Of a stretch of 64,000 bases of DNA, positions 1 to 64,000 are shown in pieces (position 1 is the first letter of the stretch; the number at the start of each line of letters is the position of its first letter). Under the pieces are notes generated by a model that saw nothing but the letters and a program-made list of their open reading frames with translations, had not been told where the DNA came from and made no database searches. The stretch spans positions 377,210-441,209 of the forward strand of contig NZ_SRMP01000003.1 of assembly GCF_005925325.1 (NCBI RefSeq), given 5' to 3'. Source of the stretch: Pedobacter helvus. GTDB taxonomy: Bacteria > Bacteroidota > Bacteroidia > Sphingobacteriales > Sphingobacteriaceae. A program made the translations under genes and the position numbers.

Positions 1-1541
1 GAAACGCCCATCAATGTAAATTCTGTAGTATGGTCTAGCTCTAAGTGGTTCTGGGTAACCTTCGCTCCCGTTAACCAATGTGCCAGCCATTCGTTTCCAC
101 CAAATATGTGTGGAATGTTTAACAAGCCACCAACAGCAGCTAAAACCGCCAATACCACCAATGGAATAGTCATAGCTTTTGGCGACTCGTGAATATGCCC
201 TTCCGTATGATGAGAACCTCTGAATTTTCCGTAAAAAGTCAAATACATCATCCGGAACATGTAGAAAGCAGTTAAAAACGCCGTCAATACACCTACGCCC
301 CAAAGTATCGGACTGAATTGATAAGCGTGTGCCAAGATTTCATCCTTAGAAAAGAAACCTGAGAATGGAGGTAAACCAGCAATAGCGATAGTACCCACCA
401 TCATGGTAGCGAAAGTCGTTTTCAATTTAGCTTTTAATCCCCCCATGTGGCGCATATCTTGCTCGTGGTGTAAAGAGTGGATGACCGCACCAGCACCTAA
501 GAACAACAACGCTTTGAAGAAAGCATGTGTTAATACGTGGAAGAATGAACCTGTATAAGCACCAACGCCTAAGCCTAAGAACATATATCCCAATTGAGAT
601 ACGGTTGAATAAGCCAATACTTTTTTGATGTCTGTTTGAGTAAGGGCAATCAAAGCTGCAACTAAGGCAGTTGCTGCACCTACAACAGCAATGATATTTT
701 GTGCAATTGGTGCCAAGTCGAAAACTACGCTTGAGCGAGCGATCATGTAAATACCTGCAGTTACCATCGTTGCTGCATGGATTAAGGCAGAAACTGGAGT
801 TGGACCCGCCATTGCATCTGGTAACCAAGTAAATAAAGGCAGCTGTGCAGATTTACCACAAGCGCCAATAAATAACAATATTGCAATGATGGTAATGGTA
901 TCATTTCCTGGCAACATGTTAGCTGCCTGCGGGAATATTTTTGCAAATTCTAAGCTTCCGAAAACTTGGAACATCAAGAATACGCCTAAAAGGAAGCCCA
1001 AATCACCAATACGGTTCATTACAAATGCTTTTTTTGCAGCACTTGCATAACTGCTATTGGTAAACCAGAAACCGATTAATAGGTACGAACATAAACCTAC
1101 ACCTTCCCAACCAATAAACATCACAATGTAGTTTGAACCTAAAACCAAAATCAACATGAAGAAGATAAATAGGTTCAAATAAGCGAAGAACTTGCCAAAG
1201 CCAGCATCTCCATGCATGTAAGCTGTAGAGTAGATGTGGATCAAGAAACCAATTCCTGTGATGATCAAGAGCATAATAGCACTCAATGGATCGTACAAGA
1301 ACGACAAAGGAATTTTCAAATCTCCAACACTGATCCAATCGAAGAAGTTAACGGTAAATTGCTTTTCTACACTTGAATTAAGCTCGAAGAAAAAGCAAAC
1401 GCTAAGGATAAATGAAGCTAAAACCACCCCGCTGCCGATAAAACCAACAGCACCTTTGCTCAATGTATTACGGCCTAAACCGTTAATCACAAAGCCTAAA
1501 AGCGGAAGAACTGGAATTAACCAAAGTAAACTTGTAATCAT
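1..1541 (-). CDS. nuoL: NADH-quinone oxidoreductase subunit L (partial)
   Basis: Membrane proton-pumping antiporter-like subunit of respiratory complex I. The reading frame begins with ATG at 1541 (MITSLLWLIPVLPLLGFVIN) and stays open to base 1, giving about 513 residues of a protein that is normally some 600 or more long, so the C-terminal part lies outside the window. The visible sequence is highly hydrophobic with many membrane helices, and the last visible stretch (HTTEFTLMGVS) matches the NuoL region near the lateral-helix end. It directly follows nuoK with a 15-nt gap, so it is part of the same minus-strand operon; nuoM and nuoN would be expected just beyond the left edge. Confidence 0.96.
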   Translation of the reverse strand, partial: MITSLLWLIPVLPLLGFVINGLGRNTLSKGAVGFIGSGVVLASFILSVCFFFELNSSVEKQFTVNFFDWISVGDLKIPLSFLYDPLSAIMLLIITGIGFLIHIYSTAYMHGDAGFGKFFAYLNLFIFFMLILVLGSNYIVMFIGWEGVGLCSYLLIGFWFTNSSYASAAKKAFVMNRIGDLGFLLGVFLMFQVFGSLEFAKIFPQAANMLPGNDTITIIAILLFIGACGKSAQLPLFTWLPDAMAGPTPVSALIHAATMVTAGIYMIARSSVVFDLAPIAQNIIAVVGAATALVAALIALTQTDIKKVLAYSTVSQLGYMFLGLGVGAYTGSFFHVLTHAFFKALLFLGAGAVIHSLHHEQDMRHMGGLKAKLKTTFATMMVGTIAIAGLPPFSGFFSKDEILAHAYQFSPILWGVGVLTAFLTAFYMFRMMYLTFYGKFRGSHHTEGHIHESPKAMTIPLVVLAVLAAVGGLLNIPHIFGGNEWLAHWLTGAKVTQNHLELDHTTEFTLMGV

Positions 1542-1556
1542 TTTATTTTATTAGAA

Positions 1557-1886
1557 TTACCACTTAAGGCGATTTAATACATTAATATCTATTGATTGTG
1601 TGTTACGGTAAACCATCACAATGATACTTAAACCGATGGCTACTTCTGCCGCGGCCAAAGCCATAATGAAGAATACGAACACTTGCCCTGAAGGATCATT
1701 ATGATGTACCGAGAACGCTGCCAAAAGCAGGTTTACAGCATTCAACATTAACTCTACCGACATGAAAATGATGATCGCATTTCTACGAACCAACACGCCA
1801 ATAACACCAATAGTGAAAATGATGGCACAGAACCAAATGTAGTGGTTCAATGGCACGCCTTGCATATTTTCGAATAAACTACCCAT
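1557..1886 (-). CDS. nuoK: NADH-quinone oxidoreductase subunit K
   Basis: Small membrane subunit of complex I (109 residues, typical 100-110) that takes part in proton translocation. Three membrane helices are visible (about residues 17-36, 39-63 and 70-95). The two buried glutamates of the family are present: one in SVELMLNAVN (helix 2) and one in AAAEVAIGL (helix 3). The ATG at 1886 overlaps the end of nuoJ by 8 nt, suggesting translational coupling. An internal Met at residue 8 is an alternative start that would match the usual family N-terminus more closely. Confidence 0.97.
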   Translation of the reverse strand: MGSLFENMQGVPLNHYIWFCAIIFTIGVIGVLVRRNAIIIFMSVELMLNAVNLLLAAFSVHHNDPSGQVFVFFIMALAAAEVAIGLSIIVMVYRNTQSIDINVLNRLKW

Positions 1887-2385
1887 TAGTTTTTTCCTCC
1901 TTTTTAGTTAAAAGTACCGCACCAACCATTGCACTTAATAAGAGTAATGACGATAATTCGAATGGCAACATAAACGGGCCAAATAACTCTTTACCTAAGT
2001 TTTCTACCAATCCCAAACTTGGATTTTTCAAGACCAAAGGATCAGCAATTGCCACAGATTTTAATGATCCGATCAAAGTTACCGCTAAACACCCCCCAGC
2101 AATTACTCCAATTACCCTTAACAAAGTTGATTTATTAGGTTCGTTTTGCTTATTGAGATTAAGCAACATTAGTACGAAAAGAAAAAGTACCATGATGGCC
2201 CCCATGTAAACAATGAAATTAACTACTGCTAAGAACTGCGCATTCAATAAGATGTAGTGAACGGTAAACGTAAAGAACGTTAGAATTAAGTATAGCACAC
2301 TATGGATTGGATTTTTCGCAAAAACCACCATCAGCGCAAAGAATACGCTTAATGTTGCTACAAAATAGAATACTGATGTACCCAT
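1879..2385 (-). CDS. nuoJ: NADH-quinone oxidoreductase subunit J
   Basis: Membrane subunit J of complex I, 168 residues, with five predicted hydrophobic helices. The conserved helix around NFIVYMGAIMVLFLFVLML, with the helix-breaking glycine region of this family, is clear, as is the N-terminal FFALMVVFAKNPIHSVLYL motif. It overlaps nuoK by 8 nt and is separated from nuoI by 76 nt that hold a palindromic repeat. No prosthetic-group ligands are expected or seen; its role is in the proton-pumping membrane arm. Confidence 0.97.
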   Translation of the reverse strand: MGTSVFYFVATLSVFFALMVVFAKNPIHSVLYLILTFFTFTVHYILLNAQFLAVVNFIVYMGAIMVLFLFVLMLLNLNKQNEPNKSTLLRVIGVIAGGCLAVTLIGSLKSVAIADPLVLKNPSLGLVENLGKELFGPFMLPFELSSLLLLSAMVGAVLLTKKEEKTNG

Positions 2386-2412
2386 TAATTTTTATTTAGT
2401 TGTTATTTGTTG

Positions 2413-2457
2413 GCCACAGATGCACAAATTATAAATGAATATCTGTGCATCTGTGGC
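2413..2457. repeat. Palindromic intergenic repeat between nuoI and nuoJ
   Basis: A 17-nt arm (2413-2429, GCCACAGATGCACAAAT) faces its near-perfect complement (2441-2457) around an 11-nt loop. The same palindrome, slightly diverged, occurs behind metK at 21143-21183, where it is followed by T residues. Here there is no T-run on the nuo strand, so it is probably an mRNA hairpin or dispersed repeat rather than a terminator. Confidence 0.85.
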
Positions 2458-2461
2458 TAAA

Positions 2462-2959
2462 TTATTTTTCTAGTGGAGCTTCTACCAATTTATCTTTACC
2501 GTAAATAAAATCTTTACGTAAATAATCTGCCGGTACAATTGGTCCATCTAAGTAAATGGCCTCTTTCGGACAAGCTTCTTCACATAAACCACAGAAAATG
2601 CAACGCAACATGTTAATTTCATAAACCGATGCGTACTTTTCTTCACGATACAAGTGTTTCTCTTCATTCTTGCGTTCGGCAGCAATCATGGTAATTGCTT
2701 CTGCCGGACAAGACAAAGCGCACAAACCACAAGCAGTACAACGCTCTCTACCTTGTTCGTCTCTTTTCAAAGAGTGCATTCCCCTCCAGTTAATAGAGAA
2801 TTCACGCACTTGCTCTGGATATTTTATCGTAGCTGGTTTCTTAAAGAAGTGACCAATGGTAGTTGCCATACCACTTGCAATAGCAGGAAGGTACATTCTC
2901 TCTGCCAAGTTAAGCGGTTTAGAAACCAATACTTTTTTCTTATTGCTTAATGATTCCAT
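2462..2959 (-). CDS. nuoI: NADH-quinone oxidoreductase subunit I (2x[4Fe-4S])
   Basis: Electron-transfer subunit I of complex I, 165 residues, carrying clusters N6a and N6b that pass electrons from NuoG to NuoB. Two ferredoxin-type motifs are intact: Cys74-77-80-84 (CTACGLCALSCP) and Cys120-123-126-130 (CIFCGLCEEACP). The ATG at 2959 is directly preceded by a small CCCC-TAAA-GGGG palindrome. The N-terminal segment with ATTIGHFFKKPATIKYPEQ is the family membrane-associating helix region. It lies between nuoH and nuoJ in the usual order. Confidence 0.97.
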   Translation of the reverse strand: MESLSNKKKVLVSKPLNLAERMYLPAIASGMATTIGHFFKKPATIKYPEQVREFSINWRGMHSLKRDEQGRERCTACGLCALSCPAEAITMIAAERKNEEKHLYREEKYASVYEINMLRCIFCGLCEEACPKEAIYLDGPIVPADYLRKDFIYGKDKLVEAPLEK

Positions 2960-2960
2960 A

Positions 2961-2985
2961 ACCCCAAACCCCTAAAGGGGCTTTT
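2961..2985. repeat. Short CCCC/GGGG palindrome at the nuoI start
   Basis: CCCCTAAAGGGG (2969-2980) sits immediately upstream of nuoI. It resembles, in shortened form, the C-tract/G-tract palindromes at 3025-3046, 8765-8785 and 36434-36452. Confidence 0.6.
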
Positions 2986-3024
2986 AATAATATACATAAT
3001 CAAATTCTTTATCTCTGTTCCCAT

Positions 3025-3050
3025 CCCCCTTCAGGGAGCAAGGGGGTTTA
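3025..3050. repeat. C-tract/G-tract palindrome abutting the nuoH stop
   Basis: CCCCCTT (3025-3031) pairs with AAGGGGG (3040-3046). On the coding strand it follows the nuoH stop codon directly, so the junction reads TTTTAAACCCCCTTG. The same arrangement (stop codon running into AAACCCCCTTGC) is found at the nuoC end. Confidence 0.75.
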
Positions 3051-4085
3051 AAATTTGTTTACAATCGCAATAACAATACCTGTGATAATGATATTCGCAA
3101 TAGCTAAAGGAATTAAACCTTTCCATCCCAAGTTCATCAACTGATCGTAACGGAAACGAGGGATTGTCCAACGTACCCACATGAAGAAGAAGATAAACGC
3201 AAATATTTTTAGGAAGAAGATTAATGTACCAAATAAAGGTGCCCAAGTTGGTCCTAATAAAGTAGCCATATAATCCATTCCTGGATAGTTGTAACCTCCA
3301 AAGTATAATGCTGCCATTATGGTAGAAGATACGAACATATTGATATACTCAGCGAATAGGTAAAATCCTAATTTCATTGATGAATACTCGATCGTATAAC
3401 CACCGTTTAACTCGGCCTCACACTCAGGTAAATCAAATGGTGCACGGTTGGTTTCAGCGAACGCACAAACCATAAAAACAATAAAGCCTACCGGTTGATA
3501 AAGTACATTCCATTGCCAGCCGTGTTGTTGTGCTACAATTTCCCTTAGACTAAGTGAATTGGTAACCAAAAGCAAAGCAATGATAGAAAGCCCCATTCCA
3601 ATTTCATAGCTGATATTTTGAGATGCAGCACGGATTGAACTTAGCAATGAATATTTATTGTTAGATGCCCAACCGCCAATCATCACGCCATAAACACCTA
3701 AAGAAATTACACCGAAAATATATAGTAGACCAACGTTGATATCAGTTACTTGTAATTTTACCAGTCTATCTCCAACCATCATATCCTGCCCCCAAGGAAT
3801 AACTGCTGTACCAATACAAGCACAAAGCATTGCTAAACCCGGGCCAATCATGAATAACCATTTATTAGCATTAGCAGGAATGATTTCCTCTTTCATGAAC
3901 ATTTTTACACCATCGGCCAACGGTTGCAAAATACCGAAGGGACCAGCTCTATCTGGACCAAGCCTATCTTGTAAAAAAGCGGCAACCTTACGCTCAGCAT
4001 AAGTAGAATACATTGCAATTACTAAACTAATTGCAAATATTGCTGTAACCAGTATAAATTTCTCTATGACGAAATCGATTTCCAT
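3048..4085 (-). CDS. nuoH: NADH-quinone oxidoreductase subunit H
   Basis: Membrane subunit H of complex I, 345 residues, forming part of the quinone-entry site and linking the peripheral arm to the pump modules. Eight or so membrane helices are evident. Family signatures present include STYAERKVAAFLQDRLGPDRAGPFGILQPLADGVK (split in the sequence as the first cytoplasmic loop, residues 27-61) and the acidic loop AETNRAPFDLPECEAEL around residue 210, with EYSSMKLG just after. The ATG overlaps the nuoG stop by one base (TAATG), indicating coupled translation. Confidence 0.97.
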   Translation of the reverse strand: MEIDFVIEKFILVTAIFAISLVIAMYSTYAERKVAAFLQDRLGPDRAGPFGILQPLADGVKMFMKEEIIPANANKWLFMIGPGLAMLCACIGTAVIPWGQDMMVGDRLVKLQVTDINVGLLYIFGVISLGVYGVMIGGWASNNKYSLLSSIRAASQNISYEIGMGLSIIALLLVTNSLSLREIVAQQHGWQWNVLYQPVGFIVFMVCAFAETNRAPFDLPECEAELNGGYTIEYSSMKLGFYLFAEYINMFVSSTIMAALYFGGYNYPGMDYMATLLGPTWAPLFGTLIFFLKIFAFIFFFMWVRWTIPRFRYDQLMNLGWKGLIPLAIANIIITGIVIAIVNKF

Positions 4086-5095
4086 TAGATTTTAAATGTT
4101 TTTTCTAGTTCGCGTTGATTTGCTTCTTGTAACGCTAAGTTTTCTTTAATTACCGGAAGCGGTTTGAATGTCTCGTAGTGGTTTGATGCAATCACTGAAG
4201 TCTCTGAAATATGTGTTGGATGTTCCAATGTCCAATCAGAAGTTTTCTTTTTATCGAAACGACATTCGTTACAAATAAAGTCTTCTACTTCTCCGAACTG
4301 ATCTTTTCTGGCAGTAACACGTAAAACATCATCACCTTTGTACCACAATGTCACTTCACCTTTGCAATTTTCATGCGAGCAGTTTCTATGTGCATCAACT
4401 GGTTTTGTAAACCAAACACGATTTTTGAAACGGAAAGTTTTATCGGTTAAAGCTCCAACTGGGCAAACATCAATTACGTTTCCAGAGAAATCGTTATCAA
4501 CCGCAGTTTGGATATAGGTTGAGATTTCTGAGTGATCTCCACGATTTAAGATACCGTGAACACGTTTATTCGTGATTTGATCTGCAGTAAACACACAACG
4601 ATAGCATAAAATGCAACGGTTCATGTGTAACTGTATTTTATCGCCAATATCAATTCTATCAAACGTACGGCGCTCAAATTCGTATCTAGTTTTTTGTAAA
4701 CCGTGTTCGTAACCTAAGTTTTGTAAATCACACTCACCAGCTTGGTCACAAACAGGGCAATCCAATGGGTGATTAATTAACAAAATCTCTACTACACCCG
4801 CACGAGCTTCCAAAACTTCCGGAGAAGTAATGTTTAGTACTTCCATACCATCCATCACTGTGGTACGGCAAGAAGCTACCAACTTCGGCATCGGTCGAGG
4901 ATCTTTTTCAGAACCTTTGCTCACTTTCACAATGCAGGTACGACATTTACCTCCACTACCCTTCAATTTAGAATAATAGCACATTGCAGGAGGCACAATG
5001 TCTCCTCCAATTTGGCGGGCAGCATTTAAAATGGTGGTACCATTTTCTACCTCTACCGTTATTCCATCTATGGTTACTTTAACTAAATCACTCAT
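4085..5095 (-). CDS. nuoG: NADH-quinone oxidoreductase subunit G, short form without molybdopterin-like domain
   Basis: Iron-sulfur subunit of complex I, but only 336 residues against 700-900 in proteobacteria. Visible ligands: [2Fe-2S] Cys39/51/54/76; the His-Cys3 [4Fe-4S] site His109/Cys113/116/122 (HPLDCPVCDQAGEC); and a second [4Fe-4S] site Cys161/164/167/211. A further Cys set (239, 244, 275, 278) resembles a degenerate N7-type or domain-entry site. The protein ends about 55 residues later, so the large MopB-like domain is absent. Short NuoG of this kind is, as far as I know, common in Bacteroidota. The 5' flank is occupied by an AT-rich inverted repeat rather than by nuoF. Confidence 0.95.
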   Translation of the reverse strand: MSDLVKVTIDGITVEVENGTTILNAARQIGGDIVPPAMCYYSKLKGSGGKCRTCIVKVSKGSEKDPRPMPKLVASCRTTVMDGMEVLNITSPEVLEARAGVVEILLINHPLDCPVCDQAGECDLQNLGYEHGLQKTRYEFERRTFDRIDIGDKIQLHMNRCILCYRCVFTADQITNKRVHGILNRGDHSEISTYIQTAVDNDFSGNVIDVCPVGALTDKTFRFKNRVWFTKPVDAHRNCSHENCKGEVTLWYKGDDVLRVTARKDQFGEVEDFICNECRFDKKKTSDWTLEHPTHISETSVIASNHYETFKPLPVIKENLALQEANQRELEKTFKI

Positions 5096-5100
5096 TCTTC

Positions 5101-5130
5101 AAGTCAAAAGTGAAAATTAAAAATTAAAAA
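5101..5130. repeat. Left 30-bp AT-rich inverted repeat flanking the four-helix-bundle gene
   Basis: Direct comparison with the reverse complement of 5514-5543 gives 27 matches in 30 positions. It lies 5 nt upstream of the nuoG start codon. A third member of the family is at 52621-52650. Confidence 0.85.
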
Positions 5131-5148
5131 CAATCACTGGTTTTTAAC

Positions 5149-5514
5149 CTATTCTTTATTTATATTGATTATTATCGAAGCGATTATTTTTGATATCTCA
5201 TCAACTTCTTTTAATAATTCTTTTACTATCTCTTTGTCAACTCCAATTACCTCTGTATCTCTAATTAAACAGAGCCAGTATTTAGTTTCGTTTGCAGATT
5301 TTAGGGCTATAGTATAAAAGTTTCTAAAATCTTTCCTCGAACTTCCTGCCTTAGCTTCTACTACATTGGCACCTATTGAAGTTGCACTTCTTATTAACTG
5401 ATCAACAATTGAAAAGTATAGTCTTTCGATTTTGGTTTTAGATATTAGATTGATAATGGCTTTCGAAAAATGGTAAGCCCTTATTTTAATATCGCATGCC
5501 TTTTCTTCAGACAT
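5149..5514 (-). CDS. Four-helix bundle protein (S23 / 23S rRNA intervening-sequence family)
   Basis: 121-residue all-alpha protein of the family first described from intervening sequences in 23S rRNA genes (PF05635, TIGR02436). Recognised by the family pattern: an N-terminal helix with KIRAYHFSKAIINL, then SIVDQLIRSATSIGANVVEA, then KDFRNFYTIALKSANETKYWL. No enzymatic residues are known for the family and its function is not established. It is inserted between nuoF and nuoG, which are adjacent in other nuo operons, and is bracketed by 30-bp inverted repeats (5101-5130 and 5514-5543). That suggests arrival as a small cassette. The ATG at 5514 lies at the very edge of the right repeat. Confidence 0.9.
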   Translation of the reverse strand: MSEEKACDIKIRAYHFSKAIINLISKTKIERLYFSIVDQLIRSATSIGANVVEAKAGSSRKDFRNFYTIALKSANETKYWLCLIRDTEVIGVDKEIVKELLKEVDEISKIIASIIININKE

Positions 5515-5543
5515 TTTTACTTTTTAATTTTGACTTTTTACTT
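5514..5543. repeat. Right 30-bp AT-rich inverted repeat; encodes the nuoF C-terminus
   Basis: Inverted partner of 5101-5130 (27/30). Read on the minus strand it contains GTAAAAAGTCAAAATTAA, which specifies the final residues VKSQN and the stop codon of nuoF, and it ends at the start codon of the four-helix-bundle gene. Confidence 0.85.
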
Positions 5544-6897
5544 CCTCCGGAGCCTTTTCTATTGGATTAGCATAATTCGCTAAACCATAATTGGTGCTTT
5601 GGCTTTTCATTGGCTCTTTCACGTGCCATTCAAACTCATCTCTAAAATGTCTGATAGCACTGGCTACTGGCCAAGCTGCCGCATCACCTAATGGACAAAT
5701 GGTATTTCCTTCGATTTTACGTTGTACATCCCATAAAAGATCAATGTCTTCCATAGTTCCATGCCCATGTTCAATTTTGTGAAGGATTTTCTCCATCCAA
5801 CCCGTTCCTTCTCTACAAGGCGAACATTGCCCGCAACTTTCGTGGTGATAGAAACGAGAAAAATTCCAAGTATTTCTTACGATACACTGATCTTCATCAA
5901 AAGCGATGAAACCACCCGAACCTAACATGGTTCCTGTAGCAAAACCTCCTTCAGATAACGACTCGTAACTCATCAAACGAGGATCGCCATTGGCTAATTT
6001 TAGTGTTAGGTTAGCAGGCAAAACAGGCACCGAAGAACCGCCAGCAACCGTTGCTTTTAGTCTTTTGCCATTGGCAATACCACCACAGTACTCATCAGAA
6101 TAGATAAACTCTTCTACCGGTAAGCCTAATTCAATTTCATAAACGCCTGGTTTTACCAAGTTACCAGAAGCTGATATTAATTTTGTTCCCGTACTTCTTC
6201 CAATACCGATCTTAGCATATTCATCACCACCATCGTTGATGATTGGAACTACAGCCGCGATAGATTCTACGTTATTTACTACCGTTGGGCAACCATACAA
6301 ACCGGCAATAGCTGGGAATGGTGGTTTAATACGAGGATTTCCCCTTTTTCCTTCCAATGATTCTAGTAATGCAGTTTCTTCACCACAGATATAGGCACCA
6401 CCACCCGGCTGAACGTAAAGCTCTAGGTCATATCCACTGCCAAGGATATTTTTACCTAATAAGCCAGCAGCTTTTGCTTCTTCAATTGCTCTCTCTAAGA
6501 TCCTAATTTGCGGCATCATTTCACCTCTTACGTAGATGTAAGAAGTATTTGCACCCAAAGCAAAGCTAGAAACAATCATTCCCTCAATTAAAGCATGAGG
6601 AATGTGTGTCATTAAATATCTATCTTTAAAAGTACCTGGTTCAGATTCGTCTGCGTTGCAAACCAAATAACGGGGCACACCTTCTGGCTTAGCCAAAAAG
6701 CTCCATTTCATGCCCGTTGGGAAACCTGCACCACCACGACCTCTCAATCCAGATTTCTTTACCTCTTCTACAATCTCTTCTGGAGTTAAGGTTTTCAATG
6801 CTTTTTCAACCGCACGGTAACCGCCTTTTTCGCGATAAACCGCCAGCGTATTGATGCCAGGCACATTGATATGTTCTAATAATAGTTTACGTCCCAT
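5524..6897 (-). CDS. nuoF: NADH-quinone oxidoreductase subunit F (FMN, NADH-binding)
   Basis: NADH-dehydrogenase subunit of complex I, 457 residues; binds NADH and FMN and carries cluster N3. Signatures: the nucleotide-binding [18 protein letters not shown] near residue 50, the FMN-site region [29 protein letters not shown], and the [4Fe-4S] ligands in [15 protein letters not shown] plus the distant NTICPLGD Cys (about residues 355-402). The extreme C-terminus (VKSQN and stop) is made by the inverted repeat that flanks the neighbouring four-helix-bundle gene, so the native tail has probably been replaced; no cofactor ligand is affected. Confidence 0.97.
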
Positions 6898-6904
6898 TTT
6901 TCTA

Positions 6905-6932
6905 GATATGAGATGTGAGATATGAGATGTGA
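6905..6932. repeat. Perfect 2x14-bp tandem repeat between nuoE and nuoF
   Basis: GATATGAGATGTGA occurs twice in tandem without mismatch in the 64-nt spacer between nuoE and nuoF. A loosely complementary stretch (CAATCTCAATTCTCA) follows, so the spacer may fold on itself. Confidence 0.8.
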
Positions 6933-6961
6933 GACTAAGCGCCCAATCTCAATTCTCAAAT

Positions 6962-7486
6962 CTATTGTCGCAAATCTTTATTTTTTAAATCCTCAATTAA
7001 TTGATCTACCGATTGCTCGGTTAAATTTTCGTAGAAAGTATATTCTGGGCCAATCTGTAAAACCGGACCAAAACCACATGCAGCTAAGCACTCTACACCC
7101 CTCCAGCTAAACAAGCCATCTTCAGTTACTTCGCCTTCTTTAACGCCTAGTTTCTTTTCAATATGATCCATGATTTTTTCGGCACCTACTAAACAACAAG
7201 GTCCAGTACGGCAAACCTCTAAAACATATTTTCCTTTGGGCTGCAAAAAGTACATGGTATAAAAACTCGCTACCTCATACACTTCAATTGGTTGAATGTT
7301 TAAATACTCCGCAACTTTATCCATTGCTGGCACACTCGTCCAGCCAAACTCTGCTTGAACCAAGTGTAATAATGGTAGCAAAGCCGATTTTTGCTTTCCT
7401 TCAGGATAGCGTTTTACAATCTCATCAAACTTAGCTAGCAAAGCTGATGAAAATTCTACAGGCTGTGTTTCTTCTACTTTAAGCAT
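6962..7486 (-). CDS. nuoE: NADH-quinone oxidoreductase subunit E ([2Fe-2S])
   Basis: 24-kDa-type subunit of complex I, 174 residues, holding the off-pathway [2Fe-2S] cluster N1a next to NuoF. Thioredoxin-like fold ligands are intact: Cys92 and Cys97 (CRTGPC) and Cys133 and Cys137 (CLAAC). The N-terminal helical part with KQKSALLPLLHLVQAEFGW is typical. The ATG overlaps the nuoD stop by 8 nt (ATGCTTAA), supporting this start. Confidence 0.97.
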   Translation of the reverse strand: MLKVEETQPVEFSSALLAKFDEIVKRYPEGKQKSALLPLLHLVQAEFGWTSVPAMDKVAEYLNIQPIEVYEVASFYTMYFLQPKGKYVLEVCRTGPCCLVGAEKIMDHIEKKLGVKEGEVTEDGLFSWRGVECLAACGFGPVLQIGPEYTFYENLTEQSVDQLIEDLKNKDLRQ

Positions 7487-8693
7487 CTAATTCTCCTGCA
7501 ATAATGTTCAAACTACTCATGTTAATGATGGCATCTGATAACAACATACCCTCACTCATTTTCGCATACATTTGGTAGTTAATAAAACTAGGTCTTCTAA
7601 AGTGTAAACGATAAGGACTTCTACCTCCGTCATTGATCAAATAAAAACCAAGCTCACCATTACCACCTTCAACAGCGTGGTAAACTTCTGCTTTTGGCGC
7701 ATCAATTTCACCCATCACAATTTTAAAGTGATAGATCAACGCTTCCATATTATTATAAACCTCTTCTTTTCCTGGCAAATAAAAATCAGGAACGTCAGCG
7801 TGGAATATTCCCTTTGGCTCTGACTTCAATTTTTCCATGGCTTGCTCGATAATGCGAACACTTTGCCACATTTCTTCATTGCGTACCAAATAACGATCAA
7901 AAACATCACCACTTGTACCTACCGGAATTTCGAAATCAAAATCCTGATAAGAAGAATACGGCTCGCTTACACGAACATCATAATCAATACCTGTAGCACG
8001 CAACAATGGACCCGTCCAACTGTAACTCAATGCATTTTCTGCAGTTACTTCGGCTACTCCTTTGGTACGATCAATAAAAATTCTATTGCGATTTAATAAG
8101 CTTTCAAACTCCTTTAAAGCAGCAGGAAATTCTTTCAAGAATTTATTGATTTTAGCAAATGCAACCTCATTAAAATCTCTTTCTAAACCACCAATACGAC
8201 CAATGTTAGTAGTCAAACGAGCACCACAGATTTCTTCAAAAATCTCGTAAATATGCTCTCTATATTGGAAAAGGTAAAGGAAAGTTGTAGTTGCACCCGT
8301 ATCTTGAGCAATAATGGTATTACAAATGATATGATCGGCAATACGCGAAAGCTCCATGATGATCACCCTTAAATAATCTACCCTTTTCGGGATCTGAATA
8401 TTTAAAAGCTTCTCTACCGTCATGTGCCAGCCCATGTTATTGATAGGCGACGAACAGTAGTTTAAACGATCTGTTAATGGTGTAATTTGATAGAATGGAC
8501 GGTGTTCAGCAATCTTCTCGAAAGCTCTGTGAATATATCCAATGGTAGATACACCACTTACAATTCGCTCGCCATCCATTTGCAAAACATTTTGGAACAC
8601 GCCGTGTGTTGCTGGGTGCGTAGGCCCTAAGTTCAGGGTTACCAATCCATCTTGCGGATCATTGTCTGTATATACTGGTTGATTGTTATTCAT
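7479..8693 (-). CDS. nuoD: NADH-quinone oxidoreductase subunit D
   Basis: 49-kDa subunit of complex I, 404 residues, forming the quinone-binding pocket with NuoB and related to NiFe-hydrogenase large subunits. Recognised by LGPTHPATHGVFQNVLQMDG near the N-terminus, GYIHRAFEKIAEHR, and the GRSPYRLHFRRPSFINYQ region near the C-terminus. NuoC is a separate gene upstream, so no CD fusion here. It is separated from nuoC by 93 nt that contain a C-tract/G-tract palindrome and it overlaps nuoE by 8 nt. Confidence 0.97.
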   Translation of the reverse strand: MNNNQPVYTDNDPQDGLVTLNLGPTHPATHGVFQNVLQMDGERIVSGVSTIGYIHRAFEKIAEHRPFYQITPLTDRLNYCSSPINNMGWHMTVEKLLNIQIPKRVDYLRVIIMELSRIADHIICNTIIAQDTGATTTFLYLFQYREHIYEIFEEICGARLTTNIGRIGGLERDFNEVAFAKINKFLKEFPAALKEFESLLNRNRIFIDRTKGVAEVTAENALSYSWTGPLLRATGIDYDVRVSEPYSSYQDFDFEIPVGTSGDVFDRYLVRNEEMWQSVRIIEQAMEKLKSEPKGIFHADVPDFYLPGKEEVYNNMEALIYHFKIVMGEIDAPKAEVYHAVEGGNGELGFYLINDGGRSPYRLHFRRPSFINYQMYAKMSEGMLLSDAIINMSSLNIIAGELDA

Positions 8694-8764
8694 ACCCCTA
8701 AATTCCGATTAATCGGAACTTCCTTTCAAATTTATAATATTTTATTTCATTATATTAACCTTAT

Positions 8765-8790
8765 CCCCTTTAGGGGGCAAGGGGGTTTAT
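8765..8790. repeat. C-tract/G-tract palindrome abutting the nuoC stop
   Basis: CCCCTT (8765-8770) pairs with AAGGGG (8779-8784); the minus-strand reading runs from the nuoC stop straight into AAACCCCCTTGC, exactly as behind nuoH. It is a second copy of the same dispersed element. Confidence 0.75.
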
Positions 8791-9287
8791 CTACCAAAGT
8801 ATTCATCTTTTTTATCTACCCTGTTAGGATCTTCTAACGGGTATTGCTTAAGCATCGGATGAACGTTGAGCTCATCCATGTTTAATATCCTTCTCAAGTC
8901 AGGATGCCCTTCGAATTTCACACCGAAGAAATCATAAGTTTCTCTTTCCATCCAATTTGCACCATTCCATAAAACAGTAGCCGAAGCTACCCTTGGATCA
9001 TTTTCATGCAAAAACACTTTAAGCCTCACTCTGATTCCACTTACCATACTATGTAAGTGATAAACCACAGCAATCCTCTCTTTCTCTGGATAGTGTACCG
9101 CCGTGATATCTGTTAAGAAGTTGAAGTTGATCTTTCCGTTTTCTTTCAGAAAAGAAAGCACTTCGATCACTTTATCTTTAGTGGTAGAGAAAGTTAACAA
9201 GCCATAGGGCTCAGAAACGTCAAAAAGCTGCTCGCCGAATTTTTCGCCTAGCAGATCAACTAACTCTGTATTTGTTGCTTTAGCCAT
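8787..9287 (-). CDS. nuoC: NADH-quinone oxidoreductase subunit C
   Basis: 30-kDa subunit of complex I, 166 residues, a peripheral-arm structural subunit. The family signature is present near the C-terminus: NWMERETYDFFGVKFEGHPD, followed by RRILNMDE and QYPLEDPNR. The ATG overlaps the nuoB stop by one base (TAATG). The 3' end runs directly into a dispersed palindrome. Confidence 0.97.
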   Translation of the reverse strand: MAKATNTELVDLLGEKFGEQLFDVSEPYGLLTFSTTKDKVIEVLSFLKENGKINFNFLTDITAVHYPEKERIAVVYHLHSMVSGIRVRLKVFLHENDPRVASATVLWNGANWMERETYDFFGVKFEGHPDLRRILNMDELNVHPMLKQYPLEDPNRVDKKDEYFGR

Positions 9288-9829
9288 TATTGTATTCCGT
9301 AACCTGCTAACAGTTCTTTATATTCAGGAGAATGCCTTCTTCTACCCGATTCATTTTTTACTAAATCTTGGATACGCTGAAAACCATCTAAGATTGCTTC
9401 AGGCCTTGGCGGACAACCGGGCACGTAAACATCCACAGGGATGATTTCATCGATACCTTGCAATACCGAATAAGTGTCAAAAATACCTCCACTAGATGCA
9501 CAGGCACCTACAGCCATTACCCAACGAGGCTCGGCCATTTGAAGATAAACCTGTTTCAATACCGGACCCATTTTCTTTGCAATAGTTCCCATAACCATTA
9601 AAACATCTGCCTGACGAGGAGAAAAACTCAAACGTTCTGAACCGAAACGTCCAAAATCATAATGAGATCCCATGGTAGCCATAAATTCGATACCACAGCA
9701 AGAAGTTGCGAAAGGTAACGGCCACAAAGAATGTGAACGGGCCAATCCAATTGCCTTGTCTAAAGAAGTGGCGAAAAAGCCGTTTCCTTCTATGCCTGGA
9801 GGCGCCTCAACTATTTTGATTTCACTCAT
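9287..9829 (-). CDS. nuoB: NADH-quinone oxidoreductase subunit B (cluster N2)
   Basis: PSST-type subunit that holds the terminal cluster N2 which reduces quinone. Ligands: tandem Cys44-Cys45 (ATSCCGIEFM), Cys110 (VGACASSGG) and Cys139 (VPGCPPRPEA). I chose the ATG at 9829 (MSEIKIVEAPPG, 180 residues) because the longer frame to 9877 would have to begin with TTG and adds a hydrophobic 16-residue extension not seen in the family. The gene is followed without a gap by nuoC. Confidence 0.96.
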   Translation of the reverse strand: MSEIKIVEAPPGIEGNGFFATSLDKAIGLARSHSLWPLPFATSCCGIEFMATMGSHYDFGRFGSERLSFSPRQADVLMVMGTIAKKMGPVLKQVYLQMAEPRWVMAVGACASSGGIFDTYSVLQGIDEIIPVDVYVPGCPPRPEAILDGFQRIQDLVKNESGRRRHSPEYKELLAGYGIQ

Positions 9830-9952
9830 GCTTATAAACAAAAATGCTTGCCCTAATATAACTAGGACAAGCAGCAAAAATACGATATTTAGCCTGATTT
9901 AGGTCACCCTCTAATCATTTAGAAACAATCTAAATAATTAGCTTAAAGTGTT

Positions 9953-10324
9953 CTAATGCCAATCTAATGCTTTCTTTTTTAACACATAAATGAAGCCGAG
10001 CAATAACGTTCCCATGAATATAAACATCTCGATAATTCCGTTCCATCCTAGCTCTCTAAAATTAACTGCCCACGGGTACATGAAGATTACCTCAACATCA
10101 AAAAGCACAAATAATATCGCTACCAGGAAATACTTGATAGAGAATGGCTGACGAGCATTACCTATTACCTCAACCCCAGATTCAAATGAAGTAAGTTTAT
10201 CTTTAGTTTTTCTTTTAGGCCCTAATAAGTGAGTAGCAAATAATGTTACTACTACGAAACCTAAAGCAACAATTACCTGAAATATAATAGGAATAAAATC
10301 TTGTGCTGTACTTTGTGCTTGCAT
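9953..10324 (-). CDS. nuoA: NADH-quinone oxidoreductase subunit A
   Basis: Membrane subunit A, 123 residues with three helices, first gene of the nuo operon as transcribed here. The loop after helix 1 has the family pattern KLTSFESGVEVIGNARQPFSI and helix 2 the acidic VLFDVEVIFMYPWA. Start chosen at the ATG 10324 (MQAQSTAQD); the longer frame to 10345 begins with TTG. Only about 30 nt separate this start from the terminator of the upstream TPR gene, so the nuo promoter must overlap that terminator region or readthrough contributes; I could not identify a convincing promoter. Confidence 0.96.
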   Translation of the reverse strand: MQAQSTAQDFIPIIFQVIVALGFVVVTLFATHLLGPKRKTKDKLTSFESGVEVIGNARQPFSIKYFLVAILFVLFDVEVIFMYPWAVNFRELGWNGIIEMFIFMGTLLLGFIYVLKKKALDWH

Positions 10325-10354
10325 AACTGTAATGATTTGAGGCAAAATTAAAAT

Positions 10355-10385
10355 AAAAAGGCAGGATTACAAATCCTGCCTTTTT
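10355..10385. terminator. Intrinsic terminator after the TPR gene
   Basis: GGCAGGATT (10360-10368) and AATCCTGCC (10372-10380) form a 9-bp stem with a 3-nt loop, flanked by A5 and T5, so it can work on both strands. It closes the Ton/TPR operon just ahead of nuoA. Confidence 0.9.
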
Positions 10386-10402
10386 GATATTATTTATAAA
10401 GA

Positions 10403-12136
10403 TTACTTCTTAATAGGAGCTTTCTTTGGTGCTGGACCAGCTAAGAACTTTAAGTTATCAGTAGCTAACGCGTTTTGAGGATCAATAGCTAACGTTTTAT
10501 TGAAATACTCTTTAGCTTTTTCTTTATCAGTGTTCGCATAAATAGCTCCAAGATAGTTGTAAGCTTCTGCCAATGGTACTTTATTAGCAGCTGCCTTTTC
10601 TGGTTTAGCTACAGTTACCAAGTCAATAAATTTTTCGTAATATGGAACTGCTAATTTTTGTGAACTTTCTGCATCATCTAAATTCTTATTGATACGTGCT
10701 CTAAATAAATAAGCTGTCTCATAATCAGGAGCTAATCTTGTCAATTTAGAAAACGCAGTGTCCGCTTTAACTAAAGCATCTTTAGTAGGATTTTTATTAT
10801 CTCTTACATCATACGCATAAGCAAAATAGTGAGATGCACCTAAATAGTAGTAGTTCATTGCTACGTTAGGATCTTTTGAATTAGCTTCAGTTACTTTTTC
10901 ATAAACCTGCGCAGCCTTTGCAAAGTTTTTAGCAGCATAAAATTTAGCACCTATTGCAGCAAGTTCCTCAGACTTAGTTGAATCTAATTCTACTGCTTTA
11001 GAAATGTTAATAAAAGCCAAGCTATCTTGACCTAAGTTTTGTTGTGCTTTACCTAAGTATAAATAATCAGATCCGATGATACGTGAAGCATCTTGGGTTC
11101 TACCAAACAATTCGTTCATGTATTTGATACCTTGCTCATAGTTCTTGTTTTCTACAGCAGAATAACCTCTCATCCTTGTAACTACGAAGTTTTTAGGATC
11201 TTTAGGATCTGGTGCGTTTAAAGTAGCAACTTCCTTCTCTAAAGTCGCAAAATCGTTTGCATAGAATAAGAATTGAGCATAACGTAGACGAGAATCGAAA
11301 GATTTGTCAGTTAAATCTAAATACTTTCTCATGTTCTCTAAAGATTGACTTTTCTTAGCGGCTCCATTTTTAGGATCAGCTAAAGACCACTGATTTTGAA
11401 CCTCAGCAAGTTCTCTGTATGCAGGACCATAATTAGGATCTGCGGCAATCACTTTCTGAATTTCAGCTTCCGCCTCAGGGAAAGCAAAAGCATCTTTGTA
11501 CATTTTACCAATTTGAACATTAGCTCTATACAAAGTAGGATTGATATCTAATGCTCGCAGATATTGAGGATAAGCTTCCGTATTCTTTCTTTGAGAAGCA
11601 TAAAAATCTGCCAATGCCAAGAAAGTTTCTGGGTCTTTATCTTTCGAATCTAATTCATCAGCTTTTTGTAAGTTAGGCAAAGCTTGAGCATAGTCGATAT
11701 TCTTTTTATCTACTTGATCGATATATGCTCTACCTATTGCTAAATAGGTTGTATAGTCTTTTGCTTTTAAACTTATCGCTTTATCAAAATTAGTTTTTGC
11801 ATTAGTTGCATTACCTTGTGATAAATCAGCTTGACCTAAACCAACAAAATTCAATGCATTTTTAGGGTCAGCAGTTGTTCCATTAGTAAAAGCTGCTCTA
11901 GCAGAATCGATATTATCAGTCAATAAATATACCTTACCTAAGTTGAAGTAGTTTTCTCCTTCTTTTGGCTGGTTAGCCACTAAGGTTTTAAGCATTGATG
12001 TTGCTTTTTGATATTGTTCAGCATCGATAGCTTTCTTAGCATCGGCTAAACTTTGAGCAAATGAGGCAGTGCTACCCATCAATAATAAGCCTGTGGCCAA
12101 GGCTACGTTCTTCTTAATCATTTTCATTGTCTCCAT
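10403..12136 (-). CDS. Secreted/periplasmic tetratricopeptide repeat protein
   Basis: 577 residues: a signal peptide (about 1-27, ending near TASFA) followed by TPR-like helical pairs over almost the full length (for example ENYFNLGKVYLLTDNIDSA, YLAIGRAYIDQVDK, YNYLGAIYANTDKEKAKEYF), and a short basic tail (PKKAPIKK). No enzymatic domain is visible; TPR arrays are protein-interaction scaffolds. It is the last gene of the exbB-exbD-exbD-tonB-PstS-like operon, 63 nt behind the lipoprotein gene, which hints at a role in assembling or organising the Ton machinery in the periplasm. Three in-frame ATG codons lie close together at the start, so the exact N-terminus is uncertain. Confidence 0.88.
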   Translation of the reverse strand: METMKMIKKNVALATGLLLMGSTASFAQSLADAKKAIDAEQYQKATSMLKTLVANQPKEGENYFNLGKVYLLTDNIDSARAAFTNGTTADPKNALNFVGLGQADLSQGNATNAKTNFDKAISLKAKDYTTYLAIGRAYIDQVDKKNIDYAQALPNLQKADELDSKDKDPETFLALADFYASQRKNTEAYPQYLRALDINPTLYRANVQIGKMYKDAFAFPEAEAEIQKVIAADPNYGPAYRELAEVQNQWSLADPKNGAAKKSQSLENMRKYLDLTDKSFDSRLRYAQFLFYANDFATLEKEVATLNAPDPKDPKNFVVTRMRGYSAVENKNYEQGIKYMNELFGRTQDASRIIGSDYLYLGKAQQNLGQDSLAFINISKAVELDSTKSEELAAIGAKFYAAKNFAKAAQVYEKVTEANSKDPNVAMNYYYLGASHYFAYAYDVRDNKNPTKDALVKADTAFSKLTRLAPDYETAYLFRARINKNLDDAESSQKLAVPYYEKFIDLVTVAKPEKAAANKVPLAEAYNYLGAIYANTDKEKAKEYFNKTLAIDPQNALATDNLKFLAGPAPKKAPIKK

Positions 12137-12199
12137 TTGTTAATTTGAAATATCTGCTACTGCGCTATACAGTGATTTCTATTTCTGTAATTTTAATAA

Positions 12200-13120
12200 T
12201 TATTTTGTGTTAGTTTTTAAGTTAATTTCTCTTGGTGCAATTTCATGAGGCCCAAGCCCCGATTTAAGCACAAGTAATTGTCCGCGTGGGCTTGATAACC
12301 AAGTTGCAAATCCCGTGCCTAAACCACTTGTACCTTCTGCGTTAATGATGTAAACATTTCTCAAAAACGGGTATTTACCATTAATCAAATTCTCCTGAGT
12401 AGGCTTGTAATAAGCATCTCCGGCCTTTTTAGAAGCAAGATTTCTTACGGCTAGCGTTTTAACGTCCGATAAAAATGGTGAAGGATTTTTAACATTCTTT
12501 AACAACCAGTTGACACCTATTACACCGATGTAACCTTTATTTTCGGCAACATACTTAATAACGTCGTTTGTTGTTTTTAATGTATAGACACCTGATTTCG
12601 GTAATTCCTTGATACCTGCAGAGTCTATAAAATATCTTATGGTGCTTGAATAAGCATTGTCAAAAACTAATTTCTTGCCACTTTTAGCAGTCCCTCTCAT
12701 GATATCATAAGCTTCTTCAACTGTAATGGTACTATCCGCATCTGCCTTGTTAGCAATTAACGCTAATCCGTCTATTGCAAACCTATCTACATAAATAGGG
12801 CTTTTTCTTTGCTTATAAAAATACTCCTCTTCGGGTTTAAGCATCCTAGACATCACTAGCATTTTCACTTCACCTTTGCGAAATTTAGGTAAAATTTCAT
12901 TTTCGTTACCTACAACAACATTAACGGTTGCATCTGGATAATCAGATTTGAACACTTGAATTTGACCGTCTAAAATACGGGCGTAAGTTTCATCAAGCAA
13001 AATCGTAGTACTTCCAGAAGTTCTCTTCTCTCCAACTGTATCTTGGTTTGTATTTCTATTACAAGAAAGTATTGATACGACCAATAACAGTGCAAGCATT
13101 AAACTAGATACATTTCTCAT
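12200..13120 (-). CDS. PstS-like substrate-binding lipoprotein
   Basis: 306-residue lipoprotein with lipobox SILSC (Cys20), then a periplasmic binding-protein type-2 fold resembling phosphate-binding PstS: SGSTTILLDETYARI near the N-terminus, LALIANKADADSTITVEE and a C-terminal GTSGLGTGFATWLSSPRGQ. No PstCAB transporter genes are adjacent; the neighbours are TonB/ExbBD and a TPR protein. A direct role in phosphate ABC uptake is therefore not supported by context, and it may sense or bind a ligand for the Ton system. Gap to the small membrane gene is 1 nt. Confidence 0.85.
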   Translation of the reverse strand: MRNVSSLMLALLLVVSILSCNRNTNQDTVGEKRTSGSTTILLDETYARILDGQIQVFKSDYPDATVNVVVGNENEILPKFRKGEVKMLVMSRMLKPEEEYFYKQRKSPIYVDRFAIDGLALIANKADADSTITVEEAYDIMRGTAKSGKKLVFDNAYSSTIRYFIDSAGIKELPKSGVYTLKTTNDVIKYVAENKGYIGVIGVNWLLKNVKNPSPFLSDVKTLAVRNLASKKAGDAYYKPTQENLINGKYPFLRNVYIINAEGTSGLGTGFATWLSSPRGQLLVLKSGLGPHEIAPREINLKTNTK

Positions 13121-13121
13121 T

Positions 13122-13355
13122 TTACTTGTTATCTCTTAAGATTCTAAAAAATCTAATTATTGCGTAAATAATTAAAACGATACCAAACGCAATACGATAT
13201 CCTTGAGGAAATTTTTGCGGGTCTAGATGAATTAGGTCTCCGAAAAAAACAACTATAACAGCGATGGTGCAAAAAAGGATAATCATCGCAACCCCTAAAA
13301 TAAACAGAAATCGCTGTTGAGGCGATTTCTGTCTTGAATTATCTGAATTTAGCAT
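13122..13355 (-). CDS. Small two-helix membrane protein of the Ton operon
   Basis: 77 residues with a basic N-terminal tail, two hydrophobic helices (about 16-38 and 51-70) and a positively charged end (RFFRILRDNK). I recognise no named family. It is placed between tonB (14-nt gap) and the PstS-like gene (1-nt gap), so it is clearly co-transcribed. A structural role in the inner-membrane motor complex is only a guess from context. Confidence 0.8.
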   Translation of the reverse strand: MLNSDNSRQKSPQQRFLFILGVAMIILFCTIAVIVVFFGDLIHLDPQKFPQGYRIAFGIVLIIYAIIRFFRILRDNK

Positions 13356-13369
13356 TCTATATGACTAAA

Positions 13370-14185
13370 TTATTGTTGCAAAGTAAATGCAATAGGCATG
13401 TTGTATTTTACTCTCACAGGCTTACCGTTTTGCATACCTGGATTCCATCTTTTACTACCTTTTACTACCCTTACTGCTTCTTCATCCGTACCGTACCCTA
13501 ATTTCCTGTCAACTTTTACGTCGGTAACAGAACCATCTTTCTCTACAGTAAACGAGATAAATACTTTACCTTGAATGTTATTCTCAGCAGCCATTGGTGG
13601 GTATTTCAAGTTATCACCGATGTACTTGTAAAACTTATCCATACCACCTGGGAAGGTTGGAGGGTTCTCCATACTCACAAAGCTATAAACTGTATTATCT
13701 TCTACAACTACAGCTTGTTTCGGACCTTCACCAGCAGCAGTAATTTGCACTACATCTGCAGTTGGGTCACCTTCAATGGTTTTTTGACCAGGGTCTGCCT
13801 TTTTCAAGTCCTCTACGGTTGGCGGTTTCTCATCACGAACCTCATTATCCGGTTTTACAATCGGAGGAGGGAACTTGATTTGATCCTGCTTTGGTGGAGG
13901 TGGCTCTACCGGAGGAGGTGTTTTCACTTCTGGGTTAATTGGTGGAGGTGGTTGCATAATCACCTCTCTTATCGTCTCTTCTGGTTCTACCGGTCCCATT
14001 CCTTTAATCAACGAGTAAATTTTCGGAGTAAAGAAAAGCAACACGAAAACCGATCCAGCAAGAAGTAAAGACTTGGTTGTATTCCAAGAATTTTGCTGAC
14101 GAAGTTTATACGCTCCGTAAGATTTATTCTTGTCTTCGAACACAACGTCTATCCAACCTCTATTATACAAATCTATTTTAGACAT
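13370..14185 (-). CDS. tonB: Energy transducer TonB
   Basis: 271-residue TonB: a short cytoplasmic N-terminus, one membrane helix (about 38-56), a proline-rich periplasm-spanning stretch (about 75-125, rich in PPPP and PPP-V-PP), and a C-terminal TonB domain (about 185-271) with YPPMAAENNIQGKVFISF and the GMQNGKPVRVKYNMPIAF end typical of Bacteroidota TonB proteins. It passes proton-motive force from ExbB/ExbD to outer-membrane TonB-dependent transporters. Located 29 nt behind the second exbD. Confidence 0.95.
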   Translation of the reverse strand: MSKIDLYNRGWIDVVFEDKNKSYGAYKLRQQNSWNTTKSLLLAGSVFVLLFFTPKIYSLIKGMGPVEPEETIREVIMQPPPPINPEVKTPPPVEPPPPKQDQIKFPPPIVKPDNEVRDEKPPTVEDLKKADPGQKTIEGDPTADVVQITAAGEGPKQAVVVEDNTVYSFVSMENPPTFPGGMDKFYKYIGDNLKYPPMAAENNIQGKVFISFTVEKDGSVTDVKVDRKLGYGTDEEAVRVVKGSKRWNPGMQNGKPVRVKYNMPIAFTLQQ

Positions 14186-14214
14186 TGTTCAATTTTTTAA
14201 TAGGTTAATAATCA

Positions 14215-14763
14215 CTATAAAATCCCATTAGATCTCATAAACTCTTTCTCGCCGTCCAAAAGATGGTTAGGATCATCATCAACAGCAGGTGCACTGATGT
14301 TGGTTTTTGTGATAGCAATTTCATCCATGATGTCTACAAAGTTTTTATAAGTAGAACCATCTGTTGGTTTGATGATAATCACGATATCACGACCTGTTTT
14401 ATCCTTTACATCTTTTTTATTCTTCAACAATGAGGCTGTGATATCACCAAAACCTTCAATTGTTGGAGCATTTGTAGCTGAAGGCTGTCCCATGTACCAC
14501 GCAATTTTATCATTTTTACCTAATAAAATAGTCATTGTTTGAGATTCCCTCAGTTCCAATCTATTCTCATCTTTGGCATCTTTATCTGGCTTTGCAACTT
14601 CCATAGCTGCTGGCTTAGATAATGATGTTGTTAGCATGAAGAATGTGATCAGTAAGAACGCCAAGTCAACCATTGCAGTTAAATCTACCTTGGTAGCCTG
14701 CTTCTTGGTTCTTACTTTGCCGCCTTTTTTACCTCCGCCGGAGGAGGTGTCTAATTCTGCCAT
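14215..14763 (-). CDS. exbD: ExbD-family biopolymer transport protein (second copy)
   Basis: 182 residues with a lysine/glycine-rich cytoplasmic tail, one membrane helix (about 30-47, VDLTAMVDLAFLLITFFML) containing the proton-path Asp, and a periplasmic domain ending in SFVDIMDEIAITK-like sequence. It is paired with a second, different ExbD upstream (11-nt gap), a duplication usual in this phylum. The orphan ExbD at 21202-21738 is clearly its close relative, sharing the membrane helix and the NFVD..DEM/I periplasmic motif. Confidence 0.94.
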   Translation of the reverse strand: MAELDTSSGGGKKGGKVRTKKQATKVDLTAMVDLAFLLITFFMLTTSLSKPAAMEVAKPDKDAKDENRLELRESQTMTILLGKNDKIAWYMGQPSATNAPTIEGFGDITASLLKNKKDVKDKTGRDIVIIIKPTDGSTYKNFVDIMDEIAITKTNISAPAVDDDPNHLLDGEKEFMRSNGIL

Positions 14764-14774
14764 AGCTTATATTA

Positions 14775-15392
14775 TTATTCCCCGCCGCCTTCCGACGATG
14801 TAATTAAACTGAATTTGTTAATTTTTTGGTTTTGGAAAACTTCAACCACCTTGCGGATAACTGGATATTCTGTTTTTCCGTCACCTTTAATAGCCGCATT
14901 TAAATCTATACCATAGATTTCTCCGTTTGCCGTACGAGCTTCTTTTAACCAGTTAAACAATTCGTTGTTTCTAGTTGAATCTAAAGGAATTCCAGTTTGT
15001 AGACCCGACTTCTCACGTTGAGGGCCATCCATCGCCAAGAATTGCTTCAAGCTTCCAATAGGAACACCAAACGCTGGCAATACAGAAAAACGTTTGTATT
15101 CTTCTTCTGTAAAATTTAAGTTGTAAGCGGCTCCCATTTTTTGTAGTGTAGCTCTTTTAACGTCTTGTCCAACGATATCCAAGAACACTTTGCCCTTTCC
15201 AACGCTAACGACTACAACTCCTTTATCTGGCAATTTATATTGCACGGTAGATGAAGGCGTAGCAATCTCTAACGGATCTGGTTGGCGGGCAGTAGCTGTT
15301 AAAATAAAGAACGTAAGTAATAAGAACGACACGTCGCACATAGCGGTCATATCGATCGAAGTACTGGTTCTTTTTACTTTTGCTTTTGCCAT
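14775..15392 (-). CDS. exbD: ExbD-family biopolymer transport protein (first copy)
   Basis: 205 residues. An N-terminal basic segment is followed by one membrane helix with the proton-path Asp (TAMCDVSFLLLTFFILTA, about 14-32) and a periplasmic domain ending with VIRKVVEVFQNQKINKFSL. It differs from the downstream ExbD in having a longer periplasmic middle, suggesting a heteromeric motor stator. It follows exbB by 86 nt. Confidence 0.94.
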   Translation of the reverse strand: MAKAKVKRTSTSIDMTAMCDVSFLLLTFFILTATARQPDPLEIATPSSTVQYKLPDKGVVVVSVGKGKVFLDIVGQDVKRATLQKMGAAYNLNFTEEEYKRFSVLPAFGVPIGSLKQFLAMDGPQREKSGLQTGIPLDSTRNNELFNWLKEARTANGEIYGIDLNAAIKGDGKTEYPVIRKVVEVFQNQKINKFSLITSSEGGGE

Positions 15393-15478
15393 AATTATAA
15401 ATTATTTCAATCTTTTTTATTAATGATGTTAATTGTTCCGGTTTTCCATAAAGCCGGGAAAAGATTTTTTAATAATTC

Positions 15479-16309
15479 TTATTTATGGGTACTAGCGTAA
15501 GTTTGAACGATGCTAAATCCAGCTTCATCAATAGCATAAGTTAATTTATCAATTTTTGAAGTAAGGATGTTGTACATGATAATTGCTAAAGTAGAAGTAC
15601 CGATACCAGTAGCTGTACACATTAACGCCTCAGAGATACCTACCGCTAATGCTGCTTGATCTGGTGCTCCAGAGTTAGCTAAACCTGCGAAGGCCTTGAT
15701 CATACCTGTTACCGTACCTAATAGACCTGTTAATGTACCGATAGATACTAATGTTGCAATTACAGTTAAGTTTTGCTCTAACATTGGCATTTCTAATGTA
15801 GTAGCTTCTTCGATATCTTTTTGGATAGCTAATACAGATTGCTCAACATCTAATCTAGAGTCAGTTTCTACTTCGCTATATTTTTTCAAACCAGATTTGA
15901 TAACGTTAGCTACCGAACCTTGTTGTTTATCACACTCAGCGATTGCAGAAGAAATGTTGTTAGTTTTCAAGAAACCTTGAATTTTAGTAACGAAAGCTTG
16001 TAGACTTCCTTTACCAGTTGCTTTACTAATAACGATCATACGCTCTACAGAGAAAGTGATTGTCATTAATAATAAACCAATTAAGATTGCCACAATTGGA
16101 CCACCTTTATAAGCCATACCGGCATAGTTACCTTGCTTAGGTAAGTTCTCAACGTTGTTGTCAATAAAGTTGTTTGCATCACCCAAAACAAATTTGAAGA
16201 TACAGATACCAATAATAATACAGATAGGAATAACTAAGGTTGCGAATAAGTTAGATGCCGACGAGCTACCCTCGTTTTTAGCTGGTGTAGGTTTTGGTGC
16301 GTTTGCCAT
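15479..16309 (-). CDS. exbB: MotA/TolQ/ExbB proton channel protein
   Basis: 276 residues with an extended N-terminal helix pair (about 25-45 and 66-87) and the C-terminal two-helix MotA/TolQ/ExbB core (about 165-190 and 215-240), containing NLTVIATLVSIGTLTGLLGTV and a Thr/Ser-rich helix with MCTATGIGTSTLAII. It forms the proton channel that energises TonB. It is the first gene of its operon and has a well-formed Bacteroidota promoter 96 nt upstream (16405-16434). Confidence 0.95.
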   Translation of the reverse strand: MANAPKPTPAKNEGSSSASNLFATLVIPICIIIGICIFKFVLGDANNFIDNNVENLPKQGNYAGMAYKGGPIVAILIGLLLMTITFSVERMIVISKATGKGSLQAFVTKIQGFLKTNNISSAIAECDKQQGSVANVIKSGLKKYSEVETDSRLDVEQSVLAIQKDIEEATTLEMPMLEQNLTVIATLVSIGTLTGLLGTVTGMIKAFAGLANSGAPDQAALAVGISEALMCTATGIGTSTLAIIMYNILTSKIDKLTYAIDEAGFSIVQTYASTHK

Positions 16310-16404
16310 TTTTTTGATTTTTTAGTTTAGTACTTGTTTTTAAAATTTCTAAATAAATATAAGTTAATACACTCAACGCAGCCTAGGCCGAATTGTTGCG
16401 GAAG

Positions 16405-16434
16405 CAAATTTATAATTTTGATTTAAATTACAAA
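16405..16434 (-). promoter_or_regulatory. Bacteroidota-type promoter for the exbB-tonB operon
   Basis: On the minus strand, TTTG (16434-16431), an 18-nt spacer and TAAATTTG (16412-16405) match the TTTG / TAnnTTTG consensus of the main sigma factor in this phylum. Predicted transcript start is near 16398, about 90 nt ahead of exbB. Confidence 0.75.
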
Positions 16435-16490
16435 TTAAATATTCGTTACACAATTAATTCGTTACTTAAGCCGCCTAAAGCGTTCTTAAC

Positions 16491-16518
16491 TAAAAAAGAT
16501 TGCCTCTGAGGCAATCTT
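16491..16518 (-). terminator. Terminator of pckA
   Basis: A perfect 11-bp stem, AAGATTGCCTC facing GAGGCAATCTT around a single base (16496-16518), followed on the minus strand by T6. It lies 58 nt behind the pckA stop. Confidence 0.9.
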
Positions 16519-16575
16519 AACGCAATTAAAACTAAAAATTTAATTAAAAGCAAATTTTTGCAAGAAAAAAAAGTG

Positions 16576-18180
16576 TTAAACTACAATCTCGGCAAGTTTT
16601 GGCATTCCTTTTCTTAACTCATCGTCTGCAAACTCTTCAAAAGCTTTAAAATTTTCTAAAAACGCTTTTGCCAATTCGTTTGCCTTAACATCGTAATCAT
16701 TTGCATTATCCCAAGTATTTCTTGGATTTAAAACTTCAGCGGGAACATTTGCGCAGCTAACAGGCATTGCTAGCCCAAAAACAGGATGTTCTACAAAAGA
16801 TGTATTTTCTAGCTCGCCGCTTAATGCAGCTGTGATCATTGCCCTGGTATAAGATAATTTCATTCTATTGCCCACACCATAAGGACCACCACTCCATCCA
16901 GTGTTTACCAACCATACATTTACCTGATGTTTTTTCATTTTTTCGCCCAGCAGCTTGGCATAAGCGGTTGGATGTAAAGGCAAAAACGCCTTTCCGAAAC
17001 ACGCCGAAAAAGTTAATTGTGGCTCTGTAACTCCTGTTTCTGTTCCAGCCACTTTAGCTGTGTAGCCAGAAATAAAGTGGAACATTGCTTGTGCTGTGGT
17101 TAGTTTTGATATCGGAGGCAATACACCAAAGGCATCTGCCGTTAAAAAGAAAATGTTTTTTGGAACCGGAGCCACAGAAGGCTCTAATGCATTTTCTATA
17201 TAATGTAAAGGATAGGCAACTCTTGTGTTTTCCGTCTTTTCAATGTTTGCGAAATCTACATTTCTAGTTCCTGGAAAGTAATTGGTATTCTCTAACAAAG
17301 ATCCAAATTTGATGGCGTTGAAAATCTGAGGTTCCTTTTCTGCCGTTAGATCAACGCATTTTGCATAGCAACCACCTTCAAAATTAAAGATTGTTCCTTC
17401 GCCCCAACCGTGCTCATCATCACCTACCAAAGCTCTATTTGGATCTGCAGACAAGGTTGTTTTTCCTGTTCCAGACAAACCGAAGAATACCGCAGAATCG
17501 CCGTCCTTTCCAACATTTGCAGAACAATGCATGGATAGGGTATTTTTTTCTTTAGGCAACACAAAATTCAGCACCGAAAAAATACCTTTCTTAATTTCTC
17601 CAGTATAGGCTGTACCTCCTATCAGGATGATTTTTTTAGAGAAATTTAGAATAGAAAAATTCTCTTGCCTAGTACCATCCGTTGATGGATCGGCTAAAAA
17701 TGATGGGATAGCTATAATTGTCCACTCTGGTTGAGCAGGCAACTCTTCTTCTCCGTACCTTAAAAAAAGGTTGTTTGCAAATATGTTTTGAAAAGCGTAC
17801 TCAGTAATTACCCTAATACTAGTACTATAATTTTTATTAGCACATGCGTAAGCATCTCTTACATAAACCTCTTTGTCGTTTAAATAGGTTTGCATCTTTT
17901 GAAAAAGCGCATCGAAATGCTGCGTGCTTATTTTAATATTGATATCTCCCCACCAAACGCTGTCATTTGTTAAATCGTCGGCAACGATAAATCTGTCTTT
18001 GGGAGACCGGCCTTTGAATTTTCCGGTATCGATAGCCAGCGCACCAGAATCGGCGATTGTGCCTTCTCCGTTCTTGATCGCTTCTTCGACTAACTCGGGG
18101 ATGCTTAGCTGATATTTGAATTGCAGCGAAGCCAAACCTAGGTAAGCTAACTGAGGTTTTTGGATACTATATTTGGTCAT
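16576..18180 (-). CDS. pckA: Phosphoenolpyruvate carboxykinase (ATP)
   Basis: 534 residues, usual length. Catalyses ATP-dependent conversion of oxaloacetate to PEP and CO2, the entry to gluconeogenesis (or the reverse, fixing CO2 in fermenters). Visible motifs: substrate loop GRSPKDRF (58-64), kinase-1a P-loop GLSGTGKTTLSADP (234-247), metal-binding GDDEHGWGEG (253-262) and FEGGCYAK. Monocistronic, with its own terminator. Confidence 0.97.
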   Translation of the reverse strand: MTKYSIQKPQLAYLGLASLQFKYQLSIPELVEEAIKNGEGTIADSGALAIDTGKFKGRSPKDRFIVADDLTNDSVWWGDINIKISTQHFDALFQKMQTYLNDKEVYVRDAYACANKNYSTSIRVITEYAFQNIFANNLFLRYGEEELPAQPEWTIIAIPSFLADPSTDGTRQENFSILNFSKKIILIGGTAYTGEIKKGIFSVLNFVLPKEKNTLSMHCSANVGKDGDSAVFFGLSGTGKTTLSADPNRALVGDDEHGWGEGTIFNFEGGCYAKCVDLTAEKEPQIFNAIKFGSLLENTNYFPGTRNVDFANIEKTENTRVAYPLHYIENALEPSVAPVPKNIFFLTADAFGVLPPISKLTTAQAMFHFISGYTAKVAGTETGVTEPQLTFSACFGKAFLPLHPTAYAKLLGEKMKKHQVNVWLVNTGWSGGPYGVGNRMKLSYTRAMITAALSGELENTSFVEHPVFGLAMPVSCANVPAEVLNPRNTWDNANDYDVKANELAKAFLENFKAFEEFADDELRKGMPKLAEIVV

Positions 18181-18315
18181 ATTTTTGGTTTAAATACGGA
18201 CCAAAGCTAAGGAGATATTTATGCAAAAAATGCCATTTTTAGATAAAAATTTTACTTATTGTGGCATTTACACTAAGAACTAAATAATTGATTTACAATT
18301 AAATACAAATAAAAA

Positions 18316-18672
18316 TCAACCTCCAGACTTCTTCACTTTATATCCTTCCTTTTGCAGAAATAAAAATGCTTTTTCTTTAAAATCTCCCTGCAAAATGACT
18401 TCGCCATCTTTAGCGCTTCCGCCTACCCCACATTTTGTCTTTAAGGTTTTGGTTAATTTCTCCAAATCAGCATCTGTACCCACAAAACCAGTAATTAAGG
18501 TTACCGTTTTGCCGCCACGATTTTTTCGATCTAGCATTACCCTTAAATCTTGTTGCGCATTGGGCAATGTTTCTTGCTCTTGCGTTTCATGATTTTCGTA
18601 AACAAAATCAGGATCGGTAGAAAACATCACTCCACTAAAATCGTTAAAAGTATTTTTCTTTTGCTTGCTCAT
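18316..18672 (-). CDS. SUI1/eIF1-like translation initiation factor (YciH family)
   Basis: 118 residues. The C-terminal two thirds is the SUI1 fold: RKNRGGKTVTLITGF, then LKTKCGVGGSAKDGEVILQG and a closing EKAFLFLQKEGYKVKKSG. Family members resemble eukaryotic eIF1 and E. coli YciH, which influences start-site fidelity; the bacterial role is only partly understood. The gene stands alone between pckA and the lipid kinase, 37 nt behind the latter. Confidence 0.9.
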   Translation of the reverse strand: MSKQKKNTFNDFSGVMFSTDPDFVYENHETQEQETLPNAQQDLRVMLDRKNRGGKTVTLITGFVGTDADLEKLTKTLKTKCGVGGSAKDGEVILQGDFKEKAFLFLQKEGYKVKKSGG

Positions 18673-18709
18673 ATTGATAGGATCAGGAACTAGGTGTAAG
18701 GTATTAATT

Positions 18710-19594
18710 TTAATTGCTTAAGATCTTTAACGACGCTGGAACTATTTTTATTTCCAAACTTTCGCCCAATTGTAGCGGTTCTCCGTCTAGATGTACTGCA
18801 TCTGGCGCATTTCTTTCTATCTTGATGTGCTTTCCTCTAATTATCTTCACCAAGCTAGATTTATGTGTTTTTGCGGTAATCATTTGGAACGCTAAAACAG
18901 GGAGTTTTACCAAAGATATGGGATGAATAATACAGACATCCAAATAACCATCTATTAAGGAAGATTTTGGTGAGATGTAAACATTGTTTCCATATTGCGA
19001 AGAATTGGCAATACTTATAGCGAAGGCATCATTGTCATATTTTACACCATCAATATCGATGCGGTAAGGTTGAGCTTTGTAGGTTGTAATTTCCTTAAAA
19101 CCTAGTTCTACGTAACTCTTCAACCCTCTTTTTTTATTTCCAGCAAAAACGGAACTCAAATGTGCATCGAAGCCCATCCCAGCCATGTTAAAGAACTTTT
19201 TACCATTTAATTCTGCAGTATCGATAACCTGATGTTTTCCCGTATTGATTAGTGAAATTGCCTTTTGTGCCGTTAATGGGATATTTAGAAACCTAGCCAA
19301 TCCGTTGCCCGAACCGAAAGGTATGATAGCCAGTATTTTATCGCTATGCACCAATTTACTTGCCACCTCATTTATGGTACCATCGCCACCAACAGCTACA
19401 ATGATATCGTAATTTTTCTTCTCGGCTTCTTCTGCTAATTCTGAGGCATGCCCCACATATTCCGTAAAAGCATATATCGGTGCAAATTTTTCCTTGTCAA
19501 GATATTGATCTATTAAAGATGGTAAACTCGATTTCTTTTTTCCGCCAGAAATTGGGTTGATAATAAAGAAGATATTAGACTTGTTTACCGACAT
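18710..19594 (-). CDS. Diacylglycerol kinase-family lipid kinase (YegS/DgkB-like)
   Basis: 294 residues. Catalytic-domain signatures VAVGGDGTINEVASKL (about 63-78) and IPFGSGNGLARFLNIP (about 90-106) are intact, and the C-terminal beta-sandwich contains SLIDGYLDVCII. Such enzymes phosphorylate diacylglycerol or related lipids for phospholipid turnover; substrate cannot be told from sequence. N-terminal FFIINPISGGKKKSSL is the usual beginning. The upstream region is shared with the divergently transcribed metK. Confidence 0.92.
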   Translation of the reverse strand: MSVNKSNIFFIINPISGGKKKSSLPSLIDQYLDKEKFAPIYAFTEYVGHASELAEEAEKKNYDIIVAVGGDGTINEVASKLVHSDKILAIIPFGSGNGLARFLNIPLTAQKAISLINTGKHQVIDTAELNGKKFFNMAGMGFDAHLSSVFAGNKKRGLKSYVELGFKEITTYKAQPYRIDIDGVKYDNDAFAISIANSSQYGNNVYISPKSSLIDGYLDVCIIHPISLVKLPVLAFQMITAKTHKSSLVKIIRGKHIKIERNAPDAVHLDGEPLQLGESLEIKIVPASLKILSN

Positions 19595-19625
19595 AAATAA
19601 TTAGCACACAAAATAATCGATAATT

Positions 19626-19657
19626 TTTGAGTATTAAAATTTATTGTGGTAGTTTTG
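19626..19657 (+). promoter_or_regulatory. Bacteroidota-type promoter for metK
   Basis: TTTG (19626-19629), 20-nt spacer, TAGTTTTG (19650-19657): a full match to the phylum consensus. The predicted start is near 19662, so transcription would begin right at the 5' edge of the riboswitch candidate. Confidence 0.85.
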
Positions 19658-19664
19658 CGGCGTT

Positions 19665-19733
19665 AGAGTGGACTGATTTGCTAATTCCAACGGTGTTGGA
19701 ACTGATTGCAACCACGTAAAAAAAAGTGCTAAT
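19665..19733 (+). ncRNA. SAM-II riboswitch candidate in the metK leader
   Basis: Elements of the SAM-II aptamer occur in order: P1 5' strand GTGG (19668-19671), CTGATTTG, then ATTGCAA immediately followed by P1 3' strand CCAC (19712-19715), then GT, an A-run and GTGCTAA, the pseudoknot strand. These match by eye the known metX SAM-II aptamer (UGAUUU ... AUUGCAA-P1' ... GUAGCUAA). Unusual: a 7-bp perfect hairpin (TTCCAAC-GGT-GTTGGAA, 19685-19701) is inserted in loop 1. The ATG is 85 nt further on, whereas SAM-II usually lies against the ribosome-binding site. Context is ideal: metK makes SAM. A covariance-model search would settle it. Confidence 0.8.
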
Positions 19734-19818
19734 TTATTTCTACACTTCTATTTACAGCCTTTAAAAAGGTCTTGCCATTTTAACTTTTATCGTTTGTTTA
19801 TTTTAATAAAAAATTAAA

Positions 19819-21105
19819 ATGTCGTATTTATTTACATCAGAATCGGTATCTGAAGGTCACCCAGATAAAATTGCGGACCAAATTTCGGATGCTTTAATCG
19901 ACAACTTTTTAGCCTTTGATCCAGAATCTAAAGTAGCTTGCGAAACCTTGGTTACAACAGGTCAGGTTATTTTAGCGGGAGAGGTAAAATCCAAAACATA
20001 TTTAGACGTTCAGCAAATTGCTAGAGATGTAATCAAGAAAATTGGTTACACCAAAAGCGAATATATGTTCGAAGCAAATTCTTGCGGCGTACTTTCTGCT
20101 ATTCACGAGCAATCTCAAGATATTAACCAAGGAGTAGATAGAACTAACAAAGAAGAGCAAGGCGCCGGCGATCAAGGGATGATGTTTGGTTATGCAACTA
20201 ACGAAACTGAAAACTATATGCCTTTGGCGCTTGACTTATCTCACGCTTTGTTGAGGGAATTAGCAGTTTTAAGGAGAGAGAACAATGAAATTACTTACTT
20301 ACGCCCTGACGCTAAATCTCAAGTAACGTTAGAATACGCTGATGACAATCAACCGCAAAGAATTGATGCCATTGTAATTTCTACGCAACACGATGATTTT
20401 GTGAAAGCTAAATCTGATTCTAAAGCGGATAAAGATGCCGCAAACGATGAGATGCTGGTTAAAATCAAAAGTGATTTAATTTCGATTTTAATTCCAAGAG
20501 TTAAAGCTAAATATCCTCAATATGCACACTTATTTAATGATGATATCACTTATCACATTAACCCTACAGGTGTATTTGTTATTGGCGGTCCGCATGGCGA
20601 TACTGGCTTAACTGGCAGAAAAATTATTGTAGACACTTATGGTGGTAAAGGAGCTCACGGTGGTGGTGCATTCTCTGGAAAAGACCCAAGTAAGGTGGAT
20701 AGAAGTGCTGCATACGCTACACGTCATATCGCTAAAAACTTGGTGGCTGCAGGCTTATGTGACGAAGTTTTAGTTCAAGTTTCTTACGCTATCGGCGTGG
20801 CAAAACCTACTTCTATCAACGTAGTAACCTATGGCACTGCTAAAGTTGATTTAACTGACGGAGAAATCAGCAAAAAGGTAGAAAGCATTTTTGATATGCG
20901 TCCTTATTTTATTGAGCAACGTTTAAAATTGAGAAACCCAATTTACAGCGAAACTGCTGCTTATGGCCATATGGGTCGTCAAGCGGAAACAGTTACTAAA
21001 TCTTTCAAATCTCCAAATGGCGAAGAAAAAACAGTAACGGTAGAATTGTTTACTTGGGAAAAACTAGATTACATAGACCAAGTTAAAGCCGCTTTCGGTT
21101 TATAA
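19819..21105 (+). CDS. metK: S-adenosylmethionine synthase
   Basis: 428 residues; joins methionine and ATP to make SAM. Signatures: [17 protein letters not shown] at the N-terminus, [12 protein letters not shown] hexapeptide region (about 115-125) and the glycine-rich [20 protein letters not shown] (about 275-294). Slightly longer than the E. coli enzyme (384) through inserts usual in Bacteroidota. Preceded by a consensus promoter and a SAM-II riboswitch candidate, so feedback repression by SAM is likely; followed by a palindromic terminator. Confidence 0.98.
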
Positions 21106-21142
21106 TATTAAACCACACAGATTTCGTGGTTTTAACATATTA

Positions 21143-21189
21143 GCCACAGATACACAGATTAACAACATCTGTGCATCTGTGGCTTTTTT
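21143..21189 (+). terminator. metK terminator made of a dispersed palindrome
   Basis: GCCACAGATACACAGAT (21143-21159) pairs with ATCTGTGCATCTGTGGC (21167-21183), then T6. It is a second copy of the repeat at 2413-2457, here placed so that it functions as a terminator. Confidence 0.85.
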
Positions 21190-21201
21190 ATTGGTTCCAC
21201 T

Positions 21202-21738
21202 TTATATTCCTTTAGCACTCATAAAGCTTTTCTCTTCGTCTAGTAAATATTTATCATCTATCGCATAAGTATTTATTTTATTGATGCCCATCTCATCAAT
21301 TACGTCTACAAAGTTTTTATAAACGGATGTACTTGTAGGCTTAATAATTACGTACATTTCTTGATCTTTTGACGCTTTGTGAGTTTCGGCTACTATCTTT
21401 TGATTAGCGAGCAAAGTGTTTCTAATTTCAGAAAGGTTAGCGATTTGCATGGGGCTTTTTGCTGCTTCTCCTAAATAGTAAGCCACTTTGTCATCCTTAC
21501 CGAGTAAAACAGTTAAGGTTCTAGAGGCTGGCCAAGGTTCTTGCTGCGTTATGTCATCAATTGGAACAGGTTTAGCAATCTCCATTGCACTCATCTTACT
21601 TAAAGAAGTAGTTAACATGAAGAAAGTGATGAGCAGAAATGCCAAGTCTACCATGGCGGTTAAATCAACTCTTGGAGTAGGTTTTCGTGAGCTTCCTTTT
21701 ACGGCCTTGCCGCTTTGAGGAACGTTAAGTGTTGCCAT
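21202..21738 (-). CDS. Orphan ExbD-family protein
   Basis: 178 residues from the ATG at 21738 (MATLNVPQSGKAVKGSSRK); a longer frame to 21777 uses a non-ATG start. One membrane helix (RVDLTAMVDLAFLLITFFML, with the proton-path Asp) and a periplasmic domain with NFVDVIDEMGINKINTYA. It is a close paralogue of the second ExbD in the 14.2 kb operon but has no ExbB or TonB beside it. It may supply an alternative stator to the main ExbB, or be a leftover duplicate; the intact frame argues for use. Confidence 0.9.
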   Translation of the reverse strand: MATLNVPQSGKAVKGSSRKPTPRVDLTAMVDLAFLLITFFMLTTSLSKMSAMEIAKPVPIDDITQQEPWPASRTLTVLLGKDDKVAYYLGEAAKSPMQIANLSEIRNTLLANQKIVAETHKASKDQEMYVIIKPTSTSVYKNFVDVIDEMGINKINTYAIDDKYLLDEEKSFMSAKGI

Positions 21739-21784
21739 ATTTAGTTTAGTTTTAAGGATGATGACAACTTCGAGCACTTTACAT

Positions 21785-21811
21785 AAAAAAAGCGATCAAA
21801 ATTTAATCGCT
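21785..21811 (-). terminator. Terminator of sodC
   Basis: AGCGAT (21791-21796) faces ATCGCT (21806-21811), followed on the minus strand by T6, 14 nt behind the superoxide dismutase stop. Confidence 0.7.
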
Positions 21812-21824
21812 CTCTTTTAGCTCT

Positions 21825-22352
21825 CTATTTTACGGCAGCTATTACACCGCAGCCAACACGTGGTCCAGAATTGCCGGTGGGTTGTGTAACATAGTCGTCT
21901 GTGCCGCCATGAACAATAATACCTCTACCTATGATATTTTTTGCATCGCCATCAGCAATACTCCATCTAAAAGTACTTACCGAAATTTTAGCATGCCCTT
22001 TACTATCTAGCGGAATGTTTCCGATATCGCCAGAGTGATAACTATCAGATTCCCATTTACCATGCGATTCGCTAGTTGGGTTCCAATGTCCATGCGTATT
22101 TTCTCCCATGTTACCACAATCGCCATGTTCGTGAAAATGAACTGCAACTGTACTATCGGCACGTTCGGGCATATTAATCTCTAAATCCATTTTTATTTTA
22201 CCATCTGCCAATTGAAAAAATTTCGCTGAGCCAATTGGTTGATTGGTGGCTGTTGAATTCAAAACTGAACTAGCTACTTCTCGTTCTTTATTTGCGCAAG
22301 ATGCTAAGGTAGCAGACAAACCTAATGCTAAGTATAAAATGTAATGTTTCAT
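21825..22352 (-). CDS. sodC: Cu/Zn superoxide dismutase, lipoprotein
   Basis: 175 residues with a lipobox (ATLASC, Cys19), so anchored in an envelope membrane, where it converts superoxide to peroxide. Metal ligands by alignment: HFH (Cu), the bridging His in HGHWNP, then ESHGK and SYHSGD for Zn, and the last Cu His in IIVHGGTDD. The disulfide pair (GDCGN and VGCGVI) and the active-site Arg (SGPRVGCG) are present. Odd: the usual HxHEFGD reads HFHEHGD, putting an extra His where a conserved Phe stands. Confidence 0.94.
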   Translation of the reverse strand: MKHYILYLALGLSATLASCANKEREVASSVLNSTATNQPIGSAKFFQLADGKIKMDLEINMPERADSTVAVHFHEHGDCGNMGENTHGHWNPTSESHGKWESDSYHSGDIGNIPLDSKGHAKISVSTFRWSIADGDAKNIIGRGIIVHGGTDDYVTQPTGNSGPRVGCGVIAAVK

Positions 22353-22528
22353 ATTCTTTGTTTTAAGGTGATTTCTGTATATCCTATTAATAATAAGTAT
22401 TTAGAAGGCGATAGCAGAACATTCAAATCATCCTTTTAGTTTTTATTGAGGGCGTGTTTTTTAAAGCACAAAAAGAAAAACCATTCTCATGTAGGGTTGT
22501 TTTATATGCAGATCAAGAATTAAACGTT

Positions 22529-22876
22529 ATGGAACAGCCAGTAGAAATGAATACCCTTAGTCAGATTTTAGAGAAGTTAAGAACCAAGGGGATAGATAAT
22601 GAGTTAAAAATGACTGACCATGGTAAAATGCAGTCGAAAACTTTAAATAAGATATATACACCTGAAGACTTAAATATTGTAAAAACTTACAGGTTTGAGG
22701 GAATGTCGGATCCTGGAGATAACTCTGTATTATACATGATAGAAGATAGCGATAAAAATATAGGCTATATTTTAGATTCCTATGGTGCCTATTCAGATAA
22801 TGATGGACCTGCCTTCGCTGATTTTCTTAAAAAAATTAATACGGTTGATAGAGACGAACAAGAGCTTTTTAAGTAA
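22529..22876 (+). CDS. Small conserved protein of the family often mislabelled phosphoribosylpyrophosphate synthetase
   Basis: 115 residues from the ATG at 22529 (MEQPVEMNTLSQILEKL); the longer frame starts with GTG at 22454. It resembles a small Bacteroidota family with the pattern HYRFEGMTDPxDxxVxYxI and GxxxxxYGxYSD, seen here as TYRFEGMSDPGDNSVLYMI and ILDSYGAYSDNDG. No PRPP-binding loop or synthetase domain is present, so the database name sometimes given to this family is not justified. Function unknown. Single gene with its own terminator. Confidence 0.8.
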   Translation: MEQPVEMNTLSQILEKLRTKGIDNELKMTDHGKMQSKTLNKIYTPEDLNIVKTYRFEGMSDPGDNSVLYMIEDSDKNIGYILDSYGAYSDNDGPAFADFLKKINTVDRDEQELFK

Positions 22877-22897
22877 GATTGTCTCTCTTTAAATAAC

Positions 22898-22925
22898 AAA
22901 AGGCCATCTTAGTTGATGGCCTTTT
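22898..22925. terminator. Bidirectional terminator between convergent genes
   Basis: AAAAGGCCATC (22898-22908) and GATGGCCTTTT (22915-22925) form an 11-bp stem with a 6-nt loop and A/T ends on both sides. It serves the small gene on the left and the oxidoreductase gene on the right. Confidence 0.9.
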
Positions 22926-22928
22926 CTG

Positions 22929-24275
22929 TTAATATCCACTATCATTTAGTGCGAAAGTGTTTTTTCTATCCTTCCATTTACCTTGCGTAAAATCTGGGAA
23001 CTCTTGCGGCTTATTTCCTTCTTTTAATGATTTGGTAGATAAAGGTGTAATTACACTCATGGTTACCGAATCGTACACATCTATTGGCGTCTGTTTCTTG
23101 TCTTTTACTGCGATGACAAATGCGTTGAATACAAACCAGTCCATACCACCGTGGCCCGCACCCAAGGCATTACTTTCGTACTTCTTCCAAAGAGGATGAT
23201 CGTACTTCTTAAACCAATCTTCTGCTTTATCCCAAGCGTGCGGCTTAGAAACGCCTTCGATATGAACTGATTTATTTACATCCATCCACAAACCATCAGT
23301 TCCCTGAATTCTAAAACCAAGCGAATATGGTCGAGGCAAATGTGTATCATGCGTTAACATCACTGTTTCGCCATTAGCACAATTCAATAAAGTAGTTGTA
23401 ACATCGCCATTTTTATATTTGATTTTTGCATTTGGATGTCCTGGCGATTTTTTTTCTACATAGTCTGCCAAACCTCTAGCCTTCGAACTGAACGAGACTA
23501 AATTTGTAAATCTATTGCCTCTATTGATATCTACACATTGCATAATTGGCCCAACCCCGTGAGTAGGATATAGGTCTCCGTCAACATCGATGTTAAATTG
23601 CGTACGCCATTGCGCCTCACTTAAAGCTTTGGGGCCAAACTCCACTCCACCGCCATAGTACTGTTTCCCGTTATTAAACAGTACTTCTCTTAAATCGTGC
23701 TGATAGCCGCCTTCTAAGTGTACCAATTCTCCAAACAATCCTTGTCTCACCATATTTAACGCCGCTAACACATCCCGACGGTAACACACATTTTCTAAAG
23801 TCATATAAGGCATACCGGTTTTTTCTGATGTCCTTACAATATCCCAATGTTCTTTAACGGTTAGTCCGGCAATTACTTCGCAACCCACATATTTACCTGC
23901 GTTCATCGCATAGATAGATTGTTCATGATGAAACTGCCAAGGCGTAGAAATAATAATCGCATCAAGATCTTTTCGGTCTACCATTGCCTTGTAAGCATCT
24001 AAAGAGCCTGTGTACTCCTTTGCCATAGCTTTACCTGATTTAGCAATTGCCTCTCGGCATATTTTAAGCGAACTTTCTTGCGTATCGCAAACAGCTACAA
24101 TCTCTACATCGTCTCTTAACAAGCCTTCTTTAATATGGTTCATCCCCCTTGCCCCAACGCCGATGTAGCCTAAACGCACTTTATGAACATCTTTAGCAAA
24201 TAATGAACCCGAGGGCAAAATGGTAAAACCTGCTGATGCTATAGCTCCAGTTTTAATAAAATTTCTTCTCTCCAT
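22929..24275 (-). CDS. Gfo/Idh/MocA-family protein, GH109-like, Tat-exported
   Basis: 448 residues. A twin-arginine signal (MERRNFIKTGAIASAGF) suggests folded export with bound NAD. The Rossmann motif LGYIGVGARGMNH (about 34-46) and the dinucleotide-binding AVCDTQ follow. The substrate-domain features (VGCEVIAGLTVKEHW, LYPTHGVGPIMQCVDINRG, HPLWKKY...GGHGGMDW-like sequence AGHGGMDWFVF) resemble glycoside hydrolase family 109, which removes alpha-N-acetylgalactosamine by an NAD-dependent redox mechanism. Substrate is not certain. Monocistronic; no SusCD pair nearby. Confidence 0.85.
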   Translation of the reverse strand: MERRNFIKTGAIASAGFTILPSGSLFAKDVHKVRLGYIGVGARGMNHIKEGLLRDDVEIVAVCDTQESSLKICREAIAKSGKAMAKEYTGSLDAYKAMVDRKDLDAIIISTPWQFHHEQSIYAMNAGKYVGCEVIAGLTVKEHWDIVRTSEKTGMPYMTLENVCYRRDVLAALNMVRQGLFGELVHLEGGYQHDLREVLFNNGKQYYGGGVEFGPKALSEAQWRTQFNIDVDGDLYPTHGVGPIMQCVDINRGNRFTNLVSFSSKARGLADYVEKKSPGHPNAKIKYKNGDVTTTLLNCANGETVMLTHDTHLPRPYSLGFRIQGTDGLWMDVNKSVHIEGVSKPHAWDKAEDWFKKYDHPLWKKYESNALGAGHGGMDWFVFNAFVIAVKDKKQTPIDVYDSVTMSVITPLSTKSLKEGNKPQEFPDFTQGKWKDRKNTFALNDSGY

Positions 24276-24404
24276 ACACTTGGTTTATTTGTGGTTGTAT
24301 TTATGGGCTTAAATTATAAAAAATGATAGACGAAATCTAATTTACACCACACATATTCGAAGTACTAACGTTTGCTATTTATCAATTCCTTATTTTAGCA
24401 TTCG

Positions 24405-24809
24405 ATGAAAAAATCAGTTACGCTTACCTATACGCTCTCTGAGCTTCCGCTTGATGTCAAGTTTGCTGATAAAGTAATTAGTGTCGATTTTACTCCTTAT
24501 GTTAAAAAAGATGAGTTAACTTTTTTATACAAGGAAAGCAAAGAGTTGGTTCAAAAGATCAAAGGCAGTTACCAAAACATTTATCAGAAGCCTTTAAAAA
24601 TCACTGATCCCTCATTCATCGCGGAGATTTGGGGGCACTTGATTGCCTACAGGGCTGCGCTCTGGATGCTGCGCAATATCCGGATATGGCCTGTAAGAAA
24701 ACTGGCAAAGTTTATAGCTTTTAGGAGCGGCGTAGTAGATTGTGGCGAAGGTAAAGTAGATACCAATCGTTGGATTTGGGACATCCTTGGGCGGATGTTT
24801 TTCAGCTAA
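24405..24809 (+). CDS. Hypothetical protein
   Basis: 134 residues, beginning with ATG at 24405 (MKKSVTLTYTLSELPLD). The N-terminal half is charged and mixed alpha/beta; the middle holds an aromatic, hydrophobic patch (IWGHLIAYRAALWMLRNIRIWPV) and the end a DTNRWIWDILGRMF segment. No family recognised. It stands alone with 129 nt of AT-rich DNA in front. Codon use is similar to its neighbours and no alternative frame is better, so I take it as real. Confidence 0.65.
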   Translation: MKKSVTLTYTLSELPLDVKFADKVISVDFTPYVKKDELTFLYKESKELVQKIKGSYQNIYQKPLKITDPSFIAEIWGHLIAYRAALWMLRNIRIWPVRKLAKFIAFRSGVVDCGEGKVDTNRWIWDILGRMFFS

Positions 24810-25035
24810 AAAAATGAAAATCAAGCCAAATTGTAGAAGAAAAACCCCACTTAACCTCACTCTTAGAAATCTAGCACCTCTTTAAAAATCTTAGAGATTT
24901 TAGCTCTACCAAGCAATAATACCCTTATTAACAGGTTTTACTATCGATAACTAGGAGAATTGCCTACTTCTTCTTGCAAATAGCAATAAAGGCATATTTA
25001 TTGTCTAACCTAAAATATCTCAAGTGAACTGACCT

Positions 25036-25422
25036 ATGAAAAAAGAAATATTGATTATTGAAGATGAAAAAATCGTTAGCTATTTTCTCGAGACAAGACT
25101 AAAGAAAGATGATTTCGGTGTAGAAGTAGCATTAGATGGACAAGAGGCGATGCGCAAAATACATCATAAAAAATACGACTTGATATTAACAGACATGATG
25201 ATTCCAAACATATCTGGGCTAGAACTCATTATGAAAATTAAAAGATCTGGGCTTAATTTAAAGACTCCTATTCTGGTACTGTCTAGCCTATCGTCGGCAG
25301 ATTTAATTGTTGATGTATTAAGCAGTGGAGTTAACGATTACATCACCAAACCTTTTTCAATTAAAGTTCTAATGGCTAAAATACATCAGTTGTTAGATGC
25401 CCCAGTATCTGTAACTAACTAA
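25036..25422 (+). CDS. Stand-alone response-regulator receiver domain
   Basis: 128 residues, a single CheY-like receiver with no output domain. Acidic pair Glu9-Asp10, phosphoacceptor Asp53 (LILTDMMIP), the conserved Ser in LVLSSLS and Lys in ITKPF are all present. First gene of the predicted exopolysaccharide operon, 31 nt ahead of the HEAT-repeat gene, so phosphorylation probably controls a protein partner in that assembly rather than DNA binding. Confidence 0.92.
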   Translation: MKKEILIIEDEKIVSYFLETRLKKDDFGVEVALDGQEAMRKIHHKKYDLILTDMMIPNISGLELIMKIKRSGLNLKTPILVLSSLSSADLIVDVLSSGVNDYITKPFSIKVLMAKIHQLLDAPVSVTN

Positions 25423-25453
25423 AGCAGCATTTTTTCACCTAATTCTAGTTATC

Positions 25454-26578
25454 ATGCTTCCACTTTTCGTAACTAGCTTTCCATTTTTGATCCAATTAAC
25501 AGCAATTCTCTCGTTAATTGCCTTCATTATTATCTGCGCTACCATCGTATTTATTTTTGTGAATAGGGTTAGAAGAGCTGGCTTCAAAAGAGATATCATT
25601 AAAGCTGAAAAAATAGTCTATGAAGATCTCAGTGATAATTTTCTAATTTACAATACACTAAGCGAGATCCCCGAAAAAAAGCTGGAGCAAGAATTAAATA
25701 GATTAAGCAAGCTTAAAAACTCCAGTAAAATATTTAGGCAAGCCTTGATTGAGACTATGGTAAAATTTAAGCTCAACCTAAGCGGCACAATGGTTGAAAT
25801 TATAGAGGCTGCCTACTTACGTCTTGGTCTTAACAAGTTAGTGGTTAGTAAACTGAAAAGCTCGATATGGTCTAAAAGAGCGGAAGCACTAAACCAAATA
25901 CAGGAAATGAACGATTCTTCGTCCTTAGCTAAGGTAGAAGCAGCAACTAAAGATCGCAATATCGATGTAAGAGTAAATGCCTATGCTGCTTTAATTCGGT
26001 TAAACGCTTCGGACTGTTTTACGTTTTTGATTGAAGAAAAGCAACAACTTAGCGCTTGGCATCAGGTTTATTTACTAGATGCCATTAGTAAAGCTACGAA
26101 CTTACAACTCCCCGATTTTTCTAACTATTTAAAGGTTGGCAATAAAAGCATTATCTCGCTTTGCATTAAAATTATTGTGCACTACAAGCGCTTTGAGACT
26201 ATCCCTACTATGATTGGCTTGCTAAACCGAAGAGATGAGGAACTAAACTACCAGCTCATAGAAGCACTGGGGCTTTTGAATGCAGAAGAGGCAGAAGAAG
26301 AGCTAAAAGAAATATATCAGCAAGAACCTGAGAACAATAAGTCGCAGATTTTACTGGCTTTAGGCAATATTGCCAGCGGCGCTTCTTTGCAGTTTATCAC
26401 CGCCGAGTTTCTAAAGAACAGAAGCCATCTACTTTTAAAAAGTGCTACCCAAGCAATGGCACAACATCGACCAGCCTTTGCGTCTGCGGCGTTACAAACA
26501 TCACAAAATCTTACAAGTGGACAACAGTTGATGCTTAAACATTTTAAAGAACCTTTAAACTTACATGGAATACTTTAG
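25454..26578 (+). CDS. Membrane-anchored HEAT-repeat protein
   Basis: 374 residues: one N-terminal membrane helix (about 12-36, AILSLIAFIIICATIVFIFV) then a cytoplasmic alpha-helical solenoid with HEAT/PBS-like repeats (for example WSKRAEALNQIQEM, DRNIDVRVNAYAALIRL, LNYQLIEALGLLNAEEAEEEL, QILLALGNIASGASLQF). No catalytic residues seen. Its last 14 nt overlap the start of the glycosyltransferase gene. By position it is a good candidate to dock the synthase and the receiver protein at the inner membrane; this is inference. Confidence 0.88.
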   Translation: MLPLFVTSFPFLIQLTAILSLIAFIIICATIVFIFVNRVRRAGFKRDIIKAEKIVYEDLSDNFLIYNTLSEIPEKKLEQELNRLSKLKNSSKIFRQALIETMVKFKLNLSGTMVEIIEAAYLRLGLNKLVVSKLKSSIWSKRAEALNQIQEMNDSSSLAKVEAATKDRNIDVRVNAYAALIRLNASDCFTFLIEEKQQLSAWHQVYLLDAISKATNLQLPDFSNYLKVGNKSIISLCIKIIVHYKRFETIPTMIGLLNRRDEELNYQLIEALGLLNAEEAEEELKEIYQQEPENNKSQILLALGNIASGASLQFITAEFLKNRSHLLLKSATQAMAQHRPAFASAALQTSQNLTSGQQLMLKHFKEPLNLHGIL

Positions 26579-28019
26579 GTACTTTTTAAACTTCATTTTC
26601 GAGTATTGCATCTTCTATTATAGCCTTGCAGTAATGAGCAGCTACTTGGTGCTGGTTATACTCAGCATCTTAGAGATTGGACGCTACAAAGCACGTTACA
26701 AGGCGATGAACTACCAAGCACTACTCAACTCGCCATTTGTACCAGGGATATCTGTTATTGCTCCAGCTTACAATGAAAGCGCTACCATTAGAAACGGAGT
26801 ACATACGCTACTCGCTCTCAACTATCCAAAATTTGAGGTAATTATCATTAATGATGGCAGTACTGACGACACCTTAGAACAGCTGATTGACGAATATGAA
26901 CTGAAAGAAGTTGATTTTGCTTACAACGAAGAAATCGTAACTCAACCGGTTAAAAGAATTTTCAAATCTACCAATCCAGTATTTTCTAAACTTACTGTAA
27001 TTGACAAAACCAATGGTAAAAGCAAAGCTGATGCCTCTAACGCAGGAATTAACATTGCCAATTATCCATTGTTCTTATGTACAGATATCGACTGTATCTT
27101 ACATCAAGACACCTTGATTAAAATGGTTAAGCCTTTTGTGGAAGAGACCACTCGAGTAATAGCGACTGGTGCGGTAATACGTATTGCTAACTCTTGCGAA
27201 CTAGAAAACGGTTACATGAAAAGAGTTAAGGTCGCATCAGGGTTTTTGCCTTTGTTTCAAGAGTTAGAATACATCAGAGCTTTTTTATTGGGACGAATGG
27301 CTTGGAGCCGTATCAATGGTTTAATGCTGGTATCGGGCGGATTAGGCTTGTTCGACAAAGAGATTGTTTTAAAAGCTGGAGGTTACAACCATGTTTCGTT
27401 TGGCGAAGATATGGAGCTAATTACCAGGATGCGGATTTGGATGCACGATCAAAAGCTGAAATATAAAGTTACCTACATTCCCGATTCGCTTTGTTGGACC
27501 GAAGTGCCATCTACATTGAAAGTCTTTGGCAACCAACGTACTCGTTGGGCTAAAGGCCTGATACAAACGATCTGGTTCCATAAAAAAGCGTTTTTTAACC
27601 CTAAGTATAAAATATTCGGGATGCTTTCGTTTCCCTATTGGGTATTTTTTGAATGGTTGGCTCCAATTATAGAGGCTACAGGTATTTTATTTTACATCTA
27701 TCTCATTGTTAGCGGGCATATTACTTGGTCTTATACATTAATTATGCTTGCGTTTATTTATTCTTTCTCGGTGATGGTTACCATTATTTCCATTTTATGG
27801 GATGAAATATCTGGCTCTCACTACACCAAAAAAAGAGAAATTTTTAAACTCTGCTTGGCGGCGATGGTAGAACCCTTCGTTTTTCATCCTATCGTGCTGT
27901 TTTTTTCTATAAAAGGAAACTGGTTTTTCTTCACTAGGAAACAGTTAAAATGGGGCGATATGAAGAGAAAAGGATTTAATGACAGCAACACACTAGTTTA
28001 CCAAAATGAGCAACCTTAA
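26565..28019 (+). CDS. Processive family-2 glycosyltransferase (polysaccharide synthase)
   Basis: 484 residues. N-terminal membrane helix (about 12-38), cytoplasmic GT-A domain, and C-terminal helices (about 345-375, 385-420 and 440-460), the layout of PgaC and hyaluronan/cellulose synthases. Motifs: nucleotide-binding NDGSTDDT (Asp97), DxD (CTDIDC, 172-177), acceptor-site GGLGLF (258-263), catalytic-base GED (280-282) and QRTRW (324-328, the QxxRW of processive synthases). Expected to polymerise a sugar nucleotide and translocate the chain across the inner membrane. Overlaps both neighbours by 14 nt. Confidence 0.94.
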   Translation: MEYFRYFLNFIFEYCIFYYSLAVMSSYLVLVILSILEIGRYKARYKAMNYQALLNSPFVPGISVIAPAYNESATIRNGVHTLLALNYPKFEVIIINDGSTDDTLEQLIDEYELKEVDFAYNEEIVTQPVKRIFKSTNPVFSKLTVIDKTNGKSKADASNAGINIANYPLFLCTDIDCILHQDTLIKMVKPFVEETTRVIATGAVIRIANSCELENGYMKRVKVASGFLPLFQELEYIRAFLLGRMAWSRINGLMLVSGGLGLFDKEIVLKAGGYNHVSFGEDMELITRMRIWMHDQKLKYKVTYIPDSLCWTEVPSTLKVFGNQRTRWAKGLIQTIWFHKKAFFNPKYKIFGMLSFPYWVFFEWLAPIIEATGILFYIYLIVSGHITWSYTLIMLAFIYSFSVMVTIISILWDEISGSHYTKKREIFKLCLAAMVEPFVFHPIVLFFSIKGNWFFFTRKQLKWGDMKRKGFNDSNTLVYQNEQP

Positions 28020-29586
28020 TCACAATATCTTTAAATATTTATGCACTATCGGGACAGCCATCTTGATGAGCAGTGCCGCCTATGCCCAAAAAATATCATC
28101 AGACGAGCTACTTAAACAGGCACTGTTAGAAACTAATGAGAAACAAAATTATGAGGCCGCAATTAAATTAGCGAAACAAGGACTTGAAGTTAGCCCTAAC
28201 TATTTAGACATAGAAATTTTATTAGGTCGCCTCTATTTATTAACCGGAAAATATGAAGAAGCTGTTGTAACGCTAAAAAGGGTGTTGGCTAAACACCCAA
28301 ATCAAACCGATGCGCTGCAGTATATGATTAATGCCAATTATCAAAATAAGGGTCTTGCTCAGGCGGCAGCCTACTGCTCGCAATTCCTAAACTATTATCC
28401 TAATGATAAAAAAATATGGATCAAGCGAATTGCCATCCTGAGCGAAATGCAAAGCTTTAATGCAGCTAACAATGATATGAAACTTGCATTGAAACGTTTT
28501 CCAAAAGATGCCGATCTTGCCTACTTACATAAAGATCTATTATTTGCACAAGCGTCTAGAGCGTTAATCGAAAAAGATACGTTAAGCGCATTAAAAACTT
28601 ACAGCGAATTATTATCTGCTTACCAAACTGATACCATTGCCAGAAATCAGGTCATTAATCTGCAAACTCAAAGGAAAAATTATACAGCTGCACTAAAGCA
28701 TATAGACACCGCCTTAAACAATGACCAAGACAAAGAAACTCTACTCTTAAAGAAAATAGAAGTTACTCAGCTGATGGGAAACGCCCACGAAGCCTATCAA
28801 ATCTCTAAAACGGCCGCCGCCAGTATTCCAGAAAGCAAAAAAATTAAATTGATTAATGACGACCTGTTTTTACTAAGCAGACAAAATCAAATTGGAATAA
28901 ACTATGCGTTTACGGCAATAAGCCCCAGTTCGCAACAACGTTGGAATGTATACGGATTATCGTATATCCGATCAGAAGAATTTGGAACATTGGTAGGCAG
29001 GGTTAATTATGCCGACAGGAACAATGTAACAGGCTATCAGTTTGAAATTGAGGCCTATCCTACCCATCACAAAAGCTACTCGTACATTAACATGGCTTAC
29101 GCTAATGCTATTGTATTTCCAAAGTTTAGATTTTCTTACTCTTATTTTTTACCCTTTAAAACCTGGGAAACAGAAGTTGGGCTCCGTTATCTAAATAATG
29201 TAGAAGACAATTTTTTAGGTTTTACCGCAGCGCTGGGCAAATATTTCGGTCCTTATTGGCTAAATCTAAAAACCTTTGTTACACCTAACGATAAAAAATT
29301 GGCCAATTCTTATGTGCTAAGTGGAAGATATTACCTTAATGGATCTAGCGATGATTATTTCACCGTCATTGCTGGATATGGTTTCTCACCAGATGATAGA
29401 GGTAGAAACTTTGAGATTGACAACAGGTTGAATATGGAAGCGATACGGTTTACCATCGGTTACCAACGTACTTTATGGAGAACCAATGTTTTAGGTATTT
29501 TTGGCACCTACAACAATCAAAAATACGAGCAAAACATTAAAAGAAATGAATATGAAGCTGCTATTGCTTTCAGGCATAAATTTTAG
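28006..29586 (+). CDS. TPR plus YaiO-family outer-membrane beta-barrel protein
   Basis: 526 residues: signal peptide (about 1-27, ending SSAAYA), periplasmic TPR array (about 30-285, for example YLDIEILLGRLYLLTGKYEEA), and a YaiO-type outer-membrane barrel (about 295-526) rich in alternating aromatic strands and ending in Phe. This is the architecture of polysaccharide exporters such as PgaA, and in E. coli yaiO lies beside a GT2 gene, yaiP. Start ATG 28006 overlaps the synthase stop by 14 nt. Predicted role: guide and release the polymer made by the upstream synthase. Confidence 0.9.
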   Translation: MSNLNHNIFKYLCTIGTAILMSSAAYAQKISSDELLKQALLETNEKQNYEAAIKLAKQGLEVSPNYLDIEILLGRLYLLTGKYEEAVVTLKRVLAKHPNQTDALQYMINANYQNKGLAQAAAYCSQFLNYYPNDKKIWIKRIAILSEMQSFNAANNDMKLALKRFPKDADLAYLHKDLLFAQASRALIEKDTLSALKTYSELLSAYQTDTIARNQVINLQTQRKNYTAALKHIDTALNNDQDKETLLLKKIEVTQLMGNAHEAYQISKTAAASIPESKKIKLINDDLFLLSRQNQIGINYAFTAISPSSQQRWNVYGLSYIRSEEFGTLVGRVNYADRNNVTGYQFEIEAYPTHHKSYSYINMAYANAIVFPKFRFSYSYFLPFKTWETEVGLRYLNNVEDNFLGFTAALGKYFGPYWLNLKTFVTPNDKKLANSYVLSGRYYLNGSSDDYFTVIAGYGFSPDDRGRNFEIDNRLNMEAIRFTIGYQRTLWRTNVLGIFGTYNNQKYEQNIKRNEYEAAIAFRHKF

Positions 29587-31834
29587 TTCTTTCTGTAGAA
29601 ATTTTGCGCTAATCTTTTTGGTATTGATGATGAATGGACTCGCTAAAGCTCAGTTAACATTAGTTGATCGGGGAAAATCTAACTATCAGATCGTACTTTC
29701 TAAATCAGCAGCCGAAGTTCAAAAAAAGGCCGCTACGGTACTCCAAAATTACCTAAAAGAAATCTCCTCTGTCTATCTTCCAATCGTAACGGATGATCAA
29801 GAAAAATCCAAATATGAAATCCGCATTGGTAAAACAAATCGTAAGTTCATCAAACCACAGCTAACAAGCGATGGTTTTGTGATCAAATCTGAAGGGCAAC
29901 AACTCACGATTTATGGCAATAATGACCAAGCTACTTTGTATGGCACCTATCATTTTTTAGAAAAATATTTAGGTTGTAGAAAATTCACACCGACCCTTAA
30001 GTATATCCCGAAGCTAACTACAATAAAGCTGCCTACAGTAAATGACTTACAAAATCCTCAGTTCACATTTAGGCAAGTTTACTACCCTGGACAATACGAT
30101 GAAGAGTTTAGAGCGTGGCACAAACTACAACTGTTAGAAGATATTTGGGGACTTTGGGGACACAGCTTCGATAAATTGGTATCGCCCAAAGTTTACTTCG
30201 CTAACCACCCAGAATATTTTGCGCTGGTAAACGGCGAACGTAAATACACTCAATTATGCCTTAGCAATGCCGATGTTTTCGAGATCTTGGTAAAAGAACT
30301 ATCAAAAAAGATTGATGAAGCACCAGAAAAGAAAATCTGGTCGGTTAGCCAGAATGATGGTTTTGGTTATTGTACCTGTGAGGCTTGCAAAGCTACTGAT
30401 AAAAAATACGGCGGTCCGCAAGGCTCGTTACTTTACTTCGTGAATAAAGTAGCCAAGCAGTTCCCCAACTACACCATTTCTACGCTAGCCTATCTTTATT
30501 CTAAGCATCCTCCAAAGAACATTAAACCTGAAAAAAATGTGAGCATCATGCTCTCATCTATCGATATAGATCGGGCAAAGCCGATAGTAAACAATCCGAG
30601 AACAGCCTCATTTCGAAATGATGTAGTGGGCTGGTCGGCACTTACAAATCAGCTGATGATATGGGATTATGTGGTTCAGTTTACAAATTACCTAAGCCCT
30701 TTTCCAAATTTGGAAACATTACAGCCCAACGCGAATTATTTTGCAGCTAACAAAGTAAGTGGTGCATTTTTTCAAGGTACCGAAAACACAGCTGGAGAGT
30801 TTTCTGCACTAAAAGCATATTTACTTGCCAAGCTAAGTTGGGATCCTAAGGCAGACATTAGTAAAGCACAATCAGAGTTTATGTATGCTTACTATGGCAA
30901 AGCTGCTCCATTCATTAATCAATACATCAACAAAACAACGGAACAACTGCAGCAATCTAAGCGAGTATTAGATATCTATGGTGATCCGGTAGTTGAGTGG
31001 AATACGTGGTTAAAACCCGACCAAATAGAGCAATACAGCAACATTTTGGAAAAAGCGGCTGCAGTGGTAGAAACCCATCCGAATTTTCTTAAAAATGTGC
31101 GAATAGAGACTTTACCGCTAGAATTTGTTGTTCTGCAACAAGCTCGCTTTTATGGCTTAGACAGACATGGACTTTTCGAGCTTCAAGAAAATAATGGGTG
31201 GAAGTTGAGACCAGGTATGGAAAGGAAGCTGGACACTTTTATGGAACTGGGAAGAGAAGCAAATATATTGCAGCTGCAAGAAGATGGGCTTACATTAGAA
31301 AACTATGGGCGAGAATGGCAAGAAATCATGAAAAGTGGCCCGCTACTACACGATGCACTAGGTAAACAAGTTACCTTCCTAAGTGCTTACAGCCAAGAAT
31401 ATCCCGCGAAGGGTGCTGCTACTCTTACTGATGGAACTTACGGTTATCTCAACTATCAATATAACTACTTGGGTTGGTTTGGTACCGATATGGATGTGTT
31501 TATTGATTTAGGTAAGAGCAAATTGGTAGATTCTATATCCGCTGGGTTTTTGGAAGATCAACGGCACTGGGCATTTCTACCATCAAATATTAGCGTTGAA
31601 CTTTCTAATGATAAGCGAACCTTTGTAAAGGCAGGCGAAATTAATACTAAAAGCCCCGAAGAGCATTACGATAAAGTTAACCACAGGCCTATTATCAAAA
31701 TTAATATCGACCAACCATATCGCTATGTGAGGATAAAGGCTAAGAACTTAACTCAACTGCCTATTTGGAGAGATCTACCTAACCGTAAACCTTGGATTTT
31801 TTGTGACGAAATTGCTGTTTTCGAAAAAAAATGA
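29552..31834 (+). CDS. Secreted DUF4838 glycoside-hydrolase-like protein
   Basis: About 760 residues from the ATG at 29552, giving a hydrophobic signal peptide that ends near NGLAKA; the frame overlaps the YaiO gene by 35 nt. Domains: an alpha-glucuronidase-like N-terminal domain (about 25-130), a DUF4838 domain (about 210-480) with the signature SQNDGFGYCTCEACK, and a C-terminal carbohydrate-binding-like region (about 620-755, discoidin-like IDQPYRYVRIKAKNL). Probably trims, cleaves or modifies the exported polymer, taking the place PgaB has in PNAG systems. Catalytic activity of DUF4838 proteins is not established to my knowledge. Confidence 0.87.
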   Translation: MKLLLLSGINFSSFCRNFALIFLVLMMNGLAKAQLTLVDRGKSNYQIVLSKSAAEVQKKAATVLQNYLKEISSVYLPIVTDDQEKSKYEIRIGKTNRKFIKPQLTSDGFVIKSEGQQLTIYGNNDQATLYGTYHFLEKYLGCRKFTPTLKYIPKLTTIKLPTVNDLQNPQFTFRQVYYPGQYDEEFRAWHKLQLLEDIWGLWGHSFDKLVSPKVYFANHPEYFALVNGERKYTQLCLSNADVFEILVKELSKKIDEAPEKKIWSVSQNDGFGYCTCEACKATDKKYGGPQGSLLYFVNKVAKQFPNYTISTLAYLYSKHPPKNIKPEKNVSIMLSSIDIDRAKPIVNNPRTASFRNDVVGWSALTNQLMIWDYVVQFTNYLSPFPNLETLQPNANYFAANKVSGAFFQGTENTAGEFSALKAYLLAKLSWDPKADISKAQSEFMYAYYGKAAPFINQYINKTTEQLQQSKRVLDIYGDPVVEWNTWLKPDQIEQYSNILEKAAAVVETHPNFLKNVRIETLPLEFVVLQQARFYGLDRHGLFELQENNGWKLRPGMERKLDTFMELGREANILQLQEDGLTLENYGREWQEIMKSGPLLHDALGKQVTFLSAYSQEYPAKGAATLTDGTYGYLNYQYNYLGWFGTDMDVFIDLGKSKLVDSISAGFLEDQRHWAFLPSNISVELSNDKRTFVKAGEINTKSPEEHYDKVNHRPIIKINIDQPYRYVRIKAKNLTQLPIWRDLPNRKPWIFCDEIAVFEKK

Positions 31835-31938
31835 CTTATCCAACATTGAACTTCTCAACAAAACAAAATTGAACTTTTTAACAAAGTGATATTTGCTTTT
31901 TATTCTGATTTTTGTGGTGTAATTTTAATCATCTATTG

Positions 31939-33066
31939 ATGAAGAAAGCAATAAAAATATTTAAATACACTATGATTGTTTTATTAAGCTTAGCTGTGCT
32001 ACTTGCTATATCTACCTACTTCTACATGCGTCTACCTAAATTTGGAAAAGCACCGAGCGGCAAACGCTTAGCACTTATACAGCAATCTCCCAACTATAAA
32101 GATGGCAAGTTTCAAAACTTTCACTATACACCAGATTTAACTGAAGGCTACTCGATGGTAGGTATCATGTTCGATATGCTCTTTAAAAATCATCCGCGAC
32201 GTAAACCCACAGACAGTATCCCTTCAATTAAAACTGATTTATTGAACTTACCTGCTGATTCTAACGTGCTGGTTTGGTTTGGCCATTCTTCTTACTTTAT
32301 GCAAATTGAGGGCAAGCGTTTCTTGGTAGATCCGGTATTCAGTGGTAACGCTTCGCCTATTCCTGGCACTACCAAGTCTTTTAAAGGTGCGGATATTTAC
32401 AGCGTAGCCGATTTACCCAACATCGATTATTTAGTGATTAGCCACGATCATTACGACCACTTAGATTATGAAACCATCATCGCCCTGAAAAATAAAGTAG
32501 GCAAGGTAATTTGTGGTTTGGGTGTCGGCGAGCATTTCGAGTATTGGGGTTACAAAGCTGATCAATTGATAGAAAAAGATTGGAATGAGAAAGTTGACTT
32601 GGGAAATAATTTCGTATTAAATACTGTTCCAGGAAGACATTTTTCTGGTCGCAGCTTTAAACGCAACAACACTTTGTGGACTTCTTACTTACTCGAAACA
32701 CCTAAGGGTAAAATATTTATAGGTGGCGATAGCGGTTACGATACACACTTTGTGGAGATTGGCAACAAGTTTGGACCAATTGATTTAGCTATCTTAGAAA
32801 ACGGGCAGTACAATGTAGCTTGGCAAGCCATCCACACTTTACCGAAAGAAACTGTGCAGGCAGCAAAGGATTTGAAAGCAAAACGGTTTTTTCCAGTTCA
32901 CTCTTCTAAATTTACACTTGCCATGCATCAATGGGACGATCCTTTAAATGATGTTACTCAAATAAATAATGGAGAAATCCCGATGGTAACACCTATGATC
33001 GGTGAAGTGGTGAACTTAAACGACCAAAATCAGGTATTCACCCAATGGTGGAAAGGAATTAAATAA
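31939..33066 (+). CDS. MBL-fold metal-dependent hydrolase (UlaG/NAPE-PLD-like)
   Basis: 375 residues from the ATG at 31939 (MKKAIKIFKYTMIVLL); the longer frame starts with TTG. An N-terminal membrane helix or uncleaved signal (about 5-27) leads to a metallo-beta-lactamase domain with VWFGHSSYFMQI, FLVDPVF, the metal motif SHDHYDHLD, and later GRHFSGR, GGDSGYD and PVHSSKF, the order seen in NAPE-phospholipase-D-like enzymes. Substrate unknown; likely acts on a membrane lipid or small lactone. Stop and start overlap by 1 nt with the AraC-type regulator (TAATG), so the two are coupled. Confidence 0.9.
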   Translation: MKKAIKIFKYTMIVLLSLAVLLAISTYFYMRLPKFGKAPSGKRLALIQQSPNYKDGKFQNFHYTPDLTEGYSMVGIMFDMLFKNHPRRKPTDSIPSIKTDLLNLPADSNVLVWFGHSSYFMQIEGKRFLVDPVFSGNASPIPGTTKSFKGADIYSVADLPNIDYLVISHDHYDHLDYETIIALKNKVGKVICGLGVGEHFEYWGYKADQLIEKDWNEKVDLGNNFVLNTVPGRHFSGRSFKRNNTLWTSYLLETPKGKIFIGGDSGYDTHFVEIGNKFGPIDLAILENGQYNVAWQAIHTLPKETVQAAKDLKAKRFFPVHSSKFTLAMHQWDDPLNDVTQINNGEIPMVTPMIGEVVNLNDQNQVFTQWWKGIK

Positions 33067-33857
33067 TGGAAGTTAAGGCAATAGAAATTACGTCTTGCTA
33101 CATCGGCCCAGAAATTTCTCCTGAGCATTTTATACCAGAACATTTATTTATGTTCTTGGCCAAGGGCGATATTGCTGGTTATGATGGCGATAAAAAATAC
33201 ACACTAAAAAGTGGCGAATACTGCTTGGCCAGGAAAAACCACTTGGCTAGGTATACTAAACAAGAAGACAATGGTGCTTTCGAGAAAGTGGTTGTTGTAT
33301 TCGAGGAAGCTTTCTTAAGACAGTTCCAGCAAAAACATCAAATTAAAAGGACTGGTAGTGTAAGCAAAGGCGCTTTTTACGAGTTGAGTAAAACAGAGTT
33401 GGTTCCAAATTTTGTTAGTTCATTAATGCCCTATTACAATGGCGCACATCAAATAGACAGTGCATTTGAGCAAATTAAAAAGGAAGAATTGCTGCTAATT
33501 CTATTACAAACCAATCCAGATTTGGTGACCATACTTTTTGATTTCGGTATACCAGAAAAAATAGATCTAGAAGCTTTTATGAACCACAATTATAAATTTA
33601 ATGTGGGCATTGAACGTTTCGCTTATTTAACTGGCCGCAGCCTTTCGTCTTTCAAAAGAGATTTCATGAAGATTTTTTCAGAAACACCCAATCGTTGGTT
33701 AGTGAAACGAAGATTGAAAGAAGCTCACTTCTTAATCAATAAGAAAAAGCAAAGACCCACAGAAATTTACCTCGATTTAGGTTTTGAGGATTTATCTCAT
33801 TTTTCTTTTGCCTTTAAAAAGCTGTTTGGCTATGCGCCTACGAGGTTAGCGGAATAA
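33066..33857 (+). CDS. AraC-family transcriptional regulator
   Basis: 263 residues. N-terminal cupin-like ligand region (about 15-110, with LKSGEYCLARKNHLARYT) and a C-terminal AraC double helix-turn-helix (about 175-260) including VGIERFAYLTGRSLSSFKRDF and the second helix pattern IYLDLGFEDLSHFSFAFKK, FGYAPTR. Its coupling to the MBL-fold gene suggests that it controls that gene or shares an inducer with it. Confidence 0.92.
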   Translation: MEVKAIEITSCYIGPEISPEHFIPEHLFMFLAKGDIAGYDGDKKYTLKSGEYCLARKNHLARYTKQEDNGAFEKVVVVFEEAFLRQFQQKHQIKRTGSVSKGAFYELSKTELVPNFVSSLMPYYNGAHQIDSAFEQIKKEELLLILLQTNPDLVTILFDFGIPEKIDLEAFMNHNYKFNVGIERFAYLTGRSLSSFKRDFMKIFSETPNRWLVKRRLKEAHFLINKKKQRPTEIYLDLGFEDLSHFSFAFKKLFGYAPTRLAE

Positions 33858-33963
33858 AAACTTAATAGTTTTCGCTTCTCCACATTGTTCAAAAGCATGA
33901 ACTCACGAATTACTTATTGGAAATATGGGAATTCGTGGATGTTTTGGATTGTCTGGAAAACAA

Positions 33964-33996
33964 AAAACCCTGTTTTCGTTAAAAAAACAGGGTTTT
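33964..33996. terminator. Bidirectional terminator between the AraC gene and tRNA-Asp
   Basis: AAAACCCTGTTTT (33964-33976) and AAAACAGGGTTTT (33984-33996) form a 13-bp stem; read on the minus strand it ends the tRNA transcript with a T-run. Confidence 0.85.
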
Positions 33997-34019
33997 GTAA
34001 ATTTTGCTACTCTAAGTAG

Positions 34020-34093
34020 CGGTCCGGACGGGACTCGAACCCGCGACCTCCGCCGTGACAGGGCGGCATTCTAACCAGCTGAACTACCGAACC
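34020..34093 (-). tRNA. tRNA-Asp (GTC)
   Basis: 74-nt cloverleaf on the minus strand. Acceptor GGTTCGG pairs with CCGGACC (one G-U), D arm TAGTTCAGCTGGTTAGAA, anticodon stem CCGCC/GGCGG around CTGTCAC (anticodon GTC), T arm GCGGGTTCGAACCCCGT with one mismatch, discriminator G. No CCA is encoded. Confidence 0.97.
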
Positions 34094-34255
34094 GTTCGCA
34101 ACGTCAAACAATCGTTTTCCGTTTTGGTGATGCAAATATAGAGTGAATATTTGATTTATTCAACAATAATTTAAAAATAATTTAACATCCCACAAAAACA
34201 CCTCATTTACAATTAATTATTTTTTTTCAGGAGGATCTATAAAATATCGTTCATC

Positions 34256-34280
34256 AAAAAAGCCCCGATAAAATCGAGGC
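34256..34280 (-). terminator. Terminator of prfA
   Basis: GCCCCGAT (34262-34269) pairs with ATCGAGGC (34273-34280) with one C-A mismatch; T6 follows on the minus strand. Located 28 nt behind the prfA stop. Confidence 0.8.
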
Positions 34281-34307
34281 CCCATATCAATTTGTGCGAA
34301 AGCAGTG

Positions 34308-35381
34308 CTAATTCACCGCCCCCTCTTTCATCTTTTCTGCATTTTCAGCAAACTGAAGCTTATCTATTAACTCTTGGATCTCTCCATTTACCACCGCAGG
34401 CAAATTATACAAGGTTAAACCAATACGGTGATCGGTTACACGGCCTTGAGGGTAGTTGTAAGTTCTGATCTTCGCAGATCTATCACCTGTTGAAACCATC
34501 GTTTTACGTTTAGCAGCAATATCGCCATGTTTCTTCTGAACCTCCAAATCGTAAAGCTTAGAGCGCAACATCTCCATCGCCAATTCACGGTTGGCCAATT
34601 GCGAACGCTCTACCTGGCATACCACTACAATTCCCGACGGCCTGTGCGTTAGCTGCACCTTAGTTTCCACTTTATTTACGTTCTGCCCGCCGGCTCCTCC
34701 CGAACGAGAAGTCTGTAAGTCAACATCAGCTGGGTTAATGTACACATCCACTTCCTCAGCCTCTGGCAACACCGCCACTGAAGCCGCCGAAGTGTGTACC
34801 CTACCCTGTGTCTCTGTATCTGGCACACGTTGTACACGGTGCACACCACTTTCGTACTTCAAGGTACCATAAACATCATCACCCGACACTTTTAGTACTA
34901 CCTCTTTGTAACCACCAGCAGTACCTTCGGTTACATCCATCACCTCCACCTTCCATCCCCTGGTATCAAAATAACGAGTGTACATACGGTATAAATCTCC
35001 CGCAAAAAGCGCAGCCTCATCACCACCGGTACCACCACGAATTTCAAATACAGCATTTTTAGCATCTTCAGGGTCTTTCGGAATCAGCATTAACCTAATA
35101 CGTTCTTCCATTTCCTCTTGTTGCTTCAATAATAAATCCTGCTCTTCCTTCGCCATCTCCCTCATCTCCGGATCTTTCTCGTTGCTCAAAATATCTTTGT
35201 TTGCCTCAATATTGCTCATCACGTTCTTGTACACCTTGTACTCTTCCACAATCTTGGTCAGGTCTTTATATTCCTTATTCAAGGCAGCAAAACGCTTCAT
35301 ATCCTGTATTACATCAGGGTTACTCAACTGCTCCTCCACATCTTCCCAACGCAACTTAATGGCTTCTAATTTATCTAACAT
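34308..35381 (-). CDS. prfA: Peptide chain release factor 1
   Basis: 357 residues, usual length. Recognises UAA/UAG and triggers peptide release. The catalytic GGQ loop is intact ([19 protein letters not shown], around residue 230). The codon-recognition tripeptide of RF1 (PxT) reads PDT in [17 protein letters not shown], against PAT in E. coli, which keeps the P and T and excludes RF2 (SPF). Monocistronic with its own terminator. Confidence 0.97.
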
Positions 35382-35462
35382 ATTTTTATAAGAAAATCAA
35401 TATTATTATTCTAATTAAAGCAAGTCCCGCTTTACACTCTTGTCTTTTTTGTCTACTATACT

Positions 35463-35547
35463 CGTCATTTCGAACGATAGTGAGAAATCCCTAGGTTTAA
35501 CATCTTCAACCTGCAGATTTCTCAGTCGTGCCTTCTTCGAAATGACG
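35463..35547. repeat. Long nested palindrome, CGTCATTTCGAA family (copy 1)
   Basis: Outer arms CGTCATTTCGAA (35463-35474) and TTCGAAATGACG (35536-35547) are perfect complements; inner arms TGAGAAATC (35481-35489) and GATTTCTCA (35516-35524) also pair. Related copies are at 40485-40558 and 52663-52772. Confidence 0.9.
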
Positions 35548-35612
35548 CAGCAAAAAAGTACAACCGTTTCAATCGGGTTTATGACACCAAAAACAGTGTA
35601 AAAACAAGCGCT

Positions 35613-36419
35613 TTAATTATCGGACAGCAAAAATACGGCTTTTTCAGTTAACACCGCAATTAATTTATTGCCCACCGCAACCTGCCTAATTGGAAGAGAT
35701 ACAGGCAGCTTCTGTTTAGAACTCTCAAAAGTAGTTGGATGATATCTTACCAAGTCATTCCCCTTCAAATAGGCAATCACGTTGCTGGTAATATTAAAAT
35801 CCGAAAGGCTATCGATAGGCAGCTCTCGCACATAGCCAGCAAACCTGTCGAACTGCAACACGCCTTCGTTTTTTCGTTGAAGAAAAACATATTGATCAGA
35901 GGCCGCCATCTGTTTGGCATCAACCACTTCATCAAAAAGCTGGAAAAGGTTAGCCGAGCGCACATCTTCCGTAAAGTTGCTGCTCAATTTAATTAGCGCA
36001 TTAGCAGCTCTATCAAATATCCACAAGCTATTATTATTCCCTGAAGCCACCACAGAAACCAACAGATTACTGTTCTTTGCAAAGGAGTAGCTGGTAATTT
36101 CATTCAAATTATTGTTTAGCACCACCACTTGCTGAAAATCAGCATAGAAAAGCACTACACGTAATGGATCCGAAACATCCACACTGTGCAATTTACCGAA
36201 ACGATTGTTACTATAACGCCACCTCAATTTACCTTTTGCATCGTATTTCAGCAACTCGTCTCTATCCGAAAGAAGGTAAACATTATCTAGGTTATCTGCA
36301 TAAACGGATTTGGCAATCGTATCTATTTGAGCCACTTGCTTCAATTGCGCTTTAACTGCACCAACATTAAGCAGCACAACAATTAAACAATTAAACAATA
36401 GAACAATTAACCTTCTCAT
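35613..36419 (-). CDS. Secreted beta-propeller-like hypothetical protein
   Basis: 268 residues with a strong signal peptide (about 1-24, ending GAVKA) then repeated beta-rich segments (SVYADNLDNVYLLSDRDELLKYDAKGKLRW, residues 39-68, followed by similar VVVLNNNLNEITSY and LWIFDRAANALIKL units) that look like propeller blades. No known family name. The signal-peptide codons lie in an AACAATTAA-type repeat (36379-36410). It is next to lpxH with a 19-nt gap, so the two are probably co-transcribed. Confidence 0.8.
   Translation of the reverse strand: MRRLIVLLFNCLIVVLLNVGAVKAQLKQVAQIDTIAKSVYADNLDNVYLLSDRDELLKYDAKGKLRWRYSNNRFGKLHSVDVSDPLRVVLFYADFQQVVVLNNNLNEITSYSFAKNSNLLVSVVASGNNNSLWIFDRAANALIKLSSNFTEDVRSANLFQLFDEVVDAKQMAASDQYVFLQRKNEGVLQFDRFAGYVRELPIDSLSDFNITSNVIAYLKGNDLVRYHPTTFESSKQKLPVSLPIRQVAVGNKLIAVLTEKAVFLLSDN
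36379..36410. repeat. AACAATTAA-type repeat that encodes a signal peptide
   Basis: Several near-identical units of AACAATTAA (36379-36410). In the minus-strand gene these bases specify RRLIVLLFNCLIVVLL, the hydrophobic core of its signal peptide. Similar A/T-rich units appear in intergenic DNA near 43310-43335 and 31846-31880. Confidence 0.7.
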
Positions 36420-36433
36420 GATTATTCAATTTA

Positions 36434-36452
36434 CCCTTTTAGGGGCTAGGGG
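36434..36452. repeat. C-tract/G-tract palindrome at the lpxH end
   Basis: A diverged copy of the element at nuoH and nuoC. Here it overlaps the gene: the last lpxH codons (APSP and stop) are read from GCCCCTAGCCCCTAA inside the repeat. Confidence 0.6.
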
Positions 36453-37188
36453 CAAAATACTCCAGCTTCAACTTCTCTCCATCAAACACACCATACGAAT
36501 TATAGTTTAGCCATTCGCCGATATTGATGTAAGTACTTTGTGTATTCAATTTCATTTCTATTGGCAAATGCCTATGCCCAAACACAAAATAATCAAAGTG
36601 CTCATTTTGCAACTTTTCTTTAGCGTAAATGGCCAGCCATTCTTTATCTTCCCCTAAAAAAACTTCCTCAGCTTTACTGGCAGCTCTGCTATGTGCCGAC
36701 CAAGCACTGGCAATGCCCATCCCTATACGTGGCGGTACAATACCAAACAACCACTGACAAAGCGGATTTCTAAAGATCTTTCTTAAAAATTTATATTTCT
36801 TATCTCCAGGCCCCAACCCATCGCCATGATGTAAATAGAATTTCTTACCTCCACGTTCAATAACCAGTTCATCGCTCACAATCTGCATCCCCATTTCTTT
36901 AATAAAGTAATCTTTCACCCACATATCGTGATTACCTTTAAAAAAATAGATTTTGATGCCCTTATCAGACATTTCGGCTAATTTACCTTGCAATCGCACA
37001 AACCCTTTTGGCACTACATATTTATATTCGAACCAAAAATCGAACACATCGCCCATTAAAAACAGTTCGCTACAATTTGGCATAATGAAATTTAGCCATC
37101 TCACAATACGGTCTTCACGTCGTCTGCTTTCGGTATGGTTTGGAGAGCCCAAATGAAAATCTGAAGCGAAATATATGTTCTTAGTCAT
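36439..37188 (-). CDS. lpxH: UDP-2,3-diacylglucosamine diphosphatase
   Basis: 249 residues, calcineurin-like metallophosphoesterase that hydrolyses UDP-2,3-diacylglucosamine to lipid X in lipid A synthesis. Metal motifs in order: DFHLGSP (Asp10, His12), GDVFDFW, GNHD, HHGDGLG and GHRHLP. It acts at the cytoplasmic face of the inner membrane. The C-terminal four residues are encoded by a dispersed palindrome, which suggests that the tail is not critical. Confidence 0.93.
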   Translation of the reverse strand: MTKNIYFASDFHLGSPNHTESRRREDRIVRWLNFIMPNCSELFLMGDVFDFWFEYKYVVPKGFVRLQGKLAEMSDKGIKIYFFKGNHDMWVKDYFIKEMGMQIVSDELVIERGGKKFYLHHGDGLGPGDKKYKFLRKIFRNPLCQWLFGIVPPRIGMGIASAWSAHSRAASKAEEVFLGEDKEWLAIYAKEKLQNEHFDYFVFGHRHLPIEMKLNTQSTYINIGEWLNYNSYGVFDGEKLKLEYFAPSP

Positions 37189-37255
37189 CTAACACCAAAG
37201 TTACGGAAAAAGCTGAAATCAGAGAGATGATCAAATTATGCGCTATCTGCTGTTA

Positions 37256-37912
37256 TTACCTACGTTTCAAAATTTTCGGAAAGCCAGCAATAAATTCTGT
37301 ACCCAACCATCCCGTTTTGATAATCAATTCAACTTGATCTTGAGAAGCTATCTTTTTATATCGCACGTATTGGTAAAAGAAACCGGAGATTTCTACATCC
37401 CCTATTTGATAAATTGAGGCATAAAAAGCCCTAGATTTACCAGTACCTTTAATGTACACATTGTTTATTCTAGTGTGAAAATACGCCCTATTCTTTACCC
37501 ACAAACGATTGATAAAGAGAAGTATGACATCGGAAAACCAAAATTTACCGGCAAAAATAATAATTACACACATCGCTAAATGACTAAACCAACTGTAAGA
37601 GCTGGCCGATTGGCTAGCAAAATAGAAATAGGCAAAGAGCAATGGAATAACCAGCATATAATTGATATACCAAGCTACTCCTTTAAATTTCGGTTTACTT
37701 ATTACGATATGAATATCCATCACAAATACTGACAAAACCGGAATTAGAATAAGTAGATCTTTGATGGAGTTACCGCCATAATAAATATATACTCCAATAG
37801 AAAATGGAATAAATGCAGCAATCAACTGCCAGCTCTGACCACCGAGCAGAAAGCAAATGGCCCACACAGCAAAAATCAAGATAAATAAGGGGAGATATTC
37901 TATTTCAGGCAT
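37256..37912 (-). CDS. Hypothetical integral membrane protein
   Basis: 218 residues from the ATG at 37912 (MPEIEYLPLFILIFAVWAI); the longer frame begins with TTG. Five to six hydrophobic helices fill residues 5-150, followed by a soluble C-terminal part (VYIKGTGKSRAFYASIYQIGDVEISGF, read over 160-186) ending in GTEFIAGFPKILKRR. No family recognised. It lies between lpxH and the ferredoxin reductase gene on the opposite strand, with no operon partner. Confidence 0.75.
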   Translation of the reverse strand: MPEIEYLPLFILIFAVWAICFLLGGQSWQLIAAFIPFSIGVYIYYGGNSIKDLLILIPVLSVFVMDIHIVISKPKFKGVAWYINYMLVIPLLFAYFYFASQSASSYSWFSHLAMCVIIIFAGKFWFSDVILLFINRLWVKNRAYFHTRINNVYIKGTGKSRAFYASIYQIGDVEISGFFYQYVRYKKIASQDQVELIIKTGWLGTEFIAGFPKILKRR

Positions 37913-38124
37913 AAACAATACTACGAAATGAGACCAAAAACTACAAAAAATATATGTTTTTAGTCATTTATTTATAAAAAATTAAGTCATAGCAAGTTAA
38001 ATTCCCCCACGAAAATTCGATTATTAGACCTTACAACGTGTTAAAAACCATTGCAAAAACGCTAAATCTATAGGATTACTAGATATTTTAACTTTCTATC
38101 TAGAATTCATCTAAATAGCTGCCG

Positions 38125-38152
38125 TTTTTTAAAACTTAATTTTGTACTTTTG
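38125..38152 (+). promoter_or_regulatory. Likely promoter for the ferredoxin reductase operon
   Basis: TACTTTTG (38145-38152) matches the TAnnTTTG element; the upstream element is weak (TTTT at 38125, 16-nt spacer). Transcript start would be just ahead of the ATG at 38170, giving a very short leader. Confidence 0.45.
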
Positions 38153-38169
38153 CACAAATTTTATTCATT

Positions 38170-39180
38170 ATGATTTCTACTGATATAGCTATTATAGGCG
38201 CTGGGCCAGTTGGTTTGTTTGCAATTTTTGAAGCGGGTTTGTTAAAAATGCGTTGTCATTTAATTGATTATTTGCCACAGGTAGGCGGTCAGCTATCAGA
38301 AATATATCCTAAAAAACCTATCTACGATATCCCTGGTTTTCCATCGGTATTGGCGCAAGAGCTTATCGACAACTTAATGGACCAGGCTAAGCCTTTCCAC
38401 CCAGGTTTTACTTTAGGAGAAAGAATTGAAGGTTTAGAAAAGAGAGGCGAAGCAGATTTTGTGTTAACAACCAACATGGGAACTGTAATTGAAGCTAAAG
38501 TGGTAGTAATTGCTGGCGGATTAGGCTGTTTCGAGCCTCGTAAACCTGCGGTTGCCGGATTGGAGAAATTCGAAAACGGCCGTGGTGTAAACTACATGAT
38601 TTTAGATCCTGAGAAATACCGTGATCAGAAAATGGTAATTGCCGGTGGTGGCGACTCTGCTTTAGACTGGACTATCTTCTTAGCTGAAGTTTGTAGCGAA
38701 TTGACACTGGTACACCGCAGCGAAGCTTTTAGAGGTGCTCCAGACTCAGTTGCTAAAGTGATGGAATTAGCTGAAAAAGGAAAAATCAACTTGATTTTAA
38801 ACAGTAACCTTAATGCAGTACATGGCGAAGGCAAGCTGGAAACGGTTGAAATTATCCATAACAAAACAATGGAAACCATTTCTGTAGAAGCAGATCATTT
38901 AATTCCATTGTTTGGTTTAAGTCCTAAATTAGGCCCAATTGAGCAGTGGGGTTTAAATATTAGCAAAAGTGCTATCGAAGTAAATGTTGACGATTATTCT
39001 ACTAACGTACCTGGAGTTTATGCTATTGGTGATATCAACACTTACACCAATAAGCTGAAACTGATTTTATGTGGTTTCCACGAGGCTGCCTTAATGAGCC
39101 ACAGTGCTTACCAGTACATGAATCCAGGAGTAAAATACACCATGAAATACACTACCGTTAATGGTGTAAGTGAATTTTAA
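38170..39180 (+). CDS. Ferredoxin-NADP reductase, thioredoxin-reductase-like (type 2)
   Basis: 336 residues with FAD-binding GAGPVGLFAIFEAG (10-23), the PQVGGQLSEIYPKKPIYDIPG segment split over 45-65, NADP-binding VIAGGGDSALDW (about 156-167) and the C-terminal FAD motif YAIGDIN. No redox CxxC is present, which separates it from thioredoxin reductase and fits the ferredoxin-NADP reductases of this fold. The 2Fe-2S ferredoxin 14 nt downstream is the obvious electron partner. Confidence 0.93.
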   Translation: MISTDIAIIGAGPVGLFAIFEAGLLKMRCHLIDYLPQVGGQLSEIYPKKPIYDIPGFPSVLAQELIDNLMDQAKPFHPGFTLGERIEGLEKRGEADFVLTTNMGTVIEAKVVVIAGGLGCFEPRKPAVAGLEKFENGRGVNYMILDPEKYRDQKMVIAGGGDSALDWTIFLAEVCSELTLVHRSEAFRGAPDSVAKVMELAEKGKINLILNSNLNAVHGEGKLETVEIIHNKTMETISVEADHLIPLFGLSPKLGPIEQWGLNISKSAIEVNVDDYSTNVPGVYAIGDINTYTNKLKLILCGFHEAALMSHSAYQYMNPGVKYTMKYTTVNGVSEF

Positions 39181-39194
39181 ATTAGAAACAAACA

Positions 39195-39518
39195 ATGAGT
39201 GATATCAATATAACTGTTGAAGACAGGGAAGGAAATGTAGCAGAACTTGTGGCACCAACTGATATGGGGCTAAGTTTAATGGAGTTCTTAAAAGCTAGTG
39301 AGTATGATGTGTTAGCTACCTGTGGCGGAATGGCTTTATGTGCAACCTGTAGCGTAGACGTACTTGAAGGCGAAGAAAAACTAAACGAGATGAGTGACGA
39401 TGAATACGCCATGTTAGATACTTTACCTGATTTACTCCCAAATACAAGACTGGCCTGTCAACTACAATTAAGCCCTGCAATGGAAGGTTTAAGAGTTAGG
39501 TTACACGCAATGGATTAG
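39195..39518 (+). CDS. [2Fe-2S] ferredoxin
   Basis: 107 residues, adrenodoxin-type fold. Cluster ligands in ATCGGMALCATCSVDV (Cys-x5-Cys-x2-Cys) and RLACQLQL (fourth Cys), with the acidic helix EMSDDEYAMLD between them. Small electron carrier paired with the adjacent reductase; it could serve Fe-S assembly, fatty-acid desaturation or other oxygenases. A bidirectional terminator follows. Confidence 0.95.
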   Translation: MSDINITVEDREGNVAELVAPTDMGLSLMEFLKASEYDVLATCGGMALCATCSVDVLEGEEKLNEMSDDEYAMLDTLPDLLPNTRLACQLQLSPAMEGLRVRLHAMD

Positions 39519-39531
39519 GTCGTATTAGATC

Positions 39532-39567
39532 AAAAAAAGTCCCGACAGCACTGTCGGGACTTTTTTT
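39532..39567. terminator. Bidirectional terminator between ferredoxin and ompW
   Basis: AAAAAAAGTCCCGACAG (39532-39548) and its perfect complement (39551-39567) with a 2-nt loop; A-run and T-run on either side serve both convergent genes. Confidence 0.93.
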
Positions 39568-39579
39568 TGGGATAAAGAA

Positions 39580-40215
39580 CTACAATTTTATACCTATACC
39601 GAAGCTGCACAACCAAGGGTCTATCTTGGTATCGGCAACTAAGGTAGCACCACCTGCTACGCTAGGATCAGTAGTCACTGTTGCATCGGTGCTTAACCAA
39701 AGTTTTTTGATATCGAAGTTCAGAAATAACTTTTTACTGAGATCGAAATCTATGCCCAATTGCGCTGCAGGTGCAAAAGCATTTTTGTAAGCGGTGTTGG
39801 CAATTGCAGGCTCGTTTTTAACACCATAAAATATCGTGTAGTTAACTCCAGCACCAACATAAGGTTGTACTTGCTTGCTTACCGGCATATGATAGGCAAA
39901 TGTTAAAGTTGGAGGCAACAGCCATACTTTCCCTAAATCTACATTTCCTAAAGCAGTATTAATGGCACTTACCTCGTGTCTGGTTGTGCCTAGAATTAAA
40001 TTGGCAGAAAAATTTTTAATTAAGAAATAAGTAAAATCTAACTCTGGAATAATTGTACTGGAAATATCCACGTTACCATTGATTACACTAATGTTTGCAC
40101 TCTCTTGTGGAATTACTGCTGTAGCACGCAAACGCATTCTTAAATCGCCTTTTTGTTGTGCAAACACATTAATTGATAATCCTGCAACGAGGAGGAAGGT
40201 TAATATTTTTCTCAT
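39580..40215 (-). CDS. OmpW-family outer-membrane beta-barrel protein
   Basis: 211 residues: signal peptide (about 1-19, ending NVFA), then an eight-strand barrel pattern with VQPYVGAGVNYTIFYG (the OmpW hallmark PYVGxGxNY), LGIDFDLSKKLFLNFDIKKLWL and a final FGIGIKL ending. OmpW proteins form narrow hydrophobic channels for small nonpolar compounds. Single gene with a terminator shared with the ferredoxin gene. Confidence 0.9.
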   Translation of the reverse strand: MRKILTFLLVAGLSINVFAQQKGDLRMRLRATAVIPQESANISVINGNVDISSTIIPELDFTYFLIKNFSANLILGTTRHEVSAINTALGNVDLGKVWLLPPTLTFAYHMPVSKQVQPYVGAGVNYTIFYGVKNEPAIANTAYKNAFAPAAQLGIDFDLSKKLFLNFDIKKLWLSTDATVTTDPSVAGGATLVADTKIDPWLCSFGIGIKL

Positions 40216-40484
40216 GTTGTTATGTTATTTAATGAAGCAATATTAGCTGGATACAGGCTTTTAATTAATGAGAAATTACAGTTGTTTAAGTGATTTTAAT
40301 TATTAGTTCTTAGGGCTTCGCGTTCTTAACGAATACTTCAAAAGCTATGCGTTTAATAATTACCGCGAAGAAAGGAAAGAGTTACGCAAAGAGCGCAAAG
40401 GAGGACTACTTCTGCCATTGGACCATTAGCACAGGCTTTAATTGTTTAAGCCCGATTGAAGTGGAAATACTTTTTGTTTTACTT

Positions 40485-40558
40485 GTCATCCTGAACGTCA
40501 GTGAAGGATCTCAATGTTAAAGCAGCTCCGAAATAGATTCCTCGTTCCTCGGAATGAC
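40485..40558. repeat. Nested palindrome related to the CGTCATTTCGAA family (copy 2)
   Basis: GTCATCCTGAAC at one end and GGAATGAC at the other, with inner GAAGGATCTC facing GATTCCTC. More diverged than the copies at 35463 and 52663 but with the same nested layout. Confidence 0.7.
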
Positions 40559-40640
40559 GGTAAAAGAACACAAAAAGATTATAACGAAAAGCGGGACTTA
40601 CGGAACCGAAGCACCACCGAAACCTGCTTTTCTAAAAATA

Positions 40641-40670
40641 AAAAATCCCGCTCTTTGCAGAACAGGATTT
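40641..40670 (-). terminator. Probable terminator of pdhB
   Basis: AAATCC-CG-CTCT paired with AGAA-CA-GGATTT (two mismatches, 4-nt loop) with an A-run upstream that becomes a T-run on the minus strand; 40 nt behind the stop codon. Confidence 0.5.
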
Positions 40671-40709
40671 GATATGTTTTACTAGCTAAACTAGTAGAAA
40701 GATGTCTTG

Positions 40710-41696
40710 TTATTTAGTAACATACATCACTTCTTTAACCGCTTTAACAACTTTCTCTGCGTTTGGCAAACTAGCAGCAATTAAAGTTGGTGCGTAAGGG
40801 AGTGGCACATCCTGACAAGTAACACGCAAAATTGGCGCATCTAAGTGGTCGAATGCATTTTTCTGTACGTTGAAAGTAATCTCTGAAGAAATTGAAGCTA
40901 ATGGCCAAGCTTCTTCTACAATTACCAAACGGTTAGTTTTCTTTACAGAGTTGATGATAGTTGCATAGTCGATTGGACGAACGGTACGTAAATCGATAAC
41001 CTCTGCATTGATACCATCCTTTGCTAATTCTTCTGCAGCTGGATTTACTACGCGAGTTAACATTTTACCGAAAGTAACGATAGTTACATCTGTACCTTCT
41101 TTAACTACGTTAGCTTTACCAATTTCTAAGTAATATTCTTCTGCAGGAACATCACCTTTATCGCCATACATCACCTCAGACTCCATGAAAATTACTGGAT
41201 CTGGATCCAAAATGGCTTGTTTTAATAAACCTTTAGCATCGTAAGGTGTAGCAGGAACTACCACTTTTAAACCTGGACAGTTTGCGTACCAGTTTTCGAA
41301 GTTTTGTGAGTGCTGCGCACCTAATTGGCCGGCGTTACCAGTTGGGCCACGGAACACGATTGGCACCGAGAACTGTCCACCACTCATTGACAACATTTTT
41401 GCTGCCGAATTGATGATTTGATCGATTGCTACTAATGAGAAGTTAAAAGTCATGAACTCAATAATTGGTTTAAGACCGTTCATTGCAGCTCCAATTCCGA
41501 TACCCGCAAAACCTAACTCGGCAATTGGCGTATCGATGATACGTTTGTCGCCAAACTCATCTAACATACCTTGACTAACTTTATAGGCACCATTATATTG
41601 CGCAACTTCCTCGCCCATCATGAAAACGTTCTCGTCTTTGCGCATTTCTTCGCTCAATGCTTCGCGTAATGCTTCTCTGAATTGGATTTCTCTCAT
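40710..41696 (-). CDS. pdhB: Pyruvate dehydrogenase E1 component, beta subunit
   Basis: 328 residues from the ATG at 41696 (MREIQFREALREALSEEM); the longer frame begins with TTG inside the promoter. Transketolase-like pyrimidine domain with FMMGEEVAQYNGAYKVSQG, RIIDTPIAELGFAGIGIGAA and the C-terminal domain with EVIDLRTVRPIDYATI and RLVIVEEAWPLASISSEI. Forms the heterotetrameric E1 that decarboxylates pyruvate with thiamine diphosphate. The alpha subunit is not adjacent. Closely related 2-oxoisovalerate E1 beta is possible, but the sequence reads as PDH type. Confidence 0.92.
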   Translation of the reverse strand: MREIQFREALREALSEEMRKDENVFMMGEEVAQYNGAYKVSQGMLDEFGDKRIIDTPIAELGFAGIGIGAAMNGLKPIIEFMTFNFSLVAIDQIINSAAKMLSMSGGQFSVPIVFRGPTGNAGQLGAQHSQNFENWYANCPGLKVVVPATPYDAKGLLKQAILDPDPVIFMESEVMYGDKGDVPAEEYYLEIGKANVVKEGTDVTIVTFGKMLTRVVNPAAEELAKDGINAEVIDLRTVRPIDYATIINSVKKTNRLVIVEEAWPLASISSEITFNVQKNAFDHLDAPILRVTCQDVPLPYAPTLIAASLPNAEKVVKAVKEVMYVTK

Positions 41697-41720
41697 TGTT
41701 TTGTTGAAAATTAACGAAGG

Positions 41721-41752
41721 CAAATATAATTATTAGTTTATTGCTTTGCAAA
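41721..41752 (-). promoter_or_regulatory. Bacteroidota-type promoter for pdhB
   Basis: Minus strand TTTG (41752-41749), 20-nt spacer, TATATTTG (41728-41721): full consensus. Predicted start near 41714, 18 nt ahead of the ATG at 41696. Confidence 0.82.
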
Positions 41753-41853
41753 GGTTAGAAAAGCTCGTAATTGTAATATTATTATTTGCCTTTGGGCGAT
41801 AGAAAATGTTTTAAAACGACTGCTTTACCAAATGAAAATCTGAAATAGCGCTT

Positions 41854-42207
41854 TTAATCCTCGCCAATGCTTTCGCCAAAATGGATGATATTACCGCTGT
41901 TATCTAAAATAGAGAACTGTCGCATACCCCAAGGCATGTTTTTTAATGATCCATTAGGATGAACAACGCCTTGCTCTTTATATAATGCAAAAAGTTCGTC
42001 TACCTGGGTTACTCTAACGTAACAACCTGTCGCTTTAGGAACTTCCGGGTCGCTAGTTGGCCATAAATGGATTTCAATTTCATCCTTACTGAAAATTAGA
42101 TAGCCATCCCAATTGTTGTGAAAGGTGAAACCTAACTTTTCAGTGTAGAATTGGATGGTTTCTTCAGCATTGAGCGAAGCGAGAATTGGTACGGCGGTTT
42201 GTAGCAT
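41854..42207 (-). CDS. VOC-family (glyoxalase/bleomycin-resistance-like) protein
   Basis: 117 residues with the paired beta-alpha-beta-beta-beta modules of the vicinal-oxygen-chelate fold: ILASLNAEETIQFYTEKLGF, IEIHLWP (metal-ligand strand) and GMRQFSILDNSGNIIHFGE at the end. A bleomycin-binding or small-molecule dioxygenase-type role is possible; substrate unknown. Monocistronic, divergent from the next gene. Confidence 0.88.
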   Translation of the reverse strand: MLQTAVPILASLNAEETIQFYTEKLGFTFHNNWDGYLIFSKDEIEIHLWPTSDPEVPKATGCYVRVTQVDELFALYKEQGVVHPNGSLKNMPWGMRQFSILDNSGNIIHFGESIGED

Positions 42208-42269
42208 GGCTGATTTATTTTATAGATAAATATAAGGCTTTATCTTTACTTAAACTATTAAGCTGGCTT

Positions 42270-42704
42270 ATGATCACATTTGAGAAACTACTCTTATTGC
42301 TTAACACCACCTCCATTTCAGAAGTTAAAGATTATTTCACAAAAGATGGTTTTATTTTGCAAAGCTGCAGTAAAGAGAATTGGATGTGGGTTAAGCCTAT
42401 ACGAACAGATAAAGCAGAAGTTATTTCACTAATGCAATTAGATGGAGCGTATAAATCGGTTAACTATCTTTTTTCTGAAGAAAGCAGATTATCTGATATT
42501 CAAAAAGATGCGACTGCAAATTTTGGCTTTGTGTTAATTGAAGATGAAGAAGAAATAATCATGAGAACAGCCGAATTTCAATTACGTTTAAAGAAGGATG
42601 AATTTCCTCCTTTTACATCCTATTCACTTAAACTACACAGAAGAAATAAGCAACGAAAGGCCGAGCTAATTGAAGTATCAATATCGCCGCCGCCAGGTGT
42701 TTAA
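42270..42704 (+). CDS. Hypothetical protein
   Basis: 144 residues from the ATG at 42270 (MITFEKLLLLLNTT); upstream in-frame sequence is also open but overlaps the neighbouring VOC gene. Mixed alpha/beta, with KENWMWVKPIRTDKAEVISL and a Pro-rich end (SISPPPGV). No family recognised. Convergent with, and overlapping by 4 nt, the acetyltransferase gene on the other strand. Confidence 0.65.
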   Translation: MITFEKLLLLLNTTSISEVKDYFTKDGFILQSCSKENWMWVKPIRTDKAEVISLMQLDGAYKSVNYLFSEESRLSDIQKDATANFGFVLIEDEEEIIMRTAEFQLRLKKDEFPPFTSYSLKLHRRNKQRKAELIEVSISPPPGV

Positions 42705-43255
42705 GAAGTTCTATGCTTGATGTAATATTCGGAATCCAATTCCTCTTCCTGGAAAGTCATTTCTTTCTTTGCCAATCTATCGAATTGATAATTATTCCTT
42801 TGTAGAATTTTCCTAGAATTATCATTACGTGGGTCTATTTTGGCTTCAATACTTTGTAGATTGATTTGCTCGAAACCAAATTTCTCTACTTCCAAAATTG
42901 CTTCTGGCACATAACCCTTTCCCCAATAATCTGGATGCAACATATAACCTATTTCGGCCTTGCCAAGTTCCGGGTAGAAATTGACATAGCCCATAATTCC
43001 GTAAATCTCTAAGGGGTTTTCGATATTGCTGATCGCCCAATTGATGGATTTGCCTTCCTTGATACCATTGGTTAGCATTTCTATAACTGCCAATGCATCT
43101 TCCTTAGTTTTTGCTCGAGGTCTTGGGATGTAGCGCATAGCCTCTTCATTGCCCCTAATTTTCATTACAGCTTCGGCATCTGTTAGGAGTACTTGCCTTA
43201 GCAACAATCGTTCTGTTCTTATTTCCGGAAAAGGGGTAAAATTTAGGTTTGACAT
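42701..43255 (-). CDS. GNAT-family N-acetyltransferase (RimJ/RimL-like)
   Basis: 184 residues. Typical order: TERLLLRQVLLTDAEAV at the N-terminus, GIMGYVNFYPELGKAEIGYML, the acetyl-CoA loop DYWGKGYVPEAI and a late IEAKIDPRNDNSRKILQRNNY. These resemble enzymes that acetylate ribosomal protein N-termini or small amines; substrate unknown. Followed upstream by an AT-rich repeat shared with the other side of addB. Confidence 0.92.
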   Translation of the reverse strand: MSNLNFTPFPEIRTERLLLRQVLLTDAEAVMKIRGNEEAMRYIPRPRAKTKEDALAVIEMLTNGIKEGKSINWAISNIENPLEIYGIMGYVNFYPELGKAEIGYMLHPDYWGKGYVPEAILEVEKFGFEQINLQSIEAKIDPRNDNSRKILQRNNYQFDRLAKKEMTFQEEELDSEYYIKHRTS

Positions 43256-43261
43256 GAATTC

Positions 43262-43293
43262 AATTTACGATTTTAGATTGACGAAATACGATT
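43262..43293. repeat. Direct repeat flanking addB (left copy)
   Basis: AATTTACGATTTTAGATTGACGA (23 bp) is identical to 46181-46203, and the match continues with TACGATT after a 2-nt difference. Confidence 0.85.
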
Positions 43294-43337
43294 ACAACTT
43301 GCCGAAAACAATTCAGCAATCTAGCAATTAAACAATA

Positions 43338-46178
43338 TTACACCCCAAACAATGTCTTATAAATAGAATAACTATAATTATCTGGCACCTCGCTAGCCCT
43401 AAAAGGAACATTCACATCAAACAGCTCTGCGACTTTAGTCTGTAACTCCTCCAAAAAAACAGGCTTCACTTCTTCTAAATAGGCGTCCGATAAAACCAAT
43501 TTTCTTGAATTAAAATGCACCTTGCCATCGGCCATGGTTTTTACAATAAATAGATTAGGTTCTACGCCAGTCCTCCCCGATTGCCTTTCATAAGCATAAG
43601 TGTAAATCAAAGTCTGTATCAAGGCCTTGTTGATACTTTTTCCATCGGTATCAAATAATTTTTCAATAGCAGAGAAAGTTAATTTATCGCCTCCAGTTTT
43701 GTAATCGACGATACGTACAACGCCATTACGTTCATCAACCCTATCTATAAACCCGAATAATTTAACTTGTTCTTTTTTACCATTTAATTCGAATTCTAGT
43801 TCGGTGCTGATTTTCTCCTCCAAACTTAAAATCGTAAATGGCGCATCGACTTCGTCTCTGTTTAGAATAATATTGGTATAGGCCTCTACAATCGCCAAAA
43901 TCACTTTTTGCATTCCCGAATATTCGAGCGTACTTTCCTCTTTGTTCGTCATTACAAAGTTGAAGGCTTTTGCAACTAAAGTTTTAACACTACTTCTTTT
44001 GAGTTTGACAACTTCTGGAGTGACTAATTTTTTAATTTCTGGCTGATAAAAATACTCCATCACCTTGTGCAGAATGGAACCAATCTGATTGGCTTCTATC
44101 ACGGCCGTTACTTCCTCAGGCTCTTTAATTTCGGCAATGTAGCGGAAGAAAAAATCTATCGGATTAGAAATGTACATTGTTAATGCCGATGGCGACAACA
44201 CTTTTTCTCCATTCAAATATTTTTGCAAAGCTTTTTGGATGTTCTCATCCCTCTTATCAATCTCAATAGCTTGTTGAGGCTCCGTGCTAACAGGGAGATT
44301 TAAGGCTTTGTAGTTAAAACTGAAGTTACTTTCATACTCTAACTGCTTTAAAATCCTACTCACTTCTCCAGAGTTATTTTCATCCGTTAGGCCATTATAG
44401 ACAAAATTGATATTCTTTGCCCTTTGCAATAGACGATAGACCATATAGGCGGAAATCGCATCCAAATTCTCTAACACCGGCAAGCCGTAAGCCCTACGAA
44501 TTCCATCTGGAATAAAACTATTTCCAATGGAAGTTTTGGGGATAACTCCTTCATTAAAACCTAAGAAAACAATATTATCAAAGTTAAGGTTACGACTTTC
44601 TAACAAACCCATCATTTGTACGCCTTTCAACGGATCGCCACTTAATGGAACGGAAACACTTTTCAATGATTTTTGAATGAGCTGTACCACAAAATGAAAT
44701 TCTTCATCTTTCACGAAATCTTTCAGCGTATCATTTATTCGAGTTAGCTCCTCTATTGTTTTTACAAATAAATCAGCATCAATCTTTTTTAATGATTTTT
44801 GCGATGACAATCGTGTTAGCAAGAACCGCATCACGTCGAGCAGTTCATTCACCAATTCTGCTGGCTCATCCACTTTGTGGTAAAATTTCTCGAAAATACC
44901 GCCTTGCTTTTGCAGACGAGGCAAATCAATACTTACCACATTATCTTTTAGCAATGCTTCTTGAATATTTGTTTTCAACTTAGTTGTTAATCCAGTAAGC
45001 GGATGTGTAACAAAAGCCTCTAATGTTTGGTAAGTTACTTTGTTGCTTTCTTTCAGCTCTAGTTGGGTAGTAAGCCATAAATCTGCTAAGCCAAAAACGG
45101 TAGAGCTGACTAAGGCAAAACCCATCGTTACGTTCAGATCCAACTGATCATCTAGGGTTTGCAATGCGGGCATCAACAAGCTTTCATCGGCTAAAATAAC
45201 CGCGGTTGTACCAATTTCTTCTTCAGCATCTTCATTAATTTCAATAACCTGATTTAAGATTTTTGCTTGTGCACTTTGACCTTGTACTTTGTAAACATTT
45301 ACCGAATGCGGTTCGGTACTAAAAGTGTTGTGATGGTCTTCGAAAACATTTTTCAGGCCAAGTTGCTTAAGATTTTTTCGCAAGAACAGTCCGGCTTCCT
45401 GCAATTCATCTTCGACATAATAAGCGTCGGTATCGAAATAAAACAAGGCTTTTTCAGCCTCTTGCAATTGTGTAAAAACTTTTGCTTCGGCACGGGTAAG
45501 TGCATTGAACCCAACAAAAATTATTTTGCCTTTTTCAAAAGATTTGATGAAGTCTAGGGATGCTAAATCTGTATTTGCCAAATGGCGGTAAACCTGTCCG
45601 TTGGTGATGTAATTCTGCGCTTTTAACTCCTTATGAAAACGATGGTAAAGCTTCGGCATTCGGCGCCACATTTTGATAAAAAGCTCTTGCTGTTTTTTAT
45701 GTTTCCCCTCGCTATAAGATTGCCAGAACTGTGCTAAAAACTCGTACTGTTCTTTAGAAAGATAGTCGAATTCTAAATTGATTTCAGCCACTTCCTCCAT
45801 TTCTTTGTACAGCCTATCGGCATCAACCAAATCATTGTCTATTTGCGCAAAATCACTTAGCATAATTTTAGCCAAAGGGAAAAACTGACTGCTTTTCATT
45901 GGCGATAAGCCTTCTTCTACTAAAAGTTGATTATACACTTTTAACAGCGTGAAAAACTGCAAATAGAAATCGGCAGTTTTCGCTTCAACACTGCCTGCGA
46001 AAAACTGTTGTACGGTATAAATAGACGGACTAAAAAATGGCTTTTTGATAATATCCGCTAAATATTTACGCAGATAAGTAGCCGGCCTGTTGTTATTGAA
46101 AACAATGGCGCAATATTGTAAATCATCGCCAAACTTGGCAACTAAATCTTGAGCAACTTCTTTTAAAAATGGGGTCAT
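43338..46178 (-). CDS. addB: AddB-like PD-(D/E)XK nuclease/inactivated-helicase subunit
   Basis: 946 residues. Large N-terminal region related to inactivated helicase of AddB (with NNNRPATYLRKYLADII and FDNIVFLGFNEGVIPK, the latter around residue 530), and a C-terminal RecB-type nuclease: GSILHKVMEYFY (about 700) and the catalytic VRIVDYKTGG (about 825). Partner of the AddA-like helicase-nuclease upstream in dsDNA-break end resection and recombination. The gene between them encodes another nuclease, which is unusual. Confidence 0.88.
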   Translation of the reverse strand: MTPFLKEVAQDLVAKFGDDLQYCAIVFNNNRPATYLRKYLADIIKKPFFSPSIYTVQQFFAGSVEAKTADFYLQFFTLLKVYNQLLVEEGLSPMKSSQFFPLAKIMLSDFAQIDNDLVDADRLYKEMEEVAEINLEFDYLSKEQYEFLAQFWQSYSEGKHKKQQELFIKMWRRMPKLYHRFHKELKAQNYITNGQVYRHLANTDLASLDFIKSFEKGKIIFVGFNALTRAEAKVFTQLQEAEKALFYFDTDAYYVEDELQEAGLFLRKNLKQLGLKNVFEDHHNTFSTEPHSVNVYKVQGQSAQAKILNQVIEINEDAEEEIGTTAVILADESLLMPALQTLDDQLDLNVTMGFALVSSTVFGLADLWLTTQLELKESNKVTYQTLEAFVTHPLTGLTTKLKTNIQEALLKDNVVSIDLPRLQKQGGIFEKFYHKVDEPAELVNELLDVMRFLLTRLSSQKSLKKIDADLFVKTIEELTRINDTLKDFVKDEEFHFVVQLIQKSLKSVSVPLSGDPLKGVQMMGLLESRNLNFDNIVFLGFNEGVIPKTSIGNSFIPDGIRRAYGLPVLENLDAISAYMVYRLLQRAKNINFVYNGLTDENNSGEVSRILKQLEYESNFSFNYKALNLPVSTEPQQAIEIDKRDENIQKALQKYLNGEKVLSPSALTMYISNPIDFFFRYIAEIKEPEEVTAVIEANQIGSILHKVMEYFYQPEIKKLVTPEVVKLKRSSVKTLVAKAFNFVMTNKEESTLEYSGMQKVILAIVEAYTNIILNRDEVDAPFTILSLEEKISTELEFELNGKKEQVKLFGFIDRVDERNGVVRIVDYKTGGDKLTFSAIEKLFDTDGKSINKALIQTLIYTYAYERQSGRTGVEPNLFIVKTMADGKVHFNSRKLVLSDAYLEEVKPVFLEELQTKVAELFDVNVPFRASEVPDNYSYSIYKTLFGV

Positions 46179-46180
46179 TT

Positions 46181-46212
46181 AATTTACGATTTTAGATTGA
46201 CGAGTTACGATT
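46181..46212. repeat. Direct repeat flanking addB (right copy)
   Basis: Identical over 23 bp to 43262-43284 in the same orientation; lies just upstream of the addB start and behind the YhcG-type gene. Confidence 0.85.
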
Positions 46213-46225
46213 TGAACAACCGCCA

Positions 46226-47245
46226 TTATTGAAAATATTTCTCAATCTTCTCTGAAATTGTTTTATTATCAGGAAGTAATTTTTGGTAATCTTTCGGTAT
46301 TTGTGTTGATGTATTGTAGCTGGCTACACCTATCGGCTGATTGCCCGTTTTCAAAGAATACTCTACTACCGTTCTGTTTTTCTCTTTACAAATGATGATA
46401 CCAATACTATCATTTTCATTTGGCATCCTCACTTTTTCGTTAAGTAAGGTGAGATAAAACTCCATCTTCCCTTTATATTCGGGTATAAATTCGCCGATTT
46501 TTAACTCGATAGCTACTAAGCATTGGAGTTGACGATGATACAAAAGTAAGTCGACAAAATACTCCTTCTCTTCAACCTCAATTTTAAATTGATTACCTAC
46601 AAACGTGAATTGATGACCCATTTCAAGCAAAAAATTGCGGATATTTTGCACCAGAGCATTTTCAAGCTCTCGCTCCGAATGTTCATCTGCAAGACCTAAG
46701 AAACTGAAAGTATACTCATCCTTAACTGCCAAAACAGCTTGATTTTTAATGCTATCTGGTAATGTACTATCAAAATTAGTTTGATTTAGCAGGTACTTTT
46801 CATACGTCTTATTTTCAATTTGATGAATTAAAACGTTCTTTGTCCATCCAAATTTTTTAGTAGAAAGAATGTAAAACTGTCGCTCTAAACTGTCTTTACA
46901 TTTTTTAAGGATAGTGACATGTTTACTCCAACTAATTTCTCGTACCAGCGGTACGAGATTTTCATCTTCCTGATATTCAGTGTAAAATTGCGCCATCAAC
47001 CATAAATTCCCTACTGAAAAACCACCCACACCAGGAAATTCTTTTTGTAACTCTGCAGACAAAGTTGGCACCACAGCTTTACCCCAGTTTAGGCTTTGCT
47101 TTTCGGTAAGTGATTTCCCAATTTCCCAATACAAATTAATCAACGCAACGTTAACCGCTTTCAGTGTATCATACTGTGCTTGCCTAACTTTAGTTTTAAT
47201 TTCACTAATAAAATCAAATTGTTCGGTGGAAGATATTTCTTTCAT
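46226..47245 (-). CDS. YhcG-type PDDEXK nuclease (DUF1016)
   Basis: 339 residues from the ATG at 47245 (MKEISSTEQ); the longer frame starts with TTG. N-terminal DUF1016 helical domain (LINLYWEIGKSLTEKQ, GGFSVGNLWLMAQFY, WSKHVTILKK) and a C-terminal PD-(D/E)XK nuclease core with EYFVDLLLYHR and CLVAIELKIGEF (Asp and Glu-x-Lys). Family members are frequent in restriction, toxin and mobile contexts. It separates addB from addA, which are normally adjacent, and its downstream side carries a dispersed repeat, so it may be an insertion. Confidence 0.9.
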   Translation of the reverse strand: MKEISSTEQFDFISEIKTKVRQAQYDTLKAVNVALINLYWEIGKSLTEKQSLNWGKAVVPTLSAELQKEFPGVGGFSVGNLWLMAQFYTEYQEDENLVPLVREISWSKHVTILKKCKDSLERQFYILSTKKFGWTKNVLIHQIENKTYEKYLLNQTNFDSTLPDSIKNQAVLAVKDEYTFSFLGLADEHSERELENALVQNIRNFLLEMGHQFTFVGNQFKIEVEEKEYFVDLLLYHRQLQCLVAIELKIGEFIPEYKGKMEFYLTLLNEKVRMPNENDSIGIIICKEKNRTVVEYSLKTGNQPIGVASYNTSTQIPKDYQKLLPDNKTISEKIEKYFQ

Positions 47246-47287
47246 ACCCAAATACTTTTAACGATTTAACATTAGAAAGGCTACAAC

Positions 47288-50200
47288 CTACACCTCTTTC
47301 AACTCCTGCGTTACCGCGTAAAACAAATAACTTTTCACTTTCTCAAACCCCATCTGCGTTAACAAATCCTTATAATTCAAAATCTGCTCGATGTGCTGAT
47401 TGGTTTGTTCTAAAGTAAACTTATAATCGATAATGGTTACGCCACCTGCATGTACCACAATTCTATCAGGTCGGTGCAACTTTCCATCGGCGTCGATGAT
47501 GTTTTTCTCTATGATATTTTCGGTAGATTGATCTAAAATCGCTTTCAATTCTGGATGGTTAAGCACTTCCATCACGCCTTCTTTTAAACCGTCAAACTCA
47601 TCTTTGGCAATTACACCGCTAATCAACATTTCATTCAAACAATCTTCTACTTCTTGTGCTGTAGTTGCGTTGGCCAAAACCTCATGTTTAATAGAACCGA
47701 CCCTGCCAGACTGCTCAATATTGAGCACATGTTGCAAATGTTTATCCTGCGACGGAACATACAAAGCCGACAAACGATTGGTGGTTGGATATTCCTCCAG
47801 TTCGAAATTATTACTATCCTCTACTTTGGCTGGCTCAATCACATCTGCAATAATTTCATATCGATTGGTTGCTTCAAATCCTTCGTCTTCGCCAGTGTTT
47901 AATCGCGTAATCACTTGTACCAAAGCATCGCCAATCGAATTGACATTCGAAGCCTCTTTCTTTTCCATCACCGATAGGTACAGGTAATCTTTAGACCTCG
48001 TTGTCGCTACGTAAAGCATGTTCAATGCATCCAAATTACTATCCAAAACTTCTTTATAATAAGCTCTGGCCACACTCGAATTGCTCAAGTCGTCTTCAAA
48101 TTTCAGCGGTATTCCGCCTAATTCTTTATAGGCAGTTTCTGTAGCCGAAACCCAGAAAATGGAGTTAGCCTTAGTTTTCAAATCCCAATTACAGAACGGC
48201 ACGAACACCGCCCTAAAAGCTAATCCTTTAGACTTATGGATGGTAATAATTTGCACTGCATCGGCCTCTTCTGGCGATGGCAATGATTTTTTTACACCGT
48301 CTTCATCCCACCAAGTGAGAAAATTAACAATGCCTTTTTCGCCCATTCTAGTGGCGTTGGCAACTAAATCTCTGAAGGCAAGCAAATATGGAATGTGTTG
48401 TTTCAAACCAGCGATGTCATAAACATCAATCAAGTTTTCTACCAATTCTATTAATGGCAATTGCATCCAATTTTGCCAATTTTCGCAGAGCGATTTGGGA
48501 AGTAAGGCAGACAAATTAGTTAAAGACTTTCCTGTTAAACCCAAATAAGCCGTTGGGGCTATTTCTCTAGCGTGCAAGCGATGATAAAGTGAGATACAAT
48601 TGGCCTTGTAAAGTGCTGTCTGCTTGTCTATTCCCACCAAAACCTTAAGCGTATTGATGATCAAATCAATAGCGCTGTTGTTGGCAATCATCAGCGCTTC
48701 TCCAGATAAAACTGGAATATTTTGTTCCATCAAACGGGTTACACACAACATCGCTTCGAAGTTGGAACGAACCAAAATGGCAATATCTTTAGCTTGATAA
48801 GCTTTCTCAGTTTGCAGAATTTTGATCTCGTCAATTACATCTTGCAAAGCAATTTCGCGATACACAGTTTCTGTAAATCTTTCTACATCCTCACCAGCAT
48901 CGGCCTTGCCAAAACGCTTTACTTTAACAGTGCCTCCAGCTTTTGTGAATGGCGATAATTTTTGCTTTGCTTTTCCGTAAACCGAAGTTACGATATCGCT
49001 GTAGCCATTTTCGTCCCACCATTCTAAAAGCTCGTCAGATTTTTCGGTAACGTTAGTGTTCAACTGATTTTGCACCACCAAAGGCAAAGACTGGTATAAA
49101 TAGTTATTAAAAGTGATGATGTTTTCTGTGCTTCGGTAGTTTTCCTCGAGATTGTCATCAAACACATTATGCTCACCAATTTCGTATTTAGCTTGCTGAT
49201 GCAGGATGTTCCAATCGCCATTGCGCCAGCGATAAATGGACTGCTTAGTATCGCCAACAATTAAGTTATCGATGTGTTTTTGGCTCGGCGAGGCAATCGC
49301 GTTAGACAAAATTGACCTAAAACTTTTCCATTGATTAACGGAAGTGTCCTGAAATTCGTCGAACAAAAAGTTGCGGTATTTGCTTCCAACTTTCTCCCAA
49401 ATAAAGGATGGATTGTCTCCAGCATCGTCCGTAATTCCGGTGATTAATTTTTGTGCATCGCTGATTAATAAGTTGTCGTTTTCGTTGCGATAATCGCTCA
49501 ACAAAACCGCTACTTCTTGCATCAAACGCAAATAGTAAAGGTTTTTATTAAAAGCGATGGATAAACTGTAGGTTGCTAAATTTTGTTCGTGATAGCTTTT
49601 AATGCTGACTAAATATGTATTCAATTCGCTATAAAAAGCAGACAAATCAACTCCTTTTTGGAACCATTCATTTGGTTCATCAATCAATTTAAAAACAGCA
49701 TCTAACTTAGAAAAATCTCCATCAGCGATGTTGCGCACTTTTAGTAAACCATTTCTAGATTTTCCTTTCAGTTGCTCTACCAAAATGCCGTGGTTTTCAA
49801 AAACCTGCCAAGCAGAAGAACCTAGTTCTTTTAATCTATTTTGAAATTGGTTGATTTCTGCTTTGGTAACACGGATATAGTTTTTGAAAAGTTCATCCAA
49901 GCTTGATAAACCTAACGAGTTAATCGCTGTCTCAAAAACCTCGTAGCTATCTTTAAAAACTTCGCTAATCAGGTTAATCAGCTCTGCTTTGTAATTCCAG
50001 CTTTTGTTTTCTCCGATGCGCTCTAGTGCCAAATCAATAATCCATTGCAATAATTGCTGATTATGATTTAAACTTTCATCCAGTTTCTGCACCAACTCAT
50101 CTTTCACCTTATCGTAGTTCATTTCTAAGGTGTAATCCGCGTTTAAGCCCAATTCAAAAGCAAACCCACGAATTACTTTTTGCACAAAACCATCAATAGT

Positions 50201-50536
50201 GCTCACCGCAAAACGACTGTAGTCGTGCAAAATTTTACGATAAACCTTATCCGCTTTTAGCTTTAAAGTTTGTGCATTTAAATCAGGATGCGCGGAAAGA
50301 ACAATCACTCGGTAATCATCGATTTTCTTTGAGGCATCGCCCATGGCAAAGCCTTTCAGCACTTCGAGGATACGGGTTTTCATCTCTTCGGTAGCCTTGT
50401 TGGTAAAAGTTACCGCTAAAATTTCCCGATACTTATTCTCGCCGCTAAAAAGGAGTGTAAGGTAATGCGCTGTTAAACTGAATGTTTTACCAGATCCAGC
50501 TGATGCTTGTAATATTTTGAGTGGTTTAACTGCCAT
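47288..50536 (-). CDS. addA: AddA-like UvrD-family helicase/nuclease
   Basis: 1082 residues. Superfamily 1 helicase with Walker A QASAGSGKTFSL (10-21), VTFTNKATEEMK, Walker B FLFDEFQDTS (about 391) and motif III-VI segments (VGDTKQSIYRWR, QIITIHKSKGLAF, NMLYVATTRSKDYLY). The C-terminus has a RecB-like nuclease domain: GSIKHEVLA and VTIIDYKFT. With AddB it unwinds and degrades broken DNA ends for recombination. Single-subunit RecB/AddA; the YhcG gene lies between the two subunits. Confidence 0.92.
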   Translation of the reverse strand: MAVKPLKILQASAGSGKTFSLTAHYLTLLFSGENKYREILAVTFTNKATEEMKTRILEVLKGFAMGDASKKIDDYRVIVLSAHPDLNAQTLKLKADKVYRKILHDYSRFAVSTIDGFVQKVIRGFAFELGLNADYTLEMNYDKVKDELVQKLDESLNHNQQLLQWIIDLALERIGENKSWNYKAELINLISEVFKDSYEVFETAINSLGLSSLDELFKNYIRVTKAEINQFQNRLKELGSSAWQVFENHGILVEQLKGKSRNGLLKVRNIADGDFSKLDAVFKLIDEPNEWFQKGVDLSAFYSELNTYLVSIKSYHEQNLATYSLSIAFNKNLYYLRLMQEVAVLLSDYRNENDNLLISDAQKLITGITDDAGDNPSFIWEKVGSKYRNFLFDEFQDTSVNQWKSFRSILSNAIASPSQKHIDNLIVGDTKQSIYRWRNGDWNILHQQAKYEIGEHNVFDDNLEENYRSTENIITFNNYLYQSLPLVVQNQLNTNVTEKSDELLEWWDENGYSDIVTSVYGKAKQKLSPFTKAGGTVKVKRFGKADAGEDVERFTETVYREIALQDVIDEIKILQTEKAYQAKDIAILVRSNFEAMLCVTRLMEQNIPVLSGEALMIANNSAIDLIINTLKVLVGIDKQTALYKANCISLYHRLHAREIAPTAYLGLTGKSLTNLSALLPKSLCENWQNWMQLPLIELVENLIDVYDIAGLKQHIPYLLAFRDLVANATRMGEKGIVNFLTWWDEDGVKKSLPSPEEADAVQIITIHKSKGLAFRAVFVPFCNWDLKTKANSIFWVSATETAYKELGGIPLKFEDDLSNSSVARAYYKEVLDSNLDALNMLYVATTRSKDYLYLSVMEKKEASNVNSIGDALVQVITRLNTGEDEGFEATNRYEIIADVIEPAKVEDSNNFELEEYPTTNRLSALYVPSQDKHLQHVLNIEQSGRVGSIKHEVLANATTAQEVEDCLNEMLISGVIAKDEFDGLKEGVMEVLNHPELKAILDQSTENIIEKNIIDADGKLHRPDRIVVHAGGVTIIDYKFTLEQTNQHIEQILNYKDLLTQMGFEKVKSYLFYAVTQELKEV

Positions 50537-50559
50537 TTTTAAATAGTTAGATTTTCTAG

Positions 50560-50653
50560 AACACCCCGCCCGTTGGGCACCCCTCTACGAGAGGGGAATA
50601 GCACCATTCAAAATTCCCCTCTTGTAGAGGGGTGGTCGAAGACCGGGGTGTTT
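50560..50653. repeat. Nested palindrome beside the DUF559 gene (left copy)
   Basis: Outer ACACCCCG (50561-50568) and CGGGGTGT (50644-50651) enclose CCCCTCTACGAGAGGGG (50580-50596) and CCCCTCTTGTAGAGGGG (50616-50632). The minus-strand DUF559 stop codon lies at the repeat edge (TAAACACCCCGG). Confidence 0.88.
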
Positions 50654-51068
50654 ATAATCGCACCCCATAATTTTCTATAATATAGTTCTCTAATCCAATC
50701 AACACAAAATCCATATTTTTCAGCACATCTACAACTGTAATTCTATAAACTTTTAAACCTAAAGAGATTAAATATTGTTCTCGTCTTTCGTCATAGTCTC
50801 CATCAAAATCATGACTAGCGCCATCAATTTCAATTACCAAGCTTAGCTGCCTAACATAAAAATCAACGATATAATTGCCTATGACACGTTGCCTATCGAA
50901 GTCCAAACCATGAAATTGGTTCTTTGTCACTTGTATCCAGAATAGAACTTCTGGTAAATTTTCTGCATAGCGCAACGCCTTGGCTCTCTCCTTTAATTTG
51001 GGATTATATGGAAGGTTGGGTTTTGGACATTGAAGTATGCTTATCCCATTAATGCTAATAGAATTCAT
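50652..51068 (-). CDS. DUF559 endonuclease-fold protein
   Basis: 138 residues. Vsr/very-short-patch-repair-like fold: LRYAENLPEVLFWIQV, then FDRQRVIGNYIVDFYVRQLSLVIEIDG (residues 58-84, with Asp and the Glu-x-Asp core) and a closing YRITVVDVLKN. Family is widespread in Bacteroidota; function unproven, thought to be a nuclease. It is bracketed on both sides by CCCCTCTA-GAGGGG-type nested palindromes (50560-50653 and 51127-51243), so it looks like a small mobile cassette. Upstream of addA on the same strand. Confidence 0.88.
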   Translation of the reverse strand: MNSISINGISILQCPKPNLPYNPKLKERAKALRYAENLPEVLFWIQVTKNQFHGLDFDRQRVIGNYIVDFYVRQLSLVIEIDGASHDFDGDYDERREQYLISLGLKVYRITVVDVLKNMDFVLIGLENYIIENYGVRL

Positions 51069-51126
51069 TAGGTAGGTTTTATTAAAGCTACCTAATTTTG
51101 GCTTTTTATTAAAACACCTTTTCTGT

Positions 51127-51243
51127 TAAAACACCCCAGTCTCCGACCACCGGAGAACTACGAGGCCCAGAATAACAACTGCCTTATAGGCTTTCCCTCA
51201 TTCCTCTCTACTAGAGGGGGCTCCCCCAAGGGGCGGAGTGTTT
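51127..51243. repeat. Nested palindrome beside the DUF559 gene (right copy, degenerate)
   Basis: AAACACCCCAGTCTCCG at one end and CGGAGTGTTT at the other, with CCTCTCTACTAGAGGGGG and CTCCCCCAAGGGGCGG inside. Same building blocks as the left copy but eroded. Confidence 0.75.
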
Positions 51244-51262
51244 ATTAATAAATTGCACTAAC

Positions 51263-51733
51263 TTACTGAAAAGCTTTGGGCTGGTCTTCTTTACACCATT
51301 CTGCCCACGAAGTTGGCGTTTCATACAAACGGATAGTCTGCAAAATAAATCCTTCATGCTCAAAAGTAGTCTGCAGTTTAAACTTCATATCGAGCAATAA
51401 ATTTTCACAAGTAGGCTGAAAAGCAACGAAATATACCTTTTCCGAAATAGCATAACAACTTGCCCGTAAAGATGCAGGAACAGCTTCGTTAAGCACCAAA
51501 GCATGATCGTATTTATCGATGATTTTCTCAGCAACGATTTTTTTAAGTTGTCCAAAATCTACCAACATACCGCATTTTACATGTTGAGGATCCTGATTGG
51601 CATAGCCCGAAACGGTAACCTGTAAACGATAGGTATGCCCGTGGATGTTTTTGCAAGGTCCATCGTAATTAAAAAGCGCATGCGCCATATCGAAAGTAAA
51701 CTCTTTTGTAACTCGTATCATCTGATTTTGCAT
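51263..51733 (-). CDS. queD: 6-carboxytetrahydropterin synthase / 6-pyruvoyl-tetrahydropterin synthase-type
   Basis: 156 residues. Zinc motif MAHALFNYDGPCKNIHGHTYR (His in AHA and HGH), catalytic Cys in GPCKN, and VDFGQLKKIV and KYDHALVLNE, as in QueD. Converts 7,8-dihydroneopterin triphosphate toward 6-carboxytetrahydropterin in queuosine biosynthesis. No other queuosine gene is adjacent. Start ATG 51733; a Met at residue 5 is an alternative. Confidence 0.92.
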   Translation of the reverse strand: MQNQMIRVTKEFTFDMAHALFNYDGPCKNIHGHTYRLQVTVSGYANQDPQHVKCGMLVDFGQLKKIVAEKIIDKYDHALVLNEAVPASLRASCYAISEKVYFVAFQPTCENLLLDMKFKLQTTFEHEGFILQTIRLYETPTSWAEWCKEDQPKAFQ

Positions 51734-51810
51734 GGTGCAAATTACTGCAAGCGTGACTTATGAAAAATGAGCCACATCAGAAATAAAAGTTACTTCAAAC
51801 AAGAAAGCGC

Positions 51811-52614
51811 CTAAGATTTTTTCGGTTCTTTCTTTTTTGTTTTAGCGATTGATTTTTTGCTGATACGTTCCGGGCGTTTTTCGATGTCCACCTTGTAACC
51901 CAACAAATCTCTGATAACTACCGAAGCACAAACACCCCCGAACGCCGCAGGTAAATAAGAAATGGTTCCGTAAGCTGAGCGTTTGAAATTCGAGCCATCT
52001 GTCATAATCAGCGACTCTTTCATTACCTCCTCAATAGAAAAAACTGCCTTGATTTTACTTGCATCGCCTAATTTCTTCAATCGCTTACGCACATATTGCG
52101 CAAAAACACACTGATAAGTATCGGTTAAATAAGTAGTACGAAGTTTAGTGGGATCTAATTTTCCACCGGCGCCCATAGAACTAACAATTGGCAAGTTAAA
52201 TTGTAAAGCCGTAGAAAGCAAGGTTACTTTTGGAGTGATACTGTCGATACAATCCATCACATAATCGAACTTTGTGGTAAGGATTTCCCTACATCTTTGC
52301 GGAGTTAAGAAGTCTTGTACCACGTGCAATTTCAACTCGGGATTGATGGCCAGCAAACGCTCTTTCATAATTTCTGCTTTGCTAACACCATGATTGGTAG
52401 CTAGCGCTGGCAATTGTCTATTTCTGTTACTTGGATCAACCACGTCGCCATCTACAATGGTCATTTCGCCAACACCAGACCTACAAATAAACTCGGCAGC
52501 AAACGAACCTACACCACCCAATCCAATTACCAATACGTGCTTTTGTTGCAACACATCAATTCCCTCGTTGCCTACCAACAAGGCAGAACGCGATAACCAA
52601 GCTAAATCAGACAT
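51811..52614 (-). CDS. tcdA: tRNA threonylcarbamoyladenosine dehydratase (TcdA/CsdL, ThiF-fold)
   Basis: 267 residues, E1-like ThiF/HesA fold. ATP-binding VLVIGLGGVGSFAAEFICRSGV (about 28-48), TIVDGDVVDPSNRNRQ with the Arg-Gln adenylate site, and DCIDSITPKVTLL; a basic tail (KKSIAKTKKKEPKKS). Catalyses cyclisation of t6A to ct6A at position 37 of tRNA. A 30-bp AT-rich repeat (52621-52650) sits 7 nt upstream of the start. Confidence 0.9.
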   Translation of the reverse strand: MSDLAWLSRSALLVGNEGIDVLQQKHVLVIGLGGVGSFAAEFICRSGVGEMTIVDGDVVDPSNRNRQLPALATNHGVSKAEIMKERLLAINPELKLHVVQDFLTPQRCREILTTKFDYVMDCIDSITPKVTLLSTALQFNLPIVSSMGAGGKLDPTKLRTTYLTDTYQCVFAQYVRKRLKKLGDASKIKAVFSIEEVMKESLIMTDGSNFKRSAYGTISYLPAAFGGVCASVVIRDLLGYKVDIEKRPERISKKSIAKTKKKEPKKS

Positions 52615-52620
52615 TTATTT

Positions 52621-52650
52621 AAGTAAAAAATTAAAATTCAAAAGTAAAAA
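52621..52650. repeat. Third copy of the 30-bp AT-rich repeat
   Basis: Matches the reverse complement of 5514-5543 at 27 of 30 positions, so it belongs to the same family as the two repeats flanking the four-helix-bundle gene. Here it lies upstream of tcdA without a cassette gene. Confidence 0.85.
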
Positions 52651-52662
52651 ATTGCCCCTTGT

Positions 52663-52772
52663 CGTCATCTCGACTGTAGCGCAGTACCGAGTTTTGGGAG
52701 AGAGATCTTTTTCAATAAGATTTACATCATTAAAAGATTTCTCGACTAGGTTACACTTCGCTCGAAATGACG
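52663..52772. repeat. Long nested palindrome, CGTCATTTCGAA family (copy 3)
   Basis: CGTCATCTCGA (52663-52673) and TCGAAATGACG (52762-52772) pair with one mismatch; inner GAGAGATCTTTT faces AAAAGATTTCTC. It fills the gap between tcdA and the TatD-like gene. Confidence 0.88.
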
Positions 52773-52780
52773 GAACTATT

Positions 52781-53440
52781 TCACAACAACCCCAGCTGCC
52801 TCCAGTTGGCAAAAATAACATCTTTCAGCTCATCAACGGTTATTTTCTTTATTTCAGCAACTTTGATGTAAATTTCTTTGATATCAATCTCCGCTTCATC
52901 TGTTTCTAAAAAGAATGGAGCGGCTGTTTTTTCTAAAGCCACAGCAACTTCTTCAGACTTTAAAACTGCAGCTCCAAACGACAAATAAAATCCTTGATGA
53001 ATGAGCTGCTGCGCCATTTCATACTTTTTATTGAAACCGTGGATAATCATCGGAACAGTAGGCCGTACCCTTTTTTTTAAAGCAATCAGTTCATCAAATG
53101 CTTTTACACAATGAAGGATTAAAGGTTTTTGTAGCTCCTCTGCCAAAGCTATTTGCGGTTCCAATATTTGCAATTGGATTTTCATACGTTCGCCTTTGAG
53201 CTTATCCAAACCACATTCACCAATTAGTTTTACATTCTCTTGTCGAGCCAAAACATTTAAATATTTCATGTTCTTAGGTAATTCTTCCAATTTTCCATAC
53301 CAAGGATGAATGCCGATAGAGATAGGCTTCGTTTTCGGCATAGCCAAAAAAGTGCTTTCGCTTAAAGAAAGGCTTTGGATAGCAATAACTCCTTGCTGTT
53401 GCTTAGTGTTATGGGTATGAATATCTAAAAACATGCTCAT
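52781..53440 (-). CDS. TatD-family metal-dependent hydrolase
   Basis: 219 residues, amidohydrolase-type barrel. Metal ligands in DIHTHN (near N-terminus), GECGLD, LILHCVKAF and MIIHGFNKK, and the closing LETDEAEIDI. TatD proteins are nucleases involved in DNA repair or quality control; this one is slightly shorter than E. coli TatD (260). Two start ATGs lie 6 nt apart (53440 and 53434). Confidence 0.9.
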   Translation of the reverse strand: MSMFLDIHTHNTKQQQGVIAIQSLSLSESTFLAMPKTKPISIGIHPWYGKLEELPKNMKYLNVLARQENVKLIGECGLDKLKGERMKIQLQILEPQIALAEELQKPLILHCVKAFDELIALKKRVRPTVPMIIHGFNKKYEMAQQLIHQGFYLSFGAAVLKSEEVAVALEKTAAPFFLETDEAEIDIKEIYIKVAEIKKITVDELKDVIFANWRQLGLL

Positions 53441-53512
53441 TTAGCACAAAGATAGATAATTAGCTCATCAAAATTTTACTCTACAAAAACAGTAGACTAT
53501 TAGCAAAACATA

Positions 53513-53520
53513 TATCTTTG
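53513..53520 (+). promoter_or_regulatory. Possible -7 element for the thioredoxin gene
   Basis: TATCTTTG (53513-53520) matches TAnnTTTG; no good upstream TTTG at the right distance, so support is partial. Start would be near 53527, 22 nt ahead of the ATG. Confidence 0.35.
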
Positions 53521-53548
53521 CAGTACTTATTATTTAACCTAAATTAAA

Positions 53549-54055
53549 ATGATGAAGAGATTGTTATTTCTTTTGATTGCCATGAGTGTAAGCGTGGCGA
53601 GTTTTGCACAAACTCAAGCGAAAACCGAAAGCGGCGTTAAAATCTATAACCCTGCGGCAAATGCACAAGCGGATCTAGATGCTGCCGCGGCAAAAGCTAA
53701 AAAAGAAAACAAGCACGTTTTTGTACAAGTTGGTGGCAATTGGTGCGTTTGGTGTATTCGGTTTCACAACTTGGTAGAAGAAACTCCAGAGCTAAAAAAT
53801 TATTTAAACACTAATTTTGAAACCGTTTTGGTGAACTACAGTCCCGAAAACAAAAATGAAGCAGTATTAAAGGAACTGAAAAACCCTGGTCGCTTTGGCT
53901 TTCCGGTATTCTTAATTTTAGATGGAAATGGTGAAGTGCTCCATATCCAAAACTCAGCCTATTTGGAAGAAGGAAAAGGGCACAGCGTAAAATTGATTAC
54001 AGACTTTCTTAAAAACTGGACTTACAAAGCAGTAAACCCAACCTTGGCGAAATAA
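53549..54055 (+). CDS. Periplasmic thioredoxin-family protein
   Basis: 168 residues with a signal peptide (about 1-20, ending ASFA) and a thioredoxin-7-type domain: NKHVFVQVGGNWCVWCIRFHNLVEE with redox Cys66 and Cys69 (WCVWC), then FGFPVFLILDGNGEVLHI containing the cis-Pro. Likely a periplasmic disulfide reductant or a thioredoxin-like protein of unclear partner. Its own terminator follows. Confidence 0.92.
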   Translation: MMKRLLFLLIAMSVSVASFAQTQAKTESGVKIYNPAANAQADLDAAAAKAKKENKHVFVQVGGNWCVWCIRFHNLVEETPELKNYLNTNFETVLVNYSPENKNEAVLKELKNPGRFGFPVFLILDGNGEVLHIQNSAYLEEGKGHSVKLITDFLKNWTYKAVNPTLAK

Positions 54056-54059
54056 AAAC

Positions 54060-54095
54060 AAAGCCCCGAAACATTATTTCGGGGCTTTGTTTTTA
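54060..54095. terminator. Bidirectional terminator between thioredoxin and ndpA
   Basis: AAAGCCCCGAAA (54060-54071) and TTTCGGGGCTTT (54077-54088) with a 5-nt loop, then G and T5. Closes both convergent genes. Confidence 0.92.
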
Positions 54096-54112
54096 AAAAG
54101 GACTTTAAGTAA

Positions 54113-55168
54113 CTATTGTTCCTCCTTGAAATAAAGTTTATAGCAGTTCATTCCCTTTTCAGCATCATATTCTTTCTCTATCAATTCCTTATTACCATGG
54201 ATATAAACGTGGAAATTCTTATCTAGCTTAAGAATGCTCTTAAAATCTTTTGCTTGTTTTTTTACCGCAGCATCAGAAATATCAAAGGTATCTGCTATTT
54301 GCGTATCAAACTCTTCTTCGTAAGATTGTTTATAGTTTTTAAATAACTCTATCCCTTCTTCGTTGGCAATTACTTCATTAGCAAATTCGTCGATATCAAA
54401 AGTTTCTTTCTCCTTAAAATACTTCATCGAACGGTTCAATAAATCAATTTTATCCGTTTTTTCTACATCAAATTCTTGATCTAATTTTTCTGTAACGAAG
54501 TTCTTGTAAACATCCATCACATTCTGCGTTTTATTGAAGTTGTCGTTCCTTATTTTTAACATTAGAAACTGATCTTTCCAATAGGCAGCATCCGATGTAC
54601 GACTGGTAGTATCAATCACAACCACTTTGTAACCTTCTTCCTTTTCTGTGTTAAAGATCAAACAACCTTTATCTAATTTATTGATGTTGATACCCTGTTG
54701 TTCGTAGCTGATGCCAAAACCGTTTTGCTCTGGAAAAACTTTGATATAGCTCTCCTTACTTTCAGACCTAAAAAATCCGATGGCATCATGCAAATCGCCT
54801 TCTATCTGGAGGTTTTCGAAAAAGCCCACATAAAGCTCTCCACCTTTAACTTTAGGATGATCTGCCACTTCGAAAAGATACTTTGCAATCTCTTGGCTGT
54901 TTTCATGGAATTTACCTCCATCAGTGAAAACTTCTGAAGCCAAGCGGTAAATTTCGTTCGAATTTAAATCAGTACCATGCTGAGTAAAGCGATAAACCTC
55001 GTTCACTTTTTGAAAAGGCGAAAGAAAATATTGCTTTAACAATTGGTTCAGCATTTCATCTTCAACGTGTATAGAACTGTCGGAAAGCGAATAATACTCT
55101 TCGTTTGTTTTATTGCCTACATGATGCACCGAAAGCTCAGCTAAATTCGATTCGAAAAAAGATACCAT
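54113..55168 (-). CDS. Nucleoid-associated protein (NdpA/YejK family)
   Basis: 351 residues from the ATG at 55168 (MVSFFESNLAELSVHHVG). The open frame extends to 55327, but those codons lie beyond a terminator (55250-55277) and would add a nonfamily hydrophobic stretch, and a promoter-like element (55186-55214) sits between. Family features: YFLSPF near residue 44, SNEIYRLASEVF, and the C-terminal KKQAKDFKSILKLDKNFHVYIHGN with CYKLYF. PF04245 proteins bind the nucleoid; exact role open. Confidence 0.88.
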   Translation of the reverse strand: MVSFFESNLAELSVHHVGNKTNEEYYSLSDSSIHVEDEMLNQLLKQYFLSPFQKVNEVYRFTQHGTDLNSNEIYRLASEVFTDGGKFHENSQEIAKYLFEVADHPKVKGGELYVGFFENLQIEGDLHDAIGFFRSESKESYIKVFPEQNGFGISYEQQGININKLDKGCLIFNTEKEEGYKVVVIDTTSRTSDAAYWKDQFLMLKIRNDNFNKTQNVMDVYKNFVTEKLDQEFDVEKTDKIDLLNRSMKYFKEKETFDIDEFANEVIANEEGIELFKNYKQSYEEEFDTQIADTFDISDAAVKKQAKDFKSILKLDKNFHVYIHGNKELIEKEYDAEKGMNCYKLYFKEEQ

Positions 55169-55185
55169 AAATTTGAATTGAGGAG

Positions 55186-55214
55186 CAAAGGTATTAAAAA
55201 GTAGGGAGTGGAAA
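55186..55214 (-). promoter_or_regulatory. Promoter-like element for ndpA
   Basis: TACCTTTG (55193-55186) with TTTC 17 nt upstream (55214-55211): partial match to the phylum consensus, and it fits the start codon at 55168. Confidence 0.5.
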
Positions 55215-55249
55215 AGAGGGAAAGCGAAACGAGTTATGCAAGTTGTGTA

Positions 55250-55277
55250 TAAATAAAAAAGGGAAGCAAAACTTCCC
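55250..55277 (-). terminator. Terminator of the small secreted-protein gene
   Basis: GGGAAG (55261-55266) and CTTCCC (55272-55277) with A-rich DNA upstream that reads as a T-run on the minus strand. Confidence 0.8.
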
Positions 55278-55298
55278 TTCATCTTAATATTGTTTAGC

Positions 55299-55703
55299 TT
55301 AAATGAACAAAGCTGATACGGCATCAACAGTAGGCGACGTTTTTAAGCCCAATAGCTTTGCGTATTGTACAGCTGTAAGCGCCGACTTCATTTTAGATAG
55401 CATTCCCGAATTTAAACCACTTAACTTCGAAGTATAAGCACTCGTATTAGTTGTAGCCAGCGACGATATATTCGCTTTGCTTTTTAAATAATCTGTAACA
55501 ATTGTAGCAACCTTTGGCTTTTGTGTATTGGTTAAACTCAATGCAGAATTTAATGCAGTAGAAATTGTAGAGGCTTGCGAAGCATAATTGCTGGCTGTAG
55601 TGGCCGTTTTTGTAGCTTGGCTAAGTTTTGTAGCTAAACTGGTTTGAGCAAACGCTGTGGTTGCACCAAGTGCAATAGCTAGCGTTAAAATGGTTTTTTT
55701 CAT
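55299..55703 (-). CDS. Small secreted Ala/Ser/Thr-rich protein
   Basis: 134 residues starting at the ATG 55703 (MKKTILTLAIALGATTAFA). Signal peptide about 1-19; the mature part is rich in Ala, Ser and Thr helices (ATKLSQATKTATTASNYASQ) and ends KSALTAVQYAKLLGLKTSP. Resembles the many small periplasmic helical proteins of Sphingobacteriaceae, with a loose likeness to Spy/CpxP-type chaperones. Function unknown. The longer open frame to 56012 runs through the neighbouring gene and is not used. Confidence 0.8.
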   Translation of the reverse strand: MKKTILTLAIALGATTAFAQTSLATKLSQATKTATTASNYASQASTISTALNSALSLTNTQKPKVATIVTDYLKSKANISSLATTNTSAYTSKLSGLNSGMLSKMKSALTAVQYAKLLGLKTSPTVDAVSALFI

Positions 55704-55751
55704 AAGATAATTTTTGTTTTTCTTAAGGTAAATATAAAGATTATAGTACAA

Positions 55752-55778
55752 GAAAGGATGACCATCAGCCATCCTTTC
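55752..55778 (-). terminator. Hairpin behind the DUF6600-like gene
   Basis: GAAAGGATG (55752-55760) and CATCCTTTC (55770-55778), 9-nt loop. No clear T-run, so terminator function is uncertain. Confidence 0.4.
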
Positions 55779-55785
55779 ACTTTGT

Positions 55786-57126
55786 TTAACCCCTACCGGG
55801 TCTGCCGCCGCTCTCGCTTCGGCTAGATCTTTCTGAGCCACCAGATGATCGGCCAGTTGAACCCGACGACTGTGAACGCTCTGTACGCTGAGACCGCTCC
55901 ATTCTTTCGATTCTTTGAGGTTGCGATGATCTTTCACTTCTTTCCATGCTTCTTTGAGGAGGAGCATGTTGCATTCTTCCTTCAGATGATGGACGAGAAG
56001 GGAAATTCTCATTGCGCTCTCTGCTGCGCTCTACACGTTGTTGGTCAGAAGGCATCGTAGCTCTATTTTCAGTATTGCGATTATTTTCGCTGGTATTCAC
56101 GTCTCTCCTTTCTCTAGATCTTCCGAAAATGCTTCCTCTATCGCTGCGCTCATTGTTACTGTCAACTCTGTTTTCTCTAGTTGGAGCAACAGCACCGCGT
56201 TCTCTCGTAGCGTTATTATCAAAACCTCTATCGTTCGATCTTTCGCCTCTTCCGTTATTAGCGTTATATGAGCCGTTCTCATTACCACGACTTTCTCTAG
56301 TTACACCACCATTATGGCTACGCTCTATTCTATCTCTAGTTATGCTACCTTGTACTGCTTGTCTTGGCGCAGCCTTAGCATTATCGCTGCCTCTAGTTGG
56401 ACGTGGAGCATATACATTAACCGTATTATTCTCAATTCTGTTACCACCAGACCTATTCGTTCTAGAAACATTATAGACCGTTACGTTTTGGTTAGTCGCC
56501 CTTCTTACATCGTCTATTCTTGGTCCAGAGTAGTAGGTTCTATTATTACGAACATAAGTGTTGTTAATAATTACCGTATTTCGGATGTATACCCTATTTC
56601 TACCGCTATAATAACGAGGATAGCTGTTATAGTAAATATGTCGCTCAGGGATAAAGTTCCAGCAGAAATCTGGCGTCACGTATCTGCGGCCAATATTTAT
56701 GTTGATGTTAATACTTGGTCCCATAGGAGCCCATCCGTAATAACCACCACCACTTCTCCAGTCTACCCAAGCCGGGCCCCAAATAGTATCTGGTATCCAA
56801 ACCCAATTGTTGTACCTGTTGTAAATCCAACGTCCGTAGTGGAATGGAGCCCATCCCCAATCATAGTTAGATACCCAAGTGTTACCGTACTCAGTCATAG
56901 CCCAACGACCATTACTGTAATAAGGCCTAAAATCTGCCTGGTCTACATCTGGACGCCAAACATACCCATATTCAGGATCGTTTATCCAGGTTCCATAAGG
57001 AGAAAGCTCGTCGTAGAATGTTTGCAGCGAAACATCGTCATACTGAGCCTTTGCAATTTGCGTGGTTCCGGTGAGGAGAAGCAAAAGCCCCAGCATCATA
57101 GCCGGAAATTTGATCAAGGTTTTCAT
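55786..57126 (-). CDS. Secreted Tyr/Trp-rich protein with Arg/Ser/Asn-rich low-complexity tail (DUF6600-like)
   Basis: 446 residues: signal peptide (about 1-27), an aromatic-rich N-terminal region (28-175) made of GTWINDPEYGYVWRPDVD and WGWAPFHYGRW units typical of DUF6600/YXWGXW proteins, a middle with RRYVTPDFCWNFIPERHIY, and a C-terminal tail (about 220-446) dominated by Arg, Ser, Asn, Glu and Gly. The tail looks intrinsically disordered and strongly positively charged, suggesting contact with nucleic acid or acidic polymers outside the cell. Function unknown. Long frames on the opposite strand here are compositional shadows. Confidence 0.85.
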   Translation of the reverse strand: MKTLIKFPAMMLGLLLLLTGTTQIAKAQYDDVSLQTFYDELSPYGTWINDPEYGYVWRPDVDQADFRPYYSNGRWAMTEYGNTWVSNYDWGWAPFHYGRWIYNRYNNWVWIPDTIWGPAWVDWRSGGGYYGWAPMGPSINININIGRRYVTPDFCWNFIPERHIYYNSYPRYYSGRNRVYIRNTVIINNTYVRNNRTYYSGPRIDDVRRATNQNVTVYNVSRTNRSGGNRIENNTVNVYAPRPTRGSDNAKAAPRQAVQGSITRDRIERSHNGGVTRESRGNENGSYNANNGRGERSNDRGFDNNATRERGAVAPTRENRVDSNNERSDRGSIFGRSRERRDVNTSENNRNTENRATMPSDQQRVERSRERNENFPSRPSSEGRMQHAPPQRSMERSERSSQPQRIERMERSQRTERSQSSGSTGRSSGGSERSSRSESGGRPGRG

Positions 57127-57386
57127 GTCCTGTGTGTTTTAAAATTTATAATTAACCTAACGTGGTTGATATATCAATTTAAAATCCAAATTGTGTTAAA
57201 AATGGTAAAAGCAACAAGAAAGTTGCTTGTTTATGAGATTTAACGTATGTTTCGTCTTTTAAGTGCAAATTTCTGTATTAAAATTATGTCAGCTATGGCA
57301 ATCAACAGAACTAAATTTGATACAGTAATTAACCAAACAAAACAGTTTGTTGCACTTTATTGTTTTTGTAAATTTAAATTTTGTCG

Positions 57387-58100
57387 ATGAAAAAAGGCAC
57401 ATTGTTTTTAATTCCAGTTCCTTTGGCAGATAATGCTGCTCATAAATCCTTTACTCCTTTCTTGGTAGATACCATTAATAGTATCAAAACTTATATTGTA
57501 GAGAACGAAAAGACAGCTCGTAAATTTTTAAAAGAGGCGGGATTAAAAACTCCTCAAAGCGAGTTGTCGATACACGATTATGGGAAGCATAAAAGAGGAA
57601 GTTCATTAGCTGCTTTTTTTAAAGAGCTTAATGAGGGTATAGACGTTGGTTTAATGAGCGAAGCGGGTTGCCCTGGTGTTGCAGATCCAGGCGCTGATAT
57701 TGTTGCCGAAGCACACAAAAGAAACATCAAAGTTGTACCACTTGTTGGGCCAAATGCAATGTTGCAAGCTCTAATGTCGTCTGGTTTTAGTGGACAGAGT
57801 TACGCTTTTACAGGATATCTGCCTATTGATAAAGGAGACCGAGCGAAACGGATTAAAGATTTAGAACAACTTTCGCAACGATATAGGCAAACGCAGCTTT
57901 TTATGGAAACACCTTTTAGAAACAATCACTTGTTAGAAGATATACTGAAAAACTGTCAGCCAAATACGATGCTCTGCGTAGCATGCAACATCAATGCAGA
58001 AGACGAATTTATTAAAACTTTGCCGGTAGGTTTATGGAGAAAAGAAAAAGTAGACCTTCATAAAAAGCCTACAGTATTTTTAATTTATAAAGGAAATTGA
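57387..58100 (+). CDS. RsmI-like tetrapyrrole-methylase-fold SAM methyltransferase
   Basis: 237 residues from ATG 57387 (MKKGTLFLIPVPLADN). SAM-site features: GLMSEAGCPGVADPGADIV (about 92-110) and PLVGPNAMLQALMSSGF. The E. coli RsmI enzyme that methylates C1402 of 16S rRNA is about 280 residues; this lacks the C-terminal helix-turn-helix-like part, so substrate is uncertain. Family with a second copy in many Bacteroidota. Followed by an inverted repeat. Confidence 0.85.
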   Translation: MKKGTLFLIPVPLADNAAHKSFTPFLVDTINSIKTYIVENEKTARKFLKEAGLKTPQSELSIHDYGKHKRGSSLAAFFKELNEGIDVGLMSEAGCPGVADPGADIVAEAHKRNIKVVPLVGPNAMLQALMSSGFSGQSYAFTGYLPIDKGDRAKRIKDLEQLSQRYRQTQLFMETPFRNNHLLEDILKNCQPNTMLCVACNINAEDEFIKTLPVGLWRKEKVDLHKKPTVFLIYKGN

Positions 58101-58109
58101 TTTGCCAAA

Positions 58110-58155
58110 AACCATCTTAGCATTTAGAACAAATAATTTAGAAACTAAGATGGTT
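58110..58155. terminator. Inverted repeat between rsmI-like and holin-cluster genes
   Basis: AACCATCTTAG (58110-58120) and CTAAGATGGTT (58145-58155), an 11-bp stem with a 24-nt AT-rich loop, between convergent genes. Possible bidirectional terminator. Confidence 0.55.
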
Positions 58156-58162
58156 AAGTCCA

Positions 58163-58606
58163 TTAATAAGTCTCGCTGTCTGGTGGGATGCCATAATCAA
58201 CGAAATTTACATCTGTTTTTTTCTTTTTAGAAGTAAGTGATGAAAAAAGTGATTTAGCCTTAGTAAATAAGCCCGTTAAGCTTTCAGCATCTAGAGACTT
58301 ACCAATTTTTCCGGAAACTAAAGCTGCAATACTTTTGGTTATAAAACCGGAACCTCTAAATACTGTTTTATTTAAAAGTAATGGTAAAACTAGGGACATG
58401 ATGCTACCACTCAAATTGGTTTTATCATCCAGCTTTTTCAAGCTTTGCGGATTAAGAAAATCCTTAATTAAGTTTAGCGGAGAAAACTGCTTGATATAGG
58501 CTTTGGTATCATCTTTCAGCTGTGTCTCTTTTAGTTGATATGTTACTTTAACACGGCTAATCTCCACCTGTAATTCTGCCAAGGATTTGATATCTTTATT
58601 CCTCAT
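58163..58606 (-). CDS. Hypothetical protein of the YtxH/holin cluster
   Basis: 147 residues. Charged N-terminal coiled segment (VEISRVKVTYQLKETQLKDDTKAY), a hydrophobic central part (SGSIMSLVLPLLLNKTVF, about 68-85) and a basic C-terminus (SLTSKKKKTDV). No family name known to me. The start overlaps the end of the holin-like gene by 11 nt, so it is translationally coupled with it. Probably the YqjK-like third component of the cluster. Confidence 0.78.
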   Translation of the reverse strand: MRNKDIKSLAELQVEISRVKVTYQLKETQLKDDTKAYIKQFSPLNLIKDFLNPQSLKKLDDKTNLSGSIMSLVLPLLLNKTVFRGSGFITKSIAALVSGKIGKSLDAESLTGLFTKAKSLFSSLTSKKKKTDVNFVDYGIPPDSETY

Positions 58607-58967
58607 CGTCTTTATCTGCTATTTTATTAAAGTATTTCCTAATAAACATATTCACCAATATCTTCTCGATGATATTATCCTTGGTAAAGAAAACGATAAT
58701 GGAAACGAGTAAATAAATACCTGCAACACAACCAAAGCCAGCAACCATGCTACCAAATACTTCAGCAAGGTATAAAGCCAATGTAACCGTACCTAGCAAA
58801 AATGCCAGAAGGAAACACACCACTACTACAGTGTTTGTTATGAGGTCTGCAAATAATTTGGAACCTTTTTCTACGGATTTTAAATGTATATAATCTAAGC
58901 GAGTATCTACATAACTTTTCGCGTCAGAAACTAGTTCTTCAATTGTTTTTTCTTTATTCTCTTCCAT
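58596..58967 (-). CDS. Phage-holin-like / YqjE-family membrane protein (DUF1469)
   Basis: 123 residues with two strong membrane helices (about 43-68 and 72-95) and a soluble start with TIEELVSDAKSYVDTRLDYIHLKSVEKGSKLFADL. This is the Actinobacterial_holin-X/DUF1469 pattern, E. coli YqjE type. Despite the name it is not a prophage component: no phage genes are nearby and the neighbours are YtxH and a YqjK-like protein. Confidence 0.88.
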   Translation of the reverse strand: MEENKEKTIEELVSDAKSYVDTRLDYIHLKSVEKGSKLFADLITNTVVVVCFLLAFLLGTVTLALYLAEVFGSMVAGFGCVAGIYLLVSIIVFFTKDNIIEKILVNMFIRKYFNKIADKDDEE

Positions 58968-58990
58968 TATCGTTTTTCAGCGTGTCATTC

Positions 58991-59257
58991 TTATACGTGT
59001 TCTACTTCATCAGAATATTCTTGCTCAACATCACGAAGTTTACCTTTGATAGAGTTAACTACCTTGTCTTTTAAACCACTTAGGTTATTGATTTCATCGG
59101 CAGCTCTTTCTTTGATAGAATCTCCGAAGTCTTTCAAAGACTGACCTAATTTATCACGAGTATCTGTGCCTTTATCTGGCGCAAAAAGTATTCCCAATGC
59201 CGCACCTGCAGCTAAGCCAGCCAATAAGGCTACTACTACTTTTGAGTTATCGTTCAT
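58991..59257 (-). CDS. YtxH-domain protein
   Basis: 88 residues. An N-terminal membrane helix with LLAGLAAGAALGILFAPDKG (YtxH/GlxxG pattern) and a helical, acidic C-terminus (DEINNLSGLKDKVVNSIKG, EQEYSDEVEHV). Such proteins associate with envelope-stress and ribosome-hibernation conditions (YqjD type in E. coli). First gene of the three-gene set. No promoter found. Confidence 0.9.
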   Translation of the reverse strand: MNDNSKVVVALLAGLAAGAALGILFAPDKGTDTRDKLGQSLKDFGDSIKERAADEINNLSGLKDKVVNSIKGKLRDVEQEYSDEVEHV

Positions 59258-59463
59258 GTTTTTATAGTTTTATGTTAAAAATGAAAAATTGTATAAACTA
59301 TAGTAATTAAACTAAGTACAAACACAAATTGTTTTAAGTATTTGCTTTTTGTTATGCTCTTTTTTCTCCTTTTGGATTACCCCAATATAAGTAAAAAAAA
59401 GCCTCTAGCAAATCAAAAACAAATATTGTTCCAATAAGATCACAAAACTAAATGAACTAGATT

Positions 59464-60906
59464 TTAGTTGATCGGCAACTGAATTATAAACAAACTACCT
59501 TGCTCTAGCGGTTTGAAAATGATGCTTCCATTATGTGCCAAAACAGACCTTTCCGCTTCGGTTAAACCTAATCCGTCTGTGTCTTTTTTGGTGGTGAAAA
59601 AAGGCTCGAAAATCTGATGCTCTAAACCTGGACTTATGCCTTTTCCGTTATCCTCAACTAGGATCGAATAAAACCCACTATCATTCATGGTACTTACATT
59701 TAAAATTTTAGGATAGCTCTCCATACCTTCTATAGCGTTGGTAAGGATGTTTACCAGTGCTTTTTTTATCTGCTTTTTATCTATGGACAAATGCAGATCC
59801 GCCGGTAAAAGATGTTTCTCTAACACAATACGCTGTCCCAGAACCAAGTCACTTATTTCTATTAAAGCCTCTTCAACTAAAGCTCTGATGTTAGTTTTTT
59901 GAATAATTATAGGTTTATTTTCGGTACTTGAAATGAAATTTCGAGTAAGCTGATTAATATTATCAAAATTAGATTTGATAACCTCTAAGTTGGTCTGCAA
60001 ATTTTCGTTATACACCAACGCCTCATCTGTAGTTAACTCATGCAAAACCAGATTGATAGTGGAAAGTGGATTTCTGATCTCCTCGGCAAAGCCTTTCGCA
60101 ATGTGCTCAGATATCGAGAACTTACTTTCGTGTATAAATTTAGTTTCTTGATGTTTCCTATAAGTAAGGTCATGTATGATGGTATGGTAAACCTCTACCA
60201 TATTTTGAAGATCTATCTGCAAAAATGAAGAAAGGCTACAGAAATAAACCTGCCCCTTACTCGAAACCATTTGGCATTCGAAATCACTAACAGCGCCTTT
60301 AGTTTCTAACTCTTGCACAAAATTGTCTCTATCTTCTTGTGTATAAAACAAAGACCTATCATTAGTTGCCAACATCTCCTTAATATGATAACCAAAAAAG
60401 TCTAATCCAGCTTTATTGATATCATGGATTTTTCCAGTATAATCTGAAATAAGGATAGGTTCTTTTGCCTTCTCAAAAATAATCTTGAATTTATTCTCGC
60501 TTTCTTTAAGTGCTTTTAGTGTTTCGGCCTGTTTCAATGCATATCGTAAAGACCTATCCAAAGTATCAGGATCTATTTTGTCCTTTACCAAATAATCTGC
60601 CGCACCAACGTTCATTGCCTCCTCGTCAATTTGGTAATCTCCTTTTCCTGTTAAGATGATAATAGGCTCCCTAATGCCAGAAAGCACCGCCTCATTTACT
60701 AAATCTACACCAGTATATTTGCCTAAACGATAATCTACTAGATAAACATCATGTTGTCTTTTTAGTACCGAATTTATTCCCTTATCAAAATTATCTATCC
60801 ACGAAAGCTCGTATTTATTGGCAATGTTACCATGACTAAAAATATCTTTGGTAATGATATAATCATCTTCGTCATCGTCAATTAATAAAACCTTTACTTT
60901 GTTCAT
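59464..60906 (-). CDS. Receiver-PAS-histidine-kinase-like protein lacking the phosphoacceptor His
   Basis: 480 residues. Receiver domain 1-125 (acidic pocket IDDDEDD, phospho-Asp58 in YLVDYRLG, Lys in LVKDK), PAS domain about 135-255, dimerisation helices about 258-325, and a kinase ATPase domain about 340-478 with N box (NILTNAIEGM), G1 (DNGKGI), F (FEPFFTTK) and G2 (DGLGL). The H box reads GFAEEIRNPL: Glu275 replaces the His of the standard HEIRNPL. Codon at 60084-60082 is GAG, so the change is unambiguous. It may act as a sensor or allosteric partner rather than a kinase. Confidence 0.92.
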   Translation of the reverse strand: MNKVKVLLIDDDEDDYIITKDIFSHGNIANKYELSWIDNFDKGINSVLKRQHDVYLVDYRLGKYTGVDLVNEAVLSGIREPIIILTGKGDYQIDEEAMNVGAADYLVKDKIDPDTLDRSLRYALKQAETLKALKESENKFKIIFEKAKEPILISDYTGKIHDINKAGLDFFGYHIKEMLATNDRSLFYTQEDRDNFVQELETKGAVSDFECQMVSSKGQVYFCSLSSFLQIDLQNMVEVYHTIIHDLTYRKHQETKFIHESKFSISEHIAKGFAEEIRNPLSTINLVLHELTTDEALVYNENLQTNLEVIKSNFDNINQLTRNFISSTENKPIIIQKTNIRALVEEALIEISDLVLGQRIVLEKHLLPADLHLSIDKKQIKKALVNILTNAIEGMESYPKILNVSTMNDSGFYSILVEDNGKGISPGLEHQIFEPFFTTKKDTDGLGLTEAERSVLAHNGSIIFKPLEQGSLFIIQLPIN

Positions 60907-60915
60907 ATATATTTA

Positions 60916-61320
60916 CTATTTGGTATTCAGCCATTTACCGGCAATTATTGTCACAATATCTACTAAATCACTGAAAGATGCCGGTTTGGTAAAGAAATCA
61001 TCAGCTCCTAAAGCGAAAACCGATTCTATATCATCTTTATTTTTGGAGGTAGATAACACCACTAAAGGAATATCCTTGGTTTCTACACGTTTTTTTAATT
61101 CCTTAATTACGCCTCTTCCATCTAAAATAGGCATATTTAAATCTACAAGTATCAAACTTGGTAGTTCTTTATCAGTTAAAAGCTTTTGTAAATGTTCTAT
61201 CAATAATTTTCCATTTTCTAAAAAGGTTACGGCATTTTGATTGATCTCTGAGAAAGCATCTTTAAGCATTAGCGCATCATCTTGATCGTCTTCGGCAATT
61301 AATATTAGTGGTTTGTACAT
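60916..61320 (-). CDS. CheY-like response regulator (Rcp1-type)
   Basis: 134 residues, single receiver with acidic pocket EDDQDD (9-14), phosphoacceptor Asp in LILVDLNMP (about 63), Ser in VVLSTS and Lys in FTKPA. The longer loop after beta-3 (LQKLLTDKELPSLIL) is typical of Rcp1-like regulators that pair with phytochrome-type kinases. 2 nt from the kinase gene behind it and 9 nt before the receiver-PAS-kinase gene. Confidence 0.93.
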   Translation of the reverse strand: MYKPLILIAEDDQDDALMLKDAFSEINQNAVTFLENGKLLIEHLQKLLTDKELPSLILVDLNMPILDGRGVIKELKKRVETKDIPLVVLSTSKNKDDIESVFALGADDFFTKPASFSDLVDIVTIIAGKWLNTK

Positions 61321-61322
61321 AA

Positions 61323-63791
61323 TTACTGAGTAGCGCTATGTTTAAGTGGTAAAACGATAAAAAAAGAAGCTCCTTCGCCTTCTTTACTTTTGGCAAAAAT
61401 GAAGCCCGAATGATTTTCGACGATCTTTTTACAAATTGCCAACCCAATTCCGGTACCTTTATATGCTGTTCTGGAGTGCAGACGTTGAAACAAATCAAAT
61501 ATTTTCCCTGCGTAACCTTCATCGAAGCCAATTCCATTATCCGTAATTTTTATAACGCAATAATTCAAATTACGGGAAATGTCGGAAACTGGAATTACAT
61601 TGCCGCTAAGAATTTGTGAAGAGATATCTATTACAGGCTGCGTGTTTGGCTTTACAAACTTTAATGAATTACTAATCACATTTTGAAAAACTTGCGCTAA
61701 CTGAGATGGAATTCCGTCTACTTTATCATTTACGCTTAGATTGATTCTCGCATTTGTACTTTCTATCGCATAATCTAAACCATGCAAAACATTGTTGATT
61801 AGCTGGTGTAAATCTATTTGCTGAAATTCTTTTACCTCTCGAGTAACTTTTGAAAAAGCCAATAAATCGTCGATTAAGATCTGCATACGTTCAGCAGCAT
61901 TTTGCATTCGTTCGATATAATCTTGGCCTTCTTCGTTAATTTGATCTGAAAACTTGGTTTTTAACCTATCTCCAAACGCCCTGATTTTTCTTAAAGGTTC
62001 TTGTAAATCGTGCGAAGCTACATAGGCGAACTGTTCTAAATCTTTGTTGGAGATATTCAGTTCGTTAATTTTCTCTTCAAGCTTTCGTTGGGCTTCTTTC
62101 AGTTGGGTTACATCTTGAGTATTACCTAAATAAGAATAACCAATACCAATTTCATCTTCTTTAAACTTGGCCGTGGTAGAAACAAACCTTACTTCTCCAC
62201 TTGGCCTGACGATACGATAACTCGCTTTAAATGATGCCTTGTTTCGTCTAGCTCCTGCAAATACTCTGCGTAGTTTACCTCTATCTTCTATATGTACAAG
62301 GTTGATATATGAACCAACACTTACGATAGTGGAATGCGGCAAGTATCCATGAATGTTAAACATCTCATCAGACCAAAAAACATACTCTTCGTTACTATGC
62401 CATTCCCAGCTGCCGTTATTAGAAACCGCTTCACCTTCACGCAATAAAGTTTCATTTCTTCTCAGCTTTAAAGTTGCTTCTTTAAGCTCTGTGATGTCTT
62501 GTACCGTACCCACCAGTTTACTTTCTTTACTTGTAAAATAACCTTGGTTTAGCACATAGCGTTTGGTTCCGTTAGGTTGAGCTATTTGATATTCAGCTGC
62601 AAAATTAGTCTTGTTTTGCACTGCATTGGTGAGTTCTTTGGAGAGTTTTTTTCTATACTCCGATACGATAACTTGCTCTGCTATTGCATGTGTAGGATGA
62701 AAAGTGTTGCCTTCGAAACCATATATTTTATACAACTCGTCAGACCATTTATAAGAATTAGTTTTAATGTTCAGTTCCCAACTGCCTAGTTTTGATATTT
62801 TTTCGGCATTCGCTAATAATCGTTCTCTTTCTATCAGGTTTGCCGTGAGCATTTGCTTTTCTCTCACCTCAATATCTAGTTTAGCGATGATACGTTGTTC
62901 ATTCCTAACCGTCTCCACATAGTTTAAAATTATTCCCGTTAGCGGTACCAAGTAACTAACAAAACGAAGATAATGCGCTGCATTATAACATGGATCGAAT
63001 ATGGAAGTGCTTAGCCCCATAAAAAGCTCTGCCAGAAATAAAGGTGCAATGCTTAAAATTAAAAATTTGGAGAAAATATTATGAAAGCGCTGCATGAATT
63101 TCGGCAGGTAAAACACTGCCCAAATCACCAAAAACGCTAAAGGAAGAAGTGAAAATAAGTCTATGCTGATCAGCTGATTTAGCATTTCCTTCCACTGTAA
63201 GATATAATCAGTATTTGCGATACCAAATACACAGATAATACCGGCTAAAACACAGAAAACCGTAGTCCTATAGATAATCTTTGTTTTCTGTTCTGGAGTT
63301 CTTAAGTTTTTAGCCTTGACTTTCAAATAAACAATCGTTCCAATTAGAAGCGTTACAGAATAAAAAATCCTATTTATCCACCAAATGAAATACAGGCTGT
63401 TTGATAAATCGTTTATCTCTTTATTTTCATTCAGAATTAATAAATAATAGCCATCTAGAATGGCCGAAATAAATAGCGCAATTCCAAATAAAGTTATGGT
63501 TACCTCTTTGCGAATATTGTAATCTATTATAGCCAGGGCACCTGTAAAAAGTGCGGCAGCAATCCCGAAAGTAGTCCAAACGCTAGTGTAAAAATTTTCT
63601 TCTACACTAAAAACGAGAAATTTACTAGTTGAATTTTCAAAAAAAACGGGTAATATGATGGACAGCAATGGTGCAATGCAAAGCAACATTACCGCCCATA
63701 ATATTTGTTTAGAAATATTGTAGCGGTTTTTAAACCGAAGCGAACCCAAATTTTTGACTAGGTTAAGCACTTTATTTACCGTCAAGATCAA
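61323..63791 (-). CDS. Multi-PAS transmembrane sensor histidine kinase
   Basis: 822 residues. Eight hydrophobic helices (about 30-50, 66-86, 96-118, 125-148, 158-178, 200-222, 228-250, 270-292), two PAS domains (about 325-435 and 445-560), a HisKA of the phytochrome-like type (YVASHDLQEPLRKIRAF, phosphoacceptor His at SHD) and an ATPase with FQNVISNSLKFVKPN, ITDNGIGFDEGYAGKI and GTGIGLAICKKIVENHSG. No ATG near the 5' end; the frame opens with TTG at 63791, overlapping the regulator; a GTG at 63770, 1 nt behind its stop, is equally plausible. Partner of the CheY-like regulator. Confidence 0.9.
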   Translation of the reverse strand: MILTVNKVLNLVKNLGSLRFKNRYNISKQILWAVMLLCIAPLLSIILPVFFENSTSKFLVFSVEENFYTSVWTTFGIAAALFTGALAIIDYNIRKEVTITLFGIALFISAILDGYYLLILNENKEINDLSNSLYFIWWINRIFYSVTLLIGTIVYLKVKAKNLRTPEQKTKIIYRTTVFCVLAGIICVFGIANTDYILQWKEMLNQLISIDLFSLLPLAFLVIWAVFYLPKFMQRFHNIFSKFLILSIAPLFLAELFMGLSTSIFDPCYNAAHYLRFVSYLVPLTGIILNYVETVRNEQRIIAKLDIEVREKQMLTANLIERERLLANAEKISKLGSWELNIKTNSYKWSDELYKIYGFEGNTFHPTHAIAEQVIVSEYRKKLSKELTNAVQNKTNFAAEYQIAQPNGTKRYVLNQGYFTSKESKLVGTVQDITELKEATLKLRRNETLLREGEAVSNNGSWEWHSNEEYVFWSDEMFNIHGYLPHSTIVSVGSYINLVHIEDRGKLRRVFAGARRNKASFKASYRIVRPSGEVRFVSTTAKFKEDEIGIGYSYLGNTQDVTQLKEAQRKLEEKINELNISNKDLEQFAYVASHDLQEPLRKIRAFGDRLKTKFSDQINEEGQDYIERMQNAAERMQILIDDLLAFSKVTREVKEFQQIDLHQLINNVLHGLDYAIESTNARINLSVNDKVDGIPSQLAQVFQNVISNSLKFVKPNTQPVIDISSQILSGNVIPVSDISRNLNYCVIKITDNGIGFDEGYAGKIFDLFQRLHSRTAYKGTGIGLAICKKIVENHSGFIFAKSKEGEGASFFIVLPLKHSATQ

Positions 63792-64000
63792 TAGCCTTCA
63801 TCTTATTGTAAAGTGTTTTTCTATCGATATTTAAGATCTTTGCTGCCTTAGTTTTATTGAAGTTTACTTCTCTCAATACATTTAAGATAGTTTCGTATTC
63901 TGCCTCTAAAGCTGCGTTTTTCAAATCCCTAGGCTTGTTTTTTTCAGTAGTCTCTATATTTTCTGCCAAATCTACACTAGGAGATTTAGCATAGGTAGAA
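63772..64000 (-). CDS. Fis-type helix-turn-helix end of an NtrC-like regulator (partial)
   Basis: Frame is open through the right edge; 75 or so residues are visible. Sequence AALEAEYETILNVLREVNFNKTKAAKILNIDRKTLYNKMKAIDL is a Fis/HTH_8 domain: recognition helix AAKILNIDRKTLYNKM. This is the usual C-terminus of sigma-54-dependent response regulators, so the receiver and AAA+ domains lie outside. Its stop overlaps the beginning of the PAS kinase frame, placing it as the first gene of the signalling operon. Confidence 0.88.
   Translation of the reverse strand, partial: STYAKSPSVDLAENIETTEKNKPRDLKNAALEAEYETILNVLREVNFNKTKAAKILNIDRKTLYNKMKAIDLDGK

Follow-up and report, generated by a model that had tools for sequence, protein, structure and literature searches.

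Cyclic di-GMP (c-di-GMP) is the best-known direct control of polysaccharide synthases, and the locus described here raises the question of how a synthase system may be governed whose switch seems unlike the customary type and whose core recurs in many Bacteroidota. In the window, by which we mean the entire 64,000-nucleotide stretch of Pedobacter helvus DNA that was analyzed, the plus strand carries all five genes between positions 25036 and 31834 with three overlaps. This is the arrangement of co-directional, overlapping genes that the initial annotation had described, and its domain calls for the five proteins (receiver, HEAT, GT2, TPR plus YaiO, and DUF4838) were confirmed as stated (Table 1). 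The five genes probably constitute a synthase-dependent polysaccharide secretion system, and on the best reading this system would be controlled by the receiver and the HEAT protein in place of c-di-GMP.

Table 1. The five genes of the locus, with positions in the window, family matches, and putative roles
Feature	Positions	Strand	Family matches	Putative role
Stand-alone receiver, 128 aa	25036..25422	+	Pfam PF00072 7.6e-27	phosphorylation input
HEAT-repeat protein, one N-terminal hydrophobic segment	25454..26578	+	PF13646 7.1e-12	membrane scaffold between receiver and synthase
Membrane-embedded family-2 glycosyltransferase (GT2)	26565..28019	+		processive polysaccharide synthase
Periplasmic TPR domain, then YaiO outer-membrane barrel domain	28006..29586	+	PF19413 8.5e-43, TPR_19 6.2e-16, TIGR04390 6.4e-30	exporter
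Secreted DUF4838 protein, CBM32-like tail	29552..31834	+	PF16126 7.3e-107	accessory hydrolase of polymer

The neighborhoods of related synthases were counted for 131 GT2 copies from 127 loci, each scoring above 150 and no shorter than 360 aa, with the tandem copies at loci L160 and L167 entered separately; exclusion of 14 copies with less than 3 kb upstream or less than 6 kb downstream left 117 with adequate flanks. A HEAT gene was located upstream on the same strand, at most two ORFs away, in 115 of these 117 copies. A lone receiver, taken as a same-strand ORF of up to 175 aa no more than four ORFs away, was found near 89, upstream in 86 and downstream in 4, one copy having both. YaiO was nearby in 101, on whichever strand and no farther than five ORFs upstream or seven ORFs downstream. 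All 127 HEAT matches were within two genes of a GT2, as judged inside 143 stretches of about 20 kb (2308 ORFs) that had been selected for holding a GT2 match at 1e-60 or below. With mechanically chosen starts, the median spacing was -4 nt between HEAT and GT2 genes (126 pairs) and 10 nt between receiver and HEAT genes (n = 83), and both values are compatible with translational coupling.

The same association was seen with whole genomes. In the family sample, the GT2 was present in 43 of 121 genomes, and YaiO was found in 42 of these 43 and in 0 of the 78 others; in the phylum sample of 296 genomes, for which the best five GT2 candidates per genome were scored and further copies may thus be missed, YaiO was found in 69 of 70 GT2-bearing genomes and in 0 of 226 others. 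Fisher tests on tables that we filled in from the per-genome listings gave p values of 6.7e-32 (family) and 2.0e-67 (phylum), which are uncorrected for shared ancestry and come from samples that have some genomes in common. The thresholds differed (1e-60 for GT2, 1e-3 for YaiO), the weakest YaiO match being 6e-8 and over its cut-off. These sequence comparisons show that the receiver–HEAT–synthase core travels with the TPR–YaiO outer-membrane barrel, and they support the expectation that the GT2 keeps these partners in many genomes of the phylum. Of the proposed five-gene set, receiver, HEAT, GT2, and YaiO recur together in many Bacteroidota, whereas DUF4838 proved optional: it was encoded within four ORFs downstream, on the same strand, of only 22 of the 131 GT2 copies, which does not support the exact five-gene set as the unit. 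Likewise, 11 of 23 DUF4838-positive genomes in the phylum sample and 12 of 31 in the family sample were without the GT2. The better unit is receiver–HEAT–GT2 plus YaiO in the same genome, with interchangeable partners.

Among these partners, DUF4838, where present, is in most cases encoded immediately downstream of YaiO, either overlapping it or separated by a short gap. The window protein clearly exceeds the curated Pfam cut-off of PF16126 (357.7 versus 26.6 bits), and its model (pLDDT 94.8) has a glycoside-hydrolase-like body, related to GH115, GH84, and GH67 folds, and a CBM32-like tail. In the accessible parts of two publications, a DUF4838 protein carries the label GH163 (PMC9870897), and a GH163 enzyme of B. 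thetaiotaomicron strips LacNAc antennae off N-glycans (PMC10154615). Here, DUF4838 is encoded beside a synthase and an exporter and not beside genes of N-glycan breakdown. A table in the former publication, again as far as accessible, lists the Polaribacter GT2 MED152_03905 as 8.8-fold and the DUF4838/GH163 protein MED152_03915 as 18.5-fold up in co-culture, the two rising together, and the spacing of these locus tags would be compatible with a GT2–x–DUF4838 order. We slightly favor a role of the enzyme in trimming the polymer or releasing it. A sulfatase-fold membrane protein accompanied 47 of the 131 GT2 copies, either fused or as a separate gene (counted within two ORFs downstream on the same strand, with convergent sulfatase genes, as in Algoriphagus, excluded). 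The best models for two such partners that were scanned were lipoteichoic acid synthase and phosphoglycerol transferase, both far below cut-off. For a further partner in related loci, of 390 aa, scans of two members gave no Pfam match at E 0.01, and a PDB search was likewise empty up to E 1.

The GT2 model resembles the membrane synthases hyaluronan synthase and BcsA and aligns with membrane synthases over most of its length, the best structural alignment by Z being that with PcManGT, a mannosyltransferase. It carries a QRTRW motif, and PgaC_IcaA was the curated family that best matched the window GT2 as well as six further GT2s. Very probably, the enzyme would polymerize a beta-linked sugar chain and translocate it through its own membrane channel; that the chain includes an amino sugar, such as GlcNAc, has about an even chance. 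In the YaiO protein, we found the TPR region that is expected of synthase-dependent exopolysaccharide systems, followed by the barrel domain, and in such systems the outer-membrane barrel is by definition 16- to 18-stranded, according to the part of PMC9601211 that was accessible. A PDB search with the YaiO alignment returned, among the best 60 of 339 matches, TPR-type proteins including BcsC that match the TPR part, and none that matches the barrel. We infer a polymer and its export, and the chain would very probably exit via the TPR–YaiO protein. To our knowledge, the YaiO barrel is functionally obscure.

The layout agrees with that of synthase-dependent systems, as had been proposed. The Pga system combines a GT2 synthase, a TPR protein with an outer-membrane barrel, and a secreted enzyme with a glycoside-hydrolase-like fold, all of which have counterparts in the window, and the best curated GT2 model is also of this type. 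However, Pga has PgaD and c-di-GMP control where the window system has receiver and HEAT, and we set aside membership in Pga: the GT2 reached 123.2 bits with the PgaC/IcaA model TIGR03937 (cut-off 422.3), and the PgaA exporter model TIGR03939 gave 15.3 bits (cut-off 366.65). The five proteins of the window are also without a deacetylase domain, in line with the earlier statement that DUF4838 stands in the place of a PgaB-type deacetylase. With Bcs, the system shares the BcsA-like synthase fold and the match between the TPR parts of YaiO and BcsC, and the membrane partner with a sulfatase fold at related loci is reminiscent of BcsG, which is a pEtN transferase from this superfamily. Membership in Bcs was rejected as well, as the GT2 scored 37.3 bits against 699.1 with the CelA model TIGR03030, the genome gave no match to the PilZ domain of BcsA, and the family scans of the five proteins named neither BcsB nor BcsC.

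The suggested parallel to YaiP–YaiO is real but remote. The yaiS-yaiP-yaiX-yaiO locus of E. coli combines a GT2 and a YaiO barrel, which match those of the window by domain family; PgaC_IcaA is likewise the best curated model for YaiP, and both YaiO proteins match TIGR04390. However, YaiP is only 22% identical to the window GT2 (300 alignment columns, E 4e-6), the direct match of the YaiO proteins has an E value of only 0.022, and no receiver, HEAT, or DUF4838 is annotated at the yai locus. NfrB–NfrA of E. coli also pairs a glycosyltransferase synthase with an outer-membrane partner and has dedicated signaling, which, according to the part of PMC8669469 that was accessible, is c-di-GMP binding to NfrB, whereas a c-di-GMP-binding domain was named in none of the five window proteins.

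The window receiver has the phospho-acceptor D53 and K105, which are conserved in 79 and 82 of 83 aligned operon receivers, respectively. The hydrophobic segment of the HEAT protein spans residues 18-36, and a search with this protein found 13 among 7995 scored candidates. A receiver-bearing protein of at least 450 aa was encoded within five ORFs upstream of the GT2 in 29 of 117 copies, and the four that were scanned all proved to be hybrid kinases, an Hpt domain being present in three of them. For c-di-GMP to control a synthase, the organism should have a diguanylate cyclase as well as a receptor domain; in a search of the one Pedobacter helvus genome that covered GGDEF and PilZ, with MshEN and other receptors outside it, neither was matched, while the same search was positive in 8 (GGDEF) and 5 (PilZ) of 14 control genomes. 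This supports the initial view of a receiver and a HEAT protein in place of c-di-GMP-type control. How the receiver acts is our inference, and it is an even call whether, once phosphorylated, it would work post-translationally through the membrane HEAT protein to switch the synthase and would thereby fill the place of c-di-GMP control in Pga and Bcs. Tentatively, and with somewhat less confidence, we envisage a widespread class of polysaccharide secretion machines whose hallmark is receiver–HEAT–GT2 plus YaiO: a single-domain receiver, when phosphorylated, would dock on a HEAT solenoid at the membrane and so gate a processive synthase, two-component signaling would replace c-di-GMP, and lineages would swap the partner enzyme, be it an LtaS/OpgB-like sulfatase-fold protein, separate or synthase-fused, or a DUF4838 hydrolase.

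It would also be conceivable, though rather unlikely, that the receiver serves as a phosphate sink or as a partner in a transcriptional phosphorelay, with HEAT as an assembly scaffold only and the synthase set by transcription and substrate supply. The receiver is without an output domain, 28 of 117 GT2 copies have no receiver nearby while only 2 have no HEAT upstream, and a large receiver-bearing protein is encoded upstream of only 29 of 117, all of which would suit this explanation; the position of the receiver directly before HEAT at short spacing and the conservation of D53 and K105, on the other hand, fit with action on HEAT. That the GT2 product is a glycolipid or another envelope glycan instead of a secreted polymer, with the sulfatase-fold partner as its headgroup transferase, appears improbable. 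The top structural alignment with a mannosyltransferase and the nearest models of the two sulfatase-type partners, distant as they are, point in this direction, but the QRTRW motif, the alignment with membrane synthases, and the near-exclusive co-occurrence with a barrel protein argue against it. Very improbable, finally, is a chance neighborhood in which DUF4838 belongs to glycan foraging and merely happens to sit here. This is already contradicted for the core, whose association is far from chance, and DUF4838 itself, downstream of 22 of 131 GT2 copies, mostly comes right behind YaiO, even though nearly half of the DUF4838-positive phylum-sample genomes do without the GT2 and algal exudate induces a DUF4838 gene in what the accessible part of PMC9870897 reads as a catabolic response.

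Should the receiver and the HEAT protein together gate the synthase, this would explain fast switching of polymer secretion in such bacteria, give the YaiO barrel an export role, and provide a modular family for comparing synthase, transferase, and hydrolase partners. In agreement with the initial annotation, which knew of no described system with such a set, we found no study of the receiver–HEAT–GT2–YaiO core in a search mostly outside subscription papers, so that a description elsewhere is possible. Within this coverage, neither YaiO with exopolysaccharide and HEAT repeat nor YaiO with glycosyltransferase and Bacteroidetes returned a paper, DUF4838 occurred in one paper, and the YaiO papers listed are, by title, mostly on E. 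coli detection or genomics. In the Pedobacter helvus genome, the GT2 (at 1e-60 or below) and the YaiO barrel each occur twice and DUF4838 once, and all of these lie at the same two loci. Two downstream genes of the window were set aside as members: a metallo-hydrolase gene (31912/31945-33066), the profile of which matched the window alone among 104 loci, and an AraC gene (33066-33857), with AraC-type profiles matching 17 of 104 loci at no fixed position. Both may be co-transcribed with the window set here (77-nt gap).

The initial annotation proposed an operon of a stand-alone receiver, a membrane-anchored HEAT-repeat protein, a GT2, a TPR-YaiO barrel and a secreted DUF4838 protein at 25036-31834 of the window, and gene calls and domain scans confirmed this set with its features. 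The receiver and HEAT genes are 31 nt apart, and the subsequent genes overlap by 14 (HEAT/GT2), 14 (GT2/YaiO) and 35 nt (YaiO/DUF4838), the last value holding if DUF4838 starts at the ATG at 29552, from which its N-terminus is secretion-signal-like. The HEAT protein has a single hydrophobic segment. The first species-named matches in protein searches came from Daejeonella lutea for the GT2 and Pedobacter chinensis for DUF4838. The genome (12 contigs, 4.62 Mb) has two GT2 copies of at least 1e-60 quality, two YaiO and one DUF4838, all within two loci.

With a GT2 threshold of 1e-60, 43 of 121 genomes of the family and 70 of 296 genomes of the phylum were carriers. YaiO is the partner of this GT2: the barrel was found in 42/43 GT2 genomes versus 0/78 GT2-less genomes of the family sample, and in 69/70 versus 0/226 of the phylum sample (Fisher p = 6.7e-32 and 2.0e-67, shared ancestry ignored). 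The GT2 genomes without the barrel were G012 and G255. Adjacency is not constant, as in genome G011 the barrel and one GT2 share a contig but are 48 kb apart, the barrel of G326 is on a different contig than the GT2, and the fetched stretches L208 and L211 contain YaiO and no GT2. In G110, both genes are close to contig ends, and the locus may therefore be split by assembly.

We fetched the surroundings of all listed GT2 copies and three named Algoriphagus loci and labelled ORFs by iterative profiles, which gave 131 GT2 copies in 127 loci, 117 of them with flanks of no less than 3 kb on the upstream and 6 kb on the downstream side. Of these 117 copies, 115 had HEAT one or two ORFs upstream, 89 had a lone receiver nearby (upstream in 86, downstream in 4, on both sides in one), 101 had YaiO nearby, and 20 were followed by DUF4838. 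A sulfatase-fold protein was separate and downstream in 22 and fused to the GT2 in 17. All 127 HEAT matches among the 2308 ORFs of 143 fetched stretches were within two genes of a GT2, and the 15 fetched stretches without a GT2 contained none. Median spacing was -4 nt for HEAT-GT2 (126 pairs) and 10 nt for receiver-HEAT (83 pairs). HEAT proteins in loci L131, L133, L127 and L128 are 693 to 931 aa, far above the usual length; HEAT_2 was the sole match in a scan of the long L131 protein.

As to the five-gene order across Bacteroidota, the full set with an upstream receiver is present in the window and in L083, L098, L150, L151, L160 and L167; in L160 and in L167 the GT2 is duplicated in tandem. 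DUF4838 is an optional component. In L100, L101 and L102, the receiver comes after DUF4838. DUF4838 was present in 31/121 family and 23/296 phylum genomes (30 and 22 above the curated cut-off), of which 19 and 12, respectively, also had the GT2. DUF4838 and a sulfatase-fold partner occurred at the same GT2 copy only once (L103) in 131, where independence predicts about 8 (22 x 47 / 131), so the two look like alternatives, though not strictly, with the reservation that related loci are not independent. About half of the GT2 copies (63/131) had neither.

The receiver, whose phospho-acceptor residues are conserved, is placed directly ahead of the HEAT gene. GGDEF and PilZ matches were absent from the window's genome, with 8 and 5 of 14 control genomes positive, respectively. 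The receiver-HEAT pair appears to occupy the place of a c-di-GMP-type control; the receiver would act on HEAT and HEAT on the GT2. A receiver-bearing protein of at least 450 aa was upstream of 29/117 GT2 copies; the four scanned were all hybrid kinases, three with Hpt.

The GT2 likely polymerises and translocates the chain, the TPR-YaiO protein likely exports it, and the DUF4838 enzyme likely trims or releases it; at other loci, a sulfatase-fold membrane protein would decorate it. The system would thereby work like a synthase-dependent one; membership of Pga or Bcs was rejected by the respective curated models. No published description was found in the literature searched, mostly without subscription papers, and within that literature the view that no described system has this set was upheld.

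In a study of Polaribacter dokdonensis in algal co-culture (PMC9870897), MED152_03905 (GT2) was up 8.8-fold, MED152_03915 (DUF4838, labelled GH163) 18.5-fold, and MED152_03105, a protein with the name response regulator (GT2), 6-fold. One GT2 and the GH163 are named there as outside foraging loci, and its authors read the expression pattern as growth on polymers. By their locus-tag spacing, MED152_03905 and MED152_03915 may belong to the system described here.

Features in the window and in fetched loci (L, local coordinates; G000, the window's genome)
Feature	Position	Strand	Remark
Gfo/Idh/MocA-type protein, GH109 C-terminal domain	22929-24275	minus	near operon; domain scan
Metallo-hydrolase (Lactamase_B_2); AraC-type regulator, N-terminus ExsA-like	31912-33857		downstream of operon; domain scan
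PDDEXK nuclease and UvrD-type helicase genes	43338-50536	minus	one 341-aa ORF in between
Tandem GT2 copies in one operon, ahead of YaiO and DUF4838	L160:8479-11462	plus	likewise L167
Second receiver-HEAT-GT2 copy	L149 = G000:C1:426432-445826; GT2 L149:8965-10413	minus	GT2 49% identical to window GT2
Sulfatase-fold partner consisting of a 236-aa membrane part	L149:8255-8965; L155:8264-8974	both minus	window's genome and congener G105
Uncharacterised 390-aa family	L158:12518-13699	minus	alignment A1 with 21 relatives: 26 invariant columns

A terminator-like hairpin, by consensus match only, lies at 33964-33996, past the metallo-hydrolase and AraC genes, and the nuclease/helicase pair resembles AddB/AddA. 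The second locus of the genome, L149, also carries YaiO and a convergent uncharacterised gene of 390 aa. The sulfatase catalytic domain was not found by tblastn in the fetched L149 and L155 stretches. The 390-aa family had no Pfam match in the two members scanned and no PDB match, and it accompanies many sulfatase-type systems.
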